Shown: piece by piece, positions 1-64,000 of the stretch
Layout: every line of letters begins with the position of its first letter
Position numbering within the stretch: the stretch's first letter is position 1
Notes under the pieces: generated by a model
What the model saw: the letters and a program-made list of their open reading frames with translations, nothing else
Databases searched by the model: none
Told to the model about the DNA's origin: nothing
Program-made: the position numbers and the translations under genes
Source: Mermis nigrescens
Lineage: Eukaryota > Nematoda > Enoplea > Mermithida > Mermithidae
Length of the DNA: 64,000 bases
Assembly: GCA_036768485.1 (NCBI GenBank)
Contig: JAVLUZ010000054.1
Coordinates: forward strand, 248,001 to 312,000
Direction: 5' to 3'

Positions 1-644
1 TGTTTATACTATTTTGAAGTAAAAAAGCACTTTAAAACAAATGTGAAACAATATAAGTATATCTAAAATTAATTTATCTAGAAAAAAAATATACCTTACC
101 ATCTAAATAGTATACCTTATCATCTAACTTGTTAAACAAGTTTTGTACACAAAAGAGACTGAATTTACTTTCAAAAGTATGCAAAATGTTTATACTATTT
201 TTGGTCAAAAAATCTGTTCAAAACAAATGTGAAACAATATAAGTATATTTAAGATTGATTTATCAAGAAAATAAAAATTTACCTTTTGTCTGAATTGTTA
301 AACAAGTTTTGTACACAGGAGAGACTTAATTTACTTTCAAAATTGCGCAAAATATTTATACTGTTTTGAAGTATAAAAAATCAGTTCAATAAATTCTAAC
401 AAATGTGAAACATTATAAGTACATTCAAAATTAATTTATTGAGAACAATAAAAATATACCTTACCGTCTAAATTGTTAAATAAGTTTTGTACATAGAAGA
501 GATTGAATTTACTTTCAAAAGTACACAAAATGTTTATATAATTTTTAGGTATAAAAATTCAGTTTAATAAACTCTTACAAATGTATTACATTGTAAGCAT
601 ATTTAAAATTAAATTATCCAGAAAAAAATGAAAATCTTTCTTAC
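1..644. repeat. Tandem array of ~170 bp units, copy A
   Basis: Roughly four diverged units, starting near 1, 187, 352 and 530. Each begins with a tgtttatact-like motif and ends with an actttcaaaag-type motif. Read on the minus strand, each unit carries a short exon-like stretch followed by a GTAAG-type splice donor. The same array, with about nine units, lies at 43478-44948. The left edge is cut by the window. Confidence 0.85.
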
Positions 645-882
645 CCTCTAATTTGTCAAACAACTTTCCTATGTAGGAAAGACAAATGCTTTCTTCTTTT
701 AAACAATCTTCAAACTGACCAGCAAATAGCCAAAACCCTGTCATCTTTTTTTCGGCCCGTCAGCTGGTATTCCATATTATGCTGACGGGCCCTTTCTTTG
801 TATAAATTTTTTGACCATTTGGAATACATTGGACATATTGAATCTCCAATTTGTGCTCTAAATAGCGGATTGGACTGAACGC
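645..882 (-). pseudogene. Exon-like ORF, uncharacterised, copy A
   Basis: On the minus strand a pyrimidine-rich acceptor (ctttttag) precedes 882 and a GTAAG donor follows 645, so this looks like one internal exon. The predicted peptide has a basic middle section (KERAR). The same segment at 44949-45181 has a cleaner reading frame, and neither copy reads through completely. I do not recognise the protein. The last part of the exon resembles the exon-like piece carried in every unit of the adjacent tandem array, so the array may have grown from the 3' end of this exon. Decay and the missing neighbouring exons suggest a pseudogene or a captured gene fragment. Confidence 0.35.
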
Positions 883-1569
883 CTAAAAAGAATGAGAACA
901 TGAGCAAAAACCATATAACAAGAGGATATAAAAAGGCATTGCACAGCTTTAAAAAGTGAAGTTTTAAAATATAAGTAACTTTAAAATTATATATACTTTT
1001 CATAATATCTTGGATTTTAATGAAATATTGTAAAAACTTTGCAGGGGCAGCATGCTTGGCTCAATATGTAGATGTGAATTTTCGAAAATGAAACGTTTGA
1101 ATTGAAAATTATAGTGCTTTCAGTTTACTTAATACATGTGACACTGTGATATACAAATATTTTAGAGTGGGTATTTATTTAAATATATGTAAAGTCAGGC
1201 TCCATTGTCACTCACATAAAAGAATTTAATGGTCAGTGTGCGACAATATAATATTGTGTTTGCTTTGTACACTTTTCATTTATACTTTAAGATTATATAA
1301 TAACTCTGTGGAGTATACAAAGTTTTTCAAAAATTTAAAGGTCATGCTTGCAAATAAAAGGAGCACATATGAATATGAATTTTTATGCTACATAGCATAA
1401 TTGATCAAAATTTCATTTATTAAGCACAACCAACAGCCAAACCTATAACTTTATAATTTTACAGACATACATACTTTGCTTTGACATGTGATTTAAAAAA
1501 AAACACTTTTATTTATAATTAATTTTTCAACAAATGATAAAAAATAACACTTTGCATATATGCAATATA
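883..1569. other. Non-coding stretch with one short shared ORF
   Basis: No gene recognised. A short plus-strand open frame around 1019-1230 matches a 70-codon frame at 45308-45520 in copy B, but here it is broken near 1080. Its relation to the capsid gene downstream is unknown. Confidence 0.4.
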
Positions 1570-1599
1570 TCACACTGTATAGTCGTAAAAAAGCTGATG

Positions 1600-2536
1600 G
1601 GAGTGATCCAACATGATAAGACTATGAAACTCGCTGTATATGATGCTTTCAACAATTTATTTACCCCATAATTGGTATACATTAAAAACAAAACACAGAA
1701 CAGAAATCAAAATTATAGATACAGATGGCACTGAGCATAAACTTTACTAGCAGGAAGGATGCTACGACTCCATCCAAAAATTTATAGAGGCTCTGAAATT
1801 TTGTGTAGAAGAAGTAGAAGGAGTAGAATTCACATATTACACTTTAATAAAACACGTTTCTGCAATGAAACTACACCTGGGCGTGGAGGGGTTTGGGGGG
1901 TATGCACACCCCAGAAACCAAAATACTCCCCCCAGAAATCAAAATACCCCCCAGAATTCAATTTTTGAAAATTTTTTTCGCTTTTTTCGCAATTTTTTGA
2001 TGCCAATGGATAGTGCTTGATGAGGAACGTCGAAAAATGGTGTTTTTATCACCATACCACTATTTTTAAGGCGATTTTTTGACCTTCAAAAAAATCTTGC
2101 ACCCCCCCCAGAAATTTCTTGCTGCCCACATATGAATGAAACTCGCACCCTTTGGGAAATCAGTGAAACTATCCAAAAGAATAGCAAATATTTTAGGATT
2201 TAAAGAAACTGTACTAAAAGATACAGGATGGTTGGATAGGGAGCCGGACTTGGAAGTAGTAGTCTTGAAACCTTGTACGTATATGTAGATATTTTAGAAC
2301 CCCAGATTGTAGGCAATATTTCAGCTCCTGTTTTGCACAGCATAAATGCGGAAGGAACATACCGTAACATCATAGACATAATCTATGATTTTCCTCACTA
2401 CATTCCTGTCCTTGTAAAACATATTTATAGCATAGAAATAAACACAAAAGACAATTTGGATCTATTGATACCATTTATTTCCAGAAAAGTGATTGTCAAG
2501 CTGCATTTTAGAAAGATTGAACCTTCATATTTTTAG
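1600..2536 (+). pseudogene. Polinton/Maverick-type minor capsid protein pseudogene, copy A
   Basis: The reading frame can be followed in pieces from about 1600, through a segment that asks for a GCYDSIQKF-type helix near 1760, to the best part at 2273-2536. That part contains VYVDILEPQIVGN, then YIPVLVKH, then IEINTKD and a C-terminal KVIVKLHFRK. This ordered set matches the family annotated as F54H12.2-like, which is the Polinton penton-type minor capsid protein. A MITE (1872-2134) lies inside the gene, and copy B at 46108-46120 keeps the empty site. At least one further frameshift separates the upstream part from 2273. The TBP-like pseudogene follows about 10 bp downstream on the same strand. 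The family call is from remembered motifs, not from a search. Confidence 0.65.
1872..2134 (-). mobile_element. hAT-type MITE (family M), copy 1, reverse orientation
   Basis: The ends read tacacctgggc and gcccacatatg, an imperfect 11 bp terminal inverted repeat. Perfect 8 bp target site duplications, aatgaaac, lie at 1864-1871 and 2135-2142. The paralogous copy B has the single uninterrupted site near 46112, which proves insertion after the block was duplicated. Confidence 0.93.
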
Positions 2537-2546
2537 ATATAAATAA

Positions 2547-3048
2547 TTGTGTCTATTAAAAATTCATCATTCTCAATCAGGGTTACAATTTAATGTGGTT
2601 TCTACAGCTCGAGTCTCTTCAAAGCTTTTAAATTTGTATAAAATTAAGAGAAGTTGTGATCGGGTAGAATACAATCATAGAAGATTCAATGCTATGATAA
2701 TAAGAATGAAAGACCACAAAACAATAGCTCTATTATTTAGTACTGGCAAGCTTGTATGCATTGGTGCTAGAAGCATTGAACAAAATAAAATTGCAAACGC
2801 AAAAATTTGCAAAATGTTGGAGAAAAAGTGGATACAATCTAAAACTGACTGAACATAAAGTTCACAATATTAGATTCAGGAAATTTATGCACAAATATAA
2901 ATTTACATGCTCTTGCTCAAGCACACAAAAAAATTTTGAATACAAACAAGAACTATTCCCTAGTTCAAAAATACAATTTCTGGATGGTTCACCCTCTGCT
3001 CTTATTTTTACAATGGGAAAAATTGTTGTAGCAGGTGCCAGAAGTTAA
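2547..3048 (+). pseudogene. TATA-binding-protein-like (TBP) pseudogene, copy A
   Basis: Two TBP direct repeats can be read in order. The first repeat shows VVSTARV, then YNHRRFNAMIIRMKDHK, then ALLFSTGKLVCIGARS. The second shows YNLKLTEHKVHNI, then FEYKQELFP, then SALIFTMGKIVVAGAR. These match the TBP saddle landmarks (N-I-V-x-T/S, Y-N-P-x-R-F, L-I-F-x-S-G-K-x-V-x-T-G-A-K, Y-E-P-E-L-F-P). The coding part is only about 165 codons, so it is a bare TBP core without a long N-terminal tail. Small indels near 2825 and 2870 break the frame. It lies immediately after the capsid pseudogene on the same strand, which suggests co-capture in one element. A host TBP retrocopy is possible, but the strong divergence and the conserved position next to a capsid gene argue against that. 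Confidence 0.75.
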
Positions 3049-4976
3049 GCACAACTGAAACAATTTCAAAAACACATAATATGTTTGACTGATGCATTCA
3101 GAATTGTTTGAGCACAAACTAAATTGTAGGCAGTGTTGCTTGCATACAGAGGTCAACACTGTAGTAATTCAACCCCATACGGCTATACTATGTTATTATA
3201 TACTGAGGAAAAATGATAGCAATACTATATGCATTTTAACCCATTCAACTATGTTTTCCGCTAGAAGTGAGTAGCTTATGAACAATAAATTTGAAGGTCC
3301 AAAATTGATAGTATAGTATATTTTTTCTGCAGGTCCTTTGTGCTGTACCCATCCCTACTAAAACAGAAGATGATTCTTAGAATGAGCTAGATAATAAATA
3401 ATAAGGGAAAGCAATATTCAGCAAAAATTTATTCTAAAAATACTAGACATAGACAAAATTGTTTGCTTAATGTGCAAAAAAGGTACCACTCTGCATCTTG
3501 ACCCATGTGGTGATGTTCTAGGCAAGAAATAAGTAATTGCCAATCATTAAAATTCATAGCCTTCTTGATGTTGTTAAAACATCTATCTTTGAGTAGGGTT
3601 CAGTGAGCTGCACCCTTATTAAGCAAAATGCAGAAGTGCATGCTTTATGTTAAGCGATGATAAATATTATAACCATTCAATATTTGTAGAGTGATTTTAT
3701 GCATGGCATGGTAATAATTAGCCACCCATTTATGTTAAATGTTTGTTTAAATATTAACGCTTCAAAAATTAACACCTCATGCATAAATAATTTGACGAAC
3801 CCTTCAAAATCATTTGAATCATGGAAGCCAAGTTGTTTGTCTTCTAGGCATACTGTACAAAAATTTGATCGTGAAATTGATATATCAATGGCGCGTCTAA
3901 AACAATTATGCATGTGCAAATGAGAGATTATTTTGGATGCATCTATAAAGTCAAAATGCAAGTAATATAAGTGCGGTCTATTTGCAATAATACTGGACAA
4001 AACACCTTGATATTGTCAAAACATTAAGGAACTTCTCATAATAACATTTTTAGGATTTATACGTCTAACTCAACAAATCATAATCGATACAGCAATATTT
4101 GGCCGGATGGATTATGAAATGTCATTTCCTGCGGATGTAGGTTTTTTGTGCCAGAACCCACTTAAAAATGATCAATCATTACATGCCCCAGTGGGAGTTG
4201 AATCAAAATCCTAAAAAGTTAGTAAATCAGTGAATGGGAAAACTCATTTTTCCAATCTTTTCAAAAAGTACACTCAAGTTATTTTTATGCAGAGACTAGA
4301 AATTTAATTATGTTTTATGCATATGCAACATTCACTCACCCTTACAGGATATTATTTCTGGGCTGATGGCCCTCTCACACTTCATCTAATAGTCTATTGT
4401 GTGATCCTGTGCTGTATGTTATAAAATCTATAGCCAAACCCTCACAAACAGGCCACAGTTCCATTTTATTGTCTGCTTTACCTAAACGGAAACTGATTGA
4501 GTATTTGTTTTCCAGTGCCGTCCTACACCTGTGCCCATTTGTGAGGGTCAGCTTTCAGTCTTAGTTAGGTGTAATTGACTTAAAAAGGGTATTCCATTGC
4601 TTTAAAGTCTAGGAAATCTTGATTTTACGTGATAAATCTAGTGATTTGAAAATGTGGTGCTTGATCTCTACTGGGAGGTCCGAAATTGACAGCATACTAT
4701 TTGTGTTGATGATAAATTTCGAGAATAAGAAGGAATGATCAATTGGGGACTGTAGAAAGAAGGATAAATTAGAGAATGTAGAAGGACAATAAAGTGAGTG
4801 AATGTAGAAGACAAAAAAAGCAAGAGAACATAGAAGAATGAAAAAGAACTCAATTTTTGTGCCTTATATACTTACAAAAAAATGCTTAAATGTGTGGTGC
4901 TACATTGTGGAGTAAAATATAATCTCCACTTGAAGTAGAAATCAAACAAGACAGGGCACAACTTGTGCATCAGAGC
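3049..4976. other. Unassigned part of the duplicated block, copy A
   Basis: About 1.9 kb, clearly collinear with 47026-48962 in copy B. Short open frames exist on both strands, for example 3677-4000 minus and 3699-3923 plus, but none is recognisable and none stays open in both copies. I see no RNA gene here. Confidence 0.5.
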
Positions 4977-5206
4977 CATACATGGGCAACAAGAAAATTT
5001 TGGGGGAGGGTGCAAGATTTTTCAAATGTCAAAAATGGCCTTAAAAATGGTGGTATAGTGAAAAACCACAATTTTTCGACGTTTCTCATTGAGCACTATC
5101 TATTGGCATCAAAAAATTGCGGAAAAACAAACTAAATCTTCAAAAATTGAATTCTGTGGGGAAGTATTTTGATTTCTGGGGGGGGTTATTTTCGTTTCTT
5201 GAAGGA
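4977..5206 (+). mobile_element. MITE family M, left part of a copy split by the BEL element
   Basis: Starts with catacatgggc after the target site atcagagc (4969-4976). It is interrupted at 5207 by the BEL/Pao LTR and resumes at 28366-28410. Copy B holds the same MITE insertion at 48963-49526, so this MITE predates the duplication and the BEL element postdates it. Confidence 0.9.
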
Positions 5207-5811
5207 TGTTGCAAATGATCGCAAATTTTATTGAGTATTTATTTGTTAACTTGTGATTAACAATGTGACAATGAGTTTCTCTGTATACACAAGTAAAAGT
5301 AGAAGTACATGAGCGTAAAAATTAAAACAATGAATAATTATCAATGGACAATAGACGTCATTCATCCCACCTCGACAAAGAATTTTCAATGAAAATCGCC
5401 CGGAAAAGCATCTACCAAAGCTGTCACATGAAATTCCCACGTTTGAGCATTATCACAATTCAGCAGCTCATGATTTATGATTAAGTGACACCTACTTAAC
5501 TTTTATTGTATAAATAATCGTGCAATACTATGTTCATTCATCTTGTCATTCTTGTTGTCTAATTGGTTTATTATTACGTTGGTTCAATACAAAGGAGGAT
5601 AGCTTAATCGGTGTTGTCAGATGGACAGGACATAGTGATAAGTAAGCTGACTACAGTATTCTTTAGTAGTTTAAGCACAATTCATTTAGTATTCGAATTG
5701 ATTGAGAATCATTTGATAAATTGACAGATAGTATTTATTCTGTGTAAAAAACGACTTTGATACAATAGGAATTAGGTAAACTGCCTATATTCCTTAAATA
5801 CATTAAGCACA
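5207..5811 (+). repeat. BEL/Pao 5' LTR
   Basis: Begins tgttgcaaatgatcg and ends taagcaca. It matches 27760-28365 over its full length with scattered substitutions and small indels, of the order of several percent, so it is an old insertion. The stretch just inside it (ttggcgatcgcacaaaggg) is the expected place of the primer binding site, but I cannot assign a tRNA. Confidence 0.92.
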
Positions 5812-5881
5812 GAATTATTGGCGATCGCACAAAGGGAAAAATTTGAGAATCTGCCTTCAGTCTGATTGCAATTTAAATAAA

Positions 5882-6835
5882 ATGTCACAGCAATTTTTTG
5901 CGTCAAGGTCAGTGCCAATTAGGCAGATAATTGACACGGTTTATGAGAAACCAGATTTGTGTTTGAAAGAAGCTACTGATATGGATGAAGTGTCAATTAA
6001 TAGAGCATTGAGTAATGAAGAAAATTGTTCTGATTTAGAGAATGCCTTTAATTTAAAGAAAAATTTGTTAAATAGAGTAAATCATTTAGTAAGCATGCTA
6101 GAAACACAGAATTGTCAGTGGGATGTGTTGCAAAGAGCACTGAGTTTGAGCGACTTAGAGAAAGAGCGCGAATTATATAGTAGTTATTGTGTAAAGCGCC
6201 CTAACTTCATTCAACTTGCTGTCCAAGGCAGAGAAGCTAGCTTCACCTTGGAATCCGAGATAATGGAAATGAAAGATTTGATAATGAAGTTAGGAGGCTA
6301 TACACACGTATCTAATTCTTTTGTGAGCAGTCCTACTGTCGGTTCTAGTAGCTTACAAGTGGAAAGCCTTCAAATTCAACTGCCCAAGTTACAGTTGCCT
6401 CTATTTTTTTGGTGATAGTTTAAAATGGATCAAGTTCTGGGATGCCTATGAGGCCGCAGTGCATAGGCAAGACATCCCACCGGTTCAGAAGCTTAATAAT
6501 CTCTTAAATTGTGTAAAAGGTGCAGCTTAAAAGTGTATTGAAGGTATAGCTGTGACAAATGCTACGTATAGTGAAGCAATAGAAATTTGAAAAATAGATT
6601 TGGGATAAAATAGTGATTAAACAAGGGCTCTATATTCACTTAAAAGCCTCACCTAAATCTAGTAGTAGAACATTTGATTTAAGAAGGACTTTAGAGAATA
6701 TTGAGCAAATTACGAGACAGTCAAGATCTTTACATGAAGATTTAGATCAACCTGATCTTATGATTTTAATCTTAGAAAAGTTACTGACTGATATTTTAGT
6801 TAAACTTGGAGAAATGAAGTCACCCAATAAGGAGG
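5882..6835 (+). pseudogene. gag: BEL/Pao gag, N-terminal part
   Basis: The first ATG is at 5882 (MSQQFF). The frame runs to about 6415 and continues, after a frameshift in a T-run near 6405, as GDSLKWIKFWDAYEAAV and then VQKLNNLLNCVKGAA. This is the BEL/Pao gag pattern: a proline/leucine-rich lead (LQLPLF) before a G-D-x-x-x-W-x-x-F-W-D motif. A further piece at 6613-6835 (LEKLLTDILVKLGE) is cut by the Gypsy-B insertion. The reading frame resumes at 18795 with WTVDLLSKNLNAVI. Several stops show it is non-functional. Function in intact relatives: capsid formation and RNA packaging. Confidence 0.82.
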
Positions 6836-7465
6836 TGTAATGGGAATACACAAACAGCTTAACACTAATGACTTTCATAACACGCAACTCATACTGTAAT
6901 GCATAGCACACAACTCATACTGTAATGGTTGCAGTCTTCCAACTCAACACTAATCTAGGCGTAAAATCATATAGGCTCTAGTAACAAAGTAAACACACAT
7001 CAATGCTTTCTCTCCTAGAATGAAAACAACAAATCAAGCTTTCTAGCTAAAATGGAACATTTTATTTGCATTAGCTCTAATGCACTAACTACACTAAATA
7101 GGTGTTTGATGCGCTTAATCAAAATACTGTTATCACAATAAATGGCCAACATAACTGATATGCACGGACACTCTGGCACAAGCGCTCACACACACATAAA
7201 GTCTTAACTTTAAAACACTATGAGATGAGCCAAGAGCTAAAGCAGCTAAGTAAATACCCAACTCAGGCACGCCCAATGCAGCACTGTTAAAAAGCCCCGC
7301 TCTGAGCAAAAAGTTGTCCTTCTATCCTCCACACTTCAACTCTCGGTTGCGACAAACTATTTACTATATTGTATGTTGGTTGCTCACCTATTTAACATTG
7401 CCTATTATACTCGCCTATTAAATGTTGCCTATTAAGCGTTCCACACTCATAACATAACAGCCACA
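6836..7465 (+). repeat. Gypsy-B 5' LTR
   Basis: Begins tgtaatgggaata and ends gccaca. It matches 18217-18794 throughout, except that this copy has about 50 bp around 7330-7385 that the 3' LTR lacks. Confidence 0.9.
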
Positions 7466-7823
7466 TTTGGACCTCTTGACACGGAGATTGAATTATATTG
7501 TAAGTTGATTTCTTGCCGGTTTAAATATTTTGTGTACTACCACTTTTAGACCGAATTCTACGCGTAACACCATTAAAATACCTTCTTCTTACCAAACTAG
7601 GCTCTCAATGAAGAAAAAAATTTTTTTCTGTAGACTTACAACAATTGCAGGATCTTTTCACACATAGTGCTCAAAATGTTACAAGAAGAACTTTAGATAA
7701 TGTATTGAATGCAGTGCAAAATCACTAACCTCTTTTATTAACGCAAACTGAACCACCACTTTTTTGGTAATTCTAACAAAAATATCGCCGATTGGCTATT
7801 ACTTTCTAATTGCTTCTTTAATA
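7466..7823 (+). pseudogene. gag: Gypsy-B leader and start of gag
   Basis: After the LTR come a ~250 bp leader and then a frame with NIADWLL and FFNTHN up to 7823, where the hAT transposon is inserted. The frame resumes at 9642. In gag proteins of this class the W-L pair lies in the capsid N-terminal domain. Confidence 0.55.
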
Positions 7824-7831
7824 CACATAAC

Positions 7832-9633
7832 TATAGACCGGATTTTTATGTGGGCCATGTAATTTTTTTGAGACTTGATTCGGAATCAGCGGACTCTAAA
7901 ACGTCAGAAAAACGCATTTTTAGAGCCTTAGAAGTGTTTCCCTCCCCGTATTTCCACATATTTTGCCTTTTTCCACGTACTTCCACGTATTTTCTTATTC
8001 CCAAAGATTTCCACGTATTTTAACACTTTTCTTTACAGATAATTGATTTAATAGTTTAATAATGTCAAAACTTGGTGCCACTAAAATCAAATCGTTAGCT
8101 CAAAAGTACAAAGCCGACTTCATTGTGTCGGATGGATCTATTATCAAGTGTGATGTTTGCAATACAGTGCTAAAAGTTGACCTGAATCATCAGAATCAAG
8201 CGATCGAACAACACCTAAAAACACTGAAGCATCGAGAATTAGCAGCCAAATGTAAATCAAAATCGTTGCAGCAAACGTTCCTGGCATCCAGTTTTCAGAA
8301 AACAGATGAACAACTCGCCAAAAATAAAAAGTTTGAATCTGATTTGACGCGTGCCTTTATTCAATCCGGTATACCATTGTTCAAAGTCAATACTGAGCCG
8401 TTACGCAATTTTTTGGCCAAATACACCAAAAGGAAGATCCCAGACAAAAGTACTTTATGCAAAAATTACATTAAACCTGTGTTTGATGAAATAATCAAAA
8501 AATTTGATTGGCTGTTGGCGATAGTAACGTTTGTTTTATCGTGGATGAAACAACAGATGCGCTTCAAAGATTTGTCTTCAATGTTCTGGTTATGCCTCTC
8601 AATGGAAAATTAATCAAGCCGATGTTGTTGAAGATGTACAATCTGGAAAAAGCCAACAACTCTACTGTGATGCGTTCTGTGATCGACGCCTGCGGGGTTT
8701 TGTGGCCTGGCAGCATACAGTGCGACAAAGTTATCTCAGTTGTGAGCGATCAAGCTGCTTACATGGTGTTTGCTGTGACAAATCTGAAGGCGTTATTTCC
8801 AAATTTACACCATGTTACTTGTTTGGCTCATTCGTTGCACCGCGTGTGCGAATGTCCGCAACAAATATAGTAATGCAAACAAATTTATTGGCTCGATGCA
8901 AAAGTTCTTTTGAAAGCCCCAGCACGCATTCAACTTTACAAAGAAACCACAGGAGGACTAGCATTGCCACCTGATGCTGTGGTTACTCGATGGGGCAGTT
9001 GGATAAGCTGTGCAGCATTTTTGTGCAAAAACTGCGACAAAATCAAATTGTTTTTGGATGAACTTCCGGACGACAGTAAAGCTTGCAAAATCAGCAAGCG
9101 TCTGGTCAACGACAAAATTGTAAAGGATGAACTTTCCAATTGCACCGTTTACAAGTTCTTGGTTCAAGCTATCAAAAAGCTAGAATCGAGCACCCTAACA
9201 AAAGATGAACAATGGCGCATTTTCAAAGAAACAGGCTCAATTTTGACTGGTTTTGCTAAAGATAAGTTTGACGCGAGCCTCCAGAAAAATCCGGACGTTG
9301 TGAAATTTGCTACCAATGATAACCCACAGTTTTGCTTAGAAACCATGTTTGCTCCCCTAGTCTCCGTGGATGTTGAACGTTCGTTTTTGCAATACAAATC
9401 AATGTTGACCGACTGCCGTCACAACTTGACGTTTGAGAATATTGAGATGTTGAGTATTACTGCGTTCAACAAATGTCTAATTGATTGAAATTGTTGCTTT
9501 TCAGTTATAAAGTTGAAATAAAAATTGAATATGACGCATTTTTCCACGTAATTTTCCACGTAAATTGACATAATTTCCCACATATTTTTCCACGTAAATT
9601 GAATTTTTTCTCCACGTAAAAATCCGGTCTCTA
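7832..9633 (+). mobile_element. hAT DNA transposon with a decayed transposase
   Basis: Perfect 8 bp target duplications, cacataac, lie at 7824-7831 and 9634-9641. The terminal inverted repeats match at 20 of 22 positions (tatagaccggatttttatg at the left end, the complement at the right end). Multiple ttccacgta motifs crowd both subterminal regions (7960-8025 and 9540-9615). The element is 1,802 bp long, short but typical for hAT. It lies within the Gypsy-B gag. Confidence 0.95.
8062..9488 (+). pseudogene. hAT transposase, frameshifted
   Basis: The ATG at 8062 opens a frame with a BED-like zinc finger (CDVC, then H-x4-H near residues 30-60). The frame breaks near 8510-8520 and continues with VDETTDALQRF (the first acidic catalytic block of hAT) and VVSDQAAYMV (the second). 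It breaks again near 8870-8910 and ends with the hAT C-terminal dimerisation domain, around VSVDVERSFLQYKSMLTD at 9355-9410. The stop is at 9486-9488. With two frameshifts the enzyme is not expected to work. The order zinc finger, DDE-type core, dimerisation domain is complete, so the copy was probably full length when it inserted. In intact relatives this protein binds the subterminal motifs and cuts the element out. Confidence 0.88.
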
Positions 9634-9641
9634 CACATAAC

Positions 9642-9737
9642 CTGAACAAACATCGTAAAATCTCAATTTTGCCTACTTTTCTTTGTGGACTGGCACTCAC
9701 TTGCTTTCATAGTAGGGAGCAAGAAACACTAAACAAC
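9642..9737 (+). pseudogene. gag: Gypsy-B gag fragment between hAT and MITE
   Basis: Continues the gag frame from 7823: LNKHRKISILPTFLCG, then LTCFHSREQETLNN. Ends at the MITE target site taaacaac (9730-9737). Confidence 0.55.
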
Positions 9738-10272
9738 CATACGTGGGCAGCAAGAAAATTCTGGGGGGGATGCAAGATTTTTTTCGAAAGTCAAAAAATG
9801 GCCTTAAAAATGGTGGTATGGCAATAAAAACACAATTTTTCGACGTTTCTAATTGAGCACTATCCATTGGCATCAAAAAATTGCGAAAAAAACGAAAAAA
9901 ATTTTCAAAAATTGAATTCTGGGGGAGTATTTTGATTTCTGGGGGGAGGGGTATTTTGGTTTTTGCGGGGGTGCATACCACACCTGGGCGTGGGGGGGGG
10001 GTTTGGGAGGTATGCAACCCCCAGAAACCAAAATAGCCCCAGAAATCAAAATACCCCACCCAGATTTCAATTTTTTAAAATTTTTTTCGTTTTTTTCGCA
10101 ATTTTTTGATGCCAATGGATAGTGCTTGATGAGAAACGTCGAAAAATGTGTTTTTATCGCCATACCACCATTTTTAAGGCCATTTTTTGACCTTCAAAAA
10201 ATCTTGCACTCCCAGAATTTTCTTGCTGCCCACGTATGGTGCATACCCCCAAACCCCCCACGCCCAGATGTG
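9738..10272 (+). mobile_element. MITE family M, outer copy holding a second MITE
   Basis: Ends are catacgtgggc and gcccagatgtg, with target duplications taaacaac (9730-9737) and tgaacaac (10273-10280), one mismatch. A second, inverted copy sits inside it at 9979-10238. Confidence 0.92.
9979..10238 (-). mobile_element. MITE family M nested in another MITE of the same family
   Basis: Begins cacacctgggc and ends gcccacgtatg. Perfect 8 bp duplications, gtgcatac, lie at 9971-9978 and 10239-10246, both inside the outer MITE. Confidence 0.95.
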
Positions 10273-10280
10273 TGAACAAC

Positions 10281-11448
10281 CCACTAACCTATCAATAATG
10301 GACTCATGAACTTAAAATTGAATTTCCAGTAGGTAGAGATGCAGCAATTAAAGAAATGCAGCTCATGCACAGAACGCAACGACCAGGTGAAACAGTTTCC
10401 GAATTTGCAGTAGACATAAGAAACTTAGTAAAATCTGCTTACCCTTTTCTTAACACTCGAACAGCAAGAGACAGTTGCCAAAGGTGCTTTTCTGTGCGGA
10501 TTAAAACCAGAAATTGAACACTATACACTTTTAGGAACTAAACCACAAAATCTAGAAGAAGCAATAAGGAGAGCAACGCAACAAGAAATAACAGAGCAGG
10601 CCTACAACACAAATAATGAAATTAATGCAAAAAACACTACACCAGAACTGAGTGTCTTGACAGCTAGCATGAACAAATTAACTAGGCAAATCGCTAATTT
10701 AAATGTGCAATCACAGTAGGGCAACTGGCAATCTAAGGCATCCGTAAACCGCAACCAAGGGCCCTGGAAGCAGGATACTGGATCTTGGAACAGCCAGGGA
10801 AAGAATCGCTGCTGGAAGTGCGGAAAACTTGGCCACCATGCAATAAAATGTCAGAATTCGAACCAAGTCTACCGTACTAACAATAATAATATGAGAGCAC
10901 AGGAACCGAACAACACTAACCACAACTTTAACTCAAATACATGGCAATCATGGCAATATAGGCACACAAACGTACCCACAGTAAATACGAACTTGCAACA
11001 GCAGAGAGTATTTGCTATGCATGAGGAAACTGACCAAAAAAACGACTTTACATCAAATGTTGGTGATTCAGCACTGTCAAACAATCATTATTTTTGTGAG
11101 ATGCATCCAGAGAGCTCGAATTTTTGTAAATCTGGTCCGGACAATTATGAGTTTCACGTAAATGCTATAATTTTGGAAGGGCACGGTGACTCTAATGATC
11201 CAGGGTGGAAAACTCCTAAGCTGTTAAATTGTTGTACCCTAGATTTGAGCACCCCTGAGCAACAGAAGACAGACAATGTGCCAGTTGACCTTGGAGGATT
11301 AGGTGATAATAACTTTAAACAGAACATGAACAATTATGAACTGAACAAGAAAAACTGCCATAAGGGACAGTTTGAATGTCTTCTGGGCATGAACGTGCCT
11401 AGGTCACCAAACTTTAGTAGGCTGCAGCAGCATTCGTTTTTGAGGTAA
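10281..11448 (+). pseudogene. gag: Gypsy-B gag, C-terminal part
   Basis: After the MITE the frame gives FPVGRDAAIKEMQLMHRTQR, then ETVSEFAVDIRNLVKSAYP and ETVAKGAFLCGL, the usual end of the retrotransposon gag domain. A CCHC zinc knuckle, CWKCGKLGHHAIKC, lies around 10810-10855. A long open frame, 10891-11448, follows it. Stops and frameshifts near 10290, 10460 and 10719 break the gene. The knuckle region gives the nucleocapsid function in intact relatives. Confidence 0.8.
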
Positions 11449-11679
11449 TTTTTGAGCCTTTTTGCATTCATGTTGAATCCCTTGAACTACATACACTGCT
11501 AAACACACTTTTTGTATTGCTTATTTTTGACTTATTCACACACCTGGCATCTTGTTTGACTTTGCCTCAAATACGCTCATATAACTTTTGTAGCAAACTG
11601 CAGAGTGGCTATACTCTAGCTATTCTCAAAAAGTTAAGTGCATTCCGCCACTATTAAATTCCACTTCACAAAAAAATTC

Positions 11680-13320
11680 AAGTTGAGATTTGGGTACCTA
11701 AAGATACACCTTACACTACAGAAGCTGCAAAATGCTACATACATAATCGAAGTATATGTACTAATACAGGTTTTCTAGGCAGTAAAGGCATAGTTTTTGA
11801 TGAAAGTACAATAACACCTGTTGCAACTACTGTCTGCACAGAAGTCTCGTGAACTAAAACATAGGGCATGCAGAAATTGACGGACAGACATAACGGACTT
11901 TGGACAACATAAAACAATCTAAGCATTGAATTCACATGGTGTTGGGAAGATAACTGCAAAACAGCAATCGACTTTTTCATTGAACAAGGACACATTGGCA
12001 AAACTGATGGCACTACACCTAGCTCGGACTTAGGAGACATGGATGGATGCCACCCACAACAAGGAAATTGCATAATTGATGACATAATAATAATCTGGGA
12101 CTCTTATCCACTAAAATCATATTGTAAATTTGACAAGCTAGGGACTTCAAATGTAGACATCAACTTCCCTTTTTGATTGTCAAAGAACTGCAAGCAGGCT
12201 TAACCTCAAAACAACCTACTTCACTTTGTGGACTGATGAGTGCTTACATCACACTTCAAGGCACCATTATAAAAGTGAGTACAAGCCGTGACAGTTTTCT
12301 TGCTTTGAACTCAATATGAACAAAAGCATTTGAAGGATGAAACCAGATCACACTCAAGCACAAAGCAAACAAGTGACCCAGAAAACGCTAAACTGCAGTA
12401 CTTAGAACAACGCATACTGCAAATCAAACAAGAAGGATTCAAAAATGTTTGGCTTGAACTATGCAGGTCAGCTCAACGTGAACTAGACACAATTATACAA
12501 ATATTACACATTGACCCAGCCTCAACTTACCGGTAGAAGTTGGCGCACAAAGACTCTTTGTTGCCCCTGGAGGCACTGACTTAACAATGTTTTCACAACA
12601 AATATCATGTGAAAATAGAATACAGAGCATTTTTAAGCATGGACAAAATTATTACTCCGCACAAGGTATTGTATATGTAGCACAAACTCGAATTGTGCTA
12701 ATTTAAAATGGAAACTGGACGCCATTCACTTTCAAATTTTGTTTCATGAACTTGTAAGCAATATATATACTGGCAACACTAACGAACTCAAACAAAAAAC
12801 TGATCGAATTGTGAAATACACCTCACAACCACACATGGGCATGAGGGGGAGTTCAGGGGCCAGAATTCAAATTTTAAATTTTTTTTTGCTTTTTTGGCGA
12901 TAATTTCATGCCATTGGATATTGTTCAATGAGAAACGTCGAAAAATGGTGTTTTTTTGCCATTTGACCACTTTTGAGACCATTTTTTGACCTTTGAAAAA
13001 TTTTTTACCCCCCCTCCTCCCAGAATTTTGGTGCTGACTACCTATGCTCACAACTCTCTGAAAATCCACAACTTATTTATCAAATTTTATCTGGAAGTGG
13101 AAAATTGTACTGCTTAATAGATAATTGTCTTCATTGGAACACAAGCAAAAATAGTAACCTACATACTGTAGTGATACCCGCATCACTTGTACCCCACGTC
13201 ATTTTCACACAATTTGAGAATTTGAGTACATTTATGAGTATAACTTTTGATCCGCTTGTATTAGTTATAAAAATAAATACAATAAATGATCACAATTCAT
13301 TCAGCTTGCTCAAAAATTAA
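11680..13320 (+). pseudogene. Env-like fusion glycoprotein pseudogene of Gypsy-B
   Basis: Several cysteine blocks align in order with the env of Gypsy-A: AAKCYIHNRSICTNTGFLG near 11727-11785, a block with WCWEDNC then LGDMDG near 11937-12045, and NVWLELCRSAQRELDTII then HIDPAS at 12444-12525. The frame is broken many times and a MITE (12830-13046) lies in the C-terminal half. The homology between the two elements is visible directly. The link to class III, gB-like glycoproteins is inference from the cysteine and W-x-E-x-C pattern. As in Gypsy-A, the gene lies between gag and integrase. Confidence 0.72.
12830..13046 (-). mobile_element. MITE family M, shorter subtype
   Basis: 217 bp, beginning cacacatgggc and ending gactacctatg, with perfect 8 bp duplications, ctcacaac, at 12822-12829 and 13047-13054. 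It lacks part of the G-rich segment of the other copies. Confidence 0.92.
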
Positions 13321-14055
13321 TCCATGTTTCATGTTATAACATGCCCACTGTTTGACAGTCGGTCAAAGCTGATGAACCTGCTCACCATTGAATAACTCAT
13401 TTCAGTGAAGTGAGGTTTTTTGAGATGAACTCAAGAACCACTGAACGGATTTTCATGAAATAAAGTATTTTAGATAGACAATTTTAAAATAAAACTATTT
13501 TGCCCAAAAAAGTATAGATAGCTTATGTCTACAGTATGCTAGGCTCGAAAAAGTGCTCAAACTTTGCTTTGTCACTACAGTATACAGATTAAGTTTCAAA
13601 TGTTGGAAAATAGCAAAATAGTTAGATATTTTTGTCCTCTAAATTTCACCCCTTTTTGTTTTTCGTGTTTTTGAATAGTTCGTCCTGCAATTTCAATTCA
13701 ATTTTTTTCCAATATGGCTGCGCCCATAAGATATGCGTTTTACTCGCGCTATTTTTCAAATTTTTTAATGTTCAAGCACATTTTAGAAAGCCCAAAAAAA
13801 GCTCGTTTGAATGATATCCTACTTGTCTAATTTACTGAAGAATTCCAGTTTTTCAATATGGCCGCCAGGCAGGCTGTCATACTGTAGCTTTTGTTGTTTT
13901 CAGCTATTATTCTGTGAGTTTCTGACATATTTCAAAATTTTTTTCAGTAAATAGCTAGAAAATTTAGTGTTCTTTCTAACGAGCTATGTCTCATGTTCTG
14001 AATCTTTCTAGTTCTTTCAGGAAAGTTCAAAAACCTCAAAATTATTCATTGTATA
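13321..14055. other. Unassigned AT-rich insert replacing pro-RT-RNase H
   Basis: No coding match is seen. The motif caatatggc occurs twice (near 13709 and 13855), which suggests an unrelated repeat. This is where protease, RT and RNase H should lie in Gypsy-B, so they were deleted or replaced. Confidence 0.5.
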
Positions 14056-15080
14056 GTGAAAATGACGTGACCCGATATAACTGAGTCATATCATGATGAT
14101 ATACTTTCTGGACGTTTTGGCTTCGTAAAAACCTATCAACAAATAAAAAGAAAAATATTACTCGGGAAGGTATGATCACCGACATACAGAAGCACCGTAC
14201 TGAGTGCATAGGATGTGCAACACACAAATCACCTACCCAGAAAACATGTGCAGATCTCTGCCCACTACCTGTAGAAGGACCATTTGACAGAGTGGCCACT
14301 GACATACTTGGACCACTACCAATGACGCACAATGGAAACAAGTACATCATTGTATTCACTGACTACTCAACTAAATGGGTGGAGTGCTTTGCTTTACCTG
14401 ACTGTACAGCAAAAACAACAGCATCAAAATTTATTTAAGGTTTGCTGTGTTGTCACTCTGCACCAAAGCAAGTTCTTTCTAACAGGGGACAAACTACATG
14501 TCTAAACTTGTAAGTGAAATATGCACACTCTGTGACACAAAAAAGATTGACACCACGCCATACCATCCTCAAACTGATGGACTAGTTGAAAAATTTAACC
14601 ACACTCTAGCAAACATGCTTTCTATGTACTTCAGTCAGAACCAACATGACTGGGATGATGTACTTCTTTATGTTACATTAGCTTATAACTCAATGCATTA
14701 AAAAAGCACAAAGTTTAGTACTTTTGAGTTACGCTATGGCCGAAAACCTAGGCTACCAATTGACATTGCCCTCAACTTCAAACAGTCTACCTACACTATT
14801 GACCTGGATGACTACATAATTGATTTCAAACAACACATGACTCAAGCATGGACACTTGCTAGAAACAACATCCAGCATGCGCAAGAGGCACAGAAACAAT
14901 ATTATGATCGCAAAATTAAGCAACCTGAATATAAAATTGGTGAATTTGTCATGGTCTTTAACCCTAGCACACCACAAGGTAGCCATCAGGACACCCATTA
15001 TTACTGTAGAACGCACTGACAGGGTTGCAGAACCACAAACTGTACATATTAACAGAACTGAACTTTACAAATCAGAATAA
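14056..15080 (+). pseudogene. pol: Gypsy-B integrase pseudogene
   Basis: The zinc-binding N-terminus is recognisable (SYHDDILSGRFGFVKTY near 14086-14135, then ECIGC near 14202). The catalytic core is at 14172-14438 (RVATDILGPLP, the first D) and 14498-14701. The second catalytic position reads SNRGTNY where an aspartate is expected (D to N), and the glutamate is present in TDGLVEKFN. A GPY/F-type C-terminal region follows to 15080. Frameshifts lie near 14171, 14440 and 14497. The enzyme would be inactive. Confidence 0.85.
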
Positions 15081-15168
15081 ACTAAACAAAATGCCTCCAA
15101 TCAGTCTAGTGTGACACATGAGAACATACTTCCTCAGGGGGAGGGATTCAACTGTACACTGTCATAAC

Positions 15169-15423
15169 CATACGTGGGCAGCAAGAAAATTCTGGGGGGT
15201 GTAAGATTTTTGAAGGTCGAAAAATGGCCCTAAAAATGGTAGTATGGCGATAAAAACACCATTTTTCGATGTTTCTCATCAAGCCATTGGCATCAAAAAA
15301 TTGCGAAAAAAAAAACAAAAAAAATTTTTAAAAATTGAATTCTGGGGGTATTTTGATTTCTGGAGAGGGGGTATTTTGGTTTCTGGGGGGTGCATACCCC
15401 TCAAACCCCCACGCCCAGGTGTG
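15169..15423 (+). mobile_element. MITE family M
   Basis: Ends catacgtgggc and gcccaggtgtg. The 8 bp flanks gtcataac and cttataac match at 6 of 8 positions. Confidence 0.88.
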
Positions 15424-15682
15424 CTTATAACTTGAGAAATAAGGAGCCGCAAACAAATTAGCACTCTCACACCCAATTCACCTTTAAGTCAATGCTATAT
15501 TTTAGAATAAACAAACTTGAAAATTTATGTTTGACATTGATATCTGTAACAAGACACAAGCATGCACTAAAATTATGTCCAACCCCATAATTTATTCAAA
15601 AATTGTAAAATTTATTTGTTATAAACTTTTATTTTGACACTATTAATCTAACACCTAACAAACACAAAATTTTCACAGCATA
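15424..15682. other. Non-coding spacer after the Gypsy-B integrase
   Basis: AT-rich, no open frame of note. It separates the integrase from the third ORF. Confidence 0.4.
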
Positions 15683-16101
15683 ATGGCCAACAACAATAGC
15701 AACCAACTGACACATACCCAACAGCCAAGGCCGACTATATCAGATCAACGCTTACCAAACCAGCACAAGGGTGCCCACACAGCAGAACCAGCACCACAAG
15801 CGTCTCGACCTGTTTTGCCAACTACTCTGTATTTTAAAGTTAAGCGTATAAGAATGATAGCACCCTGGATCACTGAGGCTGATGAAACTACCACAATTTT
15901 ACCAGAAACTTTCAGAAACACATGAGTACTATGGCTTAGTGACACAATATAAACTCCCTAATGCACACATGAACACATTGAATAAATGTAATGAACTTAA
16001 GAACTGCATGGTACTTCATTTAAATGCACTGAGTAATCTACAACTATTATTTTCTCTCTAACAATTACACTTTTGTTAAACACCACAAAAACCTGTATAA
16101 C

Positions 16102-16362
16102 CATACGTGGGTAGCAAGAAAATTCTGGGGGGTGCAAGATTTTTGAAGGTCAAAAAATGGCCTTAAAAATGGTGGTATGGCGATAAAAACACCATTTTTC
16201 GACGTTTCTCATCAAGCACTATCCATTGGCATCAAAAAATTGCGAAAAGAATTGAAAAAATTTTCAAAAATTGAATTCTGGGGGGGTGTTTTGATTTCTG
16301 GGGGGTATTATGATTTCTGGGGGTGCATACCCCCCTCCCAAACCCCCCCACGCCCAGGTGTG
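16102..16362 (+). mobile_element. MITE family M
   Basis: Perfect 8 bp duplications, tgtataac, at 16094-16101 and 16363-16370; ends catacgtgggt and gcccaggtgtg. Confidence 0.95.
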
Positions 16363-16812
16363 TGTATAACTGATCATTATAGATGTCTGATGACAAGAGC
16401 TGCACTCCGATGGTAGAGGAGAACCCTGGAGATGAGCCCCTTGAAGATAGGAGGCGCAGTAGAAGCCCATCAACAAACTCGACTGTTGGCTCAACAGTGA
16501 ACCATTGAGACTGGAAAAGAGAGAGCCCCTTACCACCTGGCAGGCGAATACCACTACTGATTACAGGGAAGTGGCTCAAACATTTGCACCGGCATCCAGG
16601 GGGCGTTAGAGTCCTCGAAATTCCACTGAACTGCATGCCTAACATGGCTAGTTATCTGTTGAAAAGAGGTCTATATGTACCAAAAACACTAGCCATGTAT
16701 GAACTCAACAGAACTGATGGAAATAGTGAGAACAGCACACCAAACACACAGGCACTAGCGCTGGCTTGGCCAGATGGCCTCACCTGCGTCTTCAACCTAG
16801 AGGAGTTAGGAG

Positions 16813-17069
16813 CACACCTGGGCGTGCGGGGCGGGTTTGGGGTTTGTGGGATATGCACCCCCCAGAAAACAAAATCCCCCTTCCCAGAATTCAATTTTTG
16901 AAAATTTTTTTCGTTTTTTTCGCAATTTTTTGATGCCAACGGATAGTGCTTGATGAGGAACGTCGAAAAATGGTGTTTTTATTGCCATACCACTATTTTT
17001 AAGACCATTTTTCGATTTTCAAAAATCTTGCACCCCCCCTCCCAGAATTTTCTTGCTGTTCCACGTATG
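16813..17069 (-). mobile_element. MITE family M, reverse orientation
   Basis: Perfect 8 bp duplications, gttaggag, at 16805-16812 and 17070-17077; ends cacacctgggc and ccacgtatg. Confidence 0.95.
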
Positions 17070-17575
17070 GTTAGGAGGCATCCCTGAATCTACCCAAGAA
17101 ATACTGAGGGATCCGGATTTTTTAGTAATGTGTTTTGGCCCTGGAGTAAGTGTAGGCATGACGGATCCAACATTAAGAAACTGGACACCTGACTTGAACC
17201 TTTCAAGCAAACTCCTTACTTTGGAAAGTTTAAAAGCAAAACTCCCGCCGATTGTCAAACATCTAAATACCACCAATATACTTCACACAACACAAGCACT
17301 CTTCCAACTAGAACTTTTGAGTGAACCAATAGATGAACTATACACATGTGGCCATAATGCATTACTGACTATGGACTTATTTTGTTACCTTGATCAATTT
17401 GCACACGAGATAAAACTGGAATCAGTCACTTGGCCTGCTACTGGGATATAGCCAGGCAAGGGCAAAGACCACAACTGCCACATAATACTGCAGTCCAACC
17501 ACAACAAACAACAATCAACCAGCCAATAACTTCACTTACAGGCTTGTTACAAATTCCCATGGAAGTGGTGGAGAC

Positions 17576-17846
17576 CATACGTGGGCAGCAAAGAAAATTC
17601 TGAGGGGGGGGGGTGCAAGATTTTTTTGAAGGTCGAAAAATGGCCTTAAAAATGGTGGTATGGCGATAAAAACACCATTTTTCGAGCGTTTTCTCATCAA
17701 GCACTATCCATTGGCATCAAAAAATTGCAAAAAAAACAAAAAAAATTTGCAAAAATTGAATTCTGGGGGGGTATTTTGATTTCTGGGGGGGGGTATTTTG
17801 GTTTCTGGGGGGTGCATACCCCCCAAACCCCCCACGCCCAGGTGTG
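17576..17846 (+). mobile_element. MITE family M
   Basis: Perfect 8 bp duplications, gtggagac, at 17568-17575 and 17847-17854; ends catacgtgggc and gcccaggtgtg. Confidence 0.95.
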
Positions 17847-18216
17847 GTGGAGACAACTAAAGAGCGGTTTGAGCGATTTGTGCGGGCTATGCTTGATGAC
17901 TTCTTCCATCAATACCGCAGTTCTTCTGACTATGTCTGGACAACTGCATACAATAAATTCTTCCAGCAATGGATCTTGCGCCTGAAGAGCAACTTCCAAC
18001 TCCCGCCTGCTGAACTTAGATACAAAGAACACCAACTATGCGTTGCCTTGGATTGTTGCATCCAGAATAAGCGAAAATGCTGATTTGGGTTTTGTGTCAA
18101 ATTACCTGGCGGTTGGCATATTTTGTGTTTGTAGGAACTCGCTATCTTGTTCTTGCTGTATATGTTGGGGTTTAGTAGGCCTCAACTCTTCCATTTTTTT
18201 TGTAGCGGGGGAATGA

Positions 18217-18794
18217 TGTAATGGGAATAACACATGCAGCTCAACACTAATGACTTACGTAACACGCAACTCATACTGTAATGCATAGCACACAACTCGT
18301 ACTGTAATGGTTGCAGTCTTCCAACTCAACGCTAATCAAGGCGTAAAAGCTTATAGGCTCTAGTAACAAAGTAAACACACATCAACGCTCTCTCTCCTAG
18401 AATGCAAACAACAAATCAAGCTTTCTATCTGAAATAGAACATTTTATTAGCATTAGCTTTGACGCACCAACTACACTAAATAGCTGTTTGATGCGCGTAA
18501 TCAAAATACTATTATTGCAATAAATGGCCAACATATCTGATATGCACGGACACTCTGGCACAAGCGCTCACACACATAAAGTGTTAACACTAAAACACTA
18601 TGAGATGAGCCTGGAGCTAAAGCAGCTAAGTAAACACCCAACACAGGCATGCCCAACACAGCACTGTTAAAAAGCCCCGCTCTGAGCAAAAAGTTGTCCT
18701 TTCATCCTCCACGTTGCTCGCCTATTTAACGTTGCCTATTATACTCGCCTATTAAACGTTGCCTATTAGGCGTTCCACACTCATAACCGCCACA
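18217..18794 (+). repeat. Gypsy-B 3' LTR
   Basis: Begins tgtaatgggaataa and ends cgccaca. It follows a purine-rich tract (gcgggggaatga) that fits the polypurine tract. The BEL gag frame restarts directly after it. Confidence 0.9.
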
Positions 18795-19375
18795 GAGTGG
18801 ACCGTTGATTTATTAAGTAAAAATCTAAATGCAGTGATAAGAAATAAGGAAGAAGCTTATCAGATTTCTAATTATGATAATAAAATTAATCATGATCATA
18901 ATTACGCATATGTTAGAGATAAGCAGTCAAGAGGTACAGTTATGGACTCTATCATTCATTCAACTCAAAATAAGATTAACACTGAAAGGAATAAGACTGA
19001 GATGCTTAATAAAGGAAAATAAGTATTAATTTGGGTATTTTGTGGTGATAGTCACTGGAATGATTTGTGTCCCCAATTTAATCCTGAGCAACAAAAGCAA
19101 AAAATAATTGAGAAGAAATTGTGCTTTAAGTGCTTTAAATTGGGACATCAAGTTAAAGAATGTAAAATTAATTTTCCTTGTGTGTATTGGAAAGGTAAAA
19201 CACAATCGCGCACTGTGTTTTAAGAAAGAGGAGAGAGACAGCGGTAATGATGAGATAGAATTTACTTCAAACTCGAGTAGCTGTCCAAAATTAGACATTG
19301 AGAGACATGCAAATATAGTAACATGCAATGCTGATACAGCGTGCACCTTACTTTCTGAATCAGAGACATCATGAA
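18795..19375 (+). pseudogene. gag: BEL/Pao gag, C-terminal part with zinc knuckles
   Basis: Continues the gag interrupted at 6835: WTVDLLSKNLNAVI, then a polar linker to 19022. A zinc-binding block follows: HWNDLCP near 19053, the CCHC knuckle CFKCFKLGHQVKEC near 19120-19163, and a third set with GKHNRALC after a frameshift near 19195. This arrangement of three Cys/His groups before the protease is typical of BEL/Pao. Stops at 19022 and 19373 and the frameshift show decay. Confidence 0.82.
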
Positions 19376-19633
19376 TACATGTTACTGAAGCACATAATAC
19401 TGACAGCATTAAGCTATTAACAACGGTAATAAATGTTGTGAATTTAGAGTCAAATAATAGTTACAAAGCTAGTGTTTTCTTAGATTGTGGAAGTCAGAGA
19501 TCGTATTTAACAAATAAATTGAGACAGAAAGTGAATTCAAAACTTGAAAGTTCGGAAATTTTATAAGTTTATACCTTTGCTTCAAAATTGCCTCAGCTAT
19601 TTGATAGTTCTGTAGTCAAATTTGGGATTAAAC
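19376..19633 (+). pseudogene. pol: BEL/Pao aspartic protease region
   Basis: The block SVFLDCGSQRSYLTNKL lies near 19471-19520. The catalytic motif reads D-C-G at 19483-19491, where D-S-G or D-T-G is expected. A stop lies near 19566 and a MITE at 19634 cuts the domain. Confidence 0.75.
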
Positions 19634-19897
19634 CATACGTGGGCAGCAAGAAAATTCTGGGGGGTCCAAGATTTTTGAAGGTCAAAAAATGGCCTTAAAA
19701 ATGGTGATATGGCGATAAAAACACCATTTTTCGACGTTTCCCATCAAGCACTATCCATTGGCATCAAAAAATTGCGAAAAAAACGAAAAAAATTTTCAAA
19801 AATTGATTTCTGGGGGGTCTCTTGATTTCTGGGGGGGGGGGGTCTTTTGGTTTCTGGGGGGTCCAGACCCCCCCAGATCCCCCCACGCCCATGTGTG
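19634..19897 (+). mobile_element. MITE family M in the BEL protease region
   Basis: Perfect 8 bp duplications, gattaaac, at 19626-19633 and 19898-19905; ends catacgtgggc and gcccatgtgtg. Confidence 0.95.
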
Positions 19898-19905
19898 GAT
19901 TAAAC

Positions 19906-22003
19906 TCAATGACGGTTCAATCAAAAATGTAAGGATATATACAGTAGATCCCTTGACAAAAAAAGATACAACAACCTAATTTAAAAGAAAAGAGATAGAG
20001 ATTTTATTTCAAGGTTTAAAATAAAATCTTTTTTTGTGAATAAAGAGAATTTTATGCAGCCAGATATCTTGATTGGAATGGATATTTCTGGGATATTATG
20101 AGCAATGCACAGACTATTCAAGTGCCATCAGGTTTATACTTTATTACTTCAAAAATTGGATTTTTGTCATCAGGAAAAGAATTAAATAAGACAACAACTA
20201 GTTCAGAAAGTCTTAATACTGTTGCATTCTCAGGTACCAAAAACAAATGAGGGAGAAAATAATTTCAATCTCGCAAAAATTTTGTACTTTAGAAGGCATT
20301 GGCATAAACGATTATTCAAATATTACTGAAAATGACCTCGCTCTGAAGGCTTTTAATGATAGCATTGAATTTAATGAGAATAGCGGTAGATATCAGATTT
20401 CTTGGCCATGGAAAGAAAATAAAAGTGAATTGACAGATAATTTCGGTTTATCAATGGGTAGACTTGACTTAAAACGATTGCTAGAAGATGTAAGGATAAT
20501 AATGACATGCTAATTAAGTATGAATTAATTATTCAAGATCAGTTAGATAAAAATATAATTGAGAGATTGTTAAGATAAATTAGATAATTTGAAGCATTAT
20601 CTATGACATGATCCTGTTGTAGCACCACAAAAGACAACAACTAAGGTTAGAATAGTGTACAATGCATCAGACAAAGCTTAAGAAATTATCCTTGAGTTTA
20701 AATGATTGTTCATTCACCGGACCCATTATTATGCCAGAATTGTGTGGCGTTCTCATGTGGTTTTGGTTAAATTGAAGAGCACTTGTTGCAGATGTCGAAA
20801 AGGCATTTTTTGCAAATTAAGATTAAAGAAAGTGATAGAGATGTGACTGGATTTTTGTGGTTTAAAGATCCAACTAATCCTAAGGTAGAAAATAATATTC
20901 AAATCTATAGATTTTGTAGAGTGCCTTTTGGTTTAAATTGTAGTCCATTTATTTTGAATGCGACTCTAAAACATCATTTGACTGGAGTAGGAACCCCTTA
21001 TGCGCTTTTAAGTTAAAAAAATTTGTACATTGATAATTTGGTGATGGGAGTTGAGAATGAAAATGAGGCACAGAAATTTTATGACAAATTAAAAGGAGTA
21101 TTTGCTAAAGCTAGTATGAATTTGCATGAGTGGAATTTTAATTCTAGTGGTTTCAAAACGAATTTACGTGAAGCTGATAGGAGGAAAAAACATGGAATGA
21201 AAATTTTGGGAGTAAAGTTGAATACAATAGAAGATAAATTAACATTTGAACTTTGTTCCAAAAAGGTAGATATTGAAAGAAATACTAAAAGACAAATTTT
21301 AAAGAAATTAGCTAGCATTTTCGACCCTTCAGGTCTTTTGACCCCACTGACTATGGAGGGTAAAGTATTTATACAAAGTCTATGGCGGGGGATGAAATAA
21401 TCTCAGACAAAAAGTTAAAGGCGTGGAAAGAAATTGTTTAGAAATGGATAAAAATTCCTACTATCACTATTCCTAGGATCATACATCCTATTTCAAATAA
21501 CTCTGAACATATGTTAGTTGCTTTTGTTGATGCATCAAAATTAGCATACGCTACGGTCATACATTTAATTTCAAACACAGACGGCATAATTAGCAGTGAT
21601 ATTTACTCTAGAAACAGATTAGCTCCTTTAAAAGTGATTACAATACCGCGGCTAGAATTAATGGCTGCATTAATTGGAAAACGAGCTTTAGACTTTTTCT
21701 CCAAACAAATACAGTTGAAAATTAAGAAAAGATTCCTTTTCTCAGACTCAAAATGTGTTTTGTGTTGGTTAAAATCAACAAAGACATTAAGTATTTTTGT
21801 AGCCAACAGAATAAAGGAATTGAAAGTAGCAAGTGATATAAATTATTTATATGTGAAATGTAGTGAAAATCCAGCTGATATTGCGATAAGGTTTGTTGAC
21901 ATTGAGAATTTCGGAAAAAACTTATGGCTTAAAGGTCCTGAATGGCTTCATGAACCGGAAAACAATTGGCCAAAAATGAGAATTTTAGTGCAGAGAACAT
22001 AAC
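19906..22003 (+). pseudogene. pol: BEL/Pao reverse transcriptase and RNase H
   Basis: After the MITE the frame gives INLNDGSIKNV-type residues and PDILIGMDISG near 20060. The RT core appears as ADVEKAFFAN-like sequence near 20793, DRDVTGFLWFKDP near 20837, RVPFGLNCSPFILNA near 20919, and the active site YIDNLVMG at 21026. RNase H follows at 21511-21990 with FVDASKLAY, IPRLELMAAL, FSDSKCVLCWLK and FVANRIKEL. Frame breaks lie at about 20515, 20580-20780, 21016 and 21400. The Y-I-D-N active site, in place of Y-x-D-D, is a BEL/Pao variant. Confidence 0.9.
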
Positions 22004-23640
22004 GGTAGAGTATGAAGAGTCAGAAATTCCTGAGATAATAACTAACGTGGTTGAGGTTGAAGTGCCAAAATTTTGTTTTGAAATTGAGAGATTTTCGTCA
22101 CTATTAGAAGCAAAAAGAGTATTGATTTACATTTTACGGTTCATAAAGTCAAATTTCAACTTTGGAACAAATAATTTATTAGAGTTTTTGTTGGAAATAA
22201 ATGTCGCAGGTCCATTTACAGTCAATGAATTTGAGGCTGTTGAAATTTTTCTCATAAAACAATGTCAACAGCGTTGTTTCAATGGAAGCAAAAAGAATTT
22301 GGAAGCAAAATTTTATCAATTAGGAGTGAAAAGAGACGATAAAGGAATTCTTAGGTGTTACGGATGTTTGAATAATTTTGAATTGAGTAATGATAGTAAA
22401 TTTCCTATTTTACTACCACAAAAGGATCATTTGACGAAACTGATAGTGTTAGATGCTCATAAAGAAATAATGCTTTATCAAGTATCCCACACATTATCAC
22501 AAAATCGATCGAAATTTTGGATTATAAAAGCGAGAACTTGTGTGAAGGGAATTTTAAAAAATTGTTTGATATGTAAAAGGCATGCATTGGGACTGTTCAG
22601 GCAACCACCCTTTGCTCAACTGCCACCAAAACGAGTTAATAAAGCGACTCCATTTCAGTATATAGGAATAGATTATTGTGGTCCGTTTAAACTTAAGGAA
22701 GAAGATAACGTAGAAGTTAAATACTGGGTATGTCTTTTTAAGTGTTTAGTGACTAGAGCTATTCATTTGGAATATATCAAGAATTTGACATCTACGGCTT
22801 TTTTCAATTGTTTTGGGAGATTTATATCAAGGAGACAAAAACCTGATAAAATTTTCTCAGATAATGCTGCTCATTTTAAATCAAGTGAAAAAGCTTTGCG
22901 TGATGTTCGGCCTGAAAGGATAAATGACAAAATTTGTGATTATTGTTCACCAAAAGGTATTTGTTGGGTATTCATACCACAATTTGCACCATGGGAAGGA
23001 GGATTTTATGAAAGATTGATAGGTATTGTTAAGCAAGGCATAAAACGGTCTATTGGTAGAATATCTCTTAAGGTAGAAGAATTTTTTAAGTTACTGAGTG
23101 AAGTAGAAGCCATTGTTAACTCACGTCCATTAATTTATGAGGTAAATGAAGTAGATGCACAGTGTTTAAGACCAATAGATTTTATATACCCAGGAGTCAA
23201 AAATGGAACTCCACAATTAGAGGAGGACCACGATGATCCTTATTTTACTCCACCATTTGAAATAAATTCGGTCAAAAGTTTGATTAATTATTGGAAGGAA
23301 AATCAACAAGCTTTAGATAATTTCTGGAATATTTGGCATGATAATTATTTAACGAGTTTGAGAGAACAATTCAAGAATTATCACAATCACCCTAGAATTT
23401 ATTCCCCAGATAATCCAAAGGAGAATCAAATTGTGTTAATATGGGAGGAAAATATTCCTAGAGGACTTTGGAAAATGGGAAAAATCGTGAAATTAAAATA
23501 AAAGTAAAGATGATATGATAAGATCAGTAAATGTAGATACTGCTAATAAACATATATTGAGAAGGCCAGTAAATTTACTTTATCCTATTGAGATTAATGA
23601 AAGTGAGAGTGACCAAAATGAAGTTAAGGAAGGGAAAGAA
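21966..23640 (+). pseudogene. pol: BEL/Pao integrase
   Basis: The longest open stretch of this element (stop at 23499-23501). The H-H-C-C zinc site is visible (DAHKE, VSHTLSQ, CLICK near 22450-22580). The DDE core shows IGIDYCGPF near 22668, FSDNAAHF near 22856 and PWEGGFYERL near 22990. A C-terminal domain with IVLIWEENIPRGLWKMGKI matches the BEL/Pao integrase tail. A frameshift near 23500 separates the last residues (RSVNVDTANKHILRRP). The catalytic residues look intact, so this part decayed least. Confidence 0.92.
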
Positions 23641-26427
23641 AGGCAAAAACAAAATTCATCAAGTAGCTTAATTTTCAGTGTTTTTGGGCGTTCATTTACT
23701 ACATTGCTTTTTGTGATTTTTGCATTAACAATAACATGATAGTGAAGGCACAATATCAGGTGAAAGTATGATAGAGTATGAAGATTACTTGATCGGATAA
23801 ACAAGAGCTAATGCTACCTGTAAAATCATTTAAATCAGAAACTTGTTCAATAGATAACAGTGATATAATTCATGCACAAACGTGTGTTCAAGAAGGAGTG
23901 ATAGTGAGACAATTGAAGGATAATGATAAGGTGTGTGCAACAAAATTGATTTGTCCATCAGGATTACACATAAGTGAAAATGGCGTATGTGAAAACCCGT
24001 GCAGGTGTCCCACATGGGCCACAAGTTGCACATTTAAAAGGTTGGAGAATGTAGTCCTTCCAAATAATTTTTGGCAAATTTTAGAAAGATCTGCACCAAC
24101 AATTTGTTCATTTACTTTGAATGAGAGATGTTCACAAAATCTAATGATGACCAAAATCAGTAAAATTCAATTGCTAAATAATGAAACTCATTATGTCCAA
24201 AATGTACAACTGACTTTCGAAACTAGTGTAAAGGAGCATTATATTTGTGTTAGGGAGGGTCCACTTACAGTGGGAACCCCAAAATTTAGCAAAAAATTTG
24301 ATTGTGTTGCGTTTGGCGTCGGAAATAAATTTTGCTACTTTGATTTGTACGATATATTTAAATTCGTAAATGAAGATGGTAGTATACCTATTTTTACATT
24401 GGGCTCAAAGAAGGTGTCATTTTATGGTCACAAAATTAAAGACAATTTATTTAAATGAGCAAGCTGTCTTAAGTGTAAACTTTCTTGCATTCAAGGCGGA
24501 GTTTTGGTAAAATTAAAGGATAATATAGGCACAATAGAAGTGTGTTTCTAAGCCTTACTGTTATACAATTAGATTCCCGAGTAAAAAACAAAAAATTATG
24601 TTTCCTCCTGATGTTGAACTAAAGAATCACGAATTTACTCTAAAGATTTGGAGTAATGGAATTTTGATTAAAATAATAGACATAAATTGTGAAGCTCAAC
24701 TGTTCTGTGAAATGATTAATTGCAAATTTTGTATGGAGTTACTACATAATCCTCAGTGCAGTCCAACCAGATATTTCATATTAATCTGTACTTTACATTA
24801 TATATTTTTGGGGACATTATACTTTGTGTTGAAGATATTATATCAATTAGCCAAAATCGTAATCCTAGTAAGCAGATTAATGAGGAAATTAGTGTATTTC
24901 TGTTTTACGTGCTGTGTTTACCGAATGTGTAAGAAAACAATTTTGCGAGAAAGGAGAGGACTTTCATATAGAACAATACAGAGAACTTCTATAATCATAA
25001 TTTGTTTTTGTAGTATTCTAGTACTTGACTGTTGTTCACAGACAACTTCCTTAACTGCTCAAAGATCCTTTTGTACTGATGATAATGAAAATAAATTAAG
25101 TTGTGTAATAACTGAAACAACCCGATTGTCATTAGTACCTCAGGGTCAGGATAAATGTTAATAATTAAAGATGAGAATGGGAATGCAATCGGAAATTTAG
25201 CGGTTGAAGTAAAGAAAATTGATTTACATTGTGATAAACAAAACAATTATTTTTCACAATCATTTCAAATGCATGTAAAATCAAGTAAAGTATCTGGTTA
25301 TTGAGGTTCATGTTATGGCAATATTTGCTTAGATACTAAAACAGATACTATGATAGACGAATTATCAGGGGAAGCAAACAATAATCGAGGATTTACTCAT
25401 TGTGTAGAATCATGTGGATGTGCTGCCTGCGGCTGCTTTCTTTGTACTTATGCTTGTCTTTTCTATAGAACGTATGCTAACCCTACTTCAGAGACAGTCT
25501 ATGAGATAATTTCGTGTCCAACTTGGCAATACAATGTTGAAATTACTGTGAGGATTAACATAAAGAATGAGCAGGAGAAGGAGACTTTTTCATTGAGACC
25601 AGGGACATCTACTTGGTGGAAAAATTTAGCACTTAGTCTTGTGTCAATAAGCATGCCACCAATACCTCTTTTAAGAAGTCAATTTTTAACAGATGGGAAA
25701 AGAGCAGTTTATAGTGAAGGCATCCGCTTCACGACAACCTATTGCTGGGACTTTAGGACAACTTCAGTGTGCTAATAAAGAGAAAGCTCGTAAATTTGAT
25801 TGTTATTTACCGCATAATCCATGTCAATGTCAAAATTGAGAAATTAGAGCAGCATGCACTTGTACGGATCAAAATTTTGAATCACTTTACAACAAAAAGG
25901 AGATTTTATCGCCTTTACACTCAAATGGCTTTACACTCTTGGCGATTGGTGAAGAAATTAGTGCAGAAGTTAATCATTTAGCTGCGTTAGAACTACAAAT
26001 TGACCTAGAAGGATTTCATTTAGTGACCAAAATACAGAAAAATATGTGTCAAGTCAAAATGCTGAAATTTGGCTGTTGCTATAGTTGTTTAATGGGAGCT
26101 ACACTTGAGTATACGTGTAAGACGGATTTTGGTGAAGCACTTGCTCACGTTATTTGCAGAGAAGTGAAATTTGCCATAACATGCACCGCGAGTGGGATAA
26201 GTTCTAGCACAATAATGAATTTTAACAAAGCTCATATAAATGAACCATGTAAAGTTAATTGTCCTGCTGGAATAACAGAATTTACTATTCATGGAGTCTT
26301 GATTTATGTTGAGAAAGAAAGGATAAACAATGTGTTGAATATTATTTCAGCTTTCGATGCGACGGAAAATTCAGATAATTACATGTTTGATTTTGACTTT
26401 GATTTCAGTTTTCTAAGATCTAATTGA
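23641..26427 (+). pseudogene. env: BEL/Pao env, phlebovirus-G2-like glycoprotein
   Basis: A hydrophobic segment near 23690-23739 (TTLLFVIFALTIT) may be the leader. Cysteine-rich pieces follow at 23811-24458 (CENPCRCPTWATSC), 24598-25161 (with a membrane-like stretch), 25350-25775 (ESCGCAACGCFLCTYACLFY, then SCPTWQYNVEI) and 25939-26427. A last membrane segment lies near 26440-26530. The Cys cluster followed by the C-P-T-W block is the phlebovirus G2-like pattern known from nematode BEL elements. The gene is broken by stops and frameshifts near 24459, 24550, 25160-25350 and 25775-25938. It would mediate membrane fusion in an intact relative; here it is dead. Confidence 0.75.
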
Positions 26428-26671
26428 ATAAAAACTTTAATAGCCGTAATTGTTTTGATCATTCTTGCCATAATAATGATAATATTATTACCATATATAC
26501 TCAAATTAATTTGTGCATTGTGTAAAGTGGTGAAGTGGAGAAGAGCATCCAAAAAGTTGTCAGCTAAAGAGTTATGAAAGTAAATGATTGTTGTAAATAG
26601 TAAATGAGTAAATCTTGTACATGATAACAAAATAAATATAAATATAATTATTGTCCAATTTTACATTAGGA

Positions 26672-27151
26672 ATGAACGGAATTGATCAAGGTATCATTGA
26701 TAAAATATCAAACTTTGTCAATGAGTTCAGAATAAAATATAGGATGATTAAAAACTCCAGCAATTTTTGTGAGGAATTGGCTAAGTTTTCAATTGCTGTT
26801 GAAATGTAGAAAATGGTGTCGGAAATAGGGCAAGATTGGTTCATTTCATGGTTTGGGTATGCAGTTTCAAACAAAGGTGAAACAGCAGGGAATGCAGACA
26901 CAGGGTTCTACAATTACATGTGGAATTTATTGACAAATAATGACATTCTCATCAGTTTTGTGGTAACAGGAATAGGATAAAATCTTGATCCAGCTGGCGA
27001 ATTTTTTTGGTACTATGCAACAAACACAGAAATAGCATGCTTAATCTTCTGTATTCATCCCGATACTTATGCAATCAAGACAGGAGATAATGATAGTGTA
27101 GATAGATGGAGTGATATTGTCTTTTATGTCGGTAATCCGGAGGCATATTAA
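26672..27151 (+). pseudogene. Accessory ORF after env, N-terminal part
   Basis: An ATG at 26672 (MNGIDQGIIDKISNFVNEF) starts one frame that can be followed to 27151 with only two internal stops, at about 26807 and 26978. It includes DWFISWFGYAVSN, WNLLTNNDILISF and NLDPAGEFFWYYA. No family is recognised. The helix-rich, tryptophan-containing make-up followed by zinc knuckles downstream recalls a gag-like protein. It sits between env and the 3' LTR, where BEL/Pao elements normally have nothing. Confidence 0.5.
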
Positions 27152-27253
27152 TAAAAAGGCATAATTGAGTATTTATTCACTTCAATATACCTACTGGTAT
27201 TATCCGTTGCTTATTGCTAATAAAAAATGAACACAACTTGCTTTATAGGTAAT

Positions 27254-27683
27254 CATGGTCTTCTCCGTTGTCTGCTTCAATTGTGGTAAATTTGGACATA
27301 GAAGCAGCAAGTGCTGACATAAAACACAAATTGATAACCATATTTGGAGATGCTATGTATGTAATGGAGTCAATCATGTTGCAGCACAATGTTGGCATAG
27401 AGCTACAAAACATAATCACTTCCAACATAGATTCAATAATACTTTTGATTTTTCGAGTCAACAGAAAGTCCCAAAATTGAGGATGAATTTTGAACAGCAA
27501 AATAGAATGGAAAAGGAAATTTATGAAAATCAGGAGGATATTGCAAAATATTGTGAGCATTGCCGTAAACAGAGAGGAAAGATTCACGAAGATACAAAAG
27601 AGCTACATGGATCATTTAGTGGTAATGATATGAATGATGATAAAGGTTTTTTAATGAACAAGATAAATCAAAACAATCAGTGA
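27254..27683 (+). pseudogene. Accessory ORF after env, double CCHC zinc-knuckle part
   Basis: Starts MVFSVVCFNCGKFGHRSSKC and, after one in-frame stop (TGA near 27313), gives WRCYVCNGVNHVAAQCWHR. These are two consecutive C-x2-C-x4-H-x4-C knuckles. A polar, glutamine- and asparagine-rich tail runs to 27683. Two knuckles of this kind define retroviral-type nucleocapsid domains. They differ in sequence from the knuckles of the BEL gag at 19053-19230, so this is not a duplicate of that gag end. Confidence 0.65.
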
Positions 27684-27759
27684 GACAGAAATTTTACAGT
27701 GAACTAAATGAATAAAAAGAATGATTTCAAATTCTGATTTTTAACTGTCTTCTTGGGAG

Positions 27760-28365
27760 TGTTGCGAATGATCGCAAATTTTATTGAGTATTTATTTGTT
27801 AACTTGTGATTAAGAATGTGACAATGAGTTTCTCTGTATACACACGCAAAAGTAGAAGTACATGAGCGTAAAAATTGAAACAGTGAGTAATTATCAATGG
27901 ACAATAGACATCATTCATCCCACACTCGACAAAGAATTTTCAATGAAAATCGCCCAGAAAAGCAAATACCAAACCAGCTTTCACAGGAAATTATCACATT
28001 TAAACATTATCATGATTCCGCAGCTCATGATTTATGATTAAGTGACACCTACTTAACTTTTATTGTATAAATAATTGTGCAATACTATGTTCATTCATCT
28101 TGTCATTCTTGTCGTCTAATTGGTTTATTATTACGTTGATTCAATACAAAGGAGAATGGCTTAATCGGTGTTGTCAGATTGAAAGGTCATAATGATAAGT
28201 AAGCTGACTACAGTATTCTTTAGTAGTTTTTAAGCACAATTCATTTAGTATTCGAATTAATTGAGAATCATTTGATAAATTGATAGTTTTTATTCTGTGC
28301 AAAAACGACTTTGATACAATAGTAATTAGGTAAATTGCCTATATTCCTTAAATACATTAAGCACA
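27760..28365 (+). repeat. BEL/Pao 3' LTR
   Basis: Begins tgttgcgaatgatcg and ends taagcaca; matches 5207-5811. The MITE interrupted at 5206 resumes directly after it. Confidence 0.92.
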
Positions 28366-28410
28366 GAGGGTGCATACCCCTACAAATCCCCTCTTCCATG
28401 CCCAGGTGTG
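28366..28410 (+). mobile_element. MITE family M, right end of the copy split by the BEL element
   Basis: Contains gggtgcatacccc and ends gcccaggtgtg, followed by atcacagc (28411-28418), which matches the left target site at 4969-4976 at seven of eight bases. Confidence 0.9.
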
Positions 28411-30649
28411 ATCACAGCCAATAACCTGCAGTATCAAGTAACAACATTCAATATGAACTAAGAATAAAATGATTTCACTACAACTAAATAATAATTAATA
28501 ACATAGATAGTTAATTAAACATGTAAGTCACACCTTTTGTCTGTACAACATATCTAGTTATATGAAGTGAAAATGGAATGATTCTAGCTAAAAGTAAACA
28601 CATAGGTACCATCTAAGTTTGGTGTGCTTTGCATCTGTTTTTGATGTTGATTTATTAAGGTCTTGTTCATCTGTTGATCTATCACACAATACATGTAAAG
28701 TCAAGTTTGGTGCTGAGGAGTAATAAATAAGTTTGGCGTTTTGCGCCCATACTTTGACATCTAGTGTGCTTTTTTGTGTAGTAGTTATGACCATACGTGG
28801 GCAGCAAGAAAATTCTGGGGGGGGGGTGCAAGATTTTTTTGAAGGTCGAAAAATGGCCTTAAAAATGGTGGTATGGCGATAAAAACACCATTTTTTGACG
28901 TTTCTCATCAAGCACTATCCATTGGCATCAAAAAATTGCGAAAAAAACGAAAAAAATTTTCAAAAATTGAATTCTGGGGGAGGGGTATTTTGATTTCTGG
29001 GGGGGGGGGTATTTTGGTTTCTGGGGGGGTGCATACCCCCCGAACCCCCCAACGCCCAGGTGTGGTTATGACCCAAAATTTGGTGCTTAGTGCCATGCTT
29101 AAAATTGAACGCTTGAGGTTGGCGCTTTGTGCCTATGCTTTAACACTAGTATCTTTTATCATTGTAACCCTCAAGGGTCAAGCATTACTACTCATGAAGC
29201 AAAGAATCCACATCCACTGGTCCTTGCAAACTTTGCCAGGTGTGAGTCAAATTATCATAAGAAACACCTATAAGGGCTACAAAACATAATATTTTAAGTG
29301 AAAATTTTAATAAATCATTTGAGCTCGGTAGAATAAAGTGCATGCTCTCATTCACTACTGCTGGCATCAGAGCATAGCAGTGTGATCCGACTCCATTGTC
29401 CTAAAGACAAAATCAATTTTCATTGCTGCACAAGGCCACACTCAGATTAGCCTCTAGGTATTGTAAATCACTGTTGAGGTCAGGATTTGGTTGGGGCCGC
29501 TTTTCATTTATTATAAGGGTCTTTGTTGATTGTTGCCTTGGTTCCATCACATCTGGTCTTAACTTTATTAGAATCTGCCAGTCAAAAGGATTCTGCATCA
29601 AAGATATGCAGGATAAAACCTTGATCCGTCAATGCCAGATATTGAGGTAGACAATTATGACGGGGCGCCAGTAATAAACTCATATGAGTGAATGCCTGTC
29701 GGATGTCTTTGGCAATATATTACTCTCTAGATCATTGATGGTGAGATCATGATTGTCTGTCGCATATGGACATGGCAGCTTGAGATCATTATGCTTTCAA
29801 ACAATTACACTAGAATCATCCAATTCACATCATTGGCATCAGCATTACACATTGAGACATCACCTAGATTTGATGTTATAAGGTGGTCATCGTAGGTTAT
29901 GACTTTTCCAAGCTGAACAATAGTATTTTAAGCAATGACACAAACATCCTTGTGACAATACTCTTAGCGGATATCCAGGCCACTGTTGCTTTGCCAGACA
30001 TTATTTTTAAAATTCCAAAGCTATGTCCCTCCATAGAATTAGTTAGGACCACTTGTTAACATTGATATTGCAATAATACTGCAGTTTATTCCTGGTCTTG
30101 AGTTATGCCTTTAGAACAAATATGCTCATGTTTTTGCAAATAGTCTGTTTGACTGCTGTGCATTGATAAGCAGGGACTGAGCTTGGCTTTGAATTAGGCA
30201 CCCAAATTCATGCTGCTAAAAATCTGACTGGTTGACCTTGTGGCATTTGACAGATAATCTTTTTAGGTATTTCATAGTGTGAACCAATTATATGTTTGCA
30301 ATATTGGTAACCCTCAATAGTGGCTTGACTAAGATTAGCAAGAAGTGTCAGCAAAGTGGTCACAAACGTCACAAATGTTGATGTAAACAGTGATGTAGGT
30401 GAAATACTTACCATTTAATTTGATGGTGTTAATGGTTCAACTAGGTCTAAAGTTTCTGGCCCAGTTGCTGTAGTCAAATCATTCATGATGATACATATGA
30501 TGTCACCAGGAACGTTTTCATCTGAGTCACAAGCTGAATCATTCACTATTTTATACTGGACACATTTATCATCATTTACACTTTGACTATGCTGTGTGCT
30601 TCTTGATGGATGGTCATTTGTGTTCTTTGTTGTGTGTAAATTACTCAGG
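28411..30649 (-). pseudogene. Env-like fusion glycoprotein pseudogene, copy A
   Basis: Minus strand, paralogue of 49527-51878. A hydrophobic leader (FVTFVTTLLTLLANLSQA, near 30325-30380) is followed by YQYCKHIIGSHYEIP. A block with LITYDD-type residues lies near 29850-29890. Blocks in order match the env of Gypsy-A, as described for copy B. A MITE (28792-29064) lies in the C-terminal part, and copy B has the empty site. Several frameshifts and a deletion near 29430 mark it as dead. No gag or pol of a Gypsy element accompanies it. Confidence 0.65.
28792..29064 (+). mobile_element. MITE family M in the env-like pseudogene, copy A
   Basis: Perfect 8 bp duplications, gttatgac, at 28784-28791 and 29065-29072. 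Copy B shows the unoccupied site near 49864-49871 (attatgac). Confidence 0.95.
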
Positions 30650-31680
30650 CAGTACTTTATTATTATTTTATTTGACCCATCCCAACTTCTAAATGGAGAA
30701 AGTGGTGAACAAAAAAACGGACAAAAACGCATTTTCCACCATCCACCACATTTTAAACTCTAAAAATCTGAACCTAACTCCCTACTGAATGTATAGAAAT
30801 TCAATTTGAGCCAGTATGTAGCGTTCAAATTGTAGTAAGTTTGTATGCAAAAAACCTCTGCCTGCAAAATATTTGAGATATTAATCCGTCAAAATAGGGA
30901 AAAAAGTGTTTTTTGCCCATTTTGCACTCCTGACTTCTAATTTTACACCCCCATGAATAACTCAATATTGCATTTTTCAAACACGATTTGCAGCAACGTG
31001 TAGCCCTTAAAATTTACTCAATTTTTCTTATATACAATTCATCCCAACGCACAAGTGGAGAAATTGTCATAGAAATCTTAAGCAAAACTTGTTTTTTACA
31101 CTACCCACTGATGTGTAAAGTTTGAACCCCTAGATCTAACTCCGTATTGAGTGTAAAGAAGTTTGATAGTAAGCACAAAGTAGCCCTAAAGCTGTAGTAC
31201 ATATCCATCAGAAAAATTTCTTGAGACACATAACTGGAGTTGTTGGCAGACATCAAGAGGTAAAGAATGCAACCAAAATCTGCCTTAACGCCCACATTAT
31301 TCTGCACTCATTACATTCCCCTTCAAGAACTAAAGCAAAATTCAAAAAACAAAAAGTGAGGTTTTAGATAATTCGATTCTCATACAAGTCTATACCATCA
31401 AATTGCATGAGGCTTTTACACTGACTTGTGTACACGCGGACTAAAAAGTACGTCAAAAGTTTGTATATGTTATAATGTTACACGCAAAACCCTGCACGCT
31501 CATTAAAAACTTGGTATTGAGTCTAAACAAAAAGAAGAACAAAATCTTTTTTTAATTGTTTATCTTTCAAAAAAAATGAACTTTCCAGATGTGTTCTGTT
31601 ATAGCTGTAGGGGTGCACAGGTGTTGGGGTCACCCAAGTATATAATAGGTAGCGTTAACGCGCTACCTATCATATTATTT
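30650..31680. repeat. Repeat R1, copy 1, built of ~380 bp monomers
   Basis: The segment from 30665 recurs from about 31040 in diverged form, with shared landmarks such as catcccaac, gtgtaaag and agcccttaaa/agccctaaag. The whole unit recurs at 34740-36500, and its beginning at 51879-52030. The right end carries aagtatataataggtagcg and a 10 bp inverted repeat (31645-31670). No coding potential. Confidence 0.75.
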
Positions 31681-31807
31681 TTTGCAGAAATAAGTACCTA
31701 CATAATTAGGAATCTGATAATTCAATGATCGTCTGAAAACACAGTTCTCAAAAAATATGACTGGGTTCCTAGAATGAATATCATCATATCGCAGTTATAT
31801 TACAAAC

Positions 31808-31974
31808 CTGTCCGCTGAATATAGTTTCATCAGGTATATTTATGGTAGCTTCCCATGCGACTTTGGCAGCTTTCACGTCATCTGCTGATCGCAAATCAAA
31901 AAGTAGCATCGATTTGTTCCTGCCAAGCACCTGCGCAAACTCTCTTGGCTTGTATATGGGAACTTTGCAAAAAC
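31808..31974 (-). CDS. Rhodanese-like domain exon, host-gene candidate
   Basis: On the minus strand a pyrimidine-rich acceptor (gactttcgaatttcag) precedes 31974 and CAG followed by gtttgt marks a donor after 31808. The 167 bp between them is open and reads VPIYKPREFAQVLGRNKS, then MLLFDLRSADDVKAAKV and INIPDETIFSGQ. This looks like a rhodanese-type fold (the L-L-x-D-x-R block followed by the I-N-I-P-E block), and the I-P-x-E-x-I-x-x-G end recalls the USP8 rhodanese domain. No other exon of the gene was recognised within the window; neighbours may be beyond repeats. It is the only piece of ordinary host coding sequence I can support. A pseudogene fragment is not excluded. Confidence 0.5.
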
Positions 31975-32059
31975 CTGAAATTCGAAAGTCAAGCAGAAAA
32001 TGTTGTGAAACTTTATCATTTTTAAGCAAAGAAATTCAGCATAGAATTACAGAGGCGCA

Positions 32060-32415
32060 ATTGTAGTGCGTGGAAATGGTTTTGGATTGTTGCAATTTCT
32101 CACAAATATGACCCGAAATGCGATAAAGTACGTAAAGTTTCTAGCGATAGCCAGACAACATGGAATTTGCGTGTAAAGATTGTGGTTTGGAGTATGTAGG
32201 CCAGGAGTCGCTTAAATATTAATCGAAATAAAATAAAGGAAAACAAACTTTCAACTCCTTTGGTCTCTCATTTCAACCAATCTAATCATTCATTTGTGGA
32301 TTTATAAATACAGTTTTTTGAACTTGTCTCACACCTATCTAATATTCTTAAAAGGAAACTTTTCTGGATTAAATCACTCCAAACGATTTTCTCTTTTGGC
32401 TTAAAAGACAATTTT
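32060..32415 (+). pseudogene. GIY-YIG endonuclease end of a Penelope-like element
   Basis: The plus strand shows CKDCGLEYVGQESLKY near 32171-32218. After a short gap come TPLVSHFNQSNHSF near 32250-32295 and RKLFWIKSLQT then FSFGLKDN near 32350-32415. The order C-x2-C-G-x-x-Y-V-G-Q, H-F-N-x-x-x-H-S, F-W-I-x-x-L-x-T is that of the GIY-YIG C-terminal domain of Penelope-like retroelements. It lies upstream of the RT part, as expected if a partial copy precedes the main one head to tail. Confidence 0.6.
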
Positions 32416-32819
32416 ACTGGTTTTTGCAATATTTCCATGAATGGCACTGAGCAAGCCCCCCATTTTAGCCATGAGTTCCATATTCAGCGTAATCATTGTG
32501 GTCATGGCCGCAAAAAACCGTCATCATTAAGATTGATCATAATCTCTTCTCCAGATGAATGTTGCAAAATATTCGATTCTGAAAATAGTACTTTCAATTT
32601 AAGCAAACTGAATTCTGGTCTTTCTTTAAAAAGTCTCAAATCTTCACGTGAAAACGTTGTTTCATTATCCACCCATGAATTTCCGCACAACAAAAAACGA
32701 TATTTTGGCATAATTTTTGCAATTTCTTATTATAGGCTATATAAACCCGTCTCGCTGATGAAAATTGATTACACTTCAAGTTTTTTCGACTTACTTTTCG
32801 AATGAGGGTTTTGACATCA

Positions 32820-33011
32820 TCAATCTGCCCTCAATTTTTCACTCAGAATGCGTTACTTAGCTCGTTCCTCCTAATTTCAAATCTCAAGGTCCTAATGTCG
32901 TTACATATCGTTTAAGACAACCCATTGGATCTAAGATATCAAATTATAAACAAGTCGTCGAAGAATTTTCATCAAAGTGTCATTCCGCCCTGTCATTATC
33001 AGTCATATATT
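32820..33011 (+). pseudogene. Penelope-like element, N-terminal RT part
   Basis: Reads VPPNFKSQGPNVVTYRLRQP, then IGSKISNYKQVVEEF. It stops where the foldback element starts at 33012. The next part of the protein appears near 36510. Confidence 0.5.
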
Positions 33012-33780
33012 TACTAGCAAAGAAAAATGCTCCGATGGAACAAAAAAGATGAATATACTTGGAATGTGGATTATTAAGGATGTAAAAGGAGGGGACTAGG
33101 AAAAATCTACCTAAAGTCGCAAAATCTGCTGAAAATCATACTTTCTCTAAGCAACAGAAAAAATCGAAGTATATTCTGCGGCCAACAGATTAAACAGATT
33201 AAAATAAATATTTAACCATAAAATGATTGAAAAAGCAGCACATTAGCTACGCAGTAGCTATGGGAAATGATGTTGAGTAAGCTAACAGTCTTTCTATGCC
33301 AATTGAATGAATGGTCTAAAACAGTAGGAAACACTCAAGTTGACTTGAAACAGACTAATATGTAGGTACACCAGTATGCCCTTAAGGATTGTGTGCACTA
33401 ATCAATCGGCCCCTGCTTTGCTTGCTTTAATGCTCAAAACAAAATAAAACAACTTTAAATACAATACCACTTAGTTTTCTATCGATCAGGATACGAAGCT
33501 AGTCAGCGTTGCTACTTGCCAGCAATTTAAAAAATAAACATTACAGATTTCGTTTATACACTCTTATCTGAAACTTTGGACATTATTTAAAAAAGACACT
33601 TTTTTAGAGGCCGCAGAATATACTTCGATTTTTTCTGTTGCTTAGAGAAAGTATGATTTTCTGCAGATTTTGCGACTTTAGGTAGATTTTTCCTAGTCCC
33701 CTCCTTTTACATCCTTAATAATCCACATTCCAAGTATATTCATCTTTTTTGTTTCATCAGAGCATTTTTCTTTGCTAGTA
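33012..33780. mobile_element. Foldback element with 172 bp inverted repeats
   Basis: Arms at 33012-33183 and 33609-33780 are inverted copies with only about three mismatches. The outer ends read tactagcaaag and ctttgctagta, so a TA target duplication is possible. The 425 bp centre has no gene. The near identity of the arms suggests recent insertion or gene conversion. Confidence 0.9.
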
Positions 33781-33898
33781 CCCTACTTTAAATTAGCATG
33801 ATTTGAGTAGGTACATCAATCAGTAAACACATACAGTAGCATACCACAATAATGACAGCAGTCCAAGAACGCGGAAACAATATTGTTCTTAACATCAG

Positions 33899-34083
33899 CA
33901 GTGGCAGATCCAGGATTTTCCTAAGGGGGGGCGGTACCTCTAAGGGGGGAACCCTGACTTGGGCGGAAAAATTAGCCGTTTTAACCAGAAAATCGCTGAA
34001 AATCGCTCAAAAATCCTTAATTTTGCATTATATTTTAGGCCAATGGGGGGGCGGCCGCCCCGCCCCCCCTATATCCGCCCCTG
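33899..34083 (+). mobile_element. Small hAT MITE, second family
   Basis: Begins cagtggcagatccagg and ends tatatccgcccctg. The 8 bp flanks aacatcag (33891-33898) and aacatccg (34084-34091) differ at one base. A C/G-run-rich, 185 bp element. Confidence 0.85.
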
Positions 34084-34739
34084 AACATCCGCGTTATCCT
34101 TTTTAAACAAGACAACTTTAGATTATTTAAACAGATCAAAGTTTTTCAGCATAAACTTTATGCAAATATCAAGTGTTAGGAACACTAACGCTCAGATTTG
34201 GAAGTAAAATAAATTTGTAGTATAAACTACATATTAACAACAAATGGAATAGTGCAAACTTTACATAACTACTAGGTGTAGAGAAAACTAACAGTCAGAT
34301 TCTCAATTCTTATTTTACGTAGAACATTTTAAAAAAATTAAACTTCCACAAGGCTCTAGAACTAAAGTTAATATGCAGTGTAAACTTTACACAACCACAG
34401 AGTGTAAAGAAAATTTCAGTTGGATTCGTAATTCTGATATTACTGTGATATTACGATCAACATTTATGAGAAAATTAAGTCAACACAATGGACCAAGGAC
34501 AAATAAATATCAGATGTAAACAATTTTAAAGCACTGTTGAGTGCAAAAAAACTGGCGTATCACATTTGGTTTCTGTTAAATTTTTAGACTTGAGATTATG
34601 TCCAGACTCATAACCCAGAACTTGGCAGAAAATACAAGGCAGAAACACGTTAAACTCCCCCATTATTTTGACTTTACATTTACCGAAAAAGCTAAATATT
34701 GATGTAAACAATCGCAATTCGCTGTGACGCGCACCCCTT
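34084..34739. other. Non-coding, R1-like fragments
   Basis: Contains degenerate motifs of the R1 monomers (gtgtaaac, agtgtaaag) near 34380-34410. No gene seen. Confidence 0.4.
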
Positions 34740-36500
34740 AGAAAGTACTCTATTTTTATCCTATTCGACCTTGCACGACTTCTGAACAGAGAAAGTGGCA
34801 AACAAAAAAATGGACAAACCTGTATTTTCCATTGTCCACTACATTGTAATTTTTAAAAATCTGAACCTAACGCCCCATTGAGTATAAATAAATTCGGTTT
34901 GGGCCAGTTTGTAGCCCTTTGATTGTAGTACGTTTGTATGTGCCAAACGTATGTTCCGCAAAATATTTGATATGATTTACCAATCAAAATACGAAAAAAA
35001 CCTGTTTTTCGCCCATTTTACATCTCAGATTTCGAACTTTACACCCCCATAAATAACACAATATTACGTTTTTTTGAACGCGGCTTGCTTTGATGTGTAG
35101 CCCTTAGAGGTCACCTTATTTCTATTTTATTCAATTCATCCAAACTCATAAGCGAAAATGTTGGCAGAGAATCCTCGGACAAAATCTGTTTTTTACTCAT
35201 CCACTAGGGTGTAAAGTTTGAATCCCTGGTATCAATTGTGCATTGATTGTAGAAAAGTTTGCTGGCAAGCACAAGATAGCCCTTGATCCGTAGTACATTT
35301 CTGTTAGAAAAAATTTCTAAAATCCTCATAACCGGAGTTAATGGCAGGCATAAACAAGTCGAAAACTCGACTAGAATGCGTCTTTTTACCCCCAGATTTT
35401 CGCGCCCTCTACACTCCCATTCGAGAACTAAGGCGAAATTCAGAAAACAAAAAGTGTCAGCTGCAGGACACAAAAGTCAAATGAAGTGCATGGTTTAGCC
35501 AGAAGAATTAAAAAATGAAAAAAATCAGCATTCAGAAGATTCGAATCCATTAGTCCTTTTCTGAATCTGCATGTGAGAACGGATGCGTGAGCCACTGCGC
35601 CAACTTGACATATTGGCGGATATTGATACTTAGTTAATAATTGAAAATATTCATCATTCTACTAAAGTTTAAGAATAGTGCATTTATGATGATAAAAATA
35701 ATTATTTATTAAAGACGAGTCAAAAACCTCTGAAATAAGAAAAATCTGATCAAAAATATGCAATACAGAGTTATCTATCGGCATTAGAAAATAGATGTTG
35801 ATATAATTAAAAGTTCACCTCTTCATACCTCAATAAACACTGGCTGTAGAAAAGTTTAAAGGTCAGATTCGTTATTCTTAACTTACGGAAGAACATTTAA
35901 AAAAAATTCATCATCCACAATGCTCTGGGCGCAAAAGTGCTTCTTGGTGTAAACTTTACACTTATGCTAATACCGCAATATTGGGTTTATAGAAACAAAA
36001 TAAACTGGGATCTGTAACGCTAAGGCCAGGGCACCTTTTAAGCATAATTAGCATGTTCCGCCTACTTAGCGGAGTAGTTGAAGAAATATCGTTTTTCGTC
36101 TCAAACCCTTAACACTAAAATGATCACAGATCAAGAAATATTGCGTTAAAAGAGATAAAAAAAGGTTCCTCGAGATTTTGTAACCCTCTACATTATAAAA
36201 TCAATTGGACTGCACATAAACCAAAATTTAGTTCGATAAGCTGAAAACAAGCAAAGAGTAAAAAACCCGTATACTTTACATTGTTGTGCAACAACCATTG
36301 GGTGTAAAGAAATTTGAAAGTCAGATTCGTAATCTACAGCTTGAGGGCAACATTTTTAAAAAAAATTGTCCCTCCACAAATTATTTTATTTTGCCATTAT
36401 AGCTTTGAGGGGGAACACAAATTTTGCACTCGCTGTGAAAAACTTATAAGAAAGAAGGATGGCCAAGTATATTATAGGTAGCGCTATTGTGCAACCTATG
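34740..36500. repeat. Repeat R1, copy 2, longer array
   Basis: 34740-35465 aligns with 30650-31370 throughout. It continues with further diverged monomer pieces around 35860-36370 and ends with aagtatattataggtagcg (36465-36484), the same end motif as copy 1. It lies between two parts of the Penelope-like element. Confidence 0.7.
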
Positions 36501-36504
36501 ATTT

Positions 36505-37835
36505 ATCAATCATGTGGTCATGCCATTACTGGCGATTTAAACTTCATTGGTGATTCTGACTTTATTTCACTTTTCAATGAAGTTCCATAATTTCCGTGAA
36601 ACTCCTTGTATAAATTGGGATGTTTATAAAAATGACATTTTTCATGCTCTCGATAATTTTGTTACAACTTGGGCCAAACAAGAACAAGCCCCGGTTTCTT
36701 CCCTGTTTGACTGGGAAAATCGAATAAAACAAGTTGTTTAACAAATAATTCATAGACTCAAAAAATCAAATTTTCCTTCCTTTTCTTATTCTCACCTCAG
36801 TAAACTTATCGTTAAAAAGACCCTTAAGAGTTTATATGATCCTTTTGTCATTACCGTCGCAGATAAGGCTAGCAATAACTTAGTCATCATATGTAAGCAT
36901 CATTATTTGTCCGTTCTTTGCGAGGAGTTGGGCTTTTCATCTCAATCCATACCCTCTTGTAGTAGTTACGTTTTGTCTAATTAACGTGAAAAACATTATT
37001 TTTGATCATATTCAGTTCCAGAAAAACATTTTTTCAAGTTTTCCAAACCTGTTAGTGAAGAATGTCTCAACAAAAAACTACCTTTCATGTATTGGATTCC
37101 AAAACTACATAAAATCCCCTACAAAACCAGGTTTATTACTGCGGCTAAGAATTGTTATCATCGCTAGTTACCGAAGGCCTCAACTTAGTCCGTCGTATCT
37201 AGGAAAACTATTGTAAAGCTATTTCTAGAAAATCTCGAATTGATAGATTTTGGTATATAAATAATACATTTTCTTAAATCGATTAATACATTCGATTTTT
37301 CGACGCTTTAAACATCTCTTCCTCAAAATGAACTCATTTCCACTTCTTTTGAATTCCTCGAGAAACTCTTTGAAAAGAATAAATTTGTATTTACTATCAG
37401 GTTGGGCCAAATCAAGAATAAGCCCTGGATTCTTCCCGTTTGACTGGTAAAAGATTTAGTCAACTTTTGACTTTGACACTATTACCAAAAGTCTAAAATT
37501 TTAAATCCGAAATTCATTCATTAATTTTGGAAATAAAATTTTTCATCAAAAGTTGGCATCCCTGTGGGCTCTAATTATCCTCCACTTTTGGCTGATCTTT
37601 TCCTTTTCTACTGCGAATTTAAATTCCTATCATCGCCTAAAAATAAAGACCTTGCTTATTGTTTTGATAACGTGACGCGTTACATTGATGACATAGCGGC
37701 TATGAATATTTCAAAATTTTCGTGATTACATCAAAAAGACCCAAAATCATTACTTGTCTACATGTCACGAAAACTTTTTCTGCTCAAAATGTTAGTTATT
37801 TAGACGTCAAAATTGAACTTGACTAGATTTTCTAA
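36505..37835 (+). pseudogene. Penelope-like reverse transcriptase
   Basis: Ordered blocks on the plus strand: CGHAITGDLNFIG near 36513, NFRETPCINWDVYKNDI near 36590, WAKQEQAPVSSLFDW near 36670, VITVADKASNNLVIICKHHY near 36850, PFMYWIPKLHKIPYKTRF near 37080, IPVGSNYPPLLADLFLF near 37558, and the active site RYIDDIAAM near 37679. In-frame stops and frameshifts lie near 36575, 36741, 36981 and 37140, and about 350 bp between the P-K-L-H-K block and the S-N-Y-P-P-L-L block are badly eroded. Together with the GIY-YIG piece at 32060-32415 it identifies a Penelope-like element. Confidence 0.75.
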
Positions 37836-37930
37836 ATTTTTTCGCGTCTTTGTTTGCATTTTCTTTTTGTAATTGTTTGTTGCGTTTAAGAGGCAGTCTA
37901 TGTAGCCGCCTAGACTAGTGCCACTAGGTT

Positions 37931-38095
37931 CAGGCACGTAGCTGGCCCTCTTATTTTGGGGGGGACCAACACCAATTTTGGAGGGTTCTAAGCCAAAAAT
38001 AGCACAAAATGACATGTAAAAAGTCCTATTTTTCCGGTTTTTTTCAGAATTTGGGGGCCGGACCGGACCCCGGTCCCCCTACAGCTACGTGCCTG
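37931..38095 (+). mobile_element. Small hAT MITE, third family
   Basis: 165 bp with terminal inverted repeats caggcacgtagctg and cagctacgtgcctg and perfect 8 bp duplications, actaggtt, at 37923-37930 and 38096-38103. Confidence 0.95.
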
Positions 38096-38103
38096 ACTAG
38101 GTT

Positions 38104-38845
38104 GCGGTGACAGAGGATTAAAGGCACGAAACTGTAGCAAGCTAGTTCCTCTCTGATGACCTCGCATTTTTCATTTTTCTTTCTCCATAGACTCCTGCTT
38201 ACTTCTCGTTTCACTTAGACTCTTGTGTCTCGTAAAACCCTTTATTTCTCATAATATAATTTTATATACTTTTTTATGTAAATGCGTACTATTTATCGCA
38301 TCTTTTTGTTCCTTTTATATTAACAGCATGCCTTATTTATTTACCTTTTATTAATTTTTTCTTCCATTATCTCTTTTTTCATTTTTCAATCATATTGATG
38401 ACTTTATATTATTTGCATCATAATGCTGTTTGAAATTTATCATCGTCCCGGAGAGTCAGTTCCGCCAATTAATATAAACGCATGAGGATGGGCAACAAGA
38501 TGCTTTCACACAGGCTACACTTTAGGTGCAAACTTTTTCCTCGTCACGCTCAGATTCACAAAACAAGGTGATCTTGTTTGAGCGGAGTTGCTTTTTGAAA
38601 AGGTGAATGACATACATACAAATGTATAGCATGATCGATAACTGGAAGAGGGGTCAGCCAGCCGGGCCAAAATAACCTCTAAAAGCTGGTATAAGCGCTA
38701 AAGTAAAATTAAAACTATGCTTACAAAGTTTCTGATCAATTTAAAGCACTTTTGGAGAAAATTTTCTATTTTCATTCGTTTTTGTCTTCATTTTCCCTCA
38801 TTTTCCCGAAAAAATTTACCGTTTTTCCATTTTCAGGATCTAGAC
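38104..38845. other. Non-coding stretch
   Basis: AT-rich; no gene or element recognised. Confidence 0.4.
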
Positions 38846-39097
38846 CATATGTGGGCAGCACTGGTGGGGGTGTAATATTTTTCAAAGGTAAAAAAATGGC
38901 CTTGAAAGTGGTGGTATGACGAAAAAACACCATTTTTCAAATTTTATCATTGAGCACTATCCATTAGCATCAAAAAATTGCAAAAAAAACAAAAATAATT
39001 TTCAAAAATTGAATTCTGAGGGTATTTCGGTTTCTGGGGAGTATTTTGGCTTCTCGAGGGAGGGGTGCATACCCCCTAAACCCCACGCCCAGGTGTG
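38846..39097 (+). mobile_element. MITE family M
   Basis: Perfect 8 bp duplications, atctagac, at 38838-38845 and 39098-39105; ends catatgtgggc and gcccaggtgtg. Confidence 0.95.
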
Positions 39098-40045
39098 ATC
39101 TAGACCCCCAACCCCTCTCACGTGCATGCCTGCATAGGAGCAATACCTACTACTTTTAATTGATCGACAACTTTCAAACTTATGACTATGCTCGAATACA
39201 AGCATTAAAAACTCACCATCCATCACTCTACAAGAGAGAAATAAATAAAGCGACCGAATAACTCAGTGATTGTATTGAATAGTGATTTGTAATAATCAAC
39301 AAAAATTGTGTAAATCTGCAGCGAGTTTAAGATTCATTTTACAAATACGTCATTTCAGTATTACAATCGGACAATTTTGCTGATCATTATGGAGGAAAGA
39401 CAAATAGGGAGCGAAGTTTGCGCTTTGACCTGCAGTCTGTTTTACAAAATTTTCTGTACGGGACGAGAAGCAGTTCATAAGGAAGCTACACAGTAGCTAC
39501 TTTTTCAGACGCTTTGCTTCATATCAGATTGATTGAGTCATTCATTTTTGACTTTTAGACAGGTTAAGGTGAACAAAAATAGTAACCCATGCTACCCTAG
39601 ACTGCTAATTTGCGGTCTAGGGTAGCATACCTATGCAAAGTATAGGTACATGTGTTTTGTGTGCAGTTTTTGTGTCATGTAAAGATAGACCACAAATTTG
39701 CAGTCTAGGGTGACATATGTATGCAAAGTATAGGTACATGTTTTTTGTGTCCAGTTTTCGTCAGTATCGCACAGTATAGTTGTATGTGATATGTAAACAG
39801 CAGTGTGTTCGGGCGGATAACATAATTAATTAGGTAAATACAGTGAATACATATGATGGCATATGTAGCAGGTGTCTTTCACTGTTTTTTCAAGGTACAG
39901 TACTTGTTGTGTTAAGTAAACAGTACTGCCCAAATAAAAATACCTATGTAAAATTACACATTAATTAATGCCTGTATGAATACATACTAGCTTTATACTA
40001 GCTTTAGGTTTTTGGTACTATAGCTATGGACTGGTATTTACCAAG

Positions 40046-40046
<1 letters not shown>
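39098..40046. other. Non-coding stretch with a 14 bp hairpin
   Basis: Perfect inverted repeat 39589-39602 / 39615-39628 (atgctaccctagac and its complement) with a 12 nt loop. The right arm and its flank recur in altered form at 39680-39740. No gene seen. Confidence 0.6.

Positions 40047-40109
<63 letters not shown>
40047..40109. repeat. (TA)n array 1
   Basis: About 63 bp of pure TA. Confidence 0.98.
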
Positions 40110-43477
<3,368 letters not shown>

Positions 43478-44948
43478 TGTTTATACTATTTTGAAGTAAA
43501 AAATCAGTTTAAAACAAATGTGAAACAATATAAGTATATCTAAAATTAATTTATCAGAGAAAAGATATGAATATGCCTTACCGTCTAAATTGTCAAAACA
43601 AGTTTCGTACATAGGAGAGACTGAATTGACTTTCAAAAGTACGCAAAATGTTTATAGTATTTTGAAGTAAAAAACTCAGTTTAAAACGGATGCGAAACAA
43701 TATAAGTATATCTAAAATTTATTTATCGAGAAAAATAAAAATGTGCCTTTCCGTCTGAAATTGTTAAAACAGGTTCCATTCGTAGGAAAGACTGGAGTGA
43801 CTTTCAAAAGCACGCAAAATGTCTATACTATTTTTGACGTCAAAAATCGAGTTTAAAACAAACGTGAAACAATATAAGTATATCTAAAATTAATTTATCG
43901 AGAAAAATAAAAATATAACTAACTGTCTAAATAGTTGAACAAGTTTTGTATGTAGAAGAGACGCAATTTACTTTCAAAAGTACGCAAAATGTTTATACTA
44001 TTTTGAAGTAAAAACTTAGTTTAAAACAAATTTGAAACAATATAAGTATATCTAAAATTAATTTATCGAGAAAAATAAAAATATACTCTTACCGTCTGAA
44101 ACTAGTTAACACAAGTTTCGTACATAGGAGAGATTGAATTGACTTTCAAAAGTACGCAGAATGTTTATACTGATTTTAAAGTAAAAAATCGGTTTAAAAA
44201 GAATGTGAAACAATATAAGTATATCTAAAATTAATTTATCAAATAAAAATATACCTTTCCATCAAAATAGTTAAACAAGTTTCATACGTAGGAAAGACTG
44301 AATTTACTTTCAAAAAAGTACCAAAATGTTTATACTATTTTGAAGTAAAAAACATCAGTTTAAGACAAATGTGAAACAATATAAGTATATCTAAAATTAA
44401 TTTATCGAGAAAAATAAAAATATACCTAACCGTCTAAATAGTTAAACAAGTTTTGTATGTAGAAGAGACTCAATTTACTTTCAAAAGTATGCAAAATGTT
44501 TATACTATTTTGAAGTAAAAACTCAATTTAAAACACATGTAAAACAATATAAGTGTATCTAAAATTAATTTATCAATATAAATAAAAATATACCTTATTG
44601 TTTAAATTGTTAAACAAGTTTTGTATGTAGAAGAGACTGAATTTACTTTCAAAAGTATGCAAAATGTTTATACTATTTTCATTTATAAAAACCTTTTCAA
44701 AACAAATGTGAAAGAATATAAGTATATTCAAAATTAATTTATCAAGAAGAATAAAAATTTACCTTTCTGTCTAAATTGTTAAACAAGTTTTGTACATAGG
44801 AGAGACTTAATTTACTTTCAAAATTAAGCAGAATGTTTATACTATTTTGAAGTAAAAAAATCAATTCAATAAATTCTACCAAATGTATAACATTGTAAGT
44901 ATATTTAAAATTAAATTATCCAGAAAAAAAAATAAAAATCTATCTTAC
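43478..44948. repeat. Tandem array of ~170 bp units, copy B
   Basis: About nine units, starting near 43478, 43649, 43819, 43990, 44162, 44328, 44498, 44665 and 44834 (spacing 165-172 bp). On the minus strand each unit includes an exon-like stretch followed by a GTAAG-type donor, similar to the end of the exon at 44949-45181. Confidence 0.92.
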
Positions 44949-45181
44949 CCTCTAACTTATCGAACAACTTTCCTACGTAGGAAAGACAAATGCTTTCTTC
45001 TTTTAAACATCTTCAAACTGGTCGGCAAATAGCTAAAACCCTGTCATCTTTTTCAGCCCCTCAGCTGGTATTCCATATTGCTGACGGGCCCTTTCTTTGT
45101 ATAAATGCTTTGACCATTTGGATAGCTTTGGCCATATTAAATCCACAATTCTTCCTCCAAATAGCGGATTGGACTTGATGC
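44949..45181 (-). pseudogene. Exon-like ORF, uncharacterised, copy B
   Basis: Minus strand, bounded by an acceptor (caatatttttag) upstream of 45181 and a GTAAG donor after 44949. It reads IKSNPLFGGRIVDLIWPKL, then KHLYKERARQQYGIPAEGL and KKMTGF, where a frame change occurs. The protein is unknown to me. The regular make-up and splice-like borders suggest genuine descent from an exon. The copy at 645-882 is more decayed. Confidence 0.4.
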
Positions 45182-45307
45182 CTAAAAATATTGAGAACAT
45201 GAGCAAAAACATATCATAATAACAAGCGCACAGCTTTAAAAAGTAAAGTTTTGAAAATATAAGTAAGTTAAAAATTATATATACTTTTCATAATATCTTG
45301 GACTTTA

Positions 45308-45520
45308 ATGAAATATTGTAAAAACTTCACAGGGGGCAGCATACTTGGCTCAATATATATAGATGTGAATTTTGAAAATGAATACATTGGAATTGAAAAT
45401 TATAGTGCTTTCACTTTACTCAATACATGTGACACTGTGCTATACAAATATTTTAGAGTGGGTATTTATTTAAATATATGTAAGGTCAGGCTCCATTGTC
45501 ACTTACATGAAAGAATTTAA
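45308..45520 (+). CDS. Short ORF conserved in both block copies, hypothetical
   Basis: 70 codons from ATG at 45308, with ENYSAFTLLNTCDTVLYKYF and VGIYLNICKVRLHCHLHERI. Copy A (about 1019-1230) keeps the second half but is broken in the first. No family recognised. It may be a remnant of a larger gene of the capsid-bearing element, which starts about 330 bp downstream. Confidence 0.3.
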   Translation: MKYCKNFTGGSILGSIYIDVNFENEYIGIENYSAFTLLNTCDTVLYKYFRVGIYLNICKVRLHCHLHERI

Positions 45521-45849
45521 TGGTCAGTGTAGACAATATAATATTGTGTTTGCTTTGTATGCTTTTCATTTATACTTTAAGATTATATAATAACTCTGTG
45601 GAGTATACAAATTTTTCAAAAATTTAGAGGCCATGCTCGCAAAAAGGAGCAAATATGAATATGAATTTTTATGCTACATAGCATAATTGATCGAAATTCC
45701 ATTTATTAAGCACAACCGACAGCAAAACCTATAACCTTATAATTTTACAGACGTACATACTTTGCTTTGACAAGTGATTAAAAAAACACTTTTATTTATA
45801 ATTAATTTTTCAACAAATGATAAAAATTAACACTTGTAAAAAACCTGAT

Positions 45850-46518
45850 GGGAGTGATCCAACATGATAGGACTATCAAACTCGTGGTATATGATGTTTT
45901 CAACAATTTATTTACATCATAATTGGTATACATTAAAAAAATACAGAACAGAGATTAAAATCATAGATACAGATGGCACTGCGCATAAACTTTAATAGCA
46001 GTAAGGATGCTACGAATCCATCCAAAACTTTATAGAGGACATGAAATTTTGTGTAGAAAAAGTAGAAGGAGTAGAATTCACATATTACATTCAATAAAAC
46101 ATGTTTCTGTAATGAAACTCGAACCCTTTGGGAAATCAGTGAAACTATCCAAAAGAATAGCAAATATTTTAGGGTTTAAAGAAATTGTACTAAAAGATAC
46201 AGGATGGTTGGATAGGGAGCCGGACTTGGAAGGAGTAGTCTTGAAACCTTGTATGTCTATGTAAATATTGTGGAACCACAGATTGTAGGCAATATTTCAA
46301 CTCCTCTTTTGCACATCATAAATGCGGAAGGAACATACTCTAACATCATTAACAGAATCTATGATTTTCCTCAGTACATTCCTGTCCTTGTAAAACATAT
46401 TTCTAGAATTGAAATAAACACAAAAGACAATTTGTATCTATTGATACCATGTATTTCCAGAAAAGTGATTATTAAGCTGCATTTTAGGAAGATTAAACCT
46501 TCATATTTTCAGATATAA
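45850..46518 (+). pseudogene. Polinton/Maverick-type minor capsid protein pseudogene, copy B
   Basis: Same gene as 1600-2536, without the MITE. Pieces: NWYTLKKYRTEIKIIDTDG near 45920, KLSKRIANILGFKEIVLKDT near 46144, TGWLDREPDLEG near 46200, and 46249-46518 with MYVYVNIVEPQIVGNIS, YIPVLVKHISRIEINTKD and KVIIKLHFRKI. The last block is the signature end of the F54H12.2-like Polinton capsid family. A frameshift near 46255 and stops near 45995 remain, so it is non-functional. A virion role in intact relatives (pentameric vertex protein) is family knowledge. Confidence 0.68.
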
Positions 46519-46522
46519 ATAA

Positions 46523-47025
46523 ATGTGTCTATTAAAAATTCATCATTCTCAATCAGGGTTACAATATAATGTTGTTTCTACAGCTCGAGTCTCTTCAAAG
46601 CTTTTAAATTTGTATAAAATCAAGAGAAGTTGTGATCAGGTAGGATACAATCATAGAAGATTCGATGCTATGATAATAAGAATGAAAGACCACAAACAAT
46701 GGCTCTATTATTTAGTACTGGCAAGCTTGAATGCATTGGTGCTAAAAGCATTGAACAAAATAAAATTGCAAATGTAAAAATTTGCAAAATGTTGGAGAAA
46801 AGTGGATACAATCTAAAACTGACTGAACATAAAGTTCACAATATTGTAGATTCAGGAAATTTGTGCACAAATATAAATTTACATGCTCTTGCTCAAGCAC
46901 ACTAAAAAAATTTTGAATACAAACAAGAACTATTCCCCAGTTTAAAAATATAATTTCCAGATGGTTCACCCTCTGCTCTTATTTTTACAATGGGAAAAAT
47001 TGTTGTAGCAGGTGCGAGAAATTAA
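46523..47025 (+). pseudogene. TATA-binding-protein-like (TBP) pseudogene, copy B
   Basis: ATG at 46523, five bases after the capsid stop. First TBP repeat: YNVVSTARV, YNHRRFDAMIIRMKDHK, then after a one-base frame change near 46695, ALLFSTGKLECIGAKS. Second repeat: YNLKLTEHKVHNIVDSGN, NINLHALAQAH, FEYKQELFPSL, SALIFTMGKIVVAGARN, stop at 47025. Two in-frame stops lie near 46903 and 46950. Between the two copies every core block is intact in at least one, so a complete TBP core existed in the ancestor. There are no introns, which fits a virus-like element or a retrocopy. Confidence 0.78.
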
Positions 47026-48962
47026 GCACAACTGAAATAATTTCAAAAAAGCATATGTTTGACTGATGCATTCAAAATTGTATGAGCACGGACTAAATTG
47101 TACGCAGTGTTGCTTGCATACAGAGGTCAACACTGAAGTAATTCAACCCCATATGGCTACACTATGTTATTATATACTGAGGAAAAAAGACAGAAATACA
47201 TATGCATTTTAACCCATTCAACTATGTTTTCCTCTAGAAATGAGTAGCTTATGAACAATAAATTTAAAGGTTAAAATTGATAGTATAGTATATTCTTTCT
47301 GCAGGTCCTTTACGCTGGACCCATCATTACTAAAATAGAAGATGATTCCTATAATGAGCTAGATAATAAATAATAAGGGAAAGCAATATTCAGCAAAAAT
47401 TTATTCTAAAAAATACTAGACATAGACGAAATTGTTTGCTTAATGTGCAAAAAAGGTACCACTCTGCATCATGACCCATGTGATGTTCTAGGCAAGAAAT
47501 AAGTAATTGCCAATCATCAAAATTCATAGCCTTCTTGATATTGTTAAAACATCTATCTTTGAGTAGGGTTTAGTGAGCTGCACCCTTATTAAGCAAAATG
47601 CAGAAGTGCATGCTTTATGCTAAGAGATGATAAAACCATTCAATATTTGTTGAGTGATTTTATGCTTGCCTGATAATAATTAGCCACTCATTTATGTTAA
47701 ATGTTTGTTTAAATATTTAAGCGAAAAAATTAACACTTCATGTAAAAATAATTTGACGAACCCTTCAAAATCATTTGAATCGTCAAAGCCAAGTTGTTTG
47801 GCTTCTAGACATACTGTACAAGAATTTGATTGTGATGGCGTTTCTAAAACAATTGTGCATGTGCAAATGAGAGATTATTTCTGGATGTATCTATGAAGTC
47901 AAAATGCAAGTAAGATAAATGCGGTCTATTTGTGATAATACTGGACAAAACACCTTGATATTGTCAAAACATCAAGGAACTGCTTATAATAACATTTTTA
48001 GGATTTATACGTCCATCTCAACAAAGTCATAATCAATACAGCAATCATTGACCGTAAACTGCTTTATCTAGAGGGCACAATATAAAAGTCCATGATGGAT
48101 TATGAATTGTCATTTCCTGCGGATGTAAATTTTTTGTGCCGGAACCCACTTGAAAATGCTCAATATTACACGCCCCAGTGGGAGTTGAATCAAAATCCTA
48201 AAAAGTTAGTAAATCAGTTAATGGGAAAACTCATTTTCCAATCTTTTTAAAAAGTACACTTAAGTCATTTTTATGCAGAGACTAGAAATTTAATTATGTT
48301 TTATGCATATGCAACATTCACTTACCCTTACAGGATATTGTTACTGGGCTGATGGCCCTCTTGCACTTCATCTAATAGTCTATTGTGTGATCTTGTGCTG
48401 TATGTTATAAAACCTATAGCCAAACCCTCACAAACAGGCCACAGTTCCATTTTATTGTCCGCTTTACCTAAATGGAAACTGATTGAGTATTTGTTTTTTA
48501 GTGCCGTCCTACACCTGTGCCCAATTGTGAGGGTCAGCTTTGAGTCTTAGTTGGGAGTAATTGACTTAAGAAGGGTATTCCATTGGCTTTGAAGCCTGGG
48601 AAATCTTGATTTTACTTGATAGTTCTAGTGATTTGAAAATGTGGTGCTCGATCTCTACTGGGAGGTTCAAAATTGATAGAATATTATTTGTGTTGATGAT
48701 AAATTGCAAGAATAAGAAGGAATGATCAATTGGAGACTGTAGAAAAAACGATAAAATAGAGAATGTAGAAGGACAATAAAGTGAGTGAATATAGAAGACA
48801 AATAAAGCAAGAGAACATAGAAGAATGAAAAAGAACTTAATTTTTGTGCCTGATATACTTACAAAAAATGCTTAAATGTGTGGTGCTACATTGTGAAGTA
48901 TAATATAATCTCCACTTGGAGTTGAAATCAAACATGACAGGGTGCAACTTGTGCATCACAGC
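47026..48962. other. Unassigned part of the duplicated block, copy B
   Basis: Collinear with 3049-4976. A 63-codon frame at 47705-47896 differs from its partner in copy A by indels. No gene recognised. Confidence 0.5.
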
Positions 48963-49526
48963 CATACGTGGGCAACAAGAAAATTCTGAGGAGGAGGGTG
49001 CAAGATTTTTCGAAGGTCAAAAAATAGCCTCAAAAATGGTGGTATGACAAAAAACCACATTTTTTTATGTTTCTCATTAAGCACTATCCATTGGCATCAA
49101 AAAACTGCAAAAAAACGAAAAAAATCTTCAAAAATTGAATTCTAGCGGGGGAGTATTTTGATTTCTGGGGGGCAGGGGTTATTTTTGTTTCTCAGAGGGT
49201 GCGTACCATAAGGTGGGCAGCACCGAAATTCTGGGGAGGGGGTGAAAAAATTTCTGGGGGGATGAAAAAATTTTTAAATATCAAAAAATTGTCTAAAAAG
49301 TGGTTGCATGGCGAAAAAAACACCATTTTTCGACGTTTCTCATTGAGCACTATCCAATGGCATCAAAAAATTGCTAAAAAAGCAACAACAAAAATTTTTC
49401 TGGAGAGTATTTTGATTTCTGCGGGGGGGGGAGTATTTCAACTTTCAACTTCTGGGAAGTGCATACCCCCATGCCCATGTGTGGTGCAAACCCCCCCCAA
49501 TATACCCTCTTCCTTGCCCAGGTGTG
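48963..49526 (+). mobile_element. MITE family M, copy B, holding a second MITE
   Basis: Perfect 8 bp duplications, atcacagc, at 48955-48962 and 49527-49534; same insertion as 4977/28410 in copy A. A related MITE lies inside it at 49207-49483. Confidence 0.93.
49207..49483 (+). mobile_element. MITE of the M superfamily nested in MITE
   Basis: Starts cataaggtgggc and ends gcccatgtgtg; flanks gtgcgtac and gtgcaaac (6 of 8 match). It inserted at the same gtgcatac site of the host MITE that was used at 9971-9978. Confidence 0.85.
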
Positions 49527-51878
49527 ATCACAGCCAATAACCTGCAGTATCAAGTAACAGCAGTGCATCATGAAATGATTTCACTACAACTAAATAATAA
49601 TTAATAACATAGATAGTTAATTAAACATGTAAGTCACACCTTTTGTATGAAGTGAAAATAAAATGATTCTGGCTAAAATTAAACTCATAGGTACCATCTA
49701 AGTTTACTGTGCTTTGCATTTGTTTTTGATGTTGATTTATTAGGGTCTTGTTCATCTGTTGATCTATCACACAATACATGTAAAGTCAAGTTTGGCGCTG
49801 GAGGGTAACAAATAAGTTTGGCGCTTTGCGCCTTAAGATGCAGTGTGCTTTTTTGTGTTGTAATTATGACCCAAAATTTGGCACGCAGTGCCATGCTTAA
49901 AATTGAACGCTTGAGGTTGGCACTTTAAGCCTATAATTTAACACTAGTATCTTTTATCATTGTAACCTCAAGGATCAAGCGGTACTACTCATGAAGCAAA
50001 GGTTTCACATCAACTGGTCCTTGCAAACTTTGCCAGGTGTGAGTCAAATTATCATAACTAACACCTTTAAGGGCTACAAAACATAATGTTTTAAGTGAAA
50101 ATTTTAATAAATCATTTGAGCTCAGTAGAATAAAGTACATGCTCTGATTCACTACTGATGGCATCAGAGCATAGCAGTCTGATCCGTCTTCATGGTTCCA
50201 AATGACAAAATCAATTTTCATTGGTGCACAAGGCCACACTAAAAGAGACTCACCAGCACACCTAGACATGTGGAGGGGAATGGGGTATGCACCCCACCTA
50301 GAAATTAAAATACACCCGCTAGAATTCAATGTTTGAAATTTTTGGGTTTTTTTTGCAATTTTATGATGCCAATGGATAGTACTTGATGATAAACCTTAAA
50401 AAGTAGTGTTTTTCTCGCCATTACACCATTTTTAAGGCCATTTTTACCTTTGAAAGAATCGTGCTCCTCCTTCCAGAACTTTGGTGCTGCCCACCTATGC
50501 TCACCAGCCATCCTTGCTGCTATATCAGTACATTTAAGCCACAATTCAGCAACAATTGTTGCATCTAAGCGTTAAAATTGCTGTATTATTTGCAGCTGCA
50601 TATCAGCCAGGGGACATATTTGCATCCATAGTTAGCAAAATTGTAGTACTTCCCATTGTTGCAAATTAGTCTCCAGGTATTGTAAATCACTGTTGCGGTC
50701 AAGATTTGGTTGGGGTCACTTTTCATTTACTATAAGGGTCTTTGTTGATTGTTGCCTTGTTTACATCACATCTGGTCTTAACTTTATTAGAATCTGCCAG
50801 TCAAAATGATTCTGCATCAAAGGACTGCAGGATAAAACCTTGATCAGTCAATGCCAGATATTGAGGTAGACAATTACAATAGGGCCCCAGTAATCACCTC
50901 ATATGAGTGAATGCCTGTTGGATGTCTTTGGCAATATAATACTCCCCAGATCATTGATGGTGAGATCATGATTGTCCGTTGCATAAGGACATGGCAGCTT
51001 CAGATCATTATGGTTCCAAACAATTACACTAGAATCATCCAATTCACATCATTGGCATCAGCATTACACATTGAGACATCACCTAGATTTGATATTATAA
51101 GGTGGTCATCGTAGGTTATGACTTTTCCAAGCTGAACAATAGCATTTGAAGCAATGACACAAACATCCTTGTGACAATACTCTTAGCGGATATCCAGGCC
51201 ACTGTTGCTTTGCCAGACATTATTTTTAAACTTCCAAAGCTATGTCCCTCCATAGAATTAGTTAGGACCACTTGTTAACATTGATGTTGCAATAATACTG
51301 CAGTTTATTCCTGGTCTTGAGTTATGCCTTTAGAACAAATATGCTCATGTTTTTGCAAATAGTCTGTTTGATTACTGTGCATTGATAAGCAGGGACTGAG
51401 CTTGGCTTTGAATTAGGCATCAAATTTAGTGCTGCTAAAAATCTGACTGGTTGACCTTGTGGCATTTGATAGATAATCTTTTTAGGTATTTCATAGTGTG
51501 AACCAATTATATATTTGCAATATTGGTAACCCTCAATAGTGGCTTGACTAAGATTAGCAAAAAGTGTCAGCAAAGTGGTCACAAATGTCACAAATTTTGA
51601 TGTGGACAGTGATGTAGGTGAAATAACCCAATATTTAATTTTGATGGGTAGCCCAATGGTTGGTTCAGCTAGGCCTAAAGTTTCTGGCCCACTTGCTGTA
51701 GTCAAATCATTCATGATGATACATATGATGTCACCAGGAACGTTTTCATCTGAGCCACAAGCTGAATCATTCACTATTTTATACTGGACACATTTATCAT
51801 TATTTACACTTTGACTATACTGTGTGCTTCTTGATGGATGGTCATTTGTGTTCATTGTTGTGTGTAAATTACTCAGGT
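49527..51878 (-). pseudogene. Env-like fusion glycoprotein pseudogene, copy B
   Basis: Minus strand. The best piece is an open frame at 51322-51978. A hydrophobic leader (FVTFVTTLLTLFANLSQA) is followed by YQYCKYIIGSHYEIPKK and AYQCTVIKQTICKNM, matching the start of the Gypsy-A env. Further blocks continue towards lower coordinates: YDDHLIISNLGDVSMC near 51060-51110, DLQYLETNL near 50660-50690, ELWLKCTDIAARMA near 50512-50555, then after a MITE LLVWPCAPMKIDFVIW near 50220-50250 and DCYALMPSVVNQSMYF near 50135-50185. All have counterparts in the same order in Gypsy-A. Stops and frameshifts are frequent. The N-terminal part of the open frame overlaps the start of repeat R1. No gag or pol neighbours it; the nearest genes are the TBP-like and capsid pseudogenes. 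Confidence 0.72.
50257..50499 (-). mobile_element. MITE family M, short subtype, in the env-like pseudogene
   Basis: Perfect 8 bp duplications, ctcaccag, at 50249-50256 and 50500-50507; ends cacacctagac and gcccacctatg. Not present in copy A. Confidence 0.92.
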
Positions 51879-52030
51879 AGTACTTTATTATTATTTTATT
51901 TGACCCATCCCGACCTCTAAATGGAGAAAGTGGCGAACAAAAAAACGGACAAAAACGTATTTTCCACACATCCACCACATTTTAAACTGTAAAAATCTGA
52001 ACCTAACTCCCCTATTGAAGGTATAGAAAT
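51879..52030. repeat. Repeat R1, fragment cut by Gypsy-A
   Basis: Matches the first 150 bp of 30650-31680. It ends at 52030 (tatagaaat), where the Gypsy-A LTR begins; in copy A the sequence continues without a break. Confidence 0.85.
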
Positions 52031-53081
52031 TGTCAAGATGATTTAAATAATGTAATAATTAGTACGTGTTTTGATTACGCATTTATTTAAATTCATTTAA
52101 ATACGTTATTATTGATATCTAAATTAATGACAAGTTGTTTTTCTTGTTTTATATCGTTAAAATTGCGCTCAAGCTCTAGTTACATGCGTAATTATGTATA
52201 TTGTCTTTACTTCTGATTCGCGATTCCTCATTTATGGCCACTTGAACCAAAACTTATTTCGACCACTCAAAATACCACTTCAACCCAGCAAAACACTTAA
52301 AGAAGATTAGTCTACGCGCCCATTTTCCCAGATTCATGTGCAAATGTCTGCCAATTTCTTCCCGCCAATTTCCTTTTCGAAATTTTCATTAATTAATGCA
52401 TGCAAAAACATATACAAAAATATAATGCAGGAATCTTCATGTTTACGCCTTAAACCTTTAAACACCTAGCACCTAAAGAAAATTAGAAGTAACTACTTAC
52501 TCGCTAATTGCAAAATACAATACCCTACTTATTGCCTATTGTATTATACGAACGAAGCGATGGAAAACTAATTGCCGGACAATTATAATATTGGCCTGTA
52601 CGGAAACCACCATCAAACGTATGCAACCAAAATATGACATATTTTGGTCTTGGAGGTGCACTCTTGTTAATTAAAACATAATAAAAGTACCCAAAGTACG
52701 GAAGCTACAGTAGGCGTGACCAAAGATTAAAAGAAATTTAGTTGAATACTAAAACAAACGCATAGCAGATAAAATATAACCAACCAATAGGAAAGCGCCA
52801 AGTGAGGCAAAGAACCGCCCAAAATTAAAGGAAATAAAAAGAGGAGACACACATGGAAAGGGGTTCGTCTTCTCTCTCGCTCCTGAAGTGGATCGTTTAT
52901 TTTATTCTCGCGTGTTTCGACATTGATTATTTTTTTCCGCCTATCATTATCCTTTCGCTCTGTCCGACTGCCTCGTAAGCTTCTTTGTTAATAGTTGACA
53001 TTACTACTGTATATTTCCTATTTCACTTAATAAATCTACTCTCACTAAATAAATAGATAACAGCTTACGCACGTCGTGACA
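52031..53081 (+). repeat. Gypsy-A 5' LTR
   Basis: Begins tgtcaagatg and ends cacgtcgtgaca. It differs from 62492-63542 at about four places (near 52298, 52656, 52871 and 52935). A TATA-like aataaaaagagg lies near 52826 and two AATAAA polyadenylation signals at 53029-53034 and 53048-53053, so the U3-R-U5 order is readable. Confidence 0.97.
52824..52838 (+). promoter_or_regulatory. TATA-like box of the Gypsy-A LTR
   Basis: ggaaataaaaagagg, about 200 bp before the polyadenylation signals, present in both LTRs. The location fits the U3 promoter; the start site is not determined. Confidence 0.5.
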
Positions 53082-53230
53082 AGACTTGGTGACAGAAGTG
53101 GGATCGAAAAAAAGGTTAAAAAAAGTGGAAAAAAAGTGAACTTATTTTCGAAAAAGGTAAGGACAGTTGTCCCGCATTCTTACTAAGAGATATTAGTAGG
53201 CGGTACTTACTGAATTAAGTCTTAATAAGA

Positions 53231-53391
53231 TTGGATAAGCGTAGCTAAAAAACTGCGATAAGCCAATTAAATTTCAAATTTAAGTGTAAGGATTGGATAA
53301 GCGTAGCTAAAAACTGCGATAAGCCAGTCAAATTCGACGTATAAAAATAGGTTAAGCGTAGATAAAATAAAGTAAAGCTACGATAAAGCCT
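53231..53391 (+). repeat. Three tandem stem-loop repeats in the Gypsy-A leader
   Basis: Units at 53231-53266, 53293-53327 and 53349-53391 each contain a (g)taagcgtag left arm, an A-rich loop and a ctgcgataagcc or ctacgataaagcc right arm. The right arm of unit 3 pairs perfectly (cgtag with ctacg) where units 1 and 2 use a G-U pair. The position between primer site and gag suits an RNA packaging signal. Confidence 0.6.
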
Positions 53392-53458
53392 ATATAATTA
53401 CGCGAATATTATTTTAAATAAGTGCATCTTATTTAAATTATTTGCTAATTACGGTAGA

Positions 53459-56400
53459 TAAACCGCAGGGATCCCTCTTTTCATTTTGCTGAAAAAACTG
53501 TGGCCAGGTTTTTTCAGTTTGGAATAGAAGACGTTATTTTTGATTTGCAAAAATTGATCAAGATAACGGAGAGCAGAATTCTGAAGATAAAGGTGAAATA
53601 CAAAGAGAAATTTTTAGTGAGAGTACAGAGAAACTTAATCTTACTGAAGAACAAATAGAAAGTCTTGAAGAAACTCTTACTGCTCAACAACGTTTACTAG
53701 AATCTATTTTTCGAACGACTTCACTAAGCCCACCAAAGTTCCACGAATATAGTACCCCTATTTCTTTTCCACGTCCGTCTACGAGTTTAGGTCGATTTAC
53801 AACGCAGTCAGAGATAGTTCCGGAGACTTCAACCCCTATATTCACGAAGGAAACGGTAAAACAATTCAAAGAATATTTGTCATTAAAATCTGATAAACCT
53901 GTTACTAGAAAAATGGTTACAGATCCAACTCAGTTAGAAACCGCTTTAAAACGAGCTTTCGAAGGTTTTGGTGAACCTCTAAGACAAGATATACAGGAGC
54001 TGAGAGATAATATTAATGAACATGATAATGATGATACTTTTATGCGGTTTGGAAGCATGATAAACGCTCGACCCCCAAAACCTTTTTCTGGTTCGTTCGC
54101 AGAATCTTTCGAGGATTGGTATGAAAAATTCAAAAAATATATGATATTACAAGGAGCCATGAGAATGCCCTCGGACTATAAAATTGCTCTTTTAGAATCT
54201 AATCTGACAGGCCCTGCTTTCGTTTCACTTATGAATGCCCAAAAAACTTTACGTGAAGCTACTTTTGATGATCTAATAGATGCGCTACGTTTAGACTATC
54301 CTGAAGATAAAGATGCTGACGTACTGCAGCAAATGATTTATGATTCTCATCAAAAAAGAAATGAAACTGTACTAGAATTTTCAGAACGTTTAAAAAAATT
54401 AGCTAGATCGGCTTATCCCCAATTAAGTGTGAAAAATCAGGAAGCTATTTTAAAACCAATATTAATTCGAGGCTTGCTCCCTAAAATCTATGAGGGGATT
54501 AAATTTCAAGATTTACCTCTATTCTCTGATGTGGTAAGAAGAGCAACAGCTGCTCAGCAACAATTATTTAGAGAAACGATACAGAACTACCCAACTTCTC
54601 CCTCTCATTCTGATATGACGATGCATAATTTAAGCGTGTTACATAATTCCGAAAATAAAATGGAACGCGAATTACGAGAGATCAAAAATTTGATCGAAGG
54701 CAAGTTTAAAGAAACACCCGTGCACTGCCAAATTTGCGGTCGCCACAATCATGCGACTAGCGCTTGTTATTTCCGCCCAAATTCAGGTCCAGTGCCGGCG
54801 AACACCGCGTGTTATAAATGCGGCGAAAGTGGCCGACATTTTTCAAGGAATTGCCCATATAGCCAAGGTAACTTTAGTAGCAGTAGCACTCGTTTTAATA
54901 ATAATAATAGTTATAATAGTAGCGTAAATGGTTCAGTTAACCGTAATAGAAATCATATTAGAGGAAATTTAAATCATCTACCTCCAAACAGAAGTAATGC
55001 GCATAGAACTAACACTGTAAATCAACATTATGTGCAAAATAATAATCGTAATGCCCCTGTTAGACCAAATTATAATCAAAGGACCCTTGAAAATAATTAT
55101 CGGCAGAATGCTTCACTTCCAAGGCATCGTTCCCCTACACAAATAAACAGAAATGAAGGAAATGTTCGTTTTCAAATGAATTTCAATGAATTAGAAAACG
55201 ACGGAATACAGAAATTAAATGATGAAAATGACAAGTTCTTAGAAATTTTGAATACCGAAGATGAAACCCTTTTTTCGGAAGTAAATGCTGATAACAGCAT
55301 AAATTTAATGTTATTAACCCATCCAGATCCGGACGACGAAATCGCGCTGTTAGGCTTCAGGCCTGGCAGCTTGAATTATGGTGAGCCACCATTCTTACCA
55401 CAAAACCCTTCGCCAACCCTAGAAAATGGCGGAGGCGATGAAATTCCAAACGAGACCGAAGAAGTCGGCAATAGAGAGCAGAATCAAGATTTTGTTCCCT
55501 TTGACCCTATTGACACTATCGAATCTTTATGGCAGGAAGAGGACGCCGAAATTTCGAATCTGACCCGTAAATTCGACGAAGATTTTTTTACATCCATCGG
55601 CTGGATGGATTTATCGTCACCGACCCTCGGAGTTGAAAGTCGCACTTGGAATGACTTGAATACTCCTAATGCGAATGTTTCAGGCAATCGTCCGATCATT
55701 AATGAAGTTGGTCGCGGTCATGGACGGCAAATCCGTTCGATTTTCGAATATTTACCAAGTCCGGGATGCACTTGCCTAACGTGCCCGCTCCACGCCGACG
55801 AATATCGTCCTGAACCGGCCGGGTTAAAGCGCCCCCGCCGATCGTTGAGCCTAGAGTGCTCAAAGAATACAACACCATCGCCGACCGTTATTTCGATCAG
55901 CGCAGCATCTAGCAACGCGGAGGACAAGAAACCGATTCAGAAATGGGAGCGTGGTTCAGGTACACCATTTGTCTTTTTCATGTATAAACTCTTGGTATTT
56001 TTAAAATTTCAATTTCTATTTCTACTTTCTATTAATTTATTGGCTCAAAATTTAAAAGTAATACATAAAAATCAAAAAGTATCGACGTGTTCGTTGATCG
56101 AGGTTTGCATGACTGTACGCTATATATTATTGATGTTTACATTGTCCTTATATGTCGAACAAGCTAAAACCATCAGAATGAATATATATAATTTTTCGGA
56201 AAATACATTCATTAAAATTTCAATAATTTACCTCATTTTCAAGTTATCATTAAAACATTTAATTTACCCAACCCCTATAAAAATCTGTGCATCCTGCGTG
56301 TATATTAATTTGTGCATGCTGTGTATTAATTTAACATCGTTTACATTCCATCCCTACAACTTTTTCCAATATAAAAAATCGGAAAGATCCAAAATCATAG

Positions 56401-56921
56401 TTCTCATTAAATCCATCACTAATGAAGTCACGGAATCAATAAAAATTATTATCGACAATTCATCTTCCTCATCGTATAATAATAACCCCCAGAAAGTCAA
56501 ATTCCTGAAGTTCAGACGCATTATATTGTCTTGCCCTCAAGTTTTCCTAAAATTGAATATAATTCGGGAGAAAATCCGAGTATGTGTACAAAATTATTTG
56601 TCAAAATTTATTCAAACTCGGCCCACGAACTTCAAATGCTTAGAAAAACAAATTTATTATTCAAAAGCTATAAATAAAATCCATAAATATGAAAGAAAAT
56701 CTTTGGGAAAATGTATACAATCTAATATCACTAAATATAAGAATTTCGGCATAGATTACAATGAATTAAATCGGTTTCAGACAAGACCGATTCCGAAAAC
56801 GAGGACGTTTGAACGTCCACTATACCAAGACAAAACCTGCACGTTTGCACGAACGACAAAGGCTCAAAAGCCTGAATTTTTTAATTTAGATTTAGATATC
56901 TTTGTAAATATTTCTTTTATA
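53459..56921 (+). CDS. gag: Gypsy-A Gag polyprotein and linker
   Basis: The frame is open from about 53459 (after a stop) to 57257, but the first in-frame ATG is at 53913, so about 150 upstream codons lack an AUG start. The capsid-type domain includes PKPFSGSFAESFEDWYEKF near 54072 and ETVLEFSERLKKLARSAYP near 54364. Two zinc knuckles follow: CQICGRHNHATSAC (54727-54768) and CYKCGESGRHFSRNC (54811-54855). An Asn/Arg-rich spacer, then an acidic region and a CTCLTC motif near 55770 precede a change at about 55960 to an AT-rich, membrane-like linker that stays open to the env leader at 56922. The Gag function is packaging of the element RNA. A splice donor-like CAG-GTACAC sits at 55955-55963. 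Confidence 0.85.
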
Positions 56922-58700
56922 ATGCGATTAATTGTGTTTCTTTGCATTTTCTTATTATCGACGGCAAGTAAAACGTTCCAAATTTGTGGAACCAGTAAAA
57001 GTGGACATCCTGTTTATTTGCCCCGATCCATTCAATGCACCCCACCCGAGAATATTTTGGAAAAACCAAAAATGAAAAATGTGAGTGTATTTATACCCCG
57101 AATGAAGCCTGAGAGCGTAACCGCTATAAAATGTATGATATTAACTAGAACTGTTTGCACAAATATGGGATTTTTCGGCTCGAAAGGAATTATTTCAGAT
57201 GAAACTAAAATTAACACCGTCCCTTTTGATATTTGCAAAAAAATCTTTCGAGAATAAGCGTTATCAAAATAAAACGCTAATAAAGGATTCTAATGGTTTT
57301 TGGACTACGAATTTGGAATTAAATGTAAAATTTATTTGGTGTTGCGTTGATAAGTGTTCATCCCTCTCTAATTTCTTGGTAGAACAAGGTGAAATCGCTA
57401 GTTGGGATGGAGATACGCTGATATCTGACCTAGGCGATTTAAGCAGCTGCAGACCTGTTTATGGCAACTGCAAGACATCTGAAGGTACTGTAATTTGGAA
57501 TGGCGATATATTTAAAGAAGTTTGCCCTTATGTCCTTAAAGGCACCTACCGAGCATTAATAAGCCTACCATATGTAGTCATAGACGATCTTCAATCTGCA
57601 CTCGTTATTAATAAACTATACACGAAATGCAGTAATCTGCTGAATGTTCGCAGCACTGAACAAGGCATTCTGATACAAATTCATCAGTTTCACGATCGAG
57701 AAATTTCCAAAATATCGCAAAATGCGAAAAATTTAACTCAATCGAAGAATTATGATCCCATAAACCTTAAATTAAATTATTTAGAATTAAGAATACAACA
57801 AGGAGAATCATCTAGCTTTCAACGTGTTTGGTTAGAACTTTGTAGAAATCTTCAAAGACATCTTGATATTATGTGGCAGCTAATGTACATAGACCCTACT
57901 GTAGGTGCTCGAGCTTTCTTCCAACGCACGGATATAGTGGCGGAGTTTACGGGACAGGTACTTACTCTCTGGCCTTGTAGAAAAATAAATGCTACTAAAA
58001 TTTACACCGACCATAGAATTAATCAAACGTGTTATAAATATATGCCTGTACAATATAATGAAGAAATTTGGTTTTCTCTGCCAGGAAGTATTGATCTCGT
58101 TCATTTTTCTGAAACGATTGATTGCAAACATAAAAGAATAGAAATATTTCGATACAAAGATAAGTGGATTACGGAATCTGGTATTATCCATGTAACTAAT
58201 GTTCCAGTGGAATTAAATTGGAAATCTAATAACACTATATTTCAATTTAACACCCCAGCTGTTTTCCATGATAAGTTAGCTACTGGAGAACCTACTTTTG
58301 GTCTTTTCCGAAACTATTTACATAAAACCGCCTATTTAGAACGTACAGTAAATCGTTTAGTGCATTACACGGCGCGAATGTCATTAGACCCCGCTGCTAT
58401 CTACGAAACTCTTGCAGGCGCGGGACAAAGTATTAAAAACACAATAACTGGAGCCGGAATCGCTCTAAAAGAATTTGTTGTTGACACACAAACGAGTTTT
58501 ACCTCAAATTTTAATTCTTTATTGAAAGGTCCTTTTCAGTTACTTATTAATCTCCTACTAATTATACTAGCAATCTTGATTTTTTGTTCAATAATATACC
58601 TATATATAATGAAAAGAAAAAGCAAAGTCAACGCCATAGAATCTCCGACTACATCGGCCCAAGTGCAAAGCGAATCAATAGGAGAAAGTCTTTGGAAATC
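56922..58700 (+). CDS. Gypsy-A env-like fusion glycoprotein, in two overlapping frames
   Basis: ATG at 56922 opens a hydrophobic leader (MRLIVFLCIFLLSTASKT) in the gag frame. An ectodomain rich in cysteines follows, and a membrane span of about 24 residues lies near 58540-58610 (LLINLLLIILAILIFCSIIY), followed by a basic KRKSK. The first part is in the frame ending at 57257, the rest in the frame that opens at or before 57199; the two frames differ by one nucleotide around a run of seven A at 57237-57243. Conserved blocks include CTNMGFFGSKG, VWLELCRNLQRHLDIM, DPTVGARAFFQRTD and LTLWPC. The pattern suggests a class III, gB-like glycoprotein, the origin proposed for env of the nematode BEL element Tas; this is inference. 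Whether the frame change is programmed or a lesion is open. Confidence 0.75.
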
Positions 58701-61700
58701 GCTCAATCTCAATAAGCCAAAAAAAGACCAAAAACTAAATTTAAAAATGCTGAAAGTACGATTTAAAAAGAACGTGAAAGCGCAAAATAATGAGCCCTGT
58801 GTAACAATTGCGACATTAAACAGCGCTTATCTAAGAACGCCTCATTTAAATGTAATAATCAATGATCATGCGATGGCAACGGCATTAGTTGACACAGGAG
58901 CCGTATTTTCCCTTTTAGATCATCAAATAGCTTTGAGAATGCCATGCAAAATTTATAAAGCGAACATTAAACCTGTAGCAGCTAATGGGGGAATAATTCC
59001 TATAAAAGGCGCTACCTTCATTAAAATAAGTATGTATGACGTCAATGAAACGCTTCTTGTTTACACTCAAGAAAATTGTTCTGCTGATTTGATTCTAGGA
59101 ACTAATTTCTTGTCACGCTTTAATGATGTTCATTTTAGTTGGCGAAGATCGACTATAAAATTCAAAGAGGAAAATATTCCATGTGAAGGAATGATTTATA
59201 AACCATTAGAAAAACGCAGCGTAGTAACTTTGCAAGAAAATATTATTTTACCACCTAAAAGCTTTACAATGACAAATGGACAGGTGCCATCACTGTATGA
59301 CATTGGAAAAGAGGTTATTTTTACCCCCACTAATCTCGTTGATAATGAAAGAGTATATGCCGCGAGTAGCATATGCCACGTGCAAGATCAACAAATTCCA
59401 ATTCAAGTTATTAATACAAATAAGTATAGTGTAAAGTTACATGCTAAGACAAAAATGGGTAACATAAATTTGCATATGGAAGATGAACAAGCTCCGACTC
59501 CGATTGTTACGAAAAGTCACACTGATTTAAAGGATTGGATATCTTCTAATGCTAATATTTCACCTAATTTAAATCCAAATGAGAAAAATGACGTCATAGA
59601 ATTATTACTCAAATATCCTAATTTATATGCAAAAGATCAACTTGACTCGGGAGAAACTAATTTAGTTGAGCATACGATACATACGGGAGATAACCCACCT
59701 GTACGCAAATTCCCTTTTCGAACCTCTCCAAAAGAAAAAGAGATAGTTATTGAAGAAGTTCGAACTCTAGAGGAAAAAGGCATATTGAGACCTAGCACCT
59801 CTCCCTGGTCAACTAATACGGTCTTAGTTCGTAAAAAGGACGGTGGACACCGCATGTGTATCGATTTTTGCGGCCTTAATAGTGTAACTAAAAAGAACGT
59901 GTACCCCTTGCCACGAATTGACGACATACTTGATGCTCTAAATGGAATGCGATATTTTACCTCTCTTGACCAGGCCAATGCCTACTATGCGATCCCGATA
60001 AGAGAAAAAGATAAGGAAAAAACAGCTTTTTCCACTCCCATCGGCTTATTTGAATTTAACTTTCTTCCTTTTGGGTTGTGCAATGCTCCTGCAACATTTT
60101 CTCGACTCATGGACTTAATTCTTTCAGGTTTACAATGGATCATATGCTTAGTTTACTTGGATGATGTTTTAATTTTTGCGAAAAACCATACAGAAATGTT
60201 AGAAAGACTTGATATATTGCTGAATAAGTTAGATACAGCAAAAATGAAGCTTCGCTTATCAAAGTGTAAATTTTCATACAAAGAAATAACATTTTTGGGT
60301 CATAAAATTTCAGAAGAAGGAATTCTGCCCGACGATAAAAAGATTGAAGCTGTCAAAAACATCCCCAAACCCACAAATGCTAAAATGGTCAAATCGTTTT
60401 TAGGACTTATTTCATATTACCGGAAGTTTATTAAAAATTGTTCTCAAATTGCTGAACCACTAAATAAACTTTTACGGAAAACCAACAAATTCATCTGGAA
60501 GGAAGAACAGCAAAAAGCTTTCGACGAATTGAAAATCAAACTTATAAATCCTCCGATTCTCTCTCATCCTAATTTTCAAAAACCATTTATCCTACAAACG
60601 GATGCTTCTTATGAAGGAATAGGAGCCGTTTTGTCTCAGATTAAAGAAGATAATCTAGAACACCCAATAGCATACGCAAGCAGAGCATTAAGAAAAGCAG
60701 AAAAGAACTACCCCGTAACAGAAATAGAAACATTAGCAGTCGTTGAATTCATTAAGCATTTTCGCCCATATCTATATCAGCAAGAAGTGGTCGTTGAAAC
60801 AGATCACACTGCTGTGAAGGCTGTCCTAGAAAAAGAGAATCCCTCGTCTAGAATAGCGAGATGGGGCTTAGCTCTAGCAGGAATAAAATTAACGGTAATA
60901 CCCAGAAAAGGTTGTAAGAATATGAATGCGGATGCTTTATCTCGCTTACCACAACTAATTAATCAATATTTTGATATTGATAAAAACGAAATAATAAATG
61001 AAAGTGACAATTCGGTAAATATTATCAAATCAAGTAATTCTCAGGCAGACAATGAACAAATAGAAATAACTAAACTACAACATAATGATAAAACGTTATT
61101 GATAATAATTGAAAACATAAATCAGAATACTGACTACATTCTCGAAAATTCAGTATTGTATAAAATTGAAAACAATGCTAAAAAACTGGTTATTCCATAT
61201 TCACTACGTAATTTAATCATTTTCACTCATCATGACGATGAACTATCTGGACATTTTGGCGCCCGGAAAACAATTAAACTCATTAGTAATAAATATTATT
61301 GGAACACATTGTTCAAAGATGTTACTTATTATTGCCAGACATGTAAAATATGTCAGGAAAATAAGCCTTCTAGAAAGAAAATTCTTGCGACGCTAAAACC
61401 CATCGAATGTACTAGACCATTTGATAGAATCGCTGTAGACTGTATTGGACCTTTAAATATTACCGAATCCGGTAACAGATTCATAATAGCTTTCATAGAC
61501 TACTTTACCAAATACATAGAAGCATATGCAGTACCGGACATAACAGCTGAAACTACTGCAAAGATTTTTATTACGCAAATTGTTTGTCGCCATGGCGCTC
61601 CTTTAATTCTACAATCTGACCGTGGATCTAATTTTACTTCACAGCTAATGTACGAAATAACGAAAATATTCAATACACACAAAATTCACACAACTGCGTA

Positions 61701-62049
61701 TCATCCTATCGCAAATGGCGAGATAGAAAGAGCTAATCAAACTCTAATAACTCGCATTCGTATGTATATCAACTTGAACAACGCTAATTGGGATGAACAT
61801 CTTCCGTATGCTGTTTTCGCCACAAATATACACGAAAATGAAACCACTAAGCACACACCATTTAAATTAGTATATGGTAGAGCCCCAAGATTGCCCATCG
61901 ATGCAGCTTTAAATTATAAAAGACCATTTTATCTTCTAGATCCTGACACTTATGATGCTGAAGTAAAAGAACATTTCACTCAAGCACTTAATAAGATTCA
62001 GAGACAAATAACGGAGTCACAAGAAAAATATAAACAGATTTATGGCTGA
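57199..62049 (+). CDS. pol: Gypsy-A env C-terminal part plus Pol polyprotein
   Basis: One frame of 1,616 codons. Residues up to about 500 are the env ectodomain, span and tail. Protease: ALVDTGAVFSLLD, catalytic D at residue 565. RT: RKKDGGHRMCIDFCGLN near residue 877, LPFGLCNAPATF near 957, active site YLDDVLIF with the aspartates at 988-989. RNase H: QTDASYEGIGAVLS (D1135) and TEIETLAVV. Integrase: HHDDELSGHFGARKT and CQTCKICQ (zinc site), then D1414 (AVDCIGPL), D1474 (QSDRGSNF) and E1510 (GEIERANQ), a D-35-E spacing. The frame ends at 62049; the integrase tail continues in another frame from about 62042. All catalytic residues are present. Confidence 0.92.
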   Translation: MKLKLTPSLLIFAKKSFENKRYQNKTLIKDSNGFWTTNLELNVKFIWCCVDKCSSLSNFLVEQGEIASWDGDTLISDLGDLSSCRPVYGNCKTSEGTVIWNGDIFKEVCPYVLKGTYRALISLPYVVIDDLQSALVINKLYTKCSNLLNVRSTEQGILIQIHQFHDREISKISQNAKNLTQSKNYDPINLKLNYLELRIQQGESSSFQRVWLELCRNLQRHLDIMWQLMYIDPTVGARAFFQRTDIVAEFTGQVLTLWPCRKINATKIYTDHRINQTCYKYMPVQYNEEIWFSLPGSIDLVHFSETIDCKHKRIEIFRYKDKWITESGIIHVTNVPVELNWKSNNTIFQFNTPAVFHDKLATGEPTFGLFRNYLHKTAYLERTVNRLVHYTARMSLDPAAIYETLAGAGQSIKNTITGAGIALKEFVVDTQTSFTSNFNSLLKGPFQLLINLLLIILAILIFCSIIYLYIMKRKSKVNAIESPTTSAQVQSESIGESLWKSLNLNKPKKDQKLNLKMLKVRFKKNVKAQNNEPCVTIATLNSAYLRTPHLNVIINDHAMATALVDTGAVFSLLDHQIALRMPCKIYKANIKPVAANGGIIPIKGATFIKISMYDVNETLLVYTQENCSADLILGTNFLSRFNDVHFSWRRSTIKFKEENIPCEGMIYKPLEKRSVVTLQENIILPPKSFTMTNGQVPSLYDIGKEVIFTPTNLVDNERVYAASSICHVQDQQIPIQVINTNKYSVKLHAKTKMGNINLHMEDEQAPTPIVTKSHTDLKDWISSNANISPNLNPNEKNDVIELLLKYPNLYAKDQLDSGETNLVEHTIHTGDNPPVRKFPFRTSPKEKEIVIEEVRTLEEKGILRPSTSPWSTNTVLVRKKDGGHRMCIDFCGLNSVTKKNVYPLPRIDDILDALNGMRYFTSLDQANAYYAIPIREKDKEKTAFSTPIGLFEFNFLPFGLCNAPATFSRLMDLILSGLQWIICLVYLDDVLIFAKNHTEMLERLDILLNKLDTAKMKLRLSKCKFSYKEITFLGHKISEEGILPDDKKIEAVKNIPKPTNAKMVKSFLGLISYYRKFIKNCSQIAEPLNKLLRKTNKFIWKEEQQKAFDELKIKLINPPILSHPNFQKPFILQTDASYEGIGAVLSQIKEDNLEHPIAYASRALRKAEKNYPVTEIETLAVVEFIKHFRPYLYQQEVVVETDHTAVKAVLEKENPSSRIARWGLALAGIKLTVIPRKGCKNMNADALSRLPQLINQYFDIDKNEIINESDNSVNIIKSSNSQADNEQIEITKLQHNDKTLLIIIENINQNTDYILENSVLYKIENNAKKLVIPYSLRNLIIFTHHDDELSGHFGARKTIKLISNKYYWNTLFKDVTYYCQTCKICQENKPSRKKILATLKPIECTRPFDRIAVDCIGPLNITESGNRFIIAFIDYFTKYIEAYAVPDITAETTAKIFITQIVCRHGAPLILQSDRGSNFTSQLMYEITKIFNTHKIHTTAYHPIANGEIERANQTLITRIRMYINLNNANWDEHLPYAVFATNIHENETTKHTPFKLVYGRAPRLPIDAALNYKRPFYLLDPDTYDAEVKEHFTQALNKIQRQITESQEKYKQIYG

Positions 62050-62455
62050 AAAGCGTATAATATCATGTATGCCCCCGGGAGATCTAGTTTTAATTGAAAA
62101 TGAAACAATTAAAAAGGGAATACCCAATAAATTGCTACATACTTTCATCGGCCCCTTTAAAATTATAAAAGTAACGTACCCAAATTTATTGATGGATACT
62201 GGCAATGGCCAATTACAAACTATACATGTTAATCGTACGAAAAAGTTCAAAGAAAGAGATTTAACCGGACCTGAAAAGATCAATGAAAGCGAAGCAAACG
62301 CTGAGGATGAACAAGCCAAGGAGAAGGAAAAATCAAAAAATGCCGAAGACGTCGAATTGGAAATGACAAACAGTAGCGAACACAAAGTCCGAGAAAGACC
62401 TCAAACGCTGACGACACATACATACAATCTCCGGTCGAGGCCGGCAAGAAGCTGA
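62042..62455 (+). CDS. pol: Gypsy-A integrase C-terminal tail in a shifted frame
   Basis: The 137-codon frame overlaps the end of pol by a few bases. It reads PPGDLVLIEN, then KLLHTFIGPFKIIKVTYPN and LQTIHVNRTKKFKERD, the GPF/Y module and SH3-like tail of Gypsy integrases, followed by an acidic, lysine-rich end (AEDEQAKEKEKSKNAEDV). In relatives this module is fused to the core, so a one-base indel near 62035-62045 probably split it. Confidence 0.85.
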   Translation: MAEKRIISCMPPGDLVLIENETIKKGIPNKLLHTFIGPFKIIKVTYPNLLMDTGNGQLQTIHVNRTKKFKERDLTGPEKINESEANAEDEQAKEKEKSKNAEDVELEMTNSSEHKVRERPQTLTTHTYNLRSRPARS

Positions 62456-62470
62456 ACAAATGAGGACATT

Positions 62471-62491
62471 TGTTTTTTTCAAGGTGGGACG
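62471..62491 (+). promoter_or_regulatory. Probable polypurine tract of Gypsy-A
   Basis: aaggtgggacg directly before the 3' LTR, preceded by a T-run. Position fits the plus-strand primer. Confidence 0.6.
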
Positions 62492-63542
62492 TGTCAAGAT
62501 GATTTAAATAATGTAATAATTAGTACGTGTTTTGATTACGCATTTATTTAAATTCATTTAAATACGTTATTATTGATATCTAAATTAATGACAAGTTGTT
62601 TTTCTTGTTTTATATCGTTAAAATTGCGCTCAAGCTCTAGTTACATGCGTAATTATGTATATTGTCTTTACTTCTGATTCGCGATTCCTCATTTATGGCC
62701 ACTTGAACCAAAACTTATTTCGACCACTCAAAATACCACTTCAACCCAGCAAAACACCTAAAGAAGATTAGTCTACGCGCCCATTTTCCCAGATTCATGT
62801 GCAAATGTCTGCCAATTTCTTCCCGCCAATTTCCTTTTCGAAATTTTCATTAATTAATGCATGCAAAAACATATACAAAAATATAATGCAGGAATCTTCA
62901 TGTTTACGCCTTAAACCTTTAAACACCTAGCACCTAAAGAAAATTAGAAGTAACTACTTACTCGCTAATTGCAAAATACAATACCCTACTTATTGCCTAT
63001 TGTATTATACGAACGAAGCGATGGAAAACTAATTGCCGGACAATTATAATATTGGCCTGTACGGAAACCACCATCAAACGTATGCAACCAAAATATGACA
63101 TATTTTGGTCTTGGAGAGTGCACTCTTGTTAATTAAAACATAATAAAAGTACCCAAAGTACGGAAGCTACAGTAGGCGTGACCAAAGATTAAAAGAAATT
63201 TAGTTGAATACTAAAACAAACGCATAGCAGATAAAATATAACCAACCAATAGGAAAGCGCCAAGTGAGGCAAAGAACCGCCCAAAATTAAAGGAAATAAA
63301 AAGAGGAGACACACATGGAAAGGGGTTCGTCTGCTCTCTCGCTCCTGAAGTGGATCGTTTATTTTATTCTCGCGTGTTTCGACATTGATTATTTTTTCCG
63401 CCTATCATTATCCTTTCGCTCTGTCCGACTGCCTCGTAAGCTTCTTTGTTAATAGTTGACATTACTACTGTATATTTCCTATTTCACTTAATAAATCTAC
63501 TCTCACTAAATAAATAGATAACAGCTTACGCACGTCGTGACA
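62492..63542 (+). repeat. Gypsy-A 3' LTR
   Basis: Same length (1,051 bp) and ends as the 5' LTR; the few differences include one single-base indel in each direction. Confidence 0.97.
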
Positions 63543-64000
63543 CTATGGCTGACTGCATTTGGAACATCGATAGGCTTTGAACCTGGTCTAACTAAAACAG
63601 TTGTGCGCACGATCTTAATAAAAGTTGCAGTTTAAATTTATAAAATGGTCACAGAAGTAAATGCATTAGAAAAAAAGCGATACTAGCAGATAATTTCTTG
63701 TTTAAATTCGTTTACAATAGAGAATAAGAAGAATTCGTTCGGCACAAATGAAATAATGTTACTAAATAGCTGAATAATGGAATATGCCCAGACTGTATGC
63801 GCGATATATTGTGACAATAGGAAATATTAACAGACTCGCTTATTTAACATTTTACGGTTGATTATATCAAATCATAATTACATTGTGATTCAATCGCATT
63901 TTAGAAGCAATATGTTTCTAGGTTTCTAATTCAATTCTTAGCACATATTGCATAACTGCAGTGCTAATTTTCCATTTTATATTAGGGGTTCGGATAATCG
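63543..64000. other. Flank right of Gypsy-A, non-coding
   Basis: No gene recognised. It does not continue the repeat R1 sequence that precedes the 5' LTR. Confidence 0.5.

Follow-up and report, generated by a model that had tools for sequence, protein, structure and literature searches.

A window of 64,000 nucleotides on a contig of the nematode Mermis nigrescens (the whole stretch of DNA that was analysed, positions 248,001 to 312,000 of JAVLUZ010000054.1) raises the question why a gene resembling that of the TATA-binding protein (TBP) lies directly behind a capsid-type gene, and whether it belongs to the host or to a mobile element. A reading made from the sequence alone had recorded both TBP repeats at this place without introns, and our searches agreed: intact relatives matched the region by tblastn with E-values down to 2e-68, the reversed TBP protein used as a control in the same search gave no match better than E 0.58, and no intron was seen in the window TBP-like gene. 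The proposed gene limits stood only in part. A penton-like gene is indeed found just 5' of the TBP-like gene, but the TBP homology starts near 46568 rather than 46523 and ends about 57 bases beyond 47025. This gene (copy B; Table 1) is 81-84% identical in its DNA to eight intact or nearly intact relatives; a frame change and stops interrupt it, and it lacks the start codon seen in the relatives. The short motif TATAAATA ahead of it is the counterpart of the TATA box that the relatives carry about 40 bases before their TBP start.

A second capsid/TBP pair had been reported at 1600-3048. It exists (copy A, likewise disrupted by frame changes and stops), though it does not count as independent support, because both copies lie in one duplicated repeat of about 5 kb; the idea of two independent copies in the window was ruled out by the same blastn comparison. 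Copies A and B are dead remnants, duplicated fragments of a Polinton/Maverick-type element. With our reference-protein set, no other Polinton genes were found in the window besides penton and TBP. A weak match of 27 residues to MCP on the minus strand (1573-1653, E 2e-4) was absent with the later reference set, and matches to integrases of the retroelement type (14.2-14.7 and 61.2-61.9 kb) were not counted as Polinton. In intact relatives the penton-like gene is placed behind a C5 protease gene and a jelly-roll capsid gene; we take it to be a putative minor capsid gene from this place and its presumed similarity, and the capsid models of Pfam gave no match to the penton-like proteins of the L025 and L016 loci.

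Table 1. Positions of the features discussed. Plain coordinates refer to the window; those with a prefix refer to contigs (C) or to fetched loci (L).
Feature	Position	Strand	Evidence or remark
Decayed TBP-like gene, copy B, both TBP repeats, two frames	46568..47082	+	tblastn with intact relatives, best E 2e-68
Pieces of the copy B TBP-like gene	46568-46696 (frame 2); 46690-47082 (frame 1)		matched by intact relatives
Minor-capsid (penton)-like gene, decayed into three pieces, each in its own frame, directly 5' of TBP	45873..46509	+	tblastn with PEN_L043, E 4e-72
TATAAATA at the junction of the penton-like and TBP-like genes, sharing bases with the penton stop codon	46514..46521	+	sequence reading
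Decayed penton-like gene, copy A, about 0.26 kb inserted	1646..2533	+	homology to relatives
Decayed TBP-like gene, copy A, two frames	2592..3108	+	tblastn E 4e-38 and 1e-30 to 2e-32
Duplicated repeat with copy B; its counterpart with copy A, window 1-5199, aligns at 86-91%	44327..49192	+	blastn
168-bp tandem array, 9 copies, overlapping the left part of the duplicated repeat	43451..44987	+	Tandem Repeats Finder
TBP pairs 34.7 kb apart	C68:2305624/2340355, C68:2754980/2789711, C77:1365516/1400247, C161:98983/133714, C194:3279207/3313938		
TBPs whose central repeat-2 Asn is replaced by Leu or Met	L012:4819-5391, L013:4618-5175, L016:4601-5116		
F-box genes	L010:6221-7039, L011:5685-6551, L012:5708-6574, L013:2973-3809, L021:8267-8689		

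The genome was searched for further copies (523,963,438 bases in 860 contigs; the accessible text on the published Mermis nigrescens assembly gives 524,220,005 bases, 867 scaffolds and 83.98% repeats, PMC10989877). At least 362 distinct TBP-like places were found on 173 contigs, with the window copy and broken copies counted. This figure pools 288 of the 300 matches obtained with the Pfam TBP model and the window TBP piece (two host matches and ten that were the second repeat of an already listed gene were left out) with 150 matches to the TBP of L016, these being the best 150 of 2551, 952 and 2136 candidates, respectively. The places are not all separate insertions, because several near-identical copies may be segmental duplications. 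The host has one TBP gene, split into two matches on contig C73, and the other Pfam TBP matches were dispersed. Among these best matches, counted by eye, the matched stretch was free of stops in 142 of 150 (Pfam TBP), 127 of 150 (window piece) and 139 of 150 (L016 TBP), and the 139 span the full query. At five places, two TBP genes with the same match scores stand 34.7 kb from each other, which points to a large duplicated segment. Furthermore, 24 TBP pairs were less than 25 kb apart, nine of them pointing outward, one inward and 14 in the same direction (e.g., C671:167569/181148 and C51:9200796/9213078); the outward-pointing pairs are possibly head-to-head element dimers.

The Polinton neighbourhood was checked for a subset of the at least 362 places. 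Twenty 10-kb stretches centred on a TBP gene were picked by hand to span the ORF classes of the Pfam TBP search, and the reference proteins for hallmark genes came from those same stretches after identification by Pfam or by similarity. Of the genes by which Polintons are recognised, a family-B polymerase, an rve integrase, an A32-like ATPase, a C5 protease and a double jelly-roll MCP were present. The family-B DNA polymerase (PolB) was recognised by the Pfam model DNA_pol_B_2 in L011 (E 1e-19), L013 (4e-19) and L010 (9e-14), and the integrase as rve with chromo in L016, as rve in L012 and by similarity in L028 and L052; the stretches fetched for the window/L025 subfamily showed no integrase. 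The packaging ATPase (PF04665) reached 22.8 bits in L016, which is the cut-off, and 20.6 bits in L023, below it. The adenovirus-type C5 protease (PF00770) was above the cut-off in L025 and L012 and just under it in L016. Against the MCP model PF21738, L025 scored 20 bits and L028 15.6 bits with a cut-off of 27, and L016 gave no match; the L016 MCP is 58% identical to that of L025. The predicted model of P0123, a database relative 83% identical to the element MCP, matched the capsid proteins of PBCV-1, Sputnik and mavirus (E 1e-15 to 2e-11, TM about 0.5-0.66).

A Polinton hallmark gene was present in 17 of the 20 chosen stretches, and none was seen in the 10 kb of L009, L018 and L022. The TBP-like genes of L003-L009, L018 and L022, for which no hallmark was seen in the stretches examined (10 kb for L009, L018 and L022; 3.2 kb by eye for L003-L008), may belong to a different kind of element; the L003 type repeats with the same neighbours. 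The position of TBP differed by clade. One clade has it as the final gene ahead of the right end, following protease and penton, as in L023 and L025, where the order on a single strand is ATPase-X-X-MCP-protease-penton-TBP (the L025 ATPase in pieces). In other clades TBP lies between integrase and ATPase, divergent from the ATPase, or near PolB and an F-box gene. For example, L016, L017, L026 and L028 have the order integrase-TBP (opposite strand)-ATPase-X188-X167-MCP-protease-penton (integrase fragmented in L017 and L026); L052 has integrase-TBP-ATPase-X-X-MCP-protease-penton with a PolB match about 7.5 kb to the left; and in L010, L011 and L013 PolB lies within 5 kb of TBP and an F-box gene within a few kb. 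F-box genes stand near TBP in several Polinton families (Table 1) and are possibly a second host-directed accessory gene.

The counts over more loci gave the same picture. In the window subfamily, penton adjoins TBP in 19 of 20 loci, with the protease as well in 18 of 20; the 20 include the window itself, and five of them share one identical TBP. Among the matches listed, 26 of 80 PolB places (one match counted per place) had a TBP within 20 kb, always downstream on the same strand and at 9.6-18.2 kb, where about 2% each would be expected by chance under uniform placement. Also among the matches listed, 61 of 94 MCP places had a TBP within 5 kb, again all downstream and on the same strand, and 18 of 94 had both a TBP within 5 kb and a PolB within 15 kb. 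Divided by capsid identity class, the matches listed gave a TBP near MCP at 14 of 15, 47 of 57 and 0 of 22 places. The last value suggested a 60-61% capsid class without TBP; this was ruled out by L052, which was chosen from that class and holds a TBP frame of 170 aa divergent from the ATPase, and TBP was thus found in all three capsid identity classes looked at. At least at L052, the zero is an effect of the limited number of TBP matches listed. Furthermore, all four L025-type copies (L025, L015, L023 and L014) share an endpoint 207-251 bp past the TBP stop (one base further in one of five comparisons), with a right end of ...TACTACT and unrelated flanks. TBP therefore lies inside the mobile unit. 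The sequence-only reading had proposed that a capsid-bearing element once lived in this genome, and the linkage of many copies to capsid, protease, ATPase, integrase or PolB genes supports it, although "once lived" may understate the case, since the frames of many copies are open and some copies hardly differ from one another.

The protein itself is an ordinary TBP. The Pfam TBP model recognised two repeats each in L025 (159 bits, E 2e-47) and L016 (153 bits, E 2e-45) with a cut-off of 22.9. Structure was modelled on database relatives (P0001 and P0123) rather than on Mermis proteins, and the model of P0001, a metagenome relative of 55% identity, had a pLDDT of 96 and a TM of 0.95 to TBP-DNA structures. 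All four TATA-intercalating Phe are kept in 16 of 17 element TBPs, the L003 type having Tyr at the fourth, and both E of the YEPELF stirrup are present in 17 of 17; in cellular TBPs these sites intercalate into DNA and contact TFIIB, respectively. The L016 and L012 types have Leu or Met in place of the central repeat-2 Asn and may therefore prefer different DNA. The dN/dS values (NG86) of nine TBP pairs were 0.07-0.21, four of them with dS above 1 and so saturated, and the five pairs with dS below 0.8 gave 0.13-0.21. Among seven comparison pairs, one MCP and one penton pair with dS below 1 gave 0.07-0.09, three more had dS above 1 (0.08-0.09) and two yielded no dS. Thus the dN/dS of TBP was about twice that of the MCP and penton pairs, a comparison with two pairs only, and the values indicate purifying selection on the element TBPs.

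Many element genes have a TATA box close to their start. The motif TATAWAW occurred at -65 to -22 of 16 of 47 element gene starts (54 minus seven near-duplicates), compared with a mean of 4.35 and a maximum of 9 in 300 shuffles; motif and window had been fixed after some junctions were viewed, and one of the 16 matches is a TA microsatellite (L018). By gene, it was found at TBP (8/12), ATPase (2/3), integrase (2/3), F-box (2/2), penton (1/3) and X257 (1/1) starts, and none was seen in the same interval of the PRO, MCP, X188 and X167 starts, two POLB starts and the rest. The motif on the reverse strand was also somewhat high (9/47, mean 4.0). L052 was fetched after motif and window were fixed, and five of its nine starts (eight of them ATG) carried the motif vs 6.5% of random positions; minus two starts seen before, it was three of seven (P 0.008). 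This is the nearest to a clean test, but L052 is related to L016. In the divergent TBP/ATPase spacer of 44-52 bp, all six loci had TATAWA, a laxer motif than on the other side, on the TBP strand at 36-44 bases ahead of the start, and five of the six had TATAWAW on the ATPase strand at 40-48 bases; the exception was L020, whose spacer length was assumed and where the ATPase-side box is missing at the usual place. These TATA boxes suit the host TBP equally.

From the kept binding residues, the purifying selection and the TATA boxes we infer that the element may control its own transcription. We consider it fairly probable that TBP is a standing gene of these Polintons which would recruit host Pol II to element promoters. 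Such a TBP would be made early, would bind the TATA boxes lying about 30-50 bases before many element start codons and, once bound, would recruit host TFIIB and RNA polymerase II; the element would thereby start its own transcription independently of host TFIID and its control. Since the residues are kept, the gene is selected and TATA boxes stand at many genes, service in element transcription would be the simplest role of the element TBP. An element-borne TBP thus suggests that the elements could switch on their own genes.

It is unlikely, but not far-fetched, that the element TBP serves instead as a weapon or decoy, which ties up host TFIIB, TFIIA or promoters and slows host transcription without any initiation at the element. 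The stirrup residues (E, E, L or I), which we take to meet TFIIB in cellular TBPs, are kept and would suit this, as would the F-box genes near TBP in several families; F-box genes often act on host proteins. However, a decoy needs neither the intercalating residues that 16 of 17 element TBPs keep nor TATA boxes at many element genes. Both functions could coexist in one TBP.

That the element TBP works in integration-site choice or DNA packaging, as a bending or targeting factor outside transcription, seems quite improbable to us. TBP bends DNA, TFIIIB guides Ty3, and in one class the gene sits between integrase and ATPase. However, the four right-end flanks (14 bases each) had no common motif by eye, and there is no fixed link of TBP to the integrase across clades, because in other clades TBP is placed elsewhere.

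The origin of the gene was approached with a main tree of 52 rows, in which animal TLF/TRF2 proteins were left out. Window-type TBPs formed one clade with the metagenome relatives P0001 and P0002 (100/98), and the host TBP grouped with a nematode TBP (100/98). The AU test rejected the window type with the host (p 0.024) and with host plus nematode TBP (p 0.017), p-values that are weakened because the groups were named after the tree was seen. The window type does not group with the host, a grouping that would have spoken against the sequence-only reading, and the source of the window-type TBP was therefore probably not this host. Not rejected were all element TBPs as one clade (p 0.213), the window type with three viral TBPs (p 0.125) and the second element group with host plus nematode (p 0.217). 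When archaea and two long rows were removed, all 18 element rows and two metagenome rows fell on one side of a branch (90/85; 87% of bootstrap trees, not settled); with archaea included, the element TBPs split around the archaeal rows.

These trees bear on a further reading, to which we give very little credence, namely that host TBP retrocopies hitch-hike in Polintons without function or that the gene was captured recently from this nematode. The host has its own TBP gene, window-type TBPs are closest to eukaryotic TBPs (the two metagenome relatives aside), and kinship of the second element group with the host was not rejected. However, a host retrocopy origin is rejected by the AU tests for the window type, and for this type only, whose 55%-identical relatives lie on metagenome contigs; so this reading is already weakened there. 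Purifying selection, the hundreds of stop-free matches among the best ones and the presence of TBP in three capsid classes also speak against it. Hardly credible is the reading that the TBP-like gene belongs to a host family and has Polintons only as neighbours or insertions. It could draw on the three of 20 TBP stretches without a hallmark gene by the reference set, but for the main families (the L003/L009, L018 and L022 types excepted) it is refuted: at dozens of places TBP keeps its orientation and a similar distance relative to MCP and PolB, and the common element end lies beyond TBP with unrelated flanks.

Returning to TBP as a standing Polinton gene, a broader history can be proposed tentatively, and we hold it to be slightly short of probable: one ancient non-animal TBP lineage would have entered an ancestral mermithid Polinton, shifted its position as the clades split, and would now drive virus-specific initiation with host Pol II at TATA-built, partly bidirectional promoters throughout the lineage.

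It is common to place Polintons close to the root of many eukaryotic DNA viruses, and their use of host transcription is regarded as passive. The elements described here resemble Polintons/Mavericks (Preplasmiviricota) in having PolB, rve integrase, A32/FtsK-like ATPase, C5 protease, jelly-roll MCP and a penton-like gene, in open intronless frames and many integrated copies. They differ by TBP in the main clades and F-box genes in some, whereas the vertebrate core set has no TBP. In the literature searched, which lay apart from the dedicated nematode-polinton (Jeong 2023) and adintovirus papers, no description of a Polinton TBP was found in the accessible text. For example, the terms TATA and TBP are absent from the accessible portions of PMC10120064, PMC10328495, PMC11071296 and PMC8097293, and TATA from that of PMC11071308; the available text of PMC12220804 has TATA/TBP only in unrelated references, and that of PMC7786948 has TBP in another connection. 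The accessible part of a report on Romanomermis culicivorax gives 6.5 Mb of polintons (PMC10879605).

TBP genes are known from other viruses. Mirusviruses are eukaryotic DNA viruses that bear TBP, in 59% of genomes vs 0% of Nucleocytoviricota according to the part of the source available (PMC10132985). However, they have HK97-type capsids and large genomes, whereas ours is a jelly-roll-capsid element integrated in an animal genome. TATA-binding protein genes are also given, in the accessible text, for Cymbomonas elements that have links to mirusviruses and no gene for a double jelly-roll capsid (PMC10675990). KSHV ORF24, VITF-3 and ASFV B263R are viral factors that replace TBP at viral promoters or are predicted to do so; the excerpts available describe them as a mimic, an atypical TBP-like component or a predicted TBP (PMC12529657, PMC12917281, PMC5825884). 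Unlike these, the element protein is a two-repeat TBP with about 40-45% identity to cellular TBPs. IMG/VR scans with the element TBP, the element MCP and the MCP alignment found nothing, and the scan with the TBP alignment yielded no more than three viral TBPs (L049-L051, contigs of 35-132 kb). They are virus-borne like the element TBP and 36-41% identical to that of L025, but form a clade of their own. If TBP does serve these Polintons in this way, small integrating elements could possess a basal transcription factor, as has otherwise been reported for large viruses, and basal transcription genes would have a possible route between viruses and animals. The system would also be a ready test bed, with compact TATA promoters, selection acting on the TBP family, and a host that has a single TBP gene.

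Two other elements in the window carry viral glycoprotein domains. At 53877-62049 lies a Ty3-type retroelement, with a long frame in the order glycoprotein domain, protease, RT, RNase H and integrase; the glycoprotein domain is of the Monjiviricetes-type viral fusion kind (E 1.5e-16) and is possibly a captured envelope. At 21511-26427 a BEL/Pao element (Pao peptidase, DUF5641 and a weak integrase) is followed by a Phlebovirus_G2 glycoprotein frame (E 2e-36), an arrangement that resembles the nematode elements with phlebovirus-type envelopes described in the accessible portion of PMC9094657.
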